Below are positions 1 through 38,031 of a stretch of 38,031 bases of DNA, in pieces. The stretch covers positions 1 through 38,031 of the forward strand of contig SKHI01000002.1 of assembly GCA_007117065.1 (NCBI GenBank), given 5' to 3'. Numbering within the stretch: position 1 is the stretch's first letter; each line of letters starts with the position of its first letter. A model generated the notes under the pieces. That model had not been told where the DNA came from and ran no database searches. It saw only the letters and a program-made list of their open reading frames with translations. This stretch comes from Candidatus Woesearchaeota archaeon (GTDB lineage: Archaea; Nanobdellota; Nanobdellia; Woesearchaeales; SKIA01). The position numbers were made by a program, and so were the translations under genes.

Positions 1-59
1 TGTATTTGGTTCTCTTGAAAAAGAACGGTCTCGATGTCGAAGAATTGGATATCAGTTAA
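1..59 (+). CDS. C-terminal tail of an unidentified protein (5' end outside the window)
   Basis: An open frame enters from the left edge in frame 3 and ends at a TAA at 57-59. The last 18 residues end in an acidic stretch (GLDVEELDIS). The other two + frames also stay open for part of this short stretch, so the frame is only weakly supported. Nothing can be said about function. The next gene starts about 125 bases downstream behind its own TATA box, so the two are probably separate transcription units. Confidence 0.4.
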   Translation, partial: YLVLLKKNGLDVEELDIS

Positions 60-185
60 CAAATAATTGATGTTGCAAGAAAGAGAAGCAAAGCCAGTAA
101 ACTCAATCAGCAAGATATGGCTACGTTTACATAAACAAGAACATTTTAAAAATATAAAAAATATTTCTGAAGAAATAACAAGTGT

Positions 186-596
186 ATGCAGGGAAGTAAA
201 GAAATGGGTGGAGAAGGCGTAGGTCTTTTAGTAGAATTTAAGAACAAGTTTTTATTGTTGAAAAGAAAAGAAACTGGAATTTGGGAGCTTTGTAAAGGCC
301 ATTTAGAAATAGTTGAATGTTATGAGGAAGCTATTAAAAGAGAGTTATTTGAGGAAACCGGTATAGAGCGTAGTTCTTCTCCTAAAAAGATTGGAGCGTT
401 AACATTTAGTTTTATTAGTAAAAAAACTAATAAGATAAAGACAAGAGAAATAAAGTATTATCATATAAACGTTTATACTTCAAACGTTATTTTATCAGAT
501 GAGCATACTGATTGTTTGTGGTTAGAAAAAAAATTTTTTCTGGAAAAATTAGCGTTTGAAGATGTGAGAAATGTTATGAAGCATTATTTTGCTTAG
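186..596 (+). CDS. Nudix hydrolase
   Basis: Predicted Nudix (MutT-like) pyrophosphohydrolase of 136 residues, a typical single-domain length. The complete Nudix box GX5EX7REUXEEXGU is visible at about residues 38-60, starting GHLEIVE and ending RELFEETGI, so the metal-binding glutamates are intact. The family hydrolyses nucleoside diphosphates linked to another group (damaged dNTPs, nucleotide sugars, ADP-ribose, capped ends); the substrate cannot be read from the sequence. A TATA-like AATATAAAAA lies about 26-30 bases upstream of ATG 186, fitting a leaderless transcript. A second ATG at 204 is an alternative start. The gene is AT-richer than most of the window. It stands alone, with decayed sequence downstream. 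Confidence 0.85.
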   Translation: MQGSKEMGGEGVGLLVEFKNKFLLLKRKETGIWELCKGHLEIVECYEEAIKRELFEETGIERSSSPKKIGALTFSFISKKTNKIKTREIKYYHINVYTSNVILSDEHTDCLWLEKKFFLEKLAFEDVRNVMKHYFA

Positions 597-599
597 TAT

Positions 600-965
600 A
601 GCTCTGCAAAGTATTGATTGAACTAATTTTTTCATTGCGAACATGAATTCTTTGTACTCGATTAATTCAAAGGTTGATCTCTCTTTCTTCGTTTTTGTAT
701 TCTCCAATAATCTTAACTGTTCTGTTGTAATCTAAGATTTGCATTTTCCTGAATTTGATCGCTGTCATATGCTAATGCCTGTAGAGTGCGATTAAATCAT
801 GTTTTAATTACTGTTTGCTTCAAGTCCTTCTTTCATGGGAAAATCATGGTGTATCCTCCTGCTTCACAACCTTGTTGTGACGCAACAGCTACTTTTTGAC
901 CGTATCTGAATACTGGTTTATATTTGCTTTTCAGCTCATTATTTGCAACGTTTTTAGTGCTCCGT
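600..965 (-). pseudogene. Possible decayed gene, minus strand, family unknown
   Basis: This stretch holds no intact gene, but its minus strand has protein-like segments broken by stops and frameshifts. One frame reads through the end of the sugar dehydrogenase gene into GQKVAVASQQGCEAGGYTMI and stops at 833-835. The same frame continues after two stops as a segment beginning RTLQALAYDSDQIQENANLR. A shifted frame then gives a lysine/glutamate-rich segment, LLENTKTKKERSTFELIEYK, near 620-710. I do not recognise the family. The pieces could be remnants of one gene or chance open stretches in AT-rich DNA. Confidence 0.28.
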
Positions 966-2046
966 TATCTGTAATAAAGTACAGCTGTCCGTCTGGGTGC
1001 TCCATAACATCTCGTACTCGTTGTCCAGTGTACACGGGCTCTTTTTGTGTTATTGTGCGTCCGTCTACGTCAAAGACACCAAGTTCTCTTCCTGCGAGGT
1101 TTCCTATGAGTAGTGCTCCGTATAATTCAGGATATTTTTCTCCGTGATAAAATGTCATTCCTGCTGGTGGGAATCCTCCGGTTCCGCATTCCCAGAAGAA
1201 TACTGGGTTTTCTATATCTTCTCTCTCAAATGGGTTCTCTGCGAAGAGTCTTCTTGTTCCATACAAGCATCCTGTGTGTGTTACTGGCCATCCATAGTTT
1301 GCTCCTGCTCGTAAAATATTTATTTCATCCCCGTCATTTTCTCCATGATCGCTAATCCATATCTCTCCTGTTCTCGGATGAAGGGTCATTCCTTGCGGGT
1401 TTCTGTGTCCGTATGTATAGATTTCATCTCGTGCAGTGCCATGAGTTATGTGGGGGTTTGTTTGTGGTATTGTTCCGTTCAGGTGTAATCGAATAACTGC
1501 TCCAAGGGTGTTTGTTGTATCTTGACTTACGTGTTCTGGTCCGAAGTTTTTTCTTCCTCGATCTCCTGTGGTGTAGTACAGATAATCGCCGTTAATGAGT
1601 ATTCGTGAGCCAAAGTGTGCTCCTCCGCTTATCGCTGGTTCGCTGATGTGTAATACTGTAAAATTCGTTATTCGTTGTTCCTCAGGATGATACATTCCCC
1701 GTCCTATTCTTGTTGAGTGTGCGCCATCGTGTTCTGCTACGTAGGTAAGGTATATGTATCCTTCATGATATGCTACGTCCAGCATTCCTCCTTGTCCTGG
1801 ACTGATAAATTCCGGTATTCCGCTGATGCGAGTGATTTCTTGTGTTACCAGGTTGAGATGTACAAGGCCAGTATTTTTTTCTGTTATGAGGAGTTCTTCG
1901 TCGCTAAATAGGCTCATCCCCCATGGATTTTGGAGTTCATCAGTAATTATTTCGTATGTGTAGGTGTTCTCAAGTGGTGTGCGGTCAAGTTCTGTTACCG
2001 CGCAACCAGTAACCACGAGAATAAGGAGCAGTAAACTGTATTTCAT
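931..2046 (-). CDS. Lipoprotein of the PQQ-dependent soluble sugar (aldose/glucose-sorbosone) dehydrogenase family
   Basis: Predicted secreted sugar dehydrogenase of 371 residues, six-bladed beta-propeller, related to soluble glucose dehydrogenase (GDH-B) and E. coli YliI. The N-terminus is a lipoprotein signal peptide: a hydrophobic core ending in VVTGC, with Cys15 as the lipidation site. Family motifs follow: GGAHFGSR at 141-148 carries the His expected to act as catalytic base, YGHRNPQGM lies near 212, and HGENDGDEIN with GANYGWP, the Ca/PQQ-binding region, near 233-255. If active, it would oxidise aldoses outside the cell using pyrroloquinoline quinone, which would have to be scavenged; no PQQ synthesis gene is nearby. 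GTATAAAA (minus-strand TATA) is centred 24-25 bases upstream of ATG 2046, indicating a leaderless message. Family assignment is firm; substrate and cofactor use are inferred. Confidence 0.9.
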   Translation of the reverse strand: MKYSLLLLILVVTGCAVTELDRTPLENTYTYEIITDELQNPWGMSLFSDEELLITEKNTGLVHLNLVTQEITRISGIPEFISPGQGGMLDVAYHEGYIYLTYVAEHDGAHSTRIGRGMYHPEEQRITNFTVLHISEPAISGGAHFGSRILINGDYLYYTTGDRGRKNFGPEHVSQDTTNTLGAVIRLHLNGTIPQTNPHITHGTARDEIYTYGHRNPQGMTLHPRTGEIWISDHGENDGDEINILRAGANYGWPVTHTGCLYGTRRLFAENPFEREDIENPVFFWECGTGGFPPAGMTFYHGEKYPELYGALLIGNLAGRELGVFDVDGRTITQKEPVYTGQRVRDVMEHPDGQLYFITDNGALKTLQIMS

Positions 2047-2091
2047 ACAGGGGTTTTGTCGTGTCTGTATAAAAGTGTATGTGCTTCTTTT

Positions 2092-3234
2092 TTAAAACGG
2101 AAATATCGATTTTGTTTGTGCATCAATTGGCTCAAGGCAGGCATCTAATTCTCTTATGAGCTGTTCTGTGTCGAGTTGTTGTCCGATTAAAACAAATTCT
2201 TGTCTTTTATCTCCTATGTTCTCATCCCATATGTCTGTAAAGTATTGCATGTATCCTTCAGGTCTTTCTTTTTCAGGTACGCTTATGAGCCAGTTTCCTG
2301 CTGGTGAGAAGGTTTTTTGTCTTCCTGCTAGACTGAACTCTATTGCCATGTCCTGGTGTGAACTTAGCCAGACGTATCCTTTTGCTCGTACGAGTTCCTT
2401 GTGTTTTGCGAGCACTTCAAGAAATCGTTTTGGATTAAACGGTTGTCTTCGTACGTATGTTAAGCTGCGTATCCCGTACTCTTCGGTTTCTGGGGTATGG
2501 GTGAATCCGCTTCCTTGGAGTTCTTGTGCCCAACCGCTATACGTAGATGCTTCGTCAAAATCAAACAGTCCTGTATGAATTATTTCTTTCAAATCTACGT
2601 TTGCATTGACTGTGGTCAATATTTTTGCTTTCTTATTGAGCGCTCTGAGGAGTTCGATAATTTTTTTCTGGGTGTCATCATTTATCAGGTCTGTTTTGTT
2701 GAGGAGGATGACGTTTGCGAATTCTATTTGGTCTACGAGTAGGTCTATCACACTTCGCTCGTCTTCTTCTCCCAGCTCTTCTCCTCTGTCTTTGAGTTTT
2801 TCTAGTGTGGTAAAGTTGTCTAGAAATTGTGCTGCGTCGACTACTGTTACCATGGTGTCTAGTTGTGTGATGTTTGCGAGGGTTGCTCCTTCTATTTCGT
2901 AGGTGAATGTCGCCGCTACTGGGAGTGGCTCTGATATCCCTGAGCTTTCTATAACGAGGTAGTCATATTTTTCTTCTTGTGCTAGTTCGTGTACTGTCTC
3001 TAGCAAGTCTTCTCGTAAGGTACAGCAAATACATCCGTTTTGTAGTTCTACCAGTTTTTCTTCTGTTTGTTTGATGCTGTCTTTTACGAGTTTTACATCA
3101 ATATTCAGCTCTGCCATGTCATTTACGATGACTGCTACACGGAGTCCTTCTTTGTTTTCTAAAATATTTTTTAGTAAGGTGGTTTTTCCGCTTCCTAAAA
3201 ATCCTGAGAGTACGGTGACGGGTAGTTTTTTCAT
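2092..3234 (-). CDS. CobW/COG0523-family GTPase, probable metallochaperone
   Basis: G3E-family P-loop GTPase of 380 residues, the usual CobW length. Walker A is GFLGSGKTT at 11-19. The metal-binding CXCC motif (NGCICC) is at 66-71, ESSGISEP follows Walker B, and NKTD is the guanine-specificity motif. The C-terminal CobW_C domain follows. COG0523 proteins deliver or insert metals (Zn, Co, Fe) into client enzymes. I place the start at the ATG at 3234 because the conserved fold begins there (MKKLPVTVLSGFLGSGKTT) and because this ATG overlaps the stop of the upstream small gene as ATGA. The longer in-frame extension lies inside that small gene. The divergent Fur-family gene and the Fur-box-like palindrome suggest metal-regulated expression, in keeping with bacterial Zur-regulated COG0523 genes. 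Confidence 0.93.
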   Translation of the reverse strand: MKKLPVTVLSGFLGSGKTTLLKNILENKEGLRVAVIVNDMAELNIDVKLVKDSIKQTEEKLVELQNGCICCTLREDLLETVHELAQEEKYDYLVIESSGISEPLPVAATFTYEIEGATLANITQLDTMVTVVDAAQFLDNFTTLEKLKDRGEELGEEDERSVIDLLVDQIEFANVILLNKTDLINDDTQKKIIELLRALNKKAKILTTVNANVDLKEIIHTGLFDFDEASTYSGWAQELQGSGFTHTPETEEYGIRSLTYVRRQPFNPKRFLEVLAKHKELVRAKGYVWLSSHQDMAIEFSLAGRQKTFSPAGNWLISVPEKERPEGYMQYFTDIWDENIGDKRQEFVLIGQQLDTEQLIRELDACLEPIDAQTKSIFPF

Positions 3235-3488
3235 AGGAGTTCTCCAAGTTTGCACTTTCCTGCGCATGTTGGTTTTTGTTGATAGTTTGCTTCCACCCAT
3301 TTCTGAATACTTGGGTTTTGGCTTCCTTTGTATATTCCGTAGAGAATTGCTGAGCAAGCAGTTGTTTTTGGGTATCCATTTCTTCCTGTTAGGTACGAGA
3401 GATTTGGTGAAATATCTCCCTTCGCATCATATTGCAGCACTATTCCTTTATGCATCTCTATTGCTTGTTGTCTTGTTTGCATCTCCAT
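3231..3488 (-). CDS. Small cysteine-containing protein co-transcribed with the CobW GTPase
   Basis: Protein of 85 residues (83 if translation starts at the third codon, ATG 3482). I do not recognise the family. It is soluble, with no signal peptide, and has three cysteines, two of them in a C-terminal CAGKC. Its stop overlaps the CobW start as ATGA, so the two are translationally coupled. The palindromic TATA box at 3503-3512 is centred about 25 bases upstream of ATG 3482, which makes 3482 the better leaderless start. The operon position suggests a partner or client in metal delivery; that is inference only. Confidence 0.72.
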   Translation of the reverse strand: MEMQTRQQAIEMHKGIVLQYDAKGDISPNLSYLTGRNGYPKTTACSAILYGIYKGSQNPSIQKWVEANYQQKPTCAGKCKLGELL

Positions 3489-3502
3489 GACTAAACAGTA
3501 AG

Positions 3503-3512
3503 TATTTAAATA
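3503..3512. promoter_or_regulatory. Palindromic TATA box shared by the divergent fur-like and CobW operons
   Basis: TATTTAAATA is self-complementary. It is centred about 29 bases upstream of the fur-like ATG (3537) and about 25 bases upstream of ATG 3482 of the small Cys protein on the other strand. It is the only good TATA-like element in the 48-base divergent region, so it probably drives both directions. Confidence 0.6.
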
Positions 3513-3516
3513 CGTA

Positions 3517-3535
3517 ATTGATACTCATTATCAAT
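3517..3535. promoter_or_regulatory. Fur/Zur-box-like operator
   Basis: A perfect 7-5-7 inverted repeat, ATTGATA-CTCAT-TATCAAT, lies between the shared TATA box and the start codon of the fur-like gene. It closely resembles the classical 19-bp Fur box (GATAATGATAATCATTATC). A repressor here would cover the transcription start of the regulator (autoregulation) and sit just upstream of the TATA box for the CobW operon. Confidence 0.68.
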
Positions 3536-3536
3536 A

Positions 3537-3890
3537 ATGGTTTCTCGTATCACAAAACAAAAACGCCTCTTACAAGCAATAATTGATAATCAGCAATCTT
3601 TCTTCTCTGCAGAGGATATTCACGGACTTGCGAAACAACAAGACGAGAAAATCGGAATCGCTACGGTCTATCGTTTCTTAAATGAGCAAGTCGAGCAAGG
3701 AGTGTTACATGGGTATATTTGCGATCGAAGAAAGGTATATTCTCGAAAGAAGACGCATTGCCATTTTATTGATGAAGAGACGGGAAACATGACGCATTTT
3801 GATATTGATTCAATAGATTTTCTCAAGAACAAAGTATCTGGTTCTATTTCGAGCATTCATATAGAAGTTAAAGGAAGAGGAGATATTTAG
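3537..3890 (+). CDS. Fur-family metalloregulator (Fur/Zur/PerR-like)
   Basis: Winged-helix DNA-binding protein of 117 residues, shorter than typical Fur (about 140-150). The family recognition-helix motif IGIATVYRFL lies at about 39-48, followed by the wing and a His-containing HCHF element near residue 78. In typical Fur proteins this segment is followed by a CXXC structural-zinc pair; here the equivalent positions read DEETGN, with no cysteines. The C-terminal dimerisation part is short. The gene is divergent from the CobW operon and has a perfect Fur-box-like palindrome immediately before its ATG, so autoregulation is likely. Which metal it senses (Zn by context, or Fe/Mn) cannot be told. 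The start is the first ATG, with a TATA box about 29 bases upstream. Confidence 0.85.
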   Translation: MVSRITKQKRLLQAIIDNQQSFFSAEDIHGLAKQQDEKIGIATVYRFLNEQVEQGVLHGYICDRRKVYSRKKTHCHFIDEETGNMTHFDIDSIDFLKNKVSGSISSIHIEVKGRGDI

Positions 3891-3927
3891 CATCAATGTA
3901 TATAAACTTCCTTGATTATCTTTTCAC

Positions 3928-4278
3928 ATGGATTATATCTTCGATTTGATTTCTCAACCATTCTCAACTATACCGCATCATTTTGATACTTCTGGAGTTG
4001 AGAGATATGTAGCTAAGGGTTCGCCGTATCATATAGCTATTCACGAAGTGGATGTAGAAGACAATGCTGACTCATATGTTGATATGCATGAACACGATTT
4101 TGATGAGATCAATATTATTTTAGGTGAGAGCCTTGTGTATGAGTTTTGTATTGATTTACAAAAAACTATTGTTCAGAGTCCAAAAGTTTTTGTAATTCCA
4201 AAGAATGTTAAACACTCTCAAAAAGTACTTCGTGGAAAAGGAACGTTTATCTGCGTATACATGAAGAAAAAAGAGTAG
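3928..4278 (+). CDS. Cupin-fold protein
   Basis: Protein of 116 residues, apparently a single conserved-barrel cupin. The first cupin motif appears as HEHDFDEINIIL (residues about 52-63), giving the His-X-His...Glu metal ligands. The second is represented by PKVFVIPKNVKHS near 88-100, with the third-ligand His. The family includes dioxygenases, isomerases and sensory domains, so substrate and reaction are unknown. TATATAAAC at 3899-3907 is centred about 26 bases before ATG 3928, giving a leaderless transcript independent of the fur-like gene. It might belong to the same metal-response locus, but no operator is visible in front of it. Confidence 0.75.
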   Translation: MDYIFDLISQPFSTIPHHFDTSGVERYVAKGSPYHIAIHEVDVEDNADSYVDMHEHDFDEINIILGESLVYEFCIDLQKTIVQSPKVFVIPKNVKHSQKVLRGKGTFICVYMKKKE

Positions 4279-4284
4279 TTTCTT

Positions 4285-4536
4285 CTAGGAAAAATATTTC
4301 TCCACTCCTCCGAGGAGCACTCGTCCTTTTTTTGCGAGTTGTTGTGCGTATTGTGAACGGTTATCTGTTCGACAAACAAATACAGGATCTTCTGGCAATT
4401 CTGACAGGCGCATCTCTAGTTCTTGTAATGGTATATTTTTGCTTCCTGGTATGTGTTTTTGCATAAACTCTTCTGGTGTACGAACATCGATAAGCTCTTC
4501 TGCTCCTTCTAATTGTTCTATGAATATCTCCGTCAT
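4285..4536 (-). CDS. Single-domain rhodanese-like sulfurtransferase
   Basis: Protein of 83 residues, a compact rhodanese domain as in GlpE/PspE-type proteins. ELIDVRTPEEFMQKHIPGS is the conserved N-terminal part. The active-site loop is VFVCRTDNRS, with the catalytic Cys that carries persulfide in the family, and GGVEKYF near the end corresponds to the usual GG(x)xxW region. I use ATG 4536 rather than an upstream ATG. The domain begins there, and the palindromic T/A tract at 4559-4567 is then 27 bases away, matching the other leaderless genes here. Likely role: cytoplasmic sulfur transfer or sulfane-sulfur handling. It is divergent from the DUF429 gene. Confidence 0.85.
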   Translation of the reverse strand: MTEIFIEQLEGAEELIDVRTPEEFMQKHIPGSKNIPLQELEMRLSELPEDPVFVCRTDNRSQYAQQLAKKGRVLLGGVEKYFS

Positions 4537-4558
4537 ACAACCAGGTACAAATACTGTA

Positions 4559-4567
4559 TTTTTTAAA
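4559..4567. promoter_or_regulatory. TATA box probably shared by divergent rhodanese and DUF429 genes
   Basis: TTTTTTAAA is centred near 4563.5. It lies 26-27 bases from ATG 4590 on the + strand and 27-28 bases from ATG 4536 on the - strand, so the two start codons are almost symmetrical around it. No other TATA-like element sits at the right distance for either gene. Confidence 0.55.
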
Positions 4568-4589
4568 GTATGTGTGTTCTTTAATATGA

Positions 4590-5294
4590 ATGTTCTTTGT
4601 TGGTATAGATCTTGCTTGGAGTGATACAAATAAGACTGGAATGGTCATTCTCTCCGATGAAAAAGTTATTTTTTCTGGTTTAGTGCAGTCTGACGATGAT
4701 ATTTGTTCGTGTATTGCTGAAGTTGTCGGCAGTCATTCTTGTGTTGTGGCTATTGATGCTCCGTTGGTTGTTCCAAATACTTCTGGTCAGCGCCCTGCAG
4801 AAACACTGTTGAATAAAGATTTTCGCAAGTACAATGCAGGTGCGCATCCTGCAAATAGAACCTGGTTGCTTCGGTCTTGTTCTCGTATTCGTGGAGAAGA
4901 CCTTGTTATTGCTTTAAAGAGTAGGGGTATTGTACATGATCCTTTTCTGCGCTCTTCTCGCTCGTGTTTTGAGTGTTATCCTCACTCTGCTTCTATTGTG
5001 TTATTTGGGCTCAAACAAATTCTTGGCTACAAGGCTCGTCCTTCTCGTTCCTACGAGGATCGTTGGAACGCATTTGTGGAGTATCAAAGACAGTTATCTC
5101 GCTTTGTTTCTGCTCCGTTTCTTTCTGTTGATGTTACCTCGTTACGGGCAAGCAAGTTAAAGGAGTATGAGGACGTGTTGGATGCATGTATGTGTGCGAT
5201 CATTGCGCGTTTTTTGTATCAGAACCCGTCTGAGCGCATGTTGTATGGTTCTTTTGATGACGGATACATTCTTACTCCTGCCCTGCGGATATAA
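4590..5294 (+). CDS. DUF429 family predicted RNase H-like nuclease
   Basis: Protein of 234 residues matching the DUF429/COG2410 pattern, predicted to have an RNase H-like fold. FFVGIDLAWS at the N-terminus supplies the first acidic residue on strand 1. VVAIDAPLVVP around 52-62 supplies the second, and ECYPHSA in the middle and DVLDACMCAIIA near the C-terminus give the remaining conserved acidic positions. Activity in this family is predicted, not generally shown. Start chosen from the conserved N-terminus and the TATA box 26-27 bases upstream. It stands as a single gene facing away from the rhodanese. Confidence 0.82.
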   Translation: MFFVGIDLAWSDTNKTGMVILSDEKVIFSGLVQSDDDICSCIAEVVGSHSCVVAIDAPLVVPNTSGQRPAETLLNKDFRKYNAGAHPANRTWLLRSCSRIRGEDLVIALKSRGIVHDPFLRSSRSCFECYPHSASIVLFGLKQILGYKARPSRSYEDRWNAFVEYQRQLSRFVSAPFLSVDVTSLRASKLKEYEDVLDACMCAIIARFLYQNPSERMLYGSFDDGYILTPALRI

Positions 5295-5363
5295 TTTTTC
5301 CAAAGAGTACTGTCTTTTCTGTAAGCACATATGTTTATATATTTCTACAACAAGATACAGTCA

Positions 5364-5618
5364 ATGCGCTCTCTCTTTCTTCTCTTCTTCATCGCTGCCT
5401 CAGGCGTGTGCACGGGTGTGTATGTAGAGACTGGTCCGCAGCACATTCCTGGTTTTATTCAGCAAGGGGATGTGTTTGAGTTTTGGTGTGAGGTTCCTGG
5501 CATGGTGTTTTCTTCTGAAGAGTTGCGTTTGCGTGCTATTTGGGGCGAGTCCTCTCTTCGTATGACACTCTTTACTCCGCGTGTATTGCTCCCTGGTGAG
5601 ATGGTGTTATTCCCATGA
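5364..5618 (+). CDS. Small exported protein of unknown family
   Basis: 84 residues from ATG 5364: an N-terminal hydrophobic segment (SLFLLFFIAASGVCTGVY) acting as signal peptide or anchor, then a beta-rich domain ending in PGEMVLFP. TTTATATA at 5334-5341 is centred 26-27 bases upstream of ATG 5364, which decides this start over the ATG at 5331 that would lie inside the promoter. The stop overlaps the start of the next gene as ATGA. I do not recognise the family. An accessory role in an extracellular filament is possible but is only a guess from the paired layout and the archaellin 8 kb away. Confidence 0.62.
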   Translation: MRSLFLLFFIAASGVCTGVYVETGPQHIPGFIQQGDVFEFWCEVPGMVFSSEELRLRAIWGESSLRMTLFTPRVLLPGEMVLFP

Positions 5619-5926
5619 ATGCACACTCTGCTCTTATTTTTTTTATTGTAAGTATCAGTCTTGCTACGGGTGCTGCCCTCTTGTTTACTTCTATAGGTCA
5701 GCAATTTACTCCGCCTGCGGAATCTCCACCTGCTCGCGTGGTTCTTCTCTCCGCTATACTCGAGAATTCCTCTGCTCCTGTTCTGCGTTTTCAGGTAACA
5801 AGTGATGTTCCTTTAGCTCTTGATGATGTTCTTATTCAAATTAGTACGTCTTCTGCTCAGGCAAATTTGGTGTATCGTGAGGGTATATTAGAGCGTAATG
5901 TGACCTCTGGTTTTTTCACTGAGTAA
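5615..5926 (+). CDS. Small membrane-anchored exported protein, pilin/FlaF-G-like layout
   Basis: 103 residues: a short N-terminal tail, one transmembrane helix (about 6-27, ALIFFIVSISLATGAALLF), then a beta-rich ectodomain. This resembles minor archaeal pilins or archaellum stator proteins FlaF/FlaG in layout, but there is no clear class III (preflagellin peptidase) cleavage motif and no sequence match I can name. It is translationally coupled to the preceding gene (ATGA overlap), so the two probably act together at the cell surface. Confidence 0.6.
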   Translation: MNAHSALIFFIVSISLATGAALLFTSIGQQFTPPAESPPARVVLLSAILENSSAPVLRFQVTSDVPLALDDVLIQISTSSAQANLVYREGILERNVTSGFFTE

Positions 5927-5961
5927 ATACTATTATATACAAGTGTTTCTTATTTTCTGAT

Positions 5962-7230
5962 ATGATAGATATTGTCGCATTGCGAGAAAATTCGGAACCG
6001 TACATCGAGAGCTTAGAAAGAAGAAGCATGGATTCTTCTGTTGTGAGTTCTTGCTTGTCTGTTGATGCTTCTTGGAGGGAGCAAAAAGGGGTTCTTGATA
6101 GTCTTCGTGCGGAAAAAAATCAGCTTTCCCAGAAAATAAATGAGGTAAAAAAAACAGGTGCTGATCTCTCTTCTGTTCTTAAAGAAGCAAAAGAATTACC
6201 CGCGCGCATTGCTGAACAAGAACTGCGTGTACAGGAGTTAGAGGAGAAGCGTGATGCATTGTTGCGAAAAATACCTAATATCCTTGCTGACCAAGTGCCT
6301 AAAGGTGCTTCGGAAGAGGAAAATGTGCAGAGAAATGAGTTTGGTCAGAAACGGGTGTTCTCCTTTCCTCCAAAAAGTCATGTTGAGATTATTGAGTCCT
6401 TAGGGGTTGTTGATTTTGATGCTTCACGAAAAACCAGTGGAAGTGGTTTTTTTTTCCTCAAAGGATCTCTTGCTCTTCTTGATCAAGCGTTACAGCAATA
6501 CGCTATTGATATTATGCTCAAGCATAACTTTGAGCTTATCGTTCCGCCGTATATGTTAAGAAAGAGCACTCTTGATGGTGTTATTGATACTGAGGAGTTT
6601 GCGCACAGCATTTTCTCTTTGCAAGACAAGGACTTACATCTTATCTCAACAAGTGAGCATAGTTTAGTAGGTTTATTAACGCAAAAAGATATTCCTGCAC
6701 AAGAGCTTCCTGTACGTCTTGTTGGGATTAGCCCATGTTTTCGTGCTGAGGTAGGCAGTCATGGTATTGACGAAAAAGGTTTGTTTCGTACACATCAGTT
6801 TCACAAAGTTGAACAAATCATTGTGTGTACACCTGAAGAAAGCACTGCATGGTTTGAGCGATTACTGGCTATTACTACAGAGATATTTACTTCTCTAGAA
6901 ATTCCTATTCGTCATCTTGAGATGTGTACGGGTGATCTTGGTATGATGAAGCATCGACAGTTTGACATAGAGGCATGGAGTCCGCGAAAAAATGGATACT
7001 TTGAGGTAGGAAGTTGTAGTAATCTTACGGACATGCAAGCGCGACGATTAGGCATTCGTATGCTGCTTCCTGATGGTTCGCGCGTTGTTGCACATACGTT
7101 AAACAACACTGCGCTTGCTACGAGTAGGGCCATGGTTGCGCTTATTGAGAACTTTCAGCAAGAGGATGGAACTGTGCTTATTCCGCGCGTTCTTCATCCA
7201 TATATGCGCGGCGTTACGAAACTCTCCTAG
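5962..7230 (+). CDS. serS: Seryl-tRNA synthetase
   Basis: Class II aminoacyl-tRNA synthetase of 422 residues, the standard SerRS size; it charges tRNA-Ser with serine. Residues about 1-105 form the N-terminal tRNA-binding coiled-coil arm, with heptad-like LRAEKNQLSQKINEVKK. Motif 2 is visible as SPCFRAEVGSHG...GLFRTHQFHKVE, and motif 3 as NTALATSRAMVALIENFQ followed by the conserved GTVLIPRVLHPYM end. It is the common (bacterial/eukaryal-like) SerRS rather than the rare methanogen type. TTATATAC about 24 bases upstream of ATG 5962 suggests a leaderless message. Confidence 0.97.
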   Translation: MIDIVALRENSEPYIESLERRSMDSSVVSSCLSVDASWREQKGVLDSLRAEKNQLSQKINEVKKTGADLSSVLKEAKELPARIAEQELRVQELEEKRDALLRKIPNILADQVPKGASEEENVQRNEFGQKRVFSFPPKSHVEIIESLGVVDFDASRKTSGSGFFFLKGSLALLDQALQQYAIDIMLKHNFELIVPPYMLRKSTLDGVIDTEEFAHSIFSLQDKDLHLISTSEHSLVGLLTQKDIPAQELPVRLVGISPCFRAEVGSHGIDEKGLFRTHQFHKVEQIIVCTPEESTAWFERLLAITTEIFTSLEIPIRHLEMCTGDLGMMKHRQFDIEAWSPRKNGYFEVGSCSNLTDMQARRLGIRMLLPDGSRVVAHTLNNTALATSRAMVALIENFQQEDGTVLIPRVLHPYMRGVTKLS

Positions 7231-7381
7231 GCTTGCTTGTCAGCTCGACTAATTTTTTTTTCTGAGTAAATATTTTTTTTCTTTCTCTTGTATTTCACAA
7301 GGGTGTTAGTTGTTTTTTTTGTGCTGTTCATCCTTTTTTCTCAGATATAGTTTTTTATACAAAGACTTTTTTTCCTTTCTT

Positions 7382-8002
7382 ATGTCCATGCGTTTTTATT
7401 CTGTCTGGGTTGCCGGTGCAATCATTGCTATCTTTATTGTTTTTCAAGGCTTGTTGGGTTGGGATCTTGCTTGGAATGTTGGATCGTTTGAGGTACAATT
7501 TTTCACTAGTATGCTCGCTCATGGAAGCACTGTGCATTTGTTAGGGAATCTTTTTGGTATTTTGTTATTTGGTCTCTTACTTGAGGCGGTGATTGGGAGT
7601 AAGCGTTTTGTGCACATTCTTATAGTGTCAGCAATAGTCGGCAACCTTGCAGGCATAGGAAGTTACGAACGCGTATTAGGTATAAGTGGCGGGGTGTATG
7701 GTCTTATTGGCGCTTTAAGTGTTCTTCGGCCCACTCTTGTTATTTGGCTCTCTGGTCTTCCTGTGCCTATGATTCTTGTCGGTATAGGGTATGCTTTATA
7801 TGATATTATTGGTTTATCGGCTGGTGTAACCCAAACAGGACATCTGGCTCATCTTGGCGGGCTTGTCGTAGGGGTGTTTTTTGGGCTAAGACATCGCAAA
7901 GATGTTCTTATTCCTCCAAAAAAGCGTGTTAAGAAATCCGTAAATGACCCTTCTCTTGATCGGGCACTTGATTCATATGAGCAACGTTTTATGCGTCGCT
8001 AA
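7382..8002 (+). CDS. Rhomboid-family intramembrane serine protease
   Basis: Polytopic membrane protein of 206 residues with about six transmembrane helices. Rhomboid landmarks are present: the HxxxN-type element HLLGNLFG in the second helix region, GISGGVYGLIGA with the nucleophilic Ser of GxS, and GHLAHLGGLVVG carrying the catalytic His. It should cleave transmembrane substrates within the membrane. The C-terminal cytoplasmic tail is basic and charged. TTTTATAC at 7353-7360 is centred 25-26 bases before ATG 7382, so I start there and not at the more upstream ATG, which would add an improbable Phe-rich extension across the promoter. Its stop overlaps the end of the convergent small membrane gene by 4 bases. 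Confidence 0.9.
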   Translation: MSMRFYSVWVAGAIIAIFIVFQGLLGWDLAWNVGSFEVQFFTSMLAHGSTVHLLGNLFGILLFGLLLEAVIGSKRFVHILIVSAIVGNLAGIGSYERVLGISGGVYGLIGALSVLRPTLVIWLSGLPVPMILVGIGYALYDIIGLSAGVTQTGHLAHLGGLVVGVFFGLRHRKDVLIPPKKRVKKSVNDPSLDRALDSYEQRFMRR

Positions 8003-8214
8003 CGAAAAACATAGTTCTTCTCTTCTTCTTGAACACGTTTTTTTCGATAAAATACATACACGATGATTCCCAATCCTATAAGTATGGTTGCTATTCCTCC
8101 AATCCAGTTTGGATTGTCTCCTAATATGCTAGGTGATGAGTTTTCCTCTTCTTCTGCGTATATACCAGGCAGGATGATCATTGTTATGAACAAGATGATG
8201 GGTATGTATTTCAT
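7999..8214 (-). CDS. Small membrane protein, signal peptide plus one transmembrane helix
   Basis: 71 residues: a signal peptide (hydrophobic core then GIYAEEEE), a short acidic/Ser-rich external segment, one transmembrane helix (GIATILIGLGIIVYVFY) and a basic cytoplasmic tail. No family recognised. Its ATG overlaps the stop of the upstream zinc-ribbon membrane protein (ATGA), so the two form one operon. It is convergent with the rhomboid gene, with stop codons overlapping. Confidence 0.65.
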   Translation of the reverse strand: MKYIPIILFITMIILPGIYAEEEENSSPSILGDNPNWIGGIATILIGLGIIVYVFYRKKRVQEEEKNYVFR

Positions 8215-8543
8215 AGTTTATTTCCACAGTGCCCGCAGTAGTTTGCTTCGGGATGATTTTTTGCACTGCAAAGAAAGCAGCGCTTATATTTAAGTGGTTT
8301 TGTTTCTGGCTCTACCTCTCTTGCTTTTGTATTATATGTGTGCCCCGGACTTCTTTTTTCTTTTGCTCCAAATATTATTTTTCCTGTTCCATATGCAATG
8401 AAGAGTACTCCGGCTACAATAAACACGCGCATACTCGTATTAAACACGCTTATTATGCTTACAAGCACTCCTATTCCTATCCAGACTGGTGCAGGTATGG
8501 TGCTTGAGCTACTCGTGTTTTCGTCGTTTGCTAGACTTGCCAT
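8211..8543 (-). CDS. Membrane protein with C-terminal zinc ribbon
   Basis: 110 residues. A Ser/Thr-rich N-terminus precedes two hydrophobic helices (about 18-35 and 38-57), followed by a linker and a zinc ribbon (CFLCSAKNHPEANYCGHCG, a CXXC pair followed by CXXC). Zinc ribbon plus transmembrane layouts are common in archaeal small proteins of unknown function. A minus-strand TATA (TTTAAAAA, near 8569) is about 26 bases upstream of ATG 8543. First gene of a two-gene operon, divergent from the helicase gene. Confidence 0.75.
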   Translation of the reverse strand: MASLANDENTSSSSTIPAPVWIGIGVLVSIISVFNTSMRVFIVAGVLFIAYGTGKIIFGAKEKRSPGHTYNTKAREVEPETKPLKYKRCFLCSAKNHPEANYCGHCGNKL

Positions 8544-8631
8544 CGTACTATTTTGTTTTTTTCTCTTTAAAAAGGTTGTTTACTGGACTTGTAACCAATG
8601 CGCTTATAAACCATTTTTTTTCTCCATATAC

Positions 8632-10593
8632 ATGGACCATATCCCGCTTCTTTCTGTTGTGTCTGAGCTTCCTTTTTCTGTAGGCAAAAAGACGCTTATC
8701 GATGTGGTGTGTGGTTCTGTTACGAAAAAAATTGTTTCTTCTGATGCGTACATGGACTGTCCTTCTTTTGGAGCTTTAGAACAGGAGCCTGCTGCAAAGG
8801 TGGAGCAAGTTTTTGATACGTTGATTACCCATGGCTATCTTGCATATGTTCGTTCAGGTCAGTATCGTCTCGTACAACTCACTGCTAAGGGTGCGCAGGA
8901 ACTTCGTAATCCTTCATTTTCTCTTTCTTCTCCTGCTCCTCGAATCGTCTCCACTCCTCTCTCTGGGGCGCATCGTACTGTAATACAAGAGCATTCCTCT
9001 TTTCTTGGTCGATACACGTTTGATCAGCAGTCTGCAATAACACATCCAGGTTCTCGTGTATTATGTATCGCCGGTGCAGGTACGGGAAAAACCTCTGTCT
9101 TAACTGCTCGTATTCGCTTTTTAGTGTCTGTGCTTGGGGTCTCTGCGAAGGATATTCTTGCAATAACGTTTACGCGTAAAGCATGTGCTGAGATGCGTGA
9201 ACGTCTCAGCGGGATTCCTGTTACGATTTCAACATTTAACGGTTTTTCTGAGCGTATTTTGCGTGCCGCACAAAAGAGTCAGCCTATTATTTCGTATAAA
9301 GATCGCATTCTGTTGTTTCGTGAGGCTGCGCGTCTTGAAGAAATTCATATCTCTTCACTATTAGAAGACTACTATTCTCGCGCGCAGCGCGCGGGTGTTT
9401 CCTCTGAGGAGCTTTCTCGCAGACTTATGAAAGATGTCTTTAGTATCATTGATCATTATGCAAACGAAAATAAGGCCGTTCCTGACTCAGGTTCCTCAGC
9501 ACTGGCAACAGTATTGCTTCGTCTAGCTCAACGTATTCTTTCTCTTCTGCGTCTTCGTGGTTTGCGCGATTATAGTTTGCAGCTTGTAGATGTTCTCTCA
9601 TTATTTCGCTCTTCACCAAATGTTATTCCTCGTTTTTCTCACATTCTTGTAGATGAGTATCAAGATGTAAATAGTGTTCAGCAAGAGTTGCTTTCTCTTC
9701 TCAATCCTTCTTCGTTATTTGTTGTTGGGGATCCTCGTCAGAGCATTTTTGGTTGGCGCGGAAGTAAAGTTGCATACATTACGCAGTTTGAAAGTGATGG
9801 TGTTATTCAGTTGCAAGATAATTTTCGTAGTGACGCAGAAATTGTTTCTGTAGCAAACAAGACTATCGCTCAGTCAGGCTTTGCTCCTCTTCGTTCGGGC
9901 AGTTCTTCTTCAGGCACCGTTCAAGTTCTTTCTTATTCGTCTGAACAAGAGGAGTTGCGTGCTGTTGCAGCACTCGTCTCTTCTGTTCAAGGTTCTTCTG
10001 TGTTCGTTCTTGCTCGTACGAATAAACAGCTTTCTTCGCTCTCTGAGGTTCTTCTTTCTCTTGGTGTGAAGCATAAAATTCGCTCAGAGGAAGATGAAGA
10101 TTCTGTTTCTGGGATAGTTCTTTCAACCGTGCATGCAATTAAAGGCTTAGAGGCGGATATGGTTCTGTTATTTGGGGTGACCAACAAATATTTTCCGTGC
10201 AGGGTTTCAGATCATCCAGTAGTAGATCTTCTTAAAGATTCTTTTTTGGACCGTGAGGAGGAGGAGCGACGATTGCTGTATGTTGCCCTCACTCGTGCAA
10301 AGCGCTCATTGTTTGTGTCCTACCATGGTTCTCTTTCGTATCTTCTTGACGGCGTGTTTTCTTCGTCTGCTCCTGTGCGTGATGACTCGTGTTATGAGCG
10401 CTTACGCGATTGGCGTAAACAAGTTGCTTCCCGTAAAGGTCTTCCGGCATATTGTGTGTGCTCAGATAAGACTCTTCGTACTCTTGCGGATACGAAGCCC
10501 TCATCTCTGCATGAAATTTCTCTTGTTCACGGTGTTGGTGACGCTATCTTGACTCAGTACGGTTCTGAAATTCTTGACATTCTTCTTCAGTAA
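8632..10593 (+). CDS. SF1 (UvrD/Rep-like) DNA helicase with N-terminal RQC-like and C-terminal HRDC-like domains
   Basis: 653 residues from ATG 8632. Motif I is CIAGAGTGKTSVL, motif II VDEYQDVNSVQQ, motif III VVGDPRQSIFGWRGS and motif VI RRLLYVALTRAKRSL, all typical of UvrD-type 3'-5' helicases used in repair and replication restart. Residues about 1-100 look like a winged-helix RQC domain as in RecQ (LPFSVGKKTLIDVVCGS...VFDTLITHGYLAY...LTAKGAQEL). The last about 70 residues look like an HRDC domain (LRDWRKQVASRKGLPAYCVC...GVGDAILTQYGSEILDIL). The start is set by TTATAAA at 8604-8610, 25-26 bases upstream; the longer frame would run through the promoter and the divergent gene. Located just upstream of orc1/cdc6. 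Confidence 0.92.
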   Translation: MDHIPLLSVVSELPFSVGKKTLIDVVCGSVTKKIVSSDAYMDCPSFGALEQEPAAKVEQVFDTLITHGYLAYVRSGQYRLVQLTAKGAQELRNPSFSLSSPAPRIVSTPLSGAHRTVIQEHSSFLGRYTFDQQSAITHPGSRVLCIAGAGTGKTSVLTARIRFLVSVLGVSAKDILAITFTRKACAEMRERLSGIPVTISTFNGFSERILRAAQKSQPIISYKDRILLFREAARLEEIHISSLLEDYYSRAQRAGVSSEELSRRLMKDVFSIIDHYANENKAVPDSGSSALATVLLRLAQRILSLLRLRGLRDYSLQLVDVLSLFRSSPNVIPRFSHILVDEYQDVNSVQQELLSLLNPSSLFVVGDPRQSIFGWRGSKVAYITQFESDGVIQLQDNFRSDAEIVSVANKTIAQSGFAPLRSGSSSSGTVQVLSYSSEQEELRAVAALVSSVQGSSVFVLARTNKQLSSLSEVLLSLGVKHKIRSEEDEDSVSGIVLSTVHAIKGLEADMVLLFGVTNKYFPCRVSDHPVVDLLKDSFLDREEEERRLLYVALTRAKRSLFVSYHGSLSYLLDGVFSSSAPVRDDSCYERLRDWRKQVASRKGLPAYCVCSDKTLRTLADTKPSSLHEISLVHGVGDAILTQYGSEILDILLQ

Positions 10594-10657
10594 GAAACGT
10601 GTCAGCCACTGGACAACTAGTAGGAGCATATAAAAACAACTCTTTCTCTGTACTGTT

Positions 10658-11728
10658 ATGTCTTTGTTTAAGGATGTTTTAGATCACACAAAAAGTCTGT
10701 TTGTAGACGAGCATGCACTGAATTATGAGTTTCTTCCTGCAGTACTTCCATTTAGAGAAAACGAGCAACAGTATCTCGCTACCTGCATAAAGCCTTTGTT
10801 TCATGACCGGACGGGAAGAAATTTACTTATTCACGGTCCTCCTGGAACAGGAAAAACTGCTGCTGCGCGTTTTGTACTTCGTGATTTGGAAGAACAAACA
10901 GATCGTATTCACGCTATTTTTGTAAGTTGTTGGAAGTTTAATACGACATTTAAGATACTAGCTGAGATTTGTAATCAGATTGGGTATGCGTTTACACACA
11001 ATAAAAAAACAGATGAATTGATGCGCATAGTTGCTCATAATTTAAATAAGTCTCGAAGCGTGATAGTGTTTGATGAAGTCGATAAGGCCGAGGATACTGA
11101 TTTTTTATATTTCTTACTTGAGGAGATAGAGCGAAAAGTCATTTTTTGTATAACTAATTTTACGGAGTGGCTTATTGAACTTGATGAACGTGTTAAGAGC
11201 CGTTTGCTTGCTGAATTAGTTGAGTTTCCCAGTTATTCTCAAAAAGAAATGCATGGTATTTTGTTTGAACGATTAAAATATGCGTTTCGTGATGGTGCGT
11301 GGTCTGAAGCATCGCTCGCTCTAGTTTCTGCTCGCGCTGCTCAGGAAAAAGATATTCGAGTAGGGCTATACTTGCTTCGCGAGTCGGGCATGATTGCCGA
11401 GGAATCTTTTGCCGACTCTGTAGCTGAACAACATATTCAAAAAGCAATTAAGAAGCTTGATGAGTTTACTATAAAAAGTCCTAAACAACTCGATGCCGAA
11501 GCAAAGCTCGTACTTGAGTTATGCAGGCTTCACGCAGGTAAAAAGATTGGTGAAGTGTTTGCTGAATACCAACATTCTGGCGGTAAAGGTGTGTACAAGA
11601 CGTTTCAGCGAAAAGTCCGTTATCTTTCAGAAAATAAATATATTTCTACCGAGCGCATCACGGGTGGGAGCGAGGGTACAACAACGATTATTCGTCTTCC
11701 TCACAAAAACCTCTCCGACTACCTATAA
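10658..11728 (+). CDS. Orc1/Cdc6-type replication initiator
   Basis: AAA+ ATPase of 356 residues followed by a winged-helix domain, the normal archaeal Orc1/Cdc6 layout. Walker A is GPPGTGKT at 60-67, Walker B SVIVFDEVDKAE near 134-145, and ITNFTEW the sensor-1 region. The C-terminal about 90 residues (ELCRLHAGKKIGEVF onwards) are the DNA-binding winged helix. It binds origin recognition boxes and loads MCM. ATATAAAA at 10628-10635 is 26-27 bases before ATG 10658. A single CCACTGGAC 10606-10614 upstream resembles the core of an origin recognition box, but no array is seen, and the base skew does not change here. Confidence 0.95.
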   Translation: MSLFKDVLDHTKSLFVDEHALNYEFLPAVLPFRENEQQYLATCIKPLFHDRTGRNLLIHGPPGTGKTAAARFVLRDLEEQTDRIHAIFVSCWKFNTTFKILAEICNQIGYAFTHNKKTDELMRIVAHNLNKSRSVIVFDEVDKAEDTDFLYFLLEEIERKVIFCITNFTEWLIELDERVKSRLLAELVEFPSYSQKEMHGILFERLKYAFRDGAWSEASLALVSARAAQEKDIRVGLYLLRESGMIAEESFADSVAEQHIQKAIKKLDEFTIKSPKQLDAEAKLVLELCRLHAGKKIGEVFAEYQHSGGKGVYKTFQRKVRYLSENKYISTERITGGSEGTTTIIRLPHKNLSDYL

Positions 11729-11758
11729 GTATAAATATATGCAATTACTTACTCTGTA

Positions 11759-12490
11759 ATGGTTTATCTCTCAGACGATGATTTGTTTACTGGTCGCGTA
11801 GCAGTATTCATTCCATCGCGCCCGTCTGTGCACTATGTTGGTTTCTACTCTTTGTTACATCGTCCTAGTCGAGCGCCAGAAGAGAACGTTATTCCTTTGT
11901 TTGATTCCTTTAATCCGTTTACGCAAAAAGGGACGCGGTACCGCCTTGGGCCTCTTGATAGTATTCACTATACTGTAGTTCGTTCTCGAGCCGAATCTTC
12001 CGGATTTTCCTTTTCTACAGCTTCCCAACTCGCATATACTCCAGAGGGTCATAGCGAAATGCTTGCGCACACTTTGCGTAAACTGGCGCTCTCAGCCCCG
12101 TTGCCTGATCCATCATTTCATAGGTTTGAGGTTGGTCTGATGTCTGTGCTCAGTCGCAAACATCCTGGTGGCGGTGGCATTGCATATGCAAATCCTCTTT
12201 CTTCTTCTCCATACGTAAGCGAGAGTACAGCACGGAGAGCATATTTAGCAGATCACATAAAGACTGTTTTGCATAATTTTAATGCTTCTTTGCAAACTGA
12301 TAGGGATAAAGAAGTGTTGTGTGCGAGCATATCAGATGTCTATCTTCTTTGGAAATCATGCGCTGGCAGTAAACAATCTTTCATTCGTACACTGAATCAA
12401 TCGTTTCCCTATCCTGTCGTTGACGTTGATTATGCATCCCTTCTCAAGGTGGTGTTTATTTCTTCGTCAGCTCACTCGCATCAAAAATGA
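11759..12490 (+). CDS. Protein of unknown function
   Basis: 243 residues, soluble, no signal peptide or transmembrane helix, Ser-rich, with a Gly cluster (HPGGGGIAYA) in the middle. I recognise no family. A TATA box (TATAAATA, near 11733) ending in the cdc6 stop region is 26 bases upstream of ATG 11759, so it has its own promoter. The 3' end overlaps the convergent zinc-finger gene by 35 bases. Codon use (T-ending) matches neighbouring + strand genes, which supports it being a resident gene. Confidence 0.7.
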   Translation: MVYLSDDDLFTGRVAVFIPSRPSVHYVGFYSLLHRPSRAPEENVIPLFDSFNPFTQKGTRYRLGPLDSIHYTVVRSRAESSGFSFSTASQLAYTPEGHSEMLAHTLRKLALSAPLPDPSFHRFEVGLMSVLSRKHPGGGGIAYANPLSSSPYVSESTARRAYLADHIKTVLHNFNASLQTDRDKEVLCASISDVYLLWKSCAGSKQSFIRTLNQSFPYPVVDVDYASLLKVVFISSSAHSHQK

Positions 12491-12725
12491 GATTGTTCTC
12501 AAATGCTTTTTTCTTATTTATGATACCACACGTATCACAGAGAAAAAATAATCCGTACTTACCTGTTCTTGGCTCAAGAATTGATGAACATACACAAAGT
12601 AATTGGTTAAGCTCTGCTTTGATGTGCGCATGACATACCGGAACTCCTTGATAATTCTTCTGTGTGGCAGGCCGACTGCAAAAAACGCATGTCGTAACTT
12701 GACTTTCTCCGTATTGTTTTCTCAT
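12456..12725 (-). CDS. Small zinc-finger protein
   Basis: 89 residues with two probable zinc sites: CVFC...CHAH near 13-33 and CVC...CDTC near 44-67. The second half, GKYGLFFLCDTCG, resembles the zinc ribbons found at topoisomerase I C-termini. Likely nucleic-acid or protein binding. The ATG overlaps the stop of the RNA methyltransferase gene (ATGA), so it is co-translated with it and may assist it; that is inference. The 3' end runs 35 bases into the convergent gene. Confidence 0.7.
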   Translation of the reverse strand: MRKQYGESQVTTCVFCSRPATQKNYQGVPVCHAHIKAELNQLLCVCSSILEPRTGKYGLFFLCDTCGIINKKKAFENNLIFDASELTKK

Positions 12726-13675
12726 GGCTTTCTTATGTGGGCGACAAAAAACCCTTCTGTATCATTTGTGTATGGGTGTATGCGTAAGCATTTATTAATT
12801 GCAGTGTGTAAACTACTTCCTGTTTCTGGGTGTGTGAGAATGTTTGGTTCTCGTTGTATGTTTACTGTGATATCTACGAGGTCTGCCTCAGGATGCGCGT
12901 TCAGAAATGCATCAATGACGCATTCGTTTTCAAGAGGATCTATGCTGCACGTACTGTAGGTCATAGTTCCGCCTGAAACAAGTGCTGCGTATCCTGTAAG
13001 GAGAAGTCGGTATTGTAGTTTATGAAATGCGTGTAATTGTTGCGGGTTAAATTGAGTGAGTGCTTTTAAGCTTCTTCGTATTGTTCCTGTTCCGCTACAC
13101 GGAGCGTCAAGGAGTATTTTATCAAACGAATATTTTTTGTATTCTCTTGCATCTTTGCGCGTGATCACTGTATTTGCTACTCCAAGTCGTTGCAAATTCA
13201 CTCCTAAGGGCGCAAGCCTTGATGCGTCCGCATCATTTGCCACAATTATCCCTCTGTTTTGCATGTGCGCTGCCATTTGAGAGGTCTTACTTCCGGGTGC
13301 TGCACACATATCTAATACGCGCTCTCCTGGTTGTGGACGGAGTATTTCTACTGGTAACATGCTTGCCGGATCTTGAATATAGAGGTGTCCGAGTTGGTGT
13401 TCGAGGAGGTTTCCTATGTCTAGCCGTTCGCCTTCAATCCAATACCCTTGTGCACACCACGGCACGGGAACTAATGTCCAACCCTGTGCACGTAACGTGT
13501 CCGCTATTTCATTTCGTGCTTTTAGCGTGTTTATGCGTATGGCTCTGCGCAAGTATTTTTTGTTTGACTCCATGAATGTATCGTATTTTGCTTCGAAAAT
13601 TTTTTTGTATCGTTTAGCAAATGCATCCTTTACGATTAGTTCCTCGGTTCGTTCAGTTCGATCTGTCCAACTCAT
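12722..13675 (-). CDS. NOL1/NOP2/Sun-family RNA cytosine-C5 methyltransferase
   Basis: 317 residues, S-adenosylmethionine-dependent RNA m5C methyltransferase (RsmB/NSUN/Trm4-like; rRNA or tRNA target not resolvable). The SAM site is VLDMCAAPGSKTSQMA. Motif IV LLDAPCSGTG holds the Cys that releases product, and motif VI TYSTCSIDPLENE holds the nucleophilic Cys. TTTATATA at 13697-13704 lies 25-26 bases from ATG 13675, so I take this start rather than the ATG 21 bases upstream, which falls too close to the TATA box. First gene of an operon with the zinc-finger protein. Confidence 0.93.
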   Translation of the reverse strand: MSWTDRTERTEELIVKDAFAKRYKKIFEAKYDTFMESNKKYLRRAIRINTLKARNEIADTLRAQGWTLVPVPWCAQGYWIEGERLDIGNLLEHQLGHLYIQDPASMLPVEILRPQPGERVLDMCAAPGSKTSQMAAHMQNRGIIVANDADASRLAPLGVNLQRLGVANTVITRKDAREYKKYSFDKILLDAPCSGTGTIRRSLKALTQFNPQQLHAFHKLQYRLLLTGYAALVSGGTMTYSTCSIDPLENECVIDAFLNAHPEADLVDITVNIQREPNILTHPETGSSLHTAINKCLRIHPYTNDTEGFFVAHIRKP

Positions 13676-13788
13676 ACAGTCGTTACGCCGCACCAATTTA
13701 TATATTCTGCTTTAAAAAACGCTCTTTTTTACGAAACATTTAAATACTATTTTCAGTAGAACTACTGTATAGTCAACAGACTACAGGT

Positions 13789-14706
13789 ATGATCATGAAC
13801 AAAAAAGGAATAATGGGTATAGGAACGCTCATAATTTTTATAGCAACAATTCTCGTAGCAGCAGTAGCTGCTGGCGTAATAATTTCTACAAGTGGTATTT
13901 TGCAACAGCAGTCCTTACTTATAGCAGATCAAAGTCAAAGTCGTCTCGTTGACGGTATTCAAATAACGCACGTTTTCATGCGAGGCGATGTCGTTAATAG
14001 AACTGCAAACAATGTCGAAATGTTAATTCGTCCAGAGCCTGCGAGTAGGCCAATCAACTTCCAAACCACCTCTATATCTTTTTTCACTGCTACGAATGCG
14101 TATAGCGCTTCATTAAGTCATCCGACTATGATTGATTTTGAATTTACTTTGACTACATCGCTAGATACTACATGGCAAGCGTTTGCTGATCTTGATGGGG
14201 ATGGCGTTGCTGATGAGATCCGTCTTGTTGATCAAGGTGCAGGTAATCCTGATTTTCTTCAAGTTAACTTAAGCAGACATGGTGCTTCAGCGCTTCTGCC
14301 TCTTGGTTTTGATACAAGTGTTGCTGGTCAATCAATATCTAGAGAAGATATTCCTATACGGTTTGCTGATGGGCGTATCTATGGATACATTCACCTTTCT
14401 GATGCAAGTACTGCTGCTGGTTCACTAAATCCGAATACAGTAACTATTACTGATGAAATTAGGGGTCCGTGTTCTTTTGAAACGCTTCGTCCTGAAACAA
14501 GATACTGTATATCTACTGTTGTTGGAACTGATGATGGCTACCTTGAGTACGGTGAAACTGTATTCATTTACTTTAGTATGTTGCAACCTCTTTTAGAAAA
14601 TGATCAATGGGAAGTTATCATTTTCCCACAAGATGGGAGAAGTACTTTTGTTTTAGGTCGTGTTCCTTCTGTTGTATATCAACAAAGAATGACTGTGTTC
14701 CCGTAA
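13789..14706 (+). CDS. Archaellin (archaeal flagellin)
   Basis: 305 residues (303 if the second Met, ATG 13795, is used). The N-terminus is the classic class III signal and archaellin H-domain: NKKGIMGIGTLIIFIATI then LVAAVAAGVIISTSGILQQQ. FlaK/PibD-type peptidase would cut after KKG. The rest is the beta-rich outer domain, including DLDGDGVADEIRLVD, which resembles a Ca-binding loop. Archaellins polymerise into the archaellum filament. No other archaellum gene (flaI, flaJ, flaF/G) follows here, so the filament machinery must be elsewhere. TTTAAATA at 13739-13746 places transcription start near 13768, leaving a leader of about 20 bases with AGGT before the start, unlike its leaderless neighbours. 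Confidence 0.9.
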   Translation: MIMNKKGIMGIGTLIIFIATILVAAVAAGVIISTSGILQQQSLLIADQSQSRLVDGIQITHVFMRGDVVNRTANNVEMLIRPEPASRPINFQTTSISFFTATNAYSASLSHPTMIDFEFTLTTSLDTTWQAFADLDGDGVADEIRLVDQGAGNPDFLQVNLSRHGASALLPLGFDTSVAGQSISREDIPIRFADGRIYGYIHLSDASTAAGSLNPNTVTITDEIRGPCSFETLRPETRYCISTVVGTDDGYLEYGETVFIYFSMLQPLLENDQWEVIIFPQDGRSTFVLGRVPSVVYQQRMTVFP

Positions 14707-14794
14707 ACAAATATTTTTTTTGACCAAATACCCATTACTTTATATAGTACTTCTTGTATATTTTTTATAACGAAACTGGGGAGTTTCAAAGAGA

Positions 14795-14911
14795 GTGGTA
14801 CAGAATACATTAATAGTTATATTATTGGCTCTATTTCTTATTTGTACTGTTACTGATAGATTTCATGCTGTGTTTATTTGTGATTCGTGTGCTGCGGGGT
14901 ATTTGTTATGA
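14795..14911 (+). CDS. Small hydrophobic peptide (38 aa) coupled to the giant surface protein
   Basis: GTG-started frame of 38 residues: NTLIVILLALFLICTV is one transmembrane/signal segment, followed by two cysteines close together (ICDSC). Its TGA overlaps the ATG of the giant gene (ATGA), a coupling seen throughout this window. A TATA-like TTTATATA near 14743-14750 and a GGGGAG about 11 bases before the GTG give it a leader. It may be a translated leader or a small partner of the surface protein. Too short to be certain. Confidence 0.42.
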   Translation: MVQNTLIVILLALFLICTVTDRFHAVFICDSCAAGYLL

Positions 14912-17900
14912 AGTACGGATATTTGTTTCTTTTGTCAATATTATTTCTTCCCGTTGCTTTTGCTATGCAAGTTGAAATACAGGTAGATTTAGCCGACGAG
15001 ATACTTCCTGGTTCAACTCAAGAACTTCGCGTTCATGTAACGATAGATGATATTCTTGTGTTCAGTCCTCCGTTACGATCACAGCTTTTTTTTCCGGATG
15101 GTTCAAACAGGCAGGTAGTGTTTACAAACACTCCTGAAGGTGCTCTTTCTACTGAAGTATACCTTCCTCAAATAGGGGATTATGTTCTATTAAGCACGAT
15201 AACAATTGGTTCAGAAACGTATACGCAAGAGACGACCTTTAGTGTTGGAAGTCCTTCTTTTCAAGGTACTATACGATATGCTGATGAGCAATTGTTTATC
15301 AATATAAGTCCTCATTATACGTTATCTGCCTATAGGGTGGTTCCTGCTCCGGGCCCTGTTTCTCTGGATGCGCCTGCTCAGTGCGCAGTAGATTGTTTTG
15401 AATGTGTTGTTGCCTGTCCAGTTGATACCTTGTTATATGTTGTTGCTCAGGATGCCTTTACGTATGGATTTTTGTTTGGTGCAAATGTTACTCAACAAAA
15501 AGTGTTTTCAGGTCAAGTGATTGCGACCGAAGGGATGTTTAGTTACTCAGACGGTTCGTTTAGAGCTCTCTCCTCTCGAACAGCAATAACTACTCCGCTT
15601 CTCGTAGTAAATGGTTCTCAATTAATTCACTATAGTATAAGTGATTTCTCTTCCCGCTTTGCTGATGAGCTTATTGCCTATAGCTTTAATACTCAACAGT
15701 GGTATTCTTTTGTCCAAGGGTCATCGGATGTTGTGCAACTGCAACATGCTCCAGTTTCTGTTCGCGCTCTTACTGATGCTTCTTTTGTGATAAATGGTTC
15801 ATTTATTTCTTCTCAAGGTCCTTTTGAAGCAGTGCTTAATCTCAGTCTTCCTGCTCCAGCGAATATTTCTGTTGTCGCAAATCAATTTGGTTCATTACTT
15901 GCAGACGTGTCTTCTCCTTTGCGAATATCTGCTCCACAGAGAACTGGTTTCTTACAGGATTCTGATTCTTCTCGAGTCGCTATATTTGCTGATTCAATAG
16001 CGTACATCGCTGCTCCGGCAGTTTTTTTTGATGCTGATGAGCATCAATTCTTGCATTCATGGGTGGCAATTGATACAGTATCTCCTCTTGACATTCCTAC
16101 AGGGAGTTCCATTCTTCGTTTTGTTCTCCTCGATTCCTCTTTAGATACCATGCGCATATTCTCTGATCCCGTATTGAATACCTCTGAGCTTTCTGAAGGG
16201 CAGTATTATCTCTTTGCACTCGGTTCGCAGCGTTCTTACGTTCAGCCCCTTATCCTTAGACAATCAGGGGAGTCGTTTACTGTTTCAAGTGAGCATTCTC
16301 TGAATGGGGTTGCTAATACACAACTTCGTTTTGAGCGGCGCATTACAAACACTGGTTCTGTGCCAATTACTGTTGATATAGCGTATGATTCTCCTTTTAG
16401 AGTGCTTCTTTCTGACTCAACGAATACGCCGTTATCTGACTCAAATAGAAATGGTATTGTTGATACGGGTATTATTCTTCCTGGCGAATCAAAAGTACTA
16501 CATGCTATTGCATTTCTCCCCTCCGAGGCAGAATCTGGTTTTATTAATTGGAGCTTTTCTTCTCAAAACGAGACTCTTCAAGTAGCAGATACTATTATTA
16601 TCTCAGAATCATCAACAAATATGCAGGAAGATGTTGCTGTAAGCAATATCGTGTATGATTCTGTCAATGCAAGCTTTACAGTATTTATTTATAATTATGG
16701 TTCTGAAAGGATAACTGCGCCTATCGAATTTACGTACTATCTTCGAGAAGGACTTGATTCTGCACAACAGACTGCTGTGCTTGCTCCTGGAGAAAATACT
16801 TTACTCTTTCCTTCAATGCCTGGTCTGTTAGGCGTTCGAACAGAAATACAGATTGAGGACGCTGGTTTGGATAATAATTATCGGACAAAAATATTCTCTT
16901 CGCACCATGGTATTCCTTTTGCTCTGTCAGAACAGAGAGGCCGTGACCATGACGGTTTTGTCATAAAAATATCGTCTCTTGATAACAGAGACTATGTTGC
17001 TTGGTACCCGACACTTTCTGGCGCCTTTGAGCAAGCAGCTGTGTACCGTCTTGATGATACGCTCTTTGTGTCTGTTCCTTTAGCAAGAAATACTGATCTT
17101 ACTTTGTATCTTGTCGAGGGCGTTTCAGAGAGGTCTTTTACTCCGTATAAAATAGTTGATAATAGAGATTCTTTAGTTCGTACTACAGGTTCTTGGTATC
17201 CTGATACGAGTGTTCCGGGTTTTTTTGGTTCTAATTATCTTGTTGATTTAGCTGAGCGGAGAGGTTCTAAGTCTGTTTCGTATTTTGTTGCTTCGCATGA
17301 TGCCTTTTTTGAGGTTGAGATCATGCACCCTGGTAGTCCTTCCTTCGCCTCAAACGCGCGGTTAGAAATTGGTCCTACCGTGCTATTCATTGATCAGCGC
17401 AGACCTGCTGATTGGCGTTATCTTGGAAGATATCGTTTGGATGAAAACACGCCTATCGTTATCAGTAATAGTGGTGCTGATGGTATTGTTGTTGCTGATG
17501 CGTTTAGAGTTACGCGCGTTGACCAATACGCTACGTTTATTCCACAAATATCTCGTGATATTATTTTTGCTAGTTCAGGTACACCCCTCTCTGCTCGCGT
17601 AATTCTCGAATCAGCTTCCAGTCGTCTAGACGATCTTAGCCTTTCTCAGGCTAGTCAAGTTTCGGGGATATACGAAATAACGCTCATGTTTGACCAAGGT
17701 CCTGTTTCATCAGTAGTGATTCATGGAGCAGATCCTTCGCGTGCTCTCTTAGGCATCGAGGCAGTTCCTATCTCACGCGCTCGACAATTCACCGCTCTTC
17801 CTGTTCGCGATGCTTTTGCTATTGATCCTGTTTTTGAGGCTGACTACAGTTTTACTCGTGTTGCTCGAGGGGAGCGTTTGTATAAGTGTGTTGAGTATGA

Positions 17901-20900
17901 TTTTTCTTCTCAGGAATGTTTTGGCGAATTCGTTTTCGTACAAGAAATTCCTCTTGGCCAAGAGTACACTGTCACTCTTTCGCCTGAAGATCCTCTGTTT
18001 ATAGAAGTTGTCGATGATAGTCCGTTTGGTCCGGTAATTACTGCTTCTGGACCAGTTCTTACATACAGTCCTTCTCCAAATCCTGCTGTTGTTGAAACAT
18101 TTGATCTTTCTGTTACGTGGTCTACTTCCTCCCTTGAGGAGGTCTTATTTACTTGGGATGGTGTTACTGCTCCTCTGTTTGACGATGATTTACTGATTAT
18201 GTATAATTTTGATAATGTTTCAGGAGTTGATAGTTCAGGAACAGTAAAGAACATTGCTGGAGGTAGTTTTGATCTTTCTGTCTCAAATGTAAGTTTTGTT
18301 CCTGGTATTTTTGGAACTGCCATTGATTTTTCTCAAGCGAGTGCACCTGGTATCGTTACATCGCCTACGAATTTACGAAGACAATCAACCTACATGGCTT
18401 GGGTGAGACCGAACAGTTTTACAAGTGGTTTTCAAGGGGTATTCGGTCATACCAACGGCACTGGAAATCCTAGTTTTGGGTTATACACTACTAATTCTGG
18501 GTGGCCATGCACGAGTAATACGTACTTCTTTGGTTTGGGTCATCAAAATAATGGGCCAAAATGTATTTCTGCCTGGCCTTATTTTAATCAATGGGTGCAT
18601 GCGGCACTCGTTATCGAAAGTGTCTCAGGCCAAACTATCACCTATACTGGTTATCTAAACGGTGTATCTGTTGTTTCTGGTTCGCAGAATTTTATGGGCA
18701 ATTTTTTTACAATTTATGTTGGTGGTGGCGATTCAGGAGTTTTTGACGGACTTATCGATGAATTTAGATTTTATGACCGCGCTCTCACTGCAGATGAAAT
18801 AAACCTCTTAATGCGAGCTAATCTTGCAAAAACTGCAGTAAATGATTGGCAAGTTTCCTTCTTTGAGGATGAAGAAGGAGATTATAATTATAGTGTATCT
18901 GTTACTAATTCTGCGGGAACTACTGACTCTGGTATTCGTGAAGTAACTATTGGTTTTGATTGTTTTGATTCTTCTGCTGTTGGTTTGATTGGCGCCATTG
19001 GTAGTGTTTGTGAGGGTATGCTTGTTGTTGATAATGCGTTACTTCGTAGTGCTGCTTCTAGTTTTGTTGGTGGTGATGAGAGTTTTAGTCTTGTTGGTCC
19101 TGATGGTCTTGATTATACGTTTGCTGATTCTTCTCGTAATGTGTTTACTGGTCAGGTTACTGATATGAGTAATTTGTTCCATGATACAAGTTTTTCTGGC
19201 GATATTGGGTACTGGGATACGCGTAATGCGGTTTCTTTCTTTGAGCTGTTTCGTAGTGCTTCTTCTTTTGATTCTGATTTGTCTTCTTGGAATACTTCTT
19301 CTGTGACTACCTTTAGGCGCATGTTTCAGGATGCTTCTAGTTTTAATCAGCCTCTTAATTCTTGGAATACTTCTTCTGTGACTACTATTAATTCTATGTT
19401 TGAGCGCGCTTCTAGTTTTAATCAGCCTCTTAATTCTTGGGATGTTTCTCTAGTTACTGATATGAACGATCTATTCATACAAACGCAGTTCAATCATCCT
19501 CTTGATAGTTGGGATGTTAGTAATGTGGTTACTATGACTGGTATGTTTGTGAATTCTCCTTTTAATCAATCGATTTCTTCTTGGGATGTTTCTTCTGTGA
19601 CTACTATGAATGGTATGTTTTCTGGTGCTTCTTCTTTTAGTCAGGATTTGAGTGGTTGGTGTGTGTATCTTATTTCTTCTAAGCCTTCTAATTTTGATGT
19701 TGGTTCTGGTTTTGAGGGTGAGGATTCTTTGCAGCCTTCTTGGGGTTCTGCTTGTGCTGTTGTTGATATTGTGGGTCCTGAATCTCTTAGTTATTCTGAT
19801 TCTTCTGTTTTGGTTAATCTTTCTGTTTCTGGTTCTCATGTTGATAGTGTGTGGTTTGATTGGAATGGTACTCCTGTTTCTTATTCTTCTCCTGTGTTTG
19901 TTGATTTCCCTGTTGGTACGCATACGTTGTTTGCTTTTGTTAATGATTCGTTTGGTAATGTTGCTTCAGCTAATGTTTCTTTTAGTATTTTTTCTGATTG
20001 CTTTGCCTCTTCTGCTGTTGGTTTGATTGGTCCTGTTGGTAGTGTTTGTGAGGGTATGCTTGTTGTTGATAATACGTTGCTTCGTAGTGCTGCTTCTAGT
20101 TTTGTTGGTGGTGATGAGAGTTTTAGTCTTGTTGGTCCTGATGGTCTTGATTATACGTTTGCTGACAGTTCTCGTAATGTGTTTACTGGTCAGGTTACTG
20201 ATATGAGTAATTTGTTCTTTAATACATCTTTTTCTGGTGATATTGGGTATTGGGATACTCGTTCTGTTGTTACTTTAGCAGGTATGTTTTATGCATCTTC
20301 TTCTTTTGATTCTGATTTGTCTTCTTGGAATACCTCTTCTGTGACGAGTATGCGTGATACTTTTCGCCGTTCTTTTGCTTTTAATCAGCCTATTGGTTCT
20401 TGGGATGTTAGTCAGGTTACTGATATGCGTGCAATGTTTTTTCAGGCTTCTTCTTTTAATTCTGATATTTCTTCTTGGAATACTTCTTCTGTGACTGCTA
20501 TGCGTGATATGTTTCGGGATAATTCTGTGTTTAATCAAGATTTGTCTTCTTGGAATACTTCTTCAGTTATTACTATGCGTAATATGTTTTGGAATGCAGT
20601 ATCCTTTAATGGTTCGATTAACTCTCTTGATGTGTCCAGAGTTATGGACATGACACGCCTTCTTGAGGGGGCATCAAATTTTACGAATGATATTTCATTA
20701 TGGTGCGTACAGAACATCCAGACTAAGCCGGATTTTTTTGATCTAAATTCAGGAATTGAAAATAACACTGCACTGCAACCGCAATGGGGACAAAACTGTA
20801 TTGTAATTACTGTAAACAGTCCTGAAGAAGGAACTACAACACAACAAGAACTGCCTATAAACATAGTTGCAACCAGTCCATTTGGAGTAGACACAATACT

Positions 20901-21384
20901 CTTTAACTGGAATGGAACAAACGTCACCTATACAGAACCAGTGAACGTGACTTTCCCAATAGGAACACACACACTCACTGTATTCGTAAATGACACCACA
21001 GGAGAACTTGAAACATTCAACAGAACGTTTACTGTGCAAACAGCTGTAAGCACGCCTCCACCAGCAGCGGCAACAGGCGGCGGATTTACAGGAGGAGGAA
21101 GAGGAGGACAATTCATCTTCACTGAAACAGAAGAATCAACTCCAGAAACCTCTGAACAACCAGCACCTGCACCGGCACCTACGCCGGCACCAGAACCAAC
21201 ACCTGCACCTACGCCAACACCTACGCCTGAACCAGTCGTAGAGGAAGCAACGCAAACAGCAGACGCACCTGGAGCAGGACTAGCAGGTCAGTTCTTACAA
21301 AATATGCCTCAAACAGGCATTCTCATATTCTTCATACTCTTAGCAGTAGGAATTGGAGTATACGCGTATTCAAGAAAAAAATAA
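14908..21384 (+). CDS. Giant cell-surface protein with golvesin-like, LamG-like and duplicated DUF285 repeat domains
   Basis: 2158 residues. The signal peptide is residues 1-20. A long beta-rich region with CARDB/Ig-like character follows (NTGSVPITVDI, ILPGESKVLHAI). A golvesin C-terminal-like domain lies about 750-875 (DWRYLGRYRLDE...GIVVADAFRV), and a LamG/concanavalin-like domain about 1094-1305 (FGTAIDFSQAS, YMAWVRPNSF, GLIDEFRFYDRAL). Then come two DUF285 blocks (about 1355-1616 and 1701-1964), each with six 25-residue units of the SWNTSSVTTMxxMF type and each followed by an Ig-like unit (VWFDWNGTPVSY; ILFNWNGTNVTY). A Gly-rich and Pro/Thr-rich stalk leads to MPQTG, a hydrophobic helix and RKK. 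DUF285 repeats occur in BspA/lipoprotein-type adhesins, so a role in surface attachment is likely. The start is the ATG overlapping the preceding small frame. Codon bias flips within the gene near 20.65 kb. Confidence 0.9.
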   Translation: MKYGYLFLLSILFLPVAFAMQVEIQVDLADEILPGSTQELRVHVTIDDILVFSPPLRSQLFFPDGSNRQVVFTNTPEGALSTEVYLPQIGDYVLLSTITIGSETYTQETTFSVGSPSFQGTIRYADEQLFINISPHYTLSAYRVVPAPGPVSLDAPAQCAVDCFECVVACPVDTLLYVVAQDAFTYGFLFGANVTQQKVFSGQVIATEGMFSYSDGSFRALSSRTAITTPLLVVNGSQLIHYSISDFSSRFADELIAYSFNTQQWYSFVQGSSDVVQLQHAPVSVRALTDASFVINGSFISSQGPFEAVLNLSLPAPANISVVANQFGSLLADVSSPLRISAPQRTGFLQDSDSSRVAIFADSIAYIAAPAVFFDADEHQFLHSWVAIDTVSPLDIPTGSSILRFVLLDSSLDTMRIFSDPVLNTSELSEGQYYLFALGSQRSYVQPLILRQSGESFTVSSEHSLNGVANTQLRFERRITNTGSVPITVDIAYDSPFRVLLSDSTNTPLSDSNRNGIVDTGIILPGESKVLHAIAFLPSEAESGFINWSFSSQNETLQVADTIIISESSTNMQEDVAVSNIVYDSVNASFTVFIYNYGSERITAPIEFTYYLREGLDSAQQTAVLAPGENTLLFPSMPGLLGVRTEIQIEDAGLDNNYRTKIFSSHHGIPFALSEQRGRDHDGFVIKISSLDNRDYVAWYPTLSGAFEQAAVYRLDDTLFVSVPLARNTDLTLYLVEGVSERSFTPYKIVDNRDSLVRTTGSWYPDTSVPGFFGSNYLVDLAERRGSKSVSYFVASHDAFFEVEIMHPGSPSFASNARLEIGPTVLFIDQRRPADWRYLGRYRLDENTPIVISNSGADGIVVADAFRVTRVDQYATFIPQISRDIIFASSGTPLSARVILESASSRLDDLSLSQASQVSGIYEITLMFDQGPVSSVVIHGADPSRALLGIEAVPISRARQFTALPVRDAFAIDPVFEADYSFTRVARGERLYKCVEYDFSSQECFGEFVFVQEIPLGQEYTVTLSPEDPLFIEVVDDSPFGPVITASGPVLTYSPSPNPAVVETFDLSVTWSTSSLEEVLFTWDGVTAPLFDDDLLIMYNFDNVSGVDSSGTVKNIAGGSFDLSVSNVSFVPGIFGTAIDFSQASAPGIVTSPTNLRRQSTYMAWVRPNSFTSGFQGVFGHTNGTGNPSFGLYTTNSGWPCTSNTYFFGLGHQNNGPKCISAWPYFNQWVHAALVIESVSGQTITYTGYLNGVSVVSGSQNFMGNFFTIYVGGGDSGVFDGLIDEFRFYDRALTADEINLLMRANLAKTAVNDWQVSFFEDEEGDYNYSVSVTNSAGTTDSGIREVTIGFDCFDSSAVGLIGAIGSVCEGMLVVDNALLRSAASSFVGGDESFSLVGPDGLDYTFADSSRNVFTGQVTDMSNLFHDTSFSGDIGYWDTRNAVSFFELFRSASSFDSDLSSWNTSSVTTFRRMFQDASSFNQPLNSWNTSSVTTINSMFERASSFNQPLNSWDVSLVTDMNDLFIQTQFNHPLDSWDVSNVVTMTGMFVNSPFNQSISSWDVSSVTTMNGMFSGASSFSQDLSGWCVYLISSKPSNFDVGSGFEGEDSLQPSWGSACAVVDIVGPESLSYSDSSVLVNLSVSGSHVDSVWFDWNGTPVSYSSPVFVDFPVGTHTLFAFVNDSFGNVASANVSFSIFSDCFASSAVGLIGPVGSVCEGMLVVDNTLLRSAASSFVGGDESFSLVGPDGLDYTFADSSRNVFTGQVTDMSNLFFNTSFSGDIGYWDTRSVVTLAGMFYASSSFDSDLSSWNTSSVTSMRDTFRRSFAFNQPIGSWDVSQVTDMRAMFFQASSFNSDISSWNTSSVTAMRDMFRDNSVFNQDLSSWNTSSVITMRNMFWNAVSFNGSINSLDVSRVMDMTRLLEGASNFTNDISLWCVQNIQTKPDFFDLNSGIENNTALQPQWGQNCIVITVNSPEEGTTTQQELPINIVATSPFGVDTILFNWNGTNVTYTEPVNVTFPIGTHTLTVFVNDTTGELETFNRTFTVQTAVSTPPPAAATGGGFTGGGRGGQFIFTETEESTPETSEQPAPAPAPTPAPEPTPAPTPTPTPEPVVEEATQTADAPGAGLAGQFLQNMPQTGILIFFILLAVGIGVYAYSRKK
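18970..19755 (+). repeat. DUF285 block, copy A of a 1.04-kb in-frame duplication
   Basis: Copy A opens with AVGLIG...GSVCEGMLVVDN...RSAASSFVGGDES and continues with six units of about 25 codons, ending at WGSAC. Its first about 210 bases match copy B at an exact offset of 1038 bases (346 codons), with only about eight mismatches by eye. The six-unit part is more diverged. The block is extremely T-rich in third codon positions. Confidence 0.85.
20008..20799 (+). repeat. DUF285 block, copy B of the in-frame duplication
   Basis: Same order as copy A: near-identical opening about 210 bases, six units of about 25 codons (SWNTSSVTAMRDMF, SWDVSQVTDMRAMF and similar), then a closing WCVQNIQTKPDFFD...WGQNC matching WCVYLISSKPSNFD...WGSAC of copy A. 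The last unit and the closing part leave the T-rich codon pattern near 20.65 kb. Confidence 0.85.
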
Positions 21385-21453
21385 ACACTGAATACGAACT
21401 GTAAAGAGAACATTCTCAAAAAAATATTTTTTTATTTATTATATTACAAACCC

Positions 21454-22764
21454 ATGAACAAACAACTCAGTTACCTTGTTTTACTTACATTACTTAGCAT
21501 AGGAATAGGACTCATTCCTACAATACAACACGGAGTACCGCCAGGATACGTAGACACAGCAGCGCATATAGCTACAGGATTAGACGTGCGTGAAGGAAAT
21601 TTCGACTCGCTATTACACAAATGGTGGCATCGTAAAAATCATGTACTCTACCAGGAAGAACGCATAGTTGATAGATATATAACGACGTTTTTTTATCCGC
21701 CCCTCTTGCACCTACTCCTTGCATTCACATACATATTTCTACCTATCGCCTTTGGAACAGGATTACTCATCTCCACCCTCTACGCACTAAGCGTGCCCGC
21801 ACTATACTTTGTGCTTCGTTCACATGGAATACCAGAAAAAGAATCGCTCTTAGCAGGAGCAATTATGGCAGTAAGTACCACTCTCTTAATCTCTCAAAAT
21901 AACGGATTCTGGACATTTATCATAGCACTCAACTTCAGTCTTCTTGCATACGCAAGTACTCGATTTCAGAAGGTTATTCCAGCAATACTCTTCGCCTTAC
22001 TTGCAGTACTCACGCACTGGGTGTTTTTTCTTGCAATTTGCGTAATATACAGTATAGAATGGTTGTACAGAAAAAACCAGTCTGTTAAGAACATAGCTCT
22101 TGTTTCTCTATCCACCTCAAGTGTTCTCTTGCTTGCTACAGTGCTTATCTCAGACTGGCCCTATCTAGGAACATCACACCCAGTAATACACATTGAGAAC
22201 ATATTCCTCCTCGTACCAGCCATAATTGGGGCATGGTATGCAAGAAAACAATTTCCAGAAATAATTTTTTATGCGACGGTAACTCTTCTCATCATGTTCA
22301 GCCATGCAATAAACATTCTCTTCATCTTTGCAGACATGGCACAATACGCACTCGTATATTTCATAGCTGCTTTTTGTGCAATAGGACTGAGTGCAACAGT
22401 ACAAAGAAAAAGAAAAGCACTCTTACTGTTTACGAGCATAGGAATACTAGTCACTCTCTTTTCTACCGTGCAACTCACTATGAGCACACAGCCTTCAATA
22501 ACGAGCGAACAATTAGAACAACTCATTCACATACGCGCACAGACAGAAATAACAGAGCAAACAATACTCGTATGGGATGCTGATATACATCCGGCTTGGA
22601 GCGTACTTGTAGCAAAAAGAAAGCTCATGTATCCGTTTGAAGATACAGAGTCAGTGGCATCCAAGCATGTAGCATACTTAGAATATCAGAGACACACGGC
22701 AGAGAGAGTATTTGTACGTGAACAGAATAATACCCTGTATACGTACATGGCAAAACAAATATAA
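21454..22764 (+). CDS. Polytopic membrane protein, GT-C-like layout
   Basis: 436 residues with about ten transmembrane helices, a large first extracytoplasmic loop (about 25-75) and a soluble C-terminal segment. The first loop has acidic and His residues (GYVDTAAHIATGLD and IVDRYITTFFYPP) placed as in GT-C glycosyltransferases and oligosaccharyltransferase-like proteins, but no signature is complete, so a glycosyltransferase role is only a suggestion. It starts after an AT-rich TATA-like tract at 21428-21440. It ends 22 bases before the HAD gene and may be co-transcribed. Next to the giant surface protein and archaellin, surface glycosylation would make sense. Confidence 0.72.
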   Translation: MNKQLSYLVLLTLLSIGIGLIPTIQHGVPPGYVDTAAHIATGLDVREGNFDSLLHKWWHRKNHVLYQEERIVDRYITTFFYPPLLHLLLAFTYIFLPIAFGTGLLISTLYALSVPALYFVLRSHGIPEKESLLAGAIMAVSTTLLISQNNGFWTFIIALNFSLLAYASTRFQKVIPAILFALLAVLTHWVFFLAICVIYSIEWLYRKNQSVKNIALVSLSTSSVLLLATVLISDWPYLGTSHPVIHIENIFLLVPAIIGAWYARKQFPEIIFYATVTLLIMFSHAINILFIFADMAQYALVYFIAAFCAIGLSATVQRKRKALLLFTSIGILVTLFSTVQLTMSTQPSITSEQLEQLIHIRAQTEITEQTILVWDADIHPAWSVLVAKRKLMYPFEDTESVASKHVAYLEYQRHTAERVFVREQNNTLYTYMAKQI

Positions 22765-22786
22765 AATAAGATTCGTTCATGCAGAT

Positions 22787-23482
22787 ATGAATGGCATTCT
22801 TCTTATCGACTTTGCAGGAACACTTATCAGAAATGAAATGATACAGCAAGCAAACACGTTGCGAGCAAACATACTACAAAAAGCAGCACCCACAACACAA
22901 GAGCACGCACAAGAACAGACACTCTATGCGAACAACCGAGAAGCACTCAAACAACTCACTGGATTATCAAACGAAGAGCACATACGCTACACCACAAATG
23001 AGTACCAACAACTCATCATAAACGGCGAAGACGTGCATAACCAGATAGCAACAACGTTATTTCAACTCGGAATGTACATAGTAGCGAATGAGAATAAACA
23101 AGATATATACGTGTCAGGAATGATAGGAACGTTAGAAGAATTAAAGAAAAGAGGACATATACTGGCAATAAGCAGTGGAGTACGAACAGATATTATTAGC
23201 GGAGTACTGGCAATAACAGGCCAAACAGAACTGTTTAGTCATATTCTTGGCCAACCACCCAGACTAGGGATAAGCAACGAAACACATTTGCGAGAACTAC
23301 AGAGTAAAGGAAAAATACTGTACGCAATAGGAGATAAGTATAGCGACTTAGAGCCAGCAAAAAAATATGGTGTTGAAACAGTTTATGTCACCTGGGGAAC
23401 GCCAACAGGAGAAGAAGAAACAATAGCAAATCATACAGTACAGCAACCCGAAGAATTACTGGATATCTTAAGAGAGCAATAA
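22787..23482 (+). CDS. HAD-superfamily hydrolase with DxAGT nucleophile motif
   Basis: 231 residues from ATG 22787. HAD motif I is LLIDFAGTL: the nucleophile Asp is present, but the usual acid/base Asp two residues later is Ala, as in the phosphonoacetaldehyde hydrolases (DxAGT). Motif II is AISSGV, and motif IV AIGDKYSDLEPAKKYG keeps the metal-binding acids. A helical cap lies between residues about 15 and 90. It is 22 bases behind the membrane-protein gene. The longer upstream frame overlaps that gene and lacks family similarity. Substrate unknown; phosphonatase activity would also need a cap Lys that I cannot assign. Confidence 0.85.
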   Translation: MNGILLIDFAGTLIRNEMIQQANTLRANILQKAAPTTQEHAQEQTLYANNREALKQLTGLSNEEHIRYTTNEYQQLIINGEDVHNQIATTLFQLGMYIVANENKQDIYVSGMIGTLEELKKRGHILAISSGVRTDIISGVLAITGQTELFSHILGQPPRLGISNETHLRELQSKGKILYAIGDKYSDLEPAKKYGVETVYVTWGTPTGEEETIANHTVQQPEELLDILREQ

Positions 23483-23536
23483 TAATGTTTGTACTAGGAC
23501 AAAAATATTAATCATCGATTCATTCAGTCCCTGGTG

Positions 23537-24484
23537 CTATAATCTTTCTGACCAGGCTCTTGTAACTAGATGTTCTTGTAATCCATAACCAAGATACATT
23601 CGTTTTATTATTCCACAATATTGTTGTAAAAAGTTTTCTAACTCTTCTATTGAGTCGTGTAACAAGGTTGGATTTTTAGAAGATTCTTGTGTTTGGTTAA
23701 TAACCTGCTGTATCTTTATAATATTATTAATAATTGCTTTTCGTTTATTTTTTGCCTGTCTTACTATTTCAGGAGATACATTAGCATTATTATCCATGGC
23801 AATGATTTTTAACTTAGGACTTTCATCTTTAAAATACGCTTCTTCATGTCGATCAATGAAGTTCTCTATGTATGATATGATGTTAGTTATCTGATATGAT
23901 TTAATTTTATTTTTAAATTCTTCTACTGGGATAGTGTGTTCTTGAGCAAAAGGATCTTGTTCTGTGCCAACATATCTGCTGATTTCTGTCTCTATGGTTT
24001 CTAATAACATAATATTTCTATTAATATGCTGGTAAGGAATAGTATGTTTTATATGCTCTATTCGTAAATATGTTTGTTTTTTACTATACCACTCGCTCAT
24101 TTTTTCTATAAAGCGAATATGCGCCTCTAAATCTCTTTTTAATTCATCGAATACCTTTTGATTATGCTGTTCAAATAGTGCATGCACTCTTTGTTTTAAA
24201 CTTTCTATAATTTTCGTTCTCCGATTAATTTGTTTAATCAAGAACTCTTTTCTTTTCTCTTCTTCCGGATCGTTGTCTTTCGTAACAACAAGAATATTAT
24301 TTTGTTCGAACTCATAAAATTCACGCTCTATCTCATCTAGTAGTTTGTTCAATAGGCCTTGATGTTCTCCTTGGCCTTTTAGAGTATTTTTTTGACTGAT
24401 GTTGTTTATTTCTTGCTGTAATAATATGTTTAATTTTCTAATTCGAGCTTCTCTCCCACTTGCTTTAAAATCTTCAGTAAACAT
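23537..24484 (-). CDS. Coiled-coil protein of unknown function
   Basis: 315 residues, almost entirely alpha-helical, with several Glu/Lys/Gln-rich heptad stretches (for example KRKEFLIKQINRRTKIIESL and IIKIQQVINQTQESS) and no signal peptide or membrane helix. No family recognised. Codons are A/T-rich, with many AAA, AAT and ATA, so the + strand here is T-rich, opposite to the genes on both sides; this suggests later acquisition. CTATATAAA near 24514-24522 lies about 34 bases upstream of ATG 24484. It appears to be a single gene. Confidence 0.68.
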   Translation of the reverse strand: MFTEDFKASGREARIRKLNILLQQEINNISQKNTLKGQGEHQGLLNKLLDEIEREFYEFEQNNILVVTKDNDPEEEKRKEFLIKQINRRTKIIESLKQRVHALFEQHNQKVFDELKRDLEAHIRFIEKMSEWYSKKQTYLRIEHIKHTIPYQHINRNIMLLETIETEISRYVGTEQDPFAQEHTIPVEEFKNKIKSYQITNIISYIENFIDRHEEAYFKDESPKLKIIAMDNNANVSPEIVRQAKNKRKAIINNIIKIQQVINQTQESSKNPTLLHDSIEELENFLQQYCGIIKRMYLGYGLQEHLVTRAWSERL

Positions 24485-24530
24485 TTTCTATCAAAGAGTA
24501 AATACTGGTTTCTCTATATAAATATTTCTT

Positions 24531-25025
24531 TTATAATAACTTCTTCTTAATAACATCAGGAAATAATCGTCTCACAACTTCGTCAAAGAAAGGAATTGTC
24601 TGATATGAAGAAATACTAGTAAAATCAACCCATGCATAAGAAACATTTTCCTCATTAAGAACAATAACAGGCTTTGAAGAAAGTACTGCAGAACCAAGAA
24701 AAGAAATAATTTTTTGTCGAGAAGAACTAACAATAAGAGGGTGCTCTAAGAACTGTATAGTAATACCAGTCAATCCTAACTCTTCCTCTAATTCCTCAGA
24801 CGCTTTCTCTTGAAGAGAAACAGGCTCATCAAGATAACCCGTTACACCAGACCAAAAGAGAGGAAATGATTGAACAGCAGTACTGCGCTGAACAAGCAAC
24901 ACTTGATCATCTACACGAAGAAGAACGTGAACTGCTGCTGCAAGGGGAGATTCGGTGAAATCAATTCTTCCATCAGCAAAGCGAGGATAAGAAGAAAACA
25001 ATGCAAATAACTCGTCTTGTTTCAT
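24531..25025 (-). CDS. Nudix hydrolase, third gene of the ABC operon
   Basis: 164 residues. The Nudix region GYLDEPVSLQEKASEELEEE has the EELEEELGL core with metal-binding glutamates. The first Glu of the box is replaced (GX5V) and the Arg of RE is Glu, a variant box. N-terminal strands VHVLLRVDDQVLLVQRS are typical of the fold. Its ATG overlaps the permease stop (ATGA), so the three genes ATPase-permease-Nudix form a coupled operon. Substrate unknown; a link to nucleotide-sugar or lipid-pyrophosphate metabolism would be a guess. Confidence 0.85.
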   Translation of the reverse strand: MKQDELFALFSSYPRFADGRIDFTESPLAAAVHVLLRVDDQVLLVQRSTAVQSFPLFWSGVTGYLDEPVSLQEKASEELEEELGLTGITIQFLEHPLIVSSSRQKIISFLGSAVLSSKPVIVLNEENVSYAWVDFTSISSYQTIPFFDEVVRRLFPDVIKKKLL

Positions 25026-26902
25026 AACTGCTGTTTTAGAGTGGAAATAGCGCCCTTGCGAGACTTATTTCGTAGCGCGCGAGAAAGTTGGTCGTCCTTA
25101 TACACATCACGAATCCAATCAGCAAACACATTACGCGAGTGATCAGCAAATTGCTCATACGCATCATCAGAAATACTTTCCAGTAAAGAGATCAGAGACT
25201 TCTTAGAATTAATGCTTTTACCAAACACTAACAACTCTCTTCCTTCAGGAACTTCACCCTCCTGCAAAAATGACGAGACACGTAAAGCAGTTTTACGAGA
25301 TTCAAAATATTGCACGCGTGCAACACGCTGAACAATCATTATCAATGCAAATAACATTATGGCATACAACCACAGAACAAACAAGTATGCGATAAGTTCG
25401 GACAGAGAAAACTGAAACACCAGTGCGCCAATGAGTAACTGATTACTTAATACAAATGGATTAGCTTGAACAAAAAACTCAATAAGCCCAGGAAGACTGT
25501 GTATAGGAAGAACGACATCGCTTACGAGTAATAAAATGGCGCTTACCGTAATAGCAGATAAAAGCACACTTTCTCGCGTATTAAATAAGTAGCCCATTAA
25601 TACGCCTAAAAAGGAGAAAAACGTTATAATTGAAAATAATAATATGCTTGTCGTAAAGAGGTGCTCAGACAGAGAAAAAGAGATGAAGAATGACGAAACA
25701 ACACTGAGCAGTATCACTTGAATGAGAACGACAAGTAACGTAGTCGCATACATACTCAAAACAAAAAGCCAATCAGGAGTGGGGGTGATGAAGTTACGAA
25801 AGTACGCCCTACTGCTGCGCTCAGAAATAACGAGTTGAGAAGCAAGAAGAAGAGAGGTAAACATGATAAGCAATACTAAAAATGAAGGAAATAACGTGCT
25901 TATATCATCAGGAACACTCACCGGTTCAACAACAGTAAGCAACGGATCAGAAAGTTCAGAAACAGAAATATTCACAAAGAGAACGCTTTGTGTTTCTTCT
26001 AAAGAAGATTGCAATGCATCGACAAGCACACGGGTAGACGAAAGAGATGCACCAAGAATATTCGCTTGTGTGTACAGTTCTTGTTGTCGAAACTCTATTT
26101 CAGAAACGCTTTGCGCAGTTCTCTCCAGAGAAACAGCAATTGAGCGTAAATCATCAATAGAACCATTATCAACGCGTTGTAAGGAAGAAAGAAACTCATT
26201 TGCTACCTCCCTTGAGCTATTATCTCCCTGAGAAGAAGCGAGCTCATCAAACGCGGAGTGCAACGAGAAGGCAAGGGAGCGATACTCGTTTTGTGCATCA
26301 ACTACTGAATCGACAAGAGAGAGAAACCGCTGAGGGCTGACAAGCGAGATACTCGTGAATACTGACCCAGAGGAGTCCCGTAATACTGCAAGATCTCGTT
26401 GTAATGAAGTAAGAGAGGCAGAAATATTTTTAGAAACACTAGCATCTGAATACAGATTCACTCGAGCAGTTGAAAGAGCAGAAAGAACTTCTTCAGAAAG
26501 ACCTTCACGAATAAGACCGGTTTGCGCATCTAATCGAGAAGTAATTTTTTCAAGTAACGGATAGTACACTGCTGATTGTGTGGGATCAACAATAAGAGAC
26601 GCTCTTCCAGGAAGAAAAACAACACATCCATTAATTACGCCTCTTCGAACATCTTGCGAACAGGCGTCAGAAGAAGTATACTCAAGTATGATAAAGGAAT
26701 CTGCAAGACTCTGCTCATATGGCGCAGACGAATCAGATGAAACAATTCCAATAACTGGATCTCCAGAAGAATTAAACACTACTCCAACAATTAAAATGAT
26801 GAGAAGAGGTCCAAGAAGAATGGCAGCACTACTGCTTTTTGAACGCAAAATATTGCGCATATTTTTGCGAATAATGGCGCTGAGTCGAAGAATATGATTC
26901 AC
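25022..26902 (-). CDS. ABC-2 type transporter permease with large extracytoplasmic domain
   Basis: 626 residues. One transmembrane helix near residue 20-45 (SAAILLGPLLIILIVGVVF) is followed by an extracytoplasmic domain of about 290 residues with long helical segments, then about five helices (about 345-535, including FLVLLIMFTSLLLASQLVIS) and a cytoplasmic tail of about 85 residues. This is the ABC-2 exporter layout (as in YhgE/Pip or drug and polysaccharide exporters). It overlaps the ATPase gene upstream and the Nudix gene downstream by four bases each. Cargo is unknown. Confidence 0.87.
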   Translation of the reverse strand: MNHILRLSAIIRKNMRNILRSKSSSAAILLGPLLIILIVGVVFNSSGDPVIGIVSSDSSAPYEQSLADSFIILEYTSSDACSQDVRRGVINGCVVFLPGRASLIVDPTQSAVYYPLLEKITSRLDAQTGLIREGLSEEVLSALSTARVNLYSDASVSKNISASLTSLQRDLAVLRDSSGSVFTSISLVSPQRFLSLVDSVVDAQNEYRSLAFSLHSAFDELASSQGDNSSREVANEFLSSLQRVDNGSIDDLRSIAVSLERTAQSVSEIEFRQQELYTQANILGASLSSTRVLVDALQSSLEETQSVLFVNISVSELSDPLLTVVEPVSVPDDISTLFPSFLVLLIMFTSLLLASQLVISERSSRAYFRNFITPTPDWLFVLSMYATTLLVVLIQVILLSVVSSFFISFSLSEHLFTTSILLFSIITFFSFLGVLMGYLFNTRESVLLSAITVSAILLLVSDVVLPIHSLPGLIEFFVQANPFVLSNQLLIGALVFQFSLSELIAYLFVLWLYAIMLFALIMIVQRVARVQYFESRKTALRVSSFLQEGEVPEGRELLVFGKSINSKKSLISLLESISDDAYEQFADHSRNVFADWIRDVYKDDQLSRALRNKSRKGAISTLKQQL

Positions 26903-27870
26903 TGTCTTGCCTCCGTTAGTTGTAAGAACGCCTCGTCAAGTGTGCCAGAAAGAACTCGAATACTTGTTAATTTTTCATTACTTGCACGAATAACATCAAT
27001 GAGGTGTTGGATAGTAGATTCTACATCAATAGTGGTTATAACTAATTCTTGTCCTTCCTGATGCATATCAATTATTGCGTCGTCGGAGAATCCACTCACC
27101 AATTTTGTATATGCTCCAGGATACGTCTGAACACTAATTTTTTCAGAGGTGATAAACTGTTTCTTAATATTTTGTGGACTATCAATGCTTAATAATCTTC
27201 CCTTGTGTAAGATGGCGACACGATCGCAAATGGTTTCGATGTCTGATAATGAATGGCTTGAAACAATGATGGTAGTTCCCTGTTCAGCGATTCGATGAAT
27301 CATATCCCAAATATTTCTTCGCAAAAATGGATCGAGATCAGCGGTGGGTTCATCAAGGATAAGGATGCGTGGCTTATGAATCATGGCACACGCGATATCA
27401 AGTCTTCGCTGCATTCCTCCAGACATCTCTTTTGCCACACTCTTTCTTGCATGTGATAAGTCCATAAGTTTAAGAAGTAAATCAGCAGTTTTTTTCCAAG
27501 AATCTTGGGAAAGACCGTAGAGCGAAGCGAAATACTCAATATTTTCTTCAACAGTCAAATTAAGATAAATTGAAGGATGCTGACTAGCAAATCCGAAGAC
27601 TTGCTTCACAAGGGGTCCATGTTCAAAGACGGAAGCATACATTTGATGTTGCAGACCAGAAAGAACATTACTTCGTACAAGAACATGACCTTTTTCAGGA
27701 ACAAGAAACCCAATCATGGTACGTAACAATGTAGTTTTACCGCTGCCTGACGAACCAATGACGCCAAGAATTTCCCCCTGACGAACGTCAAGACTAATAT
27801 CGTACAACACCACCTTTTCGCCAAGAACCTTAACAACAGAATCCAGACGAAGAATATCTTTTCCCACCAA
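26899..27870 (-). CDS. ABC transporter ATP-binding protein
   Basis: 323 residues. Walker A is GSSGSGKTTL at about 38-47, the signature MSGGMQRRLD, Walker B ILILDEPTADLDP, and the switch His is in TTIIVSSHSL. The C-terminal about 90 residues form an extra domain, as in ABC-2 exporters of the DrrA/CcmA type. It powers the adjacent permease. The frame has no ATG at its beginning; it must start at TTG 27870 or GTG 27867, a rare choice in this window. First gene of the three-gene operon. A minus-strand TTTATAAA-like element near 27908 lies about 40 bases upstream. Confidence 0.93.
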   Translation of the reverse strand: MVGKDILRLDSVVKVLGEKVVLYDISLDVRQGEILGVIGSSGSGKTTLLRTMIGFLVPEKGHVLVRSNVLSGLQHQMYASVFEHGPLVKQVFGFASQHPSIYLNLTVEENIEYFASLYGLSQDSWKKTADLLLKLMDLSHARKSVAKEMSGGMQRRLDIACAMIHKPRILILDEPTADLDPFLRRNIWDMIHRIAEQGTTIIVSSHSLSDIETICDRVAILHKGRLLSIDSPQNIKKQFITSEKISVQTYPGAYTKLVSGFSDDAIIDMHQEGQELVITTIDVESTIQHLIDVIRASNEKLTSIRVLSGTLDEAFLQLTEARQ

Positions 27871-27958
27871 AAACCACTCTCGTAAAAGATTCTATGAGTA
27901 ATTATTTATAAAATCTCTTATTCCCAAGATTTATAAACGCGTTTTTTATATATGGTAT

Positions 27959-28054
27959 ATGCTAGATATTCTCTCTCATCCATTCATTATTTGTTTATTC
28001 GCATCCCTGGCAAACGTGCTTGGTTACCATTTCATCAAACACTTGTATGTATGA
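27959..28054 (+). CDS. Possible 31-residue hydrophobic peptide
   Basis: Short frame with one membrane-type segment (FIICLFASLANVLGYHF). TTTATAAA at 27930-27937 lies 25-26 bases upstream of ATG 27959, exactly the spacing of the leaderless genes in this window. A second ATG at 27952 opens an overlapping 36-residue frame. Except for this frame, the 220-base gap between the ABC operon and the HTH gene is empty. The support is promoter spacing and composition only. Confidence 0.3.
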   Translation: MLDILSHPFIICLFASLANVLGYHFIKHLYV

Positions 28055-28090
28055 TTGTGTAATCAAAAACTACTACATTGTACTTCAACC

Positions 28091-28624
28091 TTATTTTCGA
28101 AGAATAAACCAGACAACAACAAAACTCAGAAGCACACTCAGTGCGCCAACAAGAATCCAAGGCCACACTGCAGGGCTTGATGATACAATCGGTTCGCTTG
28201 CAACACGAACCATCTCAGCAGATGAGAGTTGGTCAAAAGAAGCACTCGGAGTGCTTGTCTGTGAAAAAAAGGTTATTCCAAATGCCAAAAGAAGAGCTAA
28301 AGCAGAGCCAGAAACCACCTCAGCAGTAGGAAATGAGGGCTTGACGGAGAGAACAATATACTTACTTGCAATCCGATAGTGACGAATTTCCTTACCTTTT
28401 GAACTATATGTGAACTCGTCAGAGAGAAGAAGCCCTACTGAAACTAATTGTTGTACGTTATAATGAACAGTGGAAAGAGGAATGTCTAATTCTTGAGAAA
28501 GAACAGACTCGCTTTTTGATTCCTCGTCAAGAGCATCCATGATTCGAACAGCAGTTTCATTAGATAATATATGGGTTATTTTTCTGGCACGAGAAGCAGA
28601 AAGAGACAATCGAAGAACACTCAT
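28091..28624 (-). CDS. Membrane-anchored winged-helix (ArsR-like) regulator
   Basis: 177 residues. The N-terminal winged helix spans about 12-85: NETAVRIMDALDEESKSESV, then LDIPLSTVHYNVQQLVSVGL, the ArsR-like recognition segment, and a wing. Two transmembrane helices follow (about 103-122 and 152-174) with a Ser-rich external loop. Such tethered HTH proteins are known in archaea, where they may sense envelope signals. Its ATG overlaps the DHH gene stop (ATGA). Target genes are unknown; the ABC operon downstream is a candidate. Confidence 0.83.
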   Translation of the reverse strand: MSVLRLSLSASRARKITHILSNETAVRIMDALDEESKSESVLSQELDIPLSTVHYNVQQLVSVGLLLSDEFTYSSKGKEIRHYRIASKYIVLSVKPSFPTAEVVSGSALALLLAFGITFFSQTSTPSASFDQLSSAEMVRVASEPIVSSSPAVWPWILVGALSVLLSFVVVWFILRK

Positions 28625-29667
28625 GCACGCTCACCAACTAAAAACTCTTGAGGAGAACGAATAGCCTCCTCAAACGCTTTCTTAAACTCCTCAAGAGAAG
28701 AAGACGGAACCCAACCACCAGCGGCAGGGGCGTGACCTCCTCCTCCCCCTCCAAAACGAGAGGCAACGGACTTAATTGCGCGACCGACATGGATGCGAGA
28801 ATGTTGGGCGCGTACACTCATCGAAAAACCATTACCCTTCTCCCGTAAAATAACAAAGACTTCCCCGGGAAAATCAACACTCACAGAATTAGCCACCCAT
28901 CCAGAAATGCTAAACGGGGAAGAAATAATGTGCCAATGCACTGCTTCCCCTGCTTTTAGCTGAGAACGTAGCGAAACAATCTCTTCTTGCACCGCGAGAG
29001 CTACTTCCGGATGCGGATTAGGAATGCGGAGGGCTTCATCAAAGGACTGTGCTAAGCGCAATTCTGCTATGTAGTCTAATAAAGACTCTTCATCAACTGC
29101 ACTGGCACAAAAAATGTAGTCTACAAGTACCTTTGCCTGAGGAAATTCTTTGACAATCTCAGGGAAAAAACGCTCATTCATATCCCCAACAATTCCCACA
29201 GCAGCAATCCAAGAATGCGCATCCATAGATGTTACAGATGAAAACAAATCAAAAACAACCTTTGCAGAACAGTACCTATCCCCACGAATGCCAAACAACT
29301 CCTGCGGGTGTATAAACAGAGCGTCTGCATATGCGTGTATTTCATGATGATCGATGATGAGAAGAGGAATTTCGCCAAACACCAAACGAAACGAATCATA
29401 TGCGCCAAAACTAACTGGATTCAAGTCAACAATAATAATTGCTTCAGGAGAATAACTAGAATCAACACTTAAGAACTCATCAGAAGAAAGGATGTCCTCT
29501 CGACTCGCGCGTGTCGTAAGGGTAGCAATTTTACCTAACGATTCAAGACCCTTTACGCAGAGTAAGCCAGCAGAGATGCCGTCTGCATCACTATCACAAA
29601 AAATGTGATACTGAGAATATTCTTGTACGAACGTTTTTGCTTTATTCCATAGTGCTGATGAATCCAT
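28621..29667 (-). CDS. DHH/DHHA1-family phosphoesterase (RecJ-like / nanoRNase-like)
   Basis: 348 residues. DHH domain motifs: FCDSDADGISAG (motif I, metal-binding Asp), IIIVDLNPV (motif II), LIIDHHEIHA (the DHH signature) and AAVGIVGDM (motif IV). The C-terminal DHHA1 domain ends in the Gly-rich substrate loop FGGGGGGHAPAAGG. Archaeal relatives include RecJ-like exonucleases (GAN) that work with the CMG/GINS replisome, and oligoribonucleases; this member cannot be sorted between them by eye. First gene of a coupled pair with the membrane HTH protein. Upstream it faces the candidate RNase P RNA. Confidence 0.92.
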   Translation of the reverse strand: MDSSALWNKAKTFVQEYSQYHIFCDSDADGISAGLLCVKGLESLGKIATLTTRASREDILSSDEFLSVDSSYSPEAIIIVDLNPVSFGAYDSFRLVFGEIPLLIIDHHEIHAYADALFIHPQELFGIRGDRYCSAKVVFDLFSSVTSMDAHSWIAAVGIVGDMNERFFPEIVKEFPQAKVLVDYIFCASAVDEESLLDYIAELRLAQSFDEALRIPNPHPEVALAVQEEIVSLRSQLKAGEAVHWHIISSPFSISGWVANSVSVDFPGEVFVILREKGNGFSMSVRAQHSRIHVGRAIKSVASRFGGGGGGHAPAAGGWVPSSSLEEFKKAFEEAIRSPQEFLVGERA

Positions 29668-29730
29668 GTACCAAGAATGTTCTTCTTCTTTAAGAGAGTT
29701 GTGGAAACATTTATCAAATCCACTCTACTC

Positions 29731-29985
29731 TGTAGGTTTAGTGTTAGGGGAGGAAAGGCGTACGGAACATGCATGTTTTGAGGAACGTCCACCCACCCAA
29801 AAACAAATTCAACTCCCAAGGAGAAGTAGCATATACTTGGAGACTGCACAAGAAAAGAAACCGTACAATACGAGGATGAAATACGCAAGGCATGGACGTT
29901 GTATTGTGAGATGGATGAGAAGCAGACCTTGAATGGGTGCAACCGCAAATGCGGGCTGAGGAGAATGCCTTTGACGCGTACAAAA
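29731..29985 (+). ncRNA. rnpB: Candidate RNase P RNA (boundaries approximate)
   Basis: A stretch of about 400 bases without a good gene holds several RNase P landmarks in the right order. CR-I-like GGGGAGGAAAG is at 29747-29757. AAAGGC at 29754-29759 can pair with GCCTTT at 29967-29972 (P4), and the adjoining GTACGG at 29760-29765 pairs with CCGTAC at 29861-29866 (P5). AATAC/GTATT (29867-29871, 29901-29905) would form a P15-like stem enclosing GCAAGGC. CR-IV-like AGATGGATGA (pattern AGATNNATGA) is at 29909-29918. A hairpin CTCCCAAG...CTTGGAG sits in the specificity region. Weak points: the universal bulged U of P4 is not seen, CR-V is poor, and no clear P3 is found. A weak TTTATCAA lies about 25 bases upstream. 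Confidence 0.5.
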
Positions 29986-30003
29986 ACATTGCTTTTTGCG
30001 CGT
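29974..30003 (+). other. Strong hairpin after the candidate RNase P RNA
   Basis: ACGCG-TA-CAAAAA and TTTTTG-CGCGT pair (5 + 6 bp with a 2-base bulge, 6-base loop). It may be the 3' end stem of the RNA, a processing signal or a terminator; no U-tract follows. Confidence 0.5.
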
Positions 30004-30070
30004 TCACAAAAGGTGGCGTACACTCCCTTAACACAAAAACTCTATAAACCCATACGTATTACTTACCTGT

Positions 30071-30229
30071 ATGGCAAAAGATAACAAAGTACGCATGCCA
30101 AGCAGTATGGCAGGAATCACACAGTATTTCGAAGGTGACAAATCAAAAATCACCATTACTCCTACACAAGTGATGATAATCATTGCAATCGTATCTGTAA
30201 TAATACTGCTTCTCCACGCATTCTACTAA
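30071..30229 (+). CDS. secG: SecG / Sec61-beta preprotein translocase subunit
   Basis: 52 residues, the normal size of archaeal Sec61-beta. A cytoplasmic N-terminus with the conserved MPSSMAGITQYF element precedes a single C-terminal transmembrane helix (VMIIIAIVSVIILLL). It is the small subunit of the SecYEG/Sec61 channel. TATAAA at 30043-30048 is 26 bases upstream of ATG 30071. nac follows after four bases, so a nascent-chain and translocation operon is likely. Confidence 0.92.
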   Translation: MAKDNKVRMPSSMAGITQYFEGDKSKITITPTQVMIIIAIVSVIILLLHAFY

Positions 30230-30233
30230 TACC

Positions 30234-30578
30234 ATGATACCGGGAATGAATCCAAAACAAATGCAAAAGATGATGAAACAAATGGGCGTTCAACAAGATG
30301 AACTCCCAGTGGTTCACGCACAACTCGTTTTCTCTGATGGAACAAAACTCCTGTTTGAACAACCACAAGTAACTAAAGTAAACATGATGGGACAAGAAAC
30401 ATATCAGCTTATAGGAACTCCTGTACGAGAAGAAGCGTCGCAACACATCACAATTACAGACGAAGACTTAGAAACAGTTATCGAACAAACCGGTTGTAGT
30501 ATGGAAGAAGCAAAACAAGCCCTTGAAGAAACAAACGGGGATCTTGCCGAAGCCATACTTAATTTAAGCGAACAATAG
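30234..30578 (+). CDS. nac: Archaeal nascent polypeptide-associated complex protein
   Basis: 114 residues, full length for archaeal NAC. An N-terminal Met/Lys/Gln-rich ribosome-binding helix (NPKQMQKMMKQMGV) is followed by the NAC beta-barrel dimerisation domain (about 27-75) and a C-terminal UBA domain (ETVIEQTGCSMEEAKQALEE). It binds nascent chains at the ribosome exit as a homodimer. It starts four bases after secG and is probably co-transcribed. Its stop is one base from the stop of the convergent regulator. Confidence 0.96.
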   Translation: MIPGMNPKQMQKMMKQMGVQQDELPVVHAQLVFSDGTKLLFEQPQVTKVNMMGQETYQLIGTPVREEASQHITITDEDLETVIEQTGCSMEEAKQALEETNGDLAEAILNLSEQ

Positions 30579-30579
30579 A

Positions 30580-31548
30580 TTACTCTCGCTCAGGCCGAAC
30601 ATATATGCGCGGTATGTGTATGCTCTTAAGAATATCTCCCCCGCCGTACACCACGTAATCGGTAATCCCCCAACCAGCACAAATACGTTCAATGACTGCA
30701 GTATACTCATCAAGGCTTTCAATACGGATAAATACGTTTTGTTGACCAATAACTTTTACTAAGGCAACCACTTCTTTAATTTCAGATACGAACGAGATAA
30801 ACTTCTTCATATCATGAGGAGTGATATATGAGAACTCCACACCTAATAATGCACTAGAGATCTGTGTTACAGAATATGTTGGAACGATACTAAATCCGCG
30901 AATTATCCTTTCAGAAAGACAATTCTGAATTGCACGACTAATAGTCCTGTGATCTAAAGAAACCATTTCAGAAAGTCGCGTCAGTGACGCGCTAGGATCT
31001 TGTATGAGTGCAGAAATGACTTGTCTATCAACAGGCCGTACGTCAACAATGTCTCGATCGCCGCTCAGTATTGCTGAAGATTGTTTTGCAGAGGGATGTA
31101 AATAGGTGCGTTCGAACTCATAGCGTACGAGAACGGGGTAGATGTGCTTATTTTTTATGAATCCTGAGAACTTGTCGAGAAACGCGCTATGGATTTTATT
31201 AAATAACGAAAGGTTTGGAACTGCGTATTCTATGAGTAGATCTGCTCCTAGTCGAAGCCGTTGAATAAATATCACTGTCTCTTCGCGCAGAAGAGTGTCT
31301 ATAATTATCTCACGAGTGGTTTGGGTAAATGTAGTAAATGAGAGGAATACTCGAACAGTTATTAAACCGAACTTAGCAGGATCGACAATTACTAGTTCCT
31401 TAAATGCCTGTTTCTCACGCAAGGAATCGATGTGATACTTGAGTATTTGAGGTGAAATGCGCATTTCACGCGCAATGTCGGCCTGTTTTTTGCGGGAGTC
31501 CATAGATAGCTCTGAAAGAATACGCCGTTCACGCAAAGAAAGAACCAT
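30580..31548 (-). CDS. Tandem Lrp/AsnC-type transcription regulator
   Basis: 322 residues made of two Lrp-like halves. HTH 1 is at about 7-48 (LRERRILSELSMDSRKKQAD, then ISPQILKYHIDSL), followed by a RAM-like ligand/oligomer domain. HTH 2 is at about 168-215 (VDRQVISALIQDPSASLTRL, then LDHRTISRAIQNC), followed by a second RAM-like domain. A single chain could replace the usual dimer. A long TATA tract at 31565-31580 sits about 26 bases upstream of ATG 31548. The regulated pathway is unknown; no operator repeat stands out. Confidence 0.82.
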   Translation of the reverse strand: MVLSLRERRILSELSMDSRKKQADIAREMRISPQILKYHIDSLREKQAFKELVIVDPAKFGLITVRVFLSFTTFTQTTREIIIDTLLREETVIFIQRLRLGADLLIEYAVPNLSLFNKIHSAFLDKFSGFIKNKHIYPVLVRYEFERTYLHPSAKQSSAILSGDRDIVDVRPVDRQVISALIQDPSASLTRLSEMVSLDHRTISRAIQNCLSERIIRGFSIVPTYSVTQISSALLGVEFSYITPHDMKKFISFVSEIKEVVALVKVIGQQNVFIRIESLDEYTAVIERICAGWGITDYVVYGGGDILKSIHIPRIYVRPERE

Positions 31549-31643
31549 GTTGTATAAATAAACTTTTTATATATATAAATGTGTTGAAAAATAAAATCTA
31601 TATATGCGCATATTTAATAATATGAAGATTTGTATATTAAGAT

Positions 31644-32093
31644 ATGAATTACAGACGTTCGATAGGGGATATTACTTCGACTGGTGAACTCAATCAACGC
31701 CGCACTGTTTCTATCGGCGAGCATTCTCTACCATATCGCTTATCTCCTACTGAGGATTCCAGATTAAAGTCTGATTTCTATATGATTCGTACGTTGGAAG
31801 ATTTTCGTCCTAGCAACACAAGATATTCTGTCAAGACTGAAACTGCCTTATTGTGCCAAGCTATCGAAACTGCCTTTGATGAACCTGACATTGACATTCT
31901 TGTTGTACCCCCGATCAAAAATCTTCCCCCTCCTACCATTACTCATTTAGACTCATATAATGGCGGTTCTCGATGGTTTTATGCGCGAAATAGTGTTCCC
32001 TTACAAGAATTGCTAGGGGCTAGAGATCATCGCCCGCCTAAATTGTTTTATGATGCCTCGCACACATATCATAATCCTTATATTAATTTCTAA
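31644..32093 (+). CDS. Hypothetical protein
   Basis: 149 residues, no signal peptide or membrane helix, one Pro-rich stretch (VVPPIKNLPPPTITHL). No family recognised. The codons are T-richer than in the neighbouring + strand genes (dnaG, rio1), so it may be foreign or little expressed. TATTTAATA near 31611-31620 is about 28 bases before ATG 31644, fitting a leaderless start. Divergent from the tandem Lrp gene. Confidence 0.6.
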   Translation: MNYRRSIGDITSTGELNQRRTVSIGEHSLPYRLSPTEDSRLKSDFYMIRTLEDFRPSNTRYSVKTETALLCQAIETAFDEPDIDILVVPPIKNLPPPTITHLDSYNGGSRWFYARNSVPLQELLGARDHRPPKLFYDASHTYHNPYINF

Positions 32094-32207
32094 CATAGGG
32101 GTTTACTCTGCATTTTTCGTGTCTAGAGCGAGAACTATTGTGCGGAACTATTTTTTTTGTCTGAGTTCGCGCACCTATTTATATGAGTTCGTATACTATT
32201 CTGTGTA

Positions 32208-32636
32208 ATGAAACCGGGAATGAGACAAATAGCAATTGCTGAACACCTTCTTACACAAAGCTACCCTGCGCTTGCGGACCCAAAAATACTTATTAGCGCA
32301 TTACAGAATGCATACAGCGCAGTGGATGAAGCGATAACACATGTATTGCGTGAAGCAAGAGAGAAAAAAGAGATACCTGCATATAGCACCACGTTTACAG
32401 GCAAACTGACTGCATATAAATTGTATCTTGCAAAAAAAGGCACTGTTACTGCCATTGACTTCATGCTCGTAACAGAATTGCAAGAACTCCTTCTCGCGTA
32501 TCAAGAGTCAAGCACTGCCTTTAGAAGAAAAGATGCGTTTGTGATAGCAGATGACGCGTTTCACATAAAAACGCTGACTCCAGAAAAAACAAACACATAT
32601 ATACAACGAATAAAATCCTTATTAACACGCCTATGA
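32208..32636 (+). CDS. Small helical protein, first of a coupled pair
   Basis: 142 residues, predicted all alpha-helical, soluble. HLLTQSYPALADPKILISAL followed by SAVDEAITHVLREAREKK gives a HEPN-like impression, but the RX4-6H nuclease motif is not seen. TATTTATA at 32176-32183 is 28 bases upstream of ATG 32208. Its stop overlaps the next start (ATGA), so the two products are coupled. Function unknown. Confidence 0.68.
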   Translation: MKPGMRQIAIAEHLLTQSYPALADPKILISALQNAYSAVDEAITHVLREAREKKEIPAYSTTFTGKLTAYKLYLAKKGTVTAIDFMLVTELQELLLAYQESSTAFRRKDAFVIADDAFHIKTLTPEKTNTYIQRIKSLLTRL

Positions 32637-33109
32637 ATGAAGAAATAGCAGAATATCTCGATAATGCTGTACAAGAACTCAAACGAGTGGACCATCAAGT
32701 GTATGTGAGTCTTAAATACACTCGAACAGTGGACGTGTTATTAAACATAATAAGCCGAATGATAGATGGGTATGAGGAAATGTGGAATGCGCTTCTTACA
32801 AAACTGTTCTCAGAACAAAAAATTCTCGAGATCCCCGAAGCAGCAGTGATACGAGTCAACCTTTTACAAGAACAATACTCTTCTTCACAAGTTATCTTAG
32901 ACAATCTTGAGCTATACGTGTTATTAAGAAAGCTACACCGCTCAAATCCACAAAGAGAACAAGAGTATAGGCGGCATGTTGCGATGCGAACTATTATAGA
33001 TGGTCGAGAAGAAGAAGTAAATATTGATATCATAACACAATACGCACACGTACAAAAAGAGTTCCTTCAATGGCTATATACTTATTTTTATCCGCCACAA
33101 AAAAAATAA
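32633..33109 (+). CDS. Small helical protein, second of a coupled pair
   Basis: 158 residues, all alpha-helical, no membrane helix, Glu/Arg-rich (KLHRSNPQREQEYRRH). No family recognised. It is translationally coupled to the preceding helical protein, and the two may form a complex. Both use A/C-ending codons like the surrounding genes, so they look resident. Confidence 0.68.
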   Translation: MNEEIAEYLDNAVQELKRVDHQVYVSLKYTRTVDVLLNIISRMIDGYEEMWNALLTKLFSEQKILEIPEAAVIRVNLLQEQYSSSQVILDNLELYVLLRKLHRSNPQREQEYRRHVAMRTIIDGREEEVNIDIITQYAHVQKEFLQWLYTYFYPPQKK

Positions 33110-33125
33110 CTCACACACCACAAAT

Positions 33126-33135
33126 GTTTATAAAC
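33126..33135 (+). promoter_or_regulatory. Strong TATA box for the RNA or leader upstream of dnaG
   Basis: GTTTATAAAC is a perfect palindrome and the best TATA box in the right half of the window. Transcription should start near 33157, about 290 bases before the dnaG start codon, in clear contrast to the leaderless genes around it. Confidence 0.6.
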
Positions 33136-33156
33136 AGCTACTGCATTCTTTCTTTA

Positions 33157-33440
33157 TATCGTTTGCTATAGGTCCTTGCAAAAGAAGCGATGTGTCATCG
33201 CAACAATGAATGTGAGCCACCAACAAACGAAGCAGCCCTCCGCGAGAGTACCTAAGTAAGCTACGGCGATATCGCCAAGCAATGACCGCAGGAGTTAGTA
33301 GCGAGGGCATCACCATCACAGCATCACAGAATACTCATAATTACCCTTTACACACAACCAAAGCGTTTGTGAAAAGAAACTACAGCGAATTTCTGTATCG
33401 CGTGACACGCGCGCATGCACGTGAATAATAAGAGGAACAT
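33157..33440 (+). ncRNA. Candidate structured RNA or long leader upstream of dnaG, class unknown
   Basis: 336 bases without a credible gene lie between the helical pair and dnaG. Helices that can form: TCGTTTG (33159-33165) with CAAACGA, enclosing the hairpin GCGATG-TGT-CATCGC; GCCCTC-C-GC with GC-GAGGGC, extended by TAC-C-TAA with TTAGTA and enclosing GGCG-ATAT-CGCC; CACAA/TTGTG; TACAG/CTGTA; and CGCGT-GAC-ACGCG near the 3' end. There is no SRP helix-8 AGCAG/GNRA pattern, RNase P core, tRNA T-loop or C/D box that I can find. It could be an independent stable RNA or a regulatory leader of the dnaG operon. GAGGA about 10 bases before the dnaG ATG is a possible ribosome-binding site. Confidence 0.42.
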
Positions 33441-33445
33441 ATCAC

Positions 33446-34654
33446 ATGGCAAAAATTAGTCAAGCATCATCAAAGTACATAATCAATGCAACAATAGAAA
33501 TAGACGGCGTCGTAGACAAACCAGACGTCGTAGGAGCAATATTTGGACAAGTAGAAGGTCTTCTGGGAAGCGATCTTGAACTACGAGAATTACAGAAAAG
33601 CGGGCGCATAGGACGCATTGAAGTAGACGTAGACAGTAAAGACGCAAAAACCAAAGGAACAATAACAATCCCCTCAAGTCTTGATAAGGCAGAGACTGCA
33701 ATTATCGGTGGAGCAATCGAAATCATTGAGCGCATAGGCCCTTGTGCTGCGCACATAAAAGTAATCGAAATACGAGACGAGCGCATACAAAAAAGACAAC
33801 TTGTTATCAACAGAGCAAAAGAATTGCTCAAATCCCTTAACGACAATGTTCTTCCAGACAGCCAAGACATCAGCTCACAAGTAAGTAGCGGCATCCGTGT
33901 CATGGAACTAGGAGAGTACGGACCAGGTCTTGCATGCGGCCCAACTATCGCAGAGGAAAAGGAAATAATCTTTGTAGAAGGAAGAGCAGATGTCATAAAC
34001 ATGCTCAAACACGGATTTAAGAACGTTATTAGCATCAATGGAACAAGCATTCCTAAAGAGATACGCGAATTGAGTAAAGCGAAATCAGTAACCATATTCG
34101 TAGACGGGGACAGAGGAGGAGACGTAATTATCGAAGGTCTTTTAGAAACATGTAATATAGAATATATAACAAAAGCGCCAGACGGAAAAGAAGTAGAAGA
34201 ACTCCAACAAAAAGAAATCCACCAAGCACTTCGATCAAAAAAAACCGTAGAAGAATATCTTGCCTATAAAAAAGGAGGTCGTTCTTCGTACAAGAAAAAA
34301 GACTCTTCTACACAAAAAAGAAATACCCGAACAAAACAGTCATCCACTGAGCATAAAAAAGTAACTGTACTCGATGAAACACAGAAAGAGACATACAAAA
34401 AATTGTATAAAGAACTCAAAAAGAAAAAAGATGCGTACGTTCTTGATAAAAAAGACGCTATACTTGGTAAACTGAGCATAGAAGATCTTCTCGAAACACT
34501 CCCTCATCTAGACAACGCGCATGTTGTAATTGCAAAAACCGTGATAGATGAAGAACTAGCGAGAGCACTTGACAAAGCGCGCGTAAAACGATTCATCGGT
34601 GATGGAGTAGAAGCATCTGTGCGGGCAGAATACGTAGAAGCAAAAAATCTATAA
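33446..34654 (+). CDS. dnaG: Archaeal DnaG (TOPRIM-domain primase-like / exosome-associated protein)
   Basis: 402 residues. An archaeal-specific N-terminal domain is followed by a TOPRIM domain at about 170-250 with the catalytic Glu in EIIFVEGRADVINML and the DXD-type acids in TIFVDGDRGGD. A Lys-rich linker (about 275-310) leads to a helical C-terminal region. Archaeal DnaG has primase activity in vitro and also binds the RNA exosome. First gene of a run dnaG-rio1-KH protein; rio1 begins directly after its stop. A candidate structured leader precedes it. Confidence 0.95.
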   Translation: MAKISQASSKYIINATIEIDGVVDKPDVVGAIFGQVEGLLGSDLELRELQKSGRIGRIEVDVDSKDAKTKGTITIPSSLDKAETAIIGGAIEIIERIGPCAAHIKVIEIRDERIQKRQLVINRAKELLKSLNDNVLPDSQDISSQVSSGIRVMELGEYGPGLACGPTIAEEKEIIFVEGRADVINMLKHGFKNVISINGTSIPKEIRELSKAKSVTIFVDGDRGGDVIIEGLLETCNIEYITKAPDGKEVEELQQKEIHQALRSKKTVEEYLAYKKGGRSSYKKKDSSTQKRNTRTKQSSTEHKKVTVLDETQKETYKKLYKELKKKKDAYVLDKKDAILGKLSIEDLLETLPHLDNAHVVIAKTVIDEELARALDKARVKRFIGDGVEASVRAEYVEAKNL

Positions 34655-35344
34655 ATGGCAGTAAATGCGAGCAGGGAAGAATGGAAGATACAACACGGCG
34701 TGTTTGATCAATTCACTCTGCGCGTCATAGAAAAACTCCGTGGACAACAGCATTTTGACCAACTCAAAGGAGCACTCGCACTCGGAAAAGAAGCAAACGT
34801 CTTTACCGCACACGCACAAGAACCCGTAGTTGTAAAAATTTATCGTTTAGAAAACAGAGATTTTCATCAAATGATCCGTTATCTCATGGCAGATCCGCGC
34901 TTCATGCATATGAAGAAACGAAAAAGAGAAATAGTTTTTGCCTGGGCACAACGAGAATATAGAAATCTCTTACTTGCACGAGAAGTTATTCCAGTTCCAA
35001 AGCCTGTAACGCACTTCAAAAACGTTCTTGTAATGGAACAGATAGGAGATCCCGCCCCAAAACTTAAAGACGCCCCTCCAAAAGACCCAGAGAAGTTTTT
35101 TAAGACCATATGTCTCTACATGAAAAAACTGTATGCACACAACATGGTGCACGGAGACCTGAGCGAATTTAACATACTTAATTACAATGAACAACCCATC
35201 TTCATAGACTTCAGTCAAGCAAGCAGAGTAACTGCTCCTGATGCTCAAGAACTCTGGGAACGAGACAAAAAAAACATTATATCAGCAGCAAAAAAGGTGG
35301 GCGTGACGCTCACAGAAGAAGACTTTAGACCCAACGGTTTTTAA
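34655..35344 (+). CDS. rio1: RIO1-family serine/threonine protein kinase
   Basis: 229 residues, the compact archaeal RIO1. The nucleotide loop is GKEANVF, the ATP-anchoring Lys is in VVKIYRLENR, the catalytic loop HGDLSEFNIL carries the catalytic Asp and Asn, and the metal-binding loop is IDFSQA (the RIO form of DFG). RIO1 acts as an ATPase/kinase in the last steps of small ribosomal subunit maturation. Its ATG follows the dnaG stop with no gap, so the two are co-transcribed. It neighbours a Dim2/Pno1-like KH protein that works in the same process. Confidence 0.96.
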   Translation: MAVNASREEWKIQHGVFDQFTLRVIEKLRGQQHFDQLKGALALGKEANVFTAHAQEPVVVKIYRLENRDFHQMIRYLMADPRFMHMKKRKREIVFAWAQREYRNLLLAREVIPVPKPVTHFKNVLVMEQIGDPAPKLKDAPPKDPEKFFKTICLYMKKLYAHNMVHGDLSEFNILNYNEQPIFIDFSQASRVTAPDAQELWERDKKNIISAAKKVGVTLTEEDFRPNGF

Positions 35345-35366
35345 ACAGAACAATATTCTTAGTTGT

Positions 35367-35912
35367 ATGCTTTCATACGAGATAAAAATACCCCGGGATA
35401 GAGTCGCAGCACTCATAGGAAAAAAAGGCGTAACAAAGAAAGAACTCGAAGAAAGAACAAAAAGCACTCTTCGCGTAGATAGTAAAGAAGGAGAAATTAT
35501 CATACATGGAGAAGATGGGGTGCTGTTGTATGCTGCACAACTCATCATAAAAGCAATAGGGCGTGGTTTCAACCCTGAAGTTGCAATGCAACTGACAAAA
35601 CAAGATTATGCATATGAGAGCATCTCTTTGATAGAATATCATGAAAAGAAAAATCATCAAGAACGACTCAAAGGACGCGTGATTGGGCGAGAAGGAAAGT
35701 CAAGGGATATTATCGAGTCACTCACAGGAACAAACATAAGCGTCTATGGAAAAACAATAGGGATAATTGGTCCTGTAGATACCATGGGACTTGCAAAACA
35801 AGCAATTGAAATGCTTCTTGAAGGATCAAACCACAGCACAGTATACGCGTTTCTTGAACGAAAGCAAAGAGAGTTACGCATTGCTGAACTTACAGGAAAA
35901 AAAGGTTTCTAA
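35367..35912 (+). CDS. KH-domain RNA-binding protein, Dim2/Pno1-like
   Basis: 181 residues with two KH modules. The first has the GXXG loop IGKKGVTKKELEE near residues 17-29, the second VIGREGKSRDIIESLTG near 108-124. Length and layout match archaeal Dim2/Pno1, a small-subunit assembly factor that binds near the 16S rRNA 3' end. Its position 22 bases after rio1 supports this. A 270-base region follows before top6B in which I see no gene, repeat or RNA; only the top6B TATA box at its end is recognisable. Confidence 0.9.
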   Translation: MLSYEIKIPRDRVAALIGKKGVTKKELEERTKSTLRVDSKEGEIIIHGEDGVLLYAAQLIIKAIGRGFNPEVAMQLTKQDYAYESISLIEYHEKKNHQERLKGRVIGREGKSRDIIESLTGTNISVYGKTIGIIGPVDTMGLAKQAIEMLLEGSNHSTVYAFLERKQRELRIAELTGKKGF

Positions 35913-36182
35913 GAGTATTCCTCTGTACGAAGAGTCACTTGTGAAGAAAAAATTACTCAATATGGTCTGAACGTATCTTCGCATTAACTACTTGTAGTCT
36001 ATACAGAAAGAGAATAATTGATCCTTATAATCTTTTTGTGCTCAGAAAATACGCGTTCTTATTGACTTATAGGGTGCTTTGTATTAGCATTCGTTATGTG
36101 AATTGTTTAGTGCATGTATATATTTCACTTACGACCAATAAAAAAAGAAACGTTTAAAACATAGTGCAAGAAAACTAGTATA

Positions 36183-38031
36183 GTGGTCACAGCAGAAGAA
36201 CTCGCAAAAAGTCAAAGGGAAATAAGTATCGCAGAATTCTTTGAGAAGAACAGACACCTATTAGGCTTTGACAACGCAAGAAAAGCACTTCTCACAACAG
36301 TAAAAGAAGCAGTAGACAACAGCTTAGACGCGTGCGAAGAAGCAGAGATACTTCCAGAACTAGAAGTAGAAGTCGTCGATATGGGAAAAGACCGATACAG
36401 AATAATCATCGAAGACAACGGACCAGGAATAGTAAAAGAACAAATACCAAAAATATTCGCAAAGCTCCTTTACGGAAGTAAATTTCATAAATTATCCCAA
36501 AGCCTCACAGCAGACCAACCAGTGTTCGTGAAGCAAAACAACAAGTTACAAGTAACAACAATGGGAGAACTCATAGACGCGCACATTCAAGAAGAAGGAG
36601 TACACCCAATAACACATATAGAAGTGCCTGCCTTTAACCCACAAACACACACATACGAGTTTAGAAAAGCAAGCCACCTGATAAAACACAAACGAAAAAA
36701 TGATGTGTACACAATAAAGACTGCGTACGGAAAAACAATATCGGTAACTGGATGTCACAGCGTATTTACCTACAACGCAGTACACAAAAAACCAGAAATT
36801 AAGCGAGCAGACGAGCTACGAGTAGGAGACCACATACTTGCACCAACACACATACCAGATATACAAACAACAACACACATCAACCTCGTAGACGAAATAC
36901 CTTCAACACTAACAAAAGAACGATGGTGGTATGTATATGGGCTGCCAAAACAAACAATCAAGAAACTTGCAGAACAAGCTACCATTATACACAAAAAAAA
37001 AGCAGGAGATAAATCAAGAAAATACTATGTTATTGCAGGAGAAGAAATACTTGACGACAGTTTCAAACAATACCAAAACAAACAATTCATACCCATACAC
37101 CTAGCAAAAGAACTACGCAAAAAAAACCTTTTATCAGAACAAGAACTAGAAAACTGCACCATAAGAAGCTACAGACACGGAAAAACAACAGAAATCCCTG
37201 CAATATGGAGTCTGACACCGCAACTAATGAGATTCTTAGGACTATACGTAGCAGAAGGACACGCAGGAAAAAGACAAGCAGCACTCACATTGCACAGAAA
37301 AGAAACACACCTGATAGCAGAAGCAGCGCAGTTTGCGCAACTACACGGACTAAACTACACAGTAGAACAACGACCAAGAAACGCAACAAGAATAAAATTG
37401 TTTGGAGGGTGCGTACCAGAACTTCTTAAAAGTTGGTGTGGAATAAAATCGCACAACAAAAAAACACCTTGGTTTATCTTTAGCGCAGGAAAAGAATTAC
37501 GCCAAAACTACCTAGATGGATTATACATTGGAGACGGGCATGACACACCAAAAAGAAACCAGCTCATGCACTCAACAGTAAGCAAACAACTCGCACAAGA
37601 ACTAACCTACCTATGGCTTATGCAAGGAGTAACCGCAAGCCAATACAAAAAACAAGGAGGAACAATAGGAAAGACATCAAGAAAAGCATACGTTACCGTA
37701 GTCACAGGAGAAGATATTAACGAAAGCTACGAATTTAGCACGAACACGAACACACAGAATAAAACAGCAACGCTATCAGAAGAATACTATCTGAAAAACC
37801 AAGGATTAGGACACACAAAACAAGCAATACAACAATACAAAACATTCTTAGAAAACCCTCCAAAAACAATAACTCAAACAGCAACATTATGGAACAGTGA
37901 TAAACCAGGATACAAACTACGCGTACTAAAAGAAAAAGGTATAATCACAAAAAAAAATAACGAGATAATACATACACAACTAGGACAAGAAGTACAAACA
38001 ACATTACAAGCAAAACAAGAAAAACAGAAAA
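36183..38031 (+). CDS. top6B: Topoisomerase VI subunit B, interrupted by an intein, 3' end outside the window
   Basis: GTG start; no ATG is available between the in-frame stop at 36162-36164 and the conserved domain, and TTTAAAA at 36153-36159 is about 27 bases upstream. Residues 1-106 are the start of the GHKL ATPase domain: [14 protein letters not shown] (N-box, metal-binding Asn), IEDNGPGI (G1 box) and [15 protein letters not shown], which in the family continues into the Gly-rich ATP lid. Here the reading frame instead enters an intein at Ser107. The remaining ATPase, transducer and C-terminal parts are not in the window. Top6B with Top6A relaxes and decatenates DNA in archaea. Only about 106 host residues are visible. 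Confidence 0.93.
36501..38031 (+). mobile_element. Intein with LAGLIDADG-type homing endonuclease in top6B (3' end outside)
   Basis: It begins at a Ser codon (block [19 protein letters not shown]). Block B is [13 protein letters not shown], with the TXXH pair needed for splicing. Two LAGLIDADG-like helices follow: [13 protein letters not shown] near 37238 and [16 protein letters not shown] near 37510, indicating a dodecapeptide homing endonuclease. A winged-helix-like segment, [14 protein letters not shown], follows near 37910. The C-terminal splicing block (HN plus S/T/C) must lie beyond the window edge. Codon use matches the host gene. It is inserted at the start of the ATP-lid motif, a highly conserved site of the kind inteins prefer. 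Confidence 0.85.

Follow-up and report, generated by a model that had tools for sequence, protein, structure and literature searches.

The surface-gene locus

The window, a stretch of 38,031 nucleotides analysed at its full length, is the whole of contig C32 of a Woesearchaeota-like MAG (G000; 51 contigs, 907 kb, 97% complete). The named relatives retrieved with its DnaG are MAGs of Ca. Woesearchaeota and Nanoarchaeota. Its most conspicuous feature is a giant surface-protein gene, whose product combines a Golvesin_C domain, a LamG-like domain, DUF285 repeats, Ig-like modules, a Pro/Thr-rich stretch and a C-terminal membrane segment; the DUF285 (PF03382) match reaches 351.9 bits, against a Pfam cut-off of 25. 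The left flank contains genes for a SerRS-like protein, a UvrD-like helicase, an Orc1/Cdc6 paralogue (A), an RNA methylase and a protein with an archaeal-flagellin domain. In the right flank, the RNase P RNA is followed by NAC-, DnaG-, Rio- and KH-like genes and by an intein-bearing topoisomerase VI B; this last gene (36183-38030) is cut off by the end of the contig, and its intein carries a LAGLIDADG endonuclease. The DUF285 modules of the giant gene (18998-20217) have exact runs of 86, 49, 38 and 37 bp in common and suggest that a recent duplication or gene conversion may have taken place.

Table 1. Features of the window and their strand composition
Feature	Position	Strand	Description
Left flank	1..14800		+ strand T/G-rich; TA at fourfold sites +0.45 (+ genes), +0.63 (- genes)
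Orc1/Cdc6 paralogue A (cdc6-A)	10658..11728	+	356 aa; Pfam Cdc6_lid and AAA
Giant surface-protein gene	14887..21384	+	2165 aa; houses the composition switch
DUF285 cassette	18850..20640	+	Third-position T extreme; two modules, 80% alike
Visible change point	20643..20775		T-ending to A/C-ending codons
A-rich C-terminal part of the giant (putative hybrid) gene	20776..21384	+
Right flank	21454..38031		+ strand A-rich; TA -0.41 (+ genes), -0.31 (- genes)
RNase P RNA	29743-30032		In the right flank

The composition switch

The first-pass annotation had described a change in strand composition that falls inside the giant gene and does not depend on the direction in which genes are read. Both statements hold: the TA skew has the same sign in + and - genes on either side (Table 1), and the change is placed at 20.64-20.78 kb, with 2-log-likelihood intervals of 20739-20775 for all third positions and 20643-20673 for fourfold sites. 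Counted per gene on the + strand, 16 of the 17 left-hand genes prove T-rich, and A-rich genes make up 16 of the 18 to the right. The log-likelihood gain is 340, a value reached by none of 5000 gene-order permutations (maximum 243); indeed, C32 shows the strongest polarity change among the 51 contigs, the runner-up scoring 63. TA and GC both reverse across C32 (rGC 0.17 versus -0.045 on the + strand), the GC part being weak, on the right side, as had been noticed at first sight. Four base counts made by hand (19801-19860, 13021-13080, 20941-21000 and 26401-26460) proved exact, and two Ig-like modules of the same protein differ in their codon endings as described, with third positions T17/G5/C1 in one (19861-19929) versus A10/C7/G3/T3 in the other (20908-20976).

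The switch could be a matter of gene-specific composition only, that is, of a T-rich surface cassette lying beside ordinary DNA with unchanged flanks. Surface cassettes, those with DUF285 among them, have a T-rich sense strand in any context, DUF285 cassettes even within the A-rich surroundings of C31, and in the window the cassette at 18.85-20.64 kb has about 75-80% T at third positions, far above its flank. However, the flanks, 14.8 kb on the left and 16.6 kb on the right, are opposite in sign for both gene orientations, which refutes this as a full explanation and makes it highly improbable; it does account for the extreme T content of the cassette itself. Since cassettes are T-rich whatever their context, the flip of the flanking DNA may have any position from about 14.8 to about 20.75 kb beneath this gene.

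Other T-rich-in-sense islands amid A-rich-sense surroundings are found at C31:3546-6824 (L043), C47:480-3008 (L058) and C27:1-1476 (L039), all repeat-rich surface-type genes; the C31 gene undergoes several composition switches within its own length. The left end of C47, considered as a second flip, was discarded: it is an isolated T-rich surface gene, and a C47-C27 join would keep polarity.

Strand bias in the window's genome and in a single-contig relative

Across the genome to which the window belongs, polarity at fourfold sites is uniform within a contig whichever way its genes run: 721 of 799 genes match the sign of their contig, and coding is divided about equally between the strands (130,281 versus 144,094 codons). 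All nine exact overlaps between contig ends (eight of 121 bp and one of 101 bp) preserve polarity, which is also kept in a tenth, weaker match. When contigs were turned to the T-rich orientation and the effect of transcription was removed, the resulting 33 segments fell along a line of TA versus GC (r = 0.84), forming two classes of nearly equal size, one of 361 kb (TA 0.26, GC -0.11) and one of 406 kb (TA 0.43, GC +0.11). The class means would follow if a two-replichore term (TA about 0.09, GC about 0.11) were added to a T-strand term of constant size (TA about 0.34, GC about 0). As read from its contigs, this genome fits a T>A bias on a fixed strand plus an ordinary two-replichore bias.

A chromosome-scale view is provided by G013, a member of the same order assembled as one contig of 1,301,350 bp (loci L090-L155), in which 643 of 1247 ORFs lie on the + strand. 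It was profiled at fourfold sites in 61 informative 20-kb bins, with about 33 kb masked. The + strand is A-rich on average in 61 of 61 bins, so that TA never changes sign, and 57 of the 61 are A-rich for each gene strand separately; per gene, 89% of + genes and 84% of - genes are A-rich on the + strand, whose raw TA is -0.092. As far as its single contig, whose circularity is not assumed, represents a chromosome, G013 departs from Chargaff's second rule on the scale of the whole molecule. GC behaves differently: a two-breakpoint fit places its steps at about 164 kb and about 765 kb, and a conserved second paralogue, cdc6-B, lies at 764,206. On the two sides of cdc6-B, TA is -0.48 and -0.36 and GC is 0.09 and 0.30; the likely origin at this gene changes GC and leaves the sign of TA alone.

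Among other relatives, counts of A6 and T6 runs, in which contig orientations are mixed and which are only suggestive, are imbalanced in G022, G016, G015, G056 and G007; they are about balanced, again with mixed orientations, in G101, G103 and G014. Counts of purine-repeat patterns were too sparse to serve as a proxy for the bias. Local polarity may be extreme in G087:C1:1-27013, with at least 100 AAAAAA runs, all on the + strand among the matches listed.

Terminus or origin

The reading first chosen for the switch in the initial annotation was a replication terminus. The boundary at C32 would then be a stable one, at which converging forks flip the T/G-rich strand (or, with the polarity reversed, an origin). 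With a G/T-rich leading strand, the polarity does fit converging forks, an Orc1/Cdc6 gene is only 10 kb away, and the right block is equilibrated to an A-rich strand though its orthologue in G002 is T-rich. However, GC in G013 changes both at cdc6-B and at the step opposite, with TA unchanged at either place, and between the two contig classes of the window's genome GC reverses relative to TA; the nearby cdc6 is moreover the A paralogue, whose G013 orthologue is found in mid-arc, where the skew does not change. A flip within a recombining gene family, accompanied by a reciprocal second flip, would also have to be a coincidence. The skew plot over the whole genome that had been proposed as a check was drawn contig by contig for G000 and in full for G013, and TA and GC were found to be decoupled; a joint flip of the two at a global skew extreme opposite an origin, as a terminus would give, was not found, nor does a conserved Orc1/Cdc6 gene adjoin the skew change, as would an origin. 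In this order, an origin or terminus is expected to shift GC and TA modestly without reversing TA. Thus, since both the GC steps of G013 and the contig classes decouple TA from GC, a TA flip of the C32 type is unlike an origin or terminus here, and a stable boundary of this kind is distinctly improbable.

A limited literature search found no paper on replication origins in Woesearchaeota, and cdc6-B was not found in the assembly of the window's genome. In relatives, contigs often start about 80-330 bp from a cdc6-B match (G075, G111, G074, G069, G056, G031, G049 and others); perhaps assemblies break near this gene, possibly at an origin region.

A probable inversion between surface genes

In the assembly, DUF285 repeats occur at four places only: on C31, on C32, at the left end of C30 and at the right end of C7. 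The genes are whole on C31 and C32; the 3' part is missing from the one on C30 and the 5' part from the one on C7. Both partial genes stand at contig ends and, being in head-to-tail orientation, would give one further DUF285 gene if joined. Their flanks differ in sign on the + strand as an inversion predicts, that of C7 being A-rich (TA -0.29, n=300, over 3.2 kb only) and that of C30 T-rich (+0.28 to +0.36); no sequence overlap spans C7-C30. The cassette of C32 matches the minus strands of C7, C30 and C31 exactly over runs that reach 90, 67 and 51 bp, respectively, and exact repeats of 57-90 bp connect C32 with C7 and C30 in the inverted sense. Two marks of an inversion junction are thus found together in C32, namely reversal of both TA and GC polarity, GC weakly on the right, and inverted paralogous repeats. 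Moreover, since DUF285 genes are estimated to make up less than 2% of the genome, it is unlikely that both flips lie within such genes by chance.

On this evidence, the switch in C32 probably, if by no wide measure, marks the junction of an inversion between surface genes of opposite orientation. The alternative that the first-pass annotation had put second, a rearrangement or gene fusion, therefore finds support in the inverted DUF285 genes, their repeats and the halves on C7 and C30, and the terminus that it had put first does not. In this lineage, one chromosome strand would be T-rich nearly throughout, regardless of gene direction and largely of replichore. Two paralogous DUF285 genes would have lain opposed, one with its sense on the T-rich strand and its counterpart on the A-rich one, and the DNA between them would have been inverted by recombination of their near-identical cassettes. 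One product would be the hybrid gene of the window (14887-21384), T-rich in its 5' part and A-rich in its 3' part; the other would be the reciprocal hybrid, with its 5' half on C30 and its 3' half on C7 and an A-to-T flip. Exactly these two hybrids would follow from a single crossover between two inverted genes. The exact crossover point is hidden by T-rich cassettes, of the kind seen on C31, C47 and C27. We infer the join of C7 to C30, inversion as the cause and a fairly recent date.

The same repeats could have misled the assembly. C32 would then be a chimera, fusing two loci wrongly via shared DUF285 repeats; the true order would run from the left part of C32 into C7 and from C30 into the right part of C32, and there would be no flip. 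Exact repeats of up to 90 bp do tie the three contigs together, C7 and C30 break within the same DUF285 gene family, and skew breaks due to misassembly at inverted repeats are documented (PMC7111523). Against this, the eight contig-end overlaps of 121 bp suggest a graph k of about 121, larger than the longest repeat (90 bp); in addition, C32 contains no N, and the strand-symmetric tetranucleotides of both its halves are typical of the genome. A chimera is accordingly rather unlikely.

Relatives offer a partial view of the locus. DUF285 is absent in G001 and G002 and, beyond the window's genome, was found in only one (G016) of the 20 genomes examined. In the homologue of the surface gene in G001, no cassette was seen as far as the examined stretch extends, and the flank genes of C7 are not at the G001 surface locus. 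Synteny with G001 and G002, both lacking DUF285, shows rearrangement; the parental arrangement was not seen in relatives. Around the right block, gene order differs within the genus: a gene now on C30 sits within the G001/G002 block orthologous to the right half of the window. In G002, this orthologous block is T-rich on the gene strand that is A-rich in the window; because of this opposite polarity, the right block would have adapted to the opposite strand earlier. Its history may include an older inversion that preceded the recent one, or else the boundary at C32 may be stable. In G001, a tyrosine recombinase domain (PF00589; L164:2520-3020, G001:C94) separates the flagellin-domain gene from the giant surface gene. 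As a candidate for the inverting enzyme it was rejected, being absent from that place in the window, with only a distant (28%) match on C23.

Significance and comparison with known systems

The fixed-strand A/T asymmetry, visible in full in one relative and read here from contigs, is more surprising than the flip in C32. A tentative general reading, put forward at somewhat less than even confidence, is that Woesearchaeota-like archaea may break Chargaff's second rule in A/T along the whole chromosome: one strand would be T-rich all round, GC would follow two replichores from an Orc1/Cdc6 origin, and the flip in C32 would be the scar of a recent inversion. The cause would be a strand-fixed mutational process, for instance a substantial share of unidirectional or rolling-circle-like replication superimposed on the bidirectional one. 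Should further closed genomes show this asymmetry, the two strands would be treated differently all round by replication or repair in a large group of uncultured archaea, which is not expected from ordinary bidirectional replication. In practice, A/T asymmetry offers a sensitive way to detect recent inversions and assembly errors in these genomes. For its part, the flip in C32 suggests how surface-protein genes may be reshuffled in an archaeon of host-associated type, with whole chromosome segments moving along.

Parts of this picture have counterparts elsewhere; in a partial literature search, no report was found of a fixed A/T asymmetry together with a separate replichore GC signal. In Ureaplasma, surface genes of the MBA/UU172 locus undergo inversions at inverted repeats and chimeric genes have been proposed (PMC3047005). 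The likeness lies in inversion at inverted repeats within surface-protein paralogues; however, the Ureaplasma inversion is site-specific, frequent and local, whereas here one assembly points to a single large inversion and gives no sign of switching. In bacteria, inversions of cumulative skew, real or misassembled, occur at inverted repeats (PMC7111523); as in C32, the skew reversal is bounded by reverse-complement repeats, but those cases concern GC skew and long perfect repeats, and the present one T/A skew and short repeats inside surface genes.

The fixed asymmetry around a whole molecule recalls that of the heavy and light strands in vertebrate mitochondria, where it is linked to strand displacement (PMC3269012); in contrast to mitochondria, the molecule here is a cellular chromosome near 1 Mb, which retains a two-replichore GC signal. 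Finally, in Ca. Chazhemtobacterium aquaticus Ch65 and related Microgenomates, the closed chromosome has a one-directional skew unrelated to gene distribution, for which the authors propose either an origin close beside the terminus or unidirectional theta replication (PMC7143001). The pattern typical of Ch65, one strand enriched along its length independently of gene direction, is found in G013 and, as far as contigs tell, in the window's genome; in both systems, a small-genome microbe of host-dependent type has a one-directional skew along its length. In Ch65, however, the asymmetry is in G/C and AT is without a clear trend, whereas in these archaea it is in A/T, and GC steps twice, once at cdc6-B.
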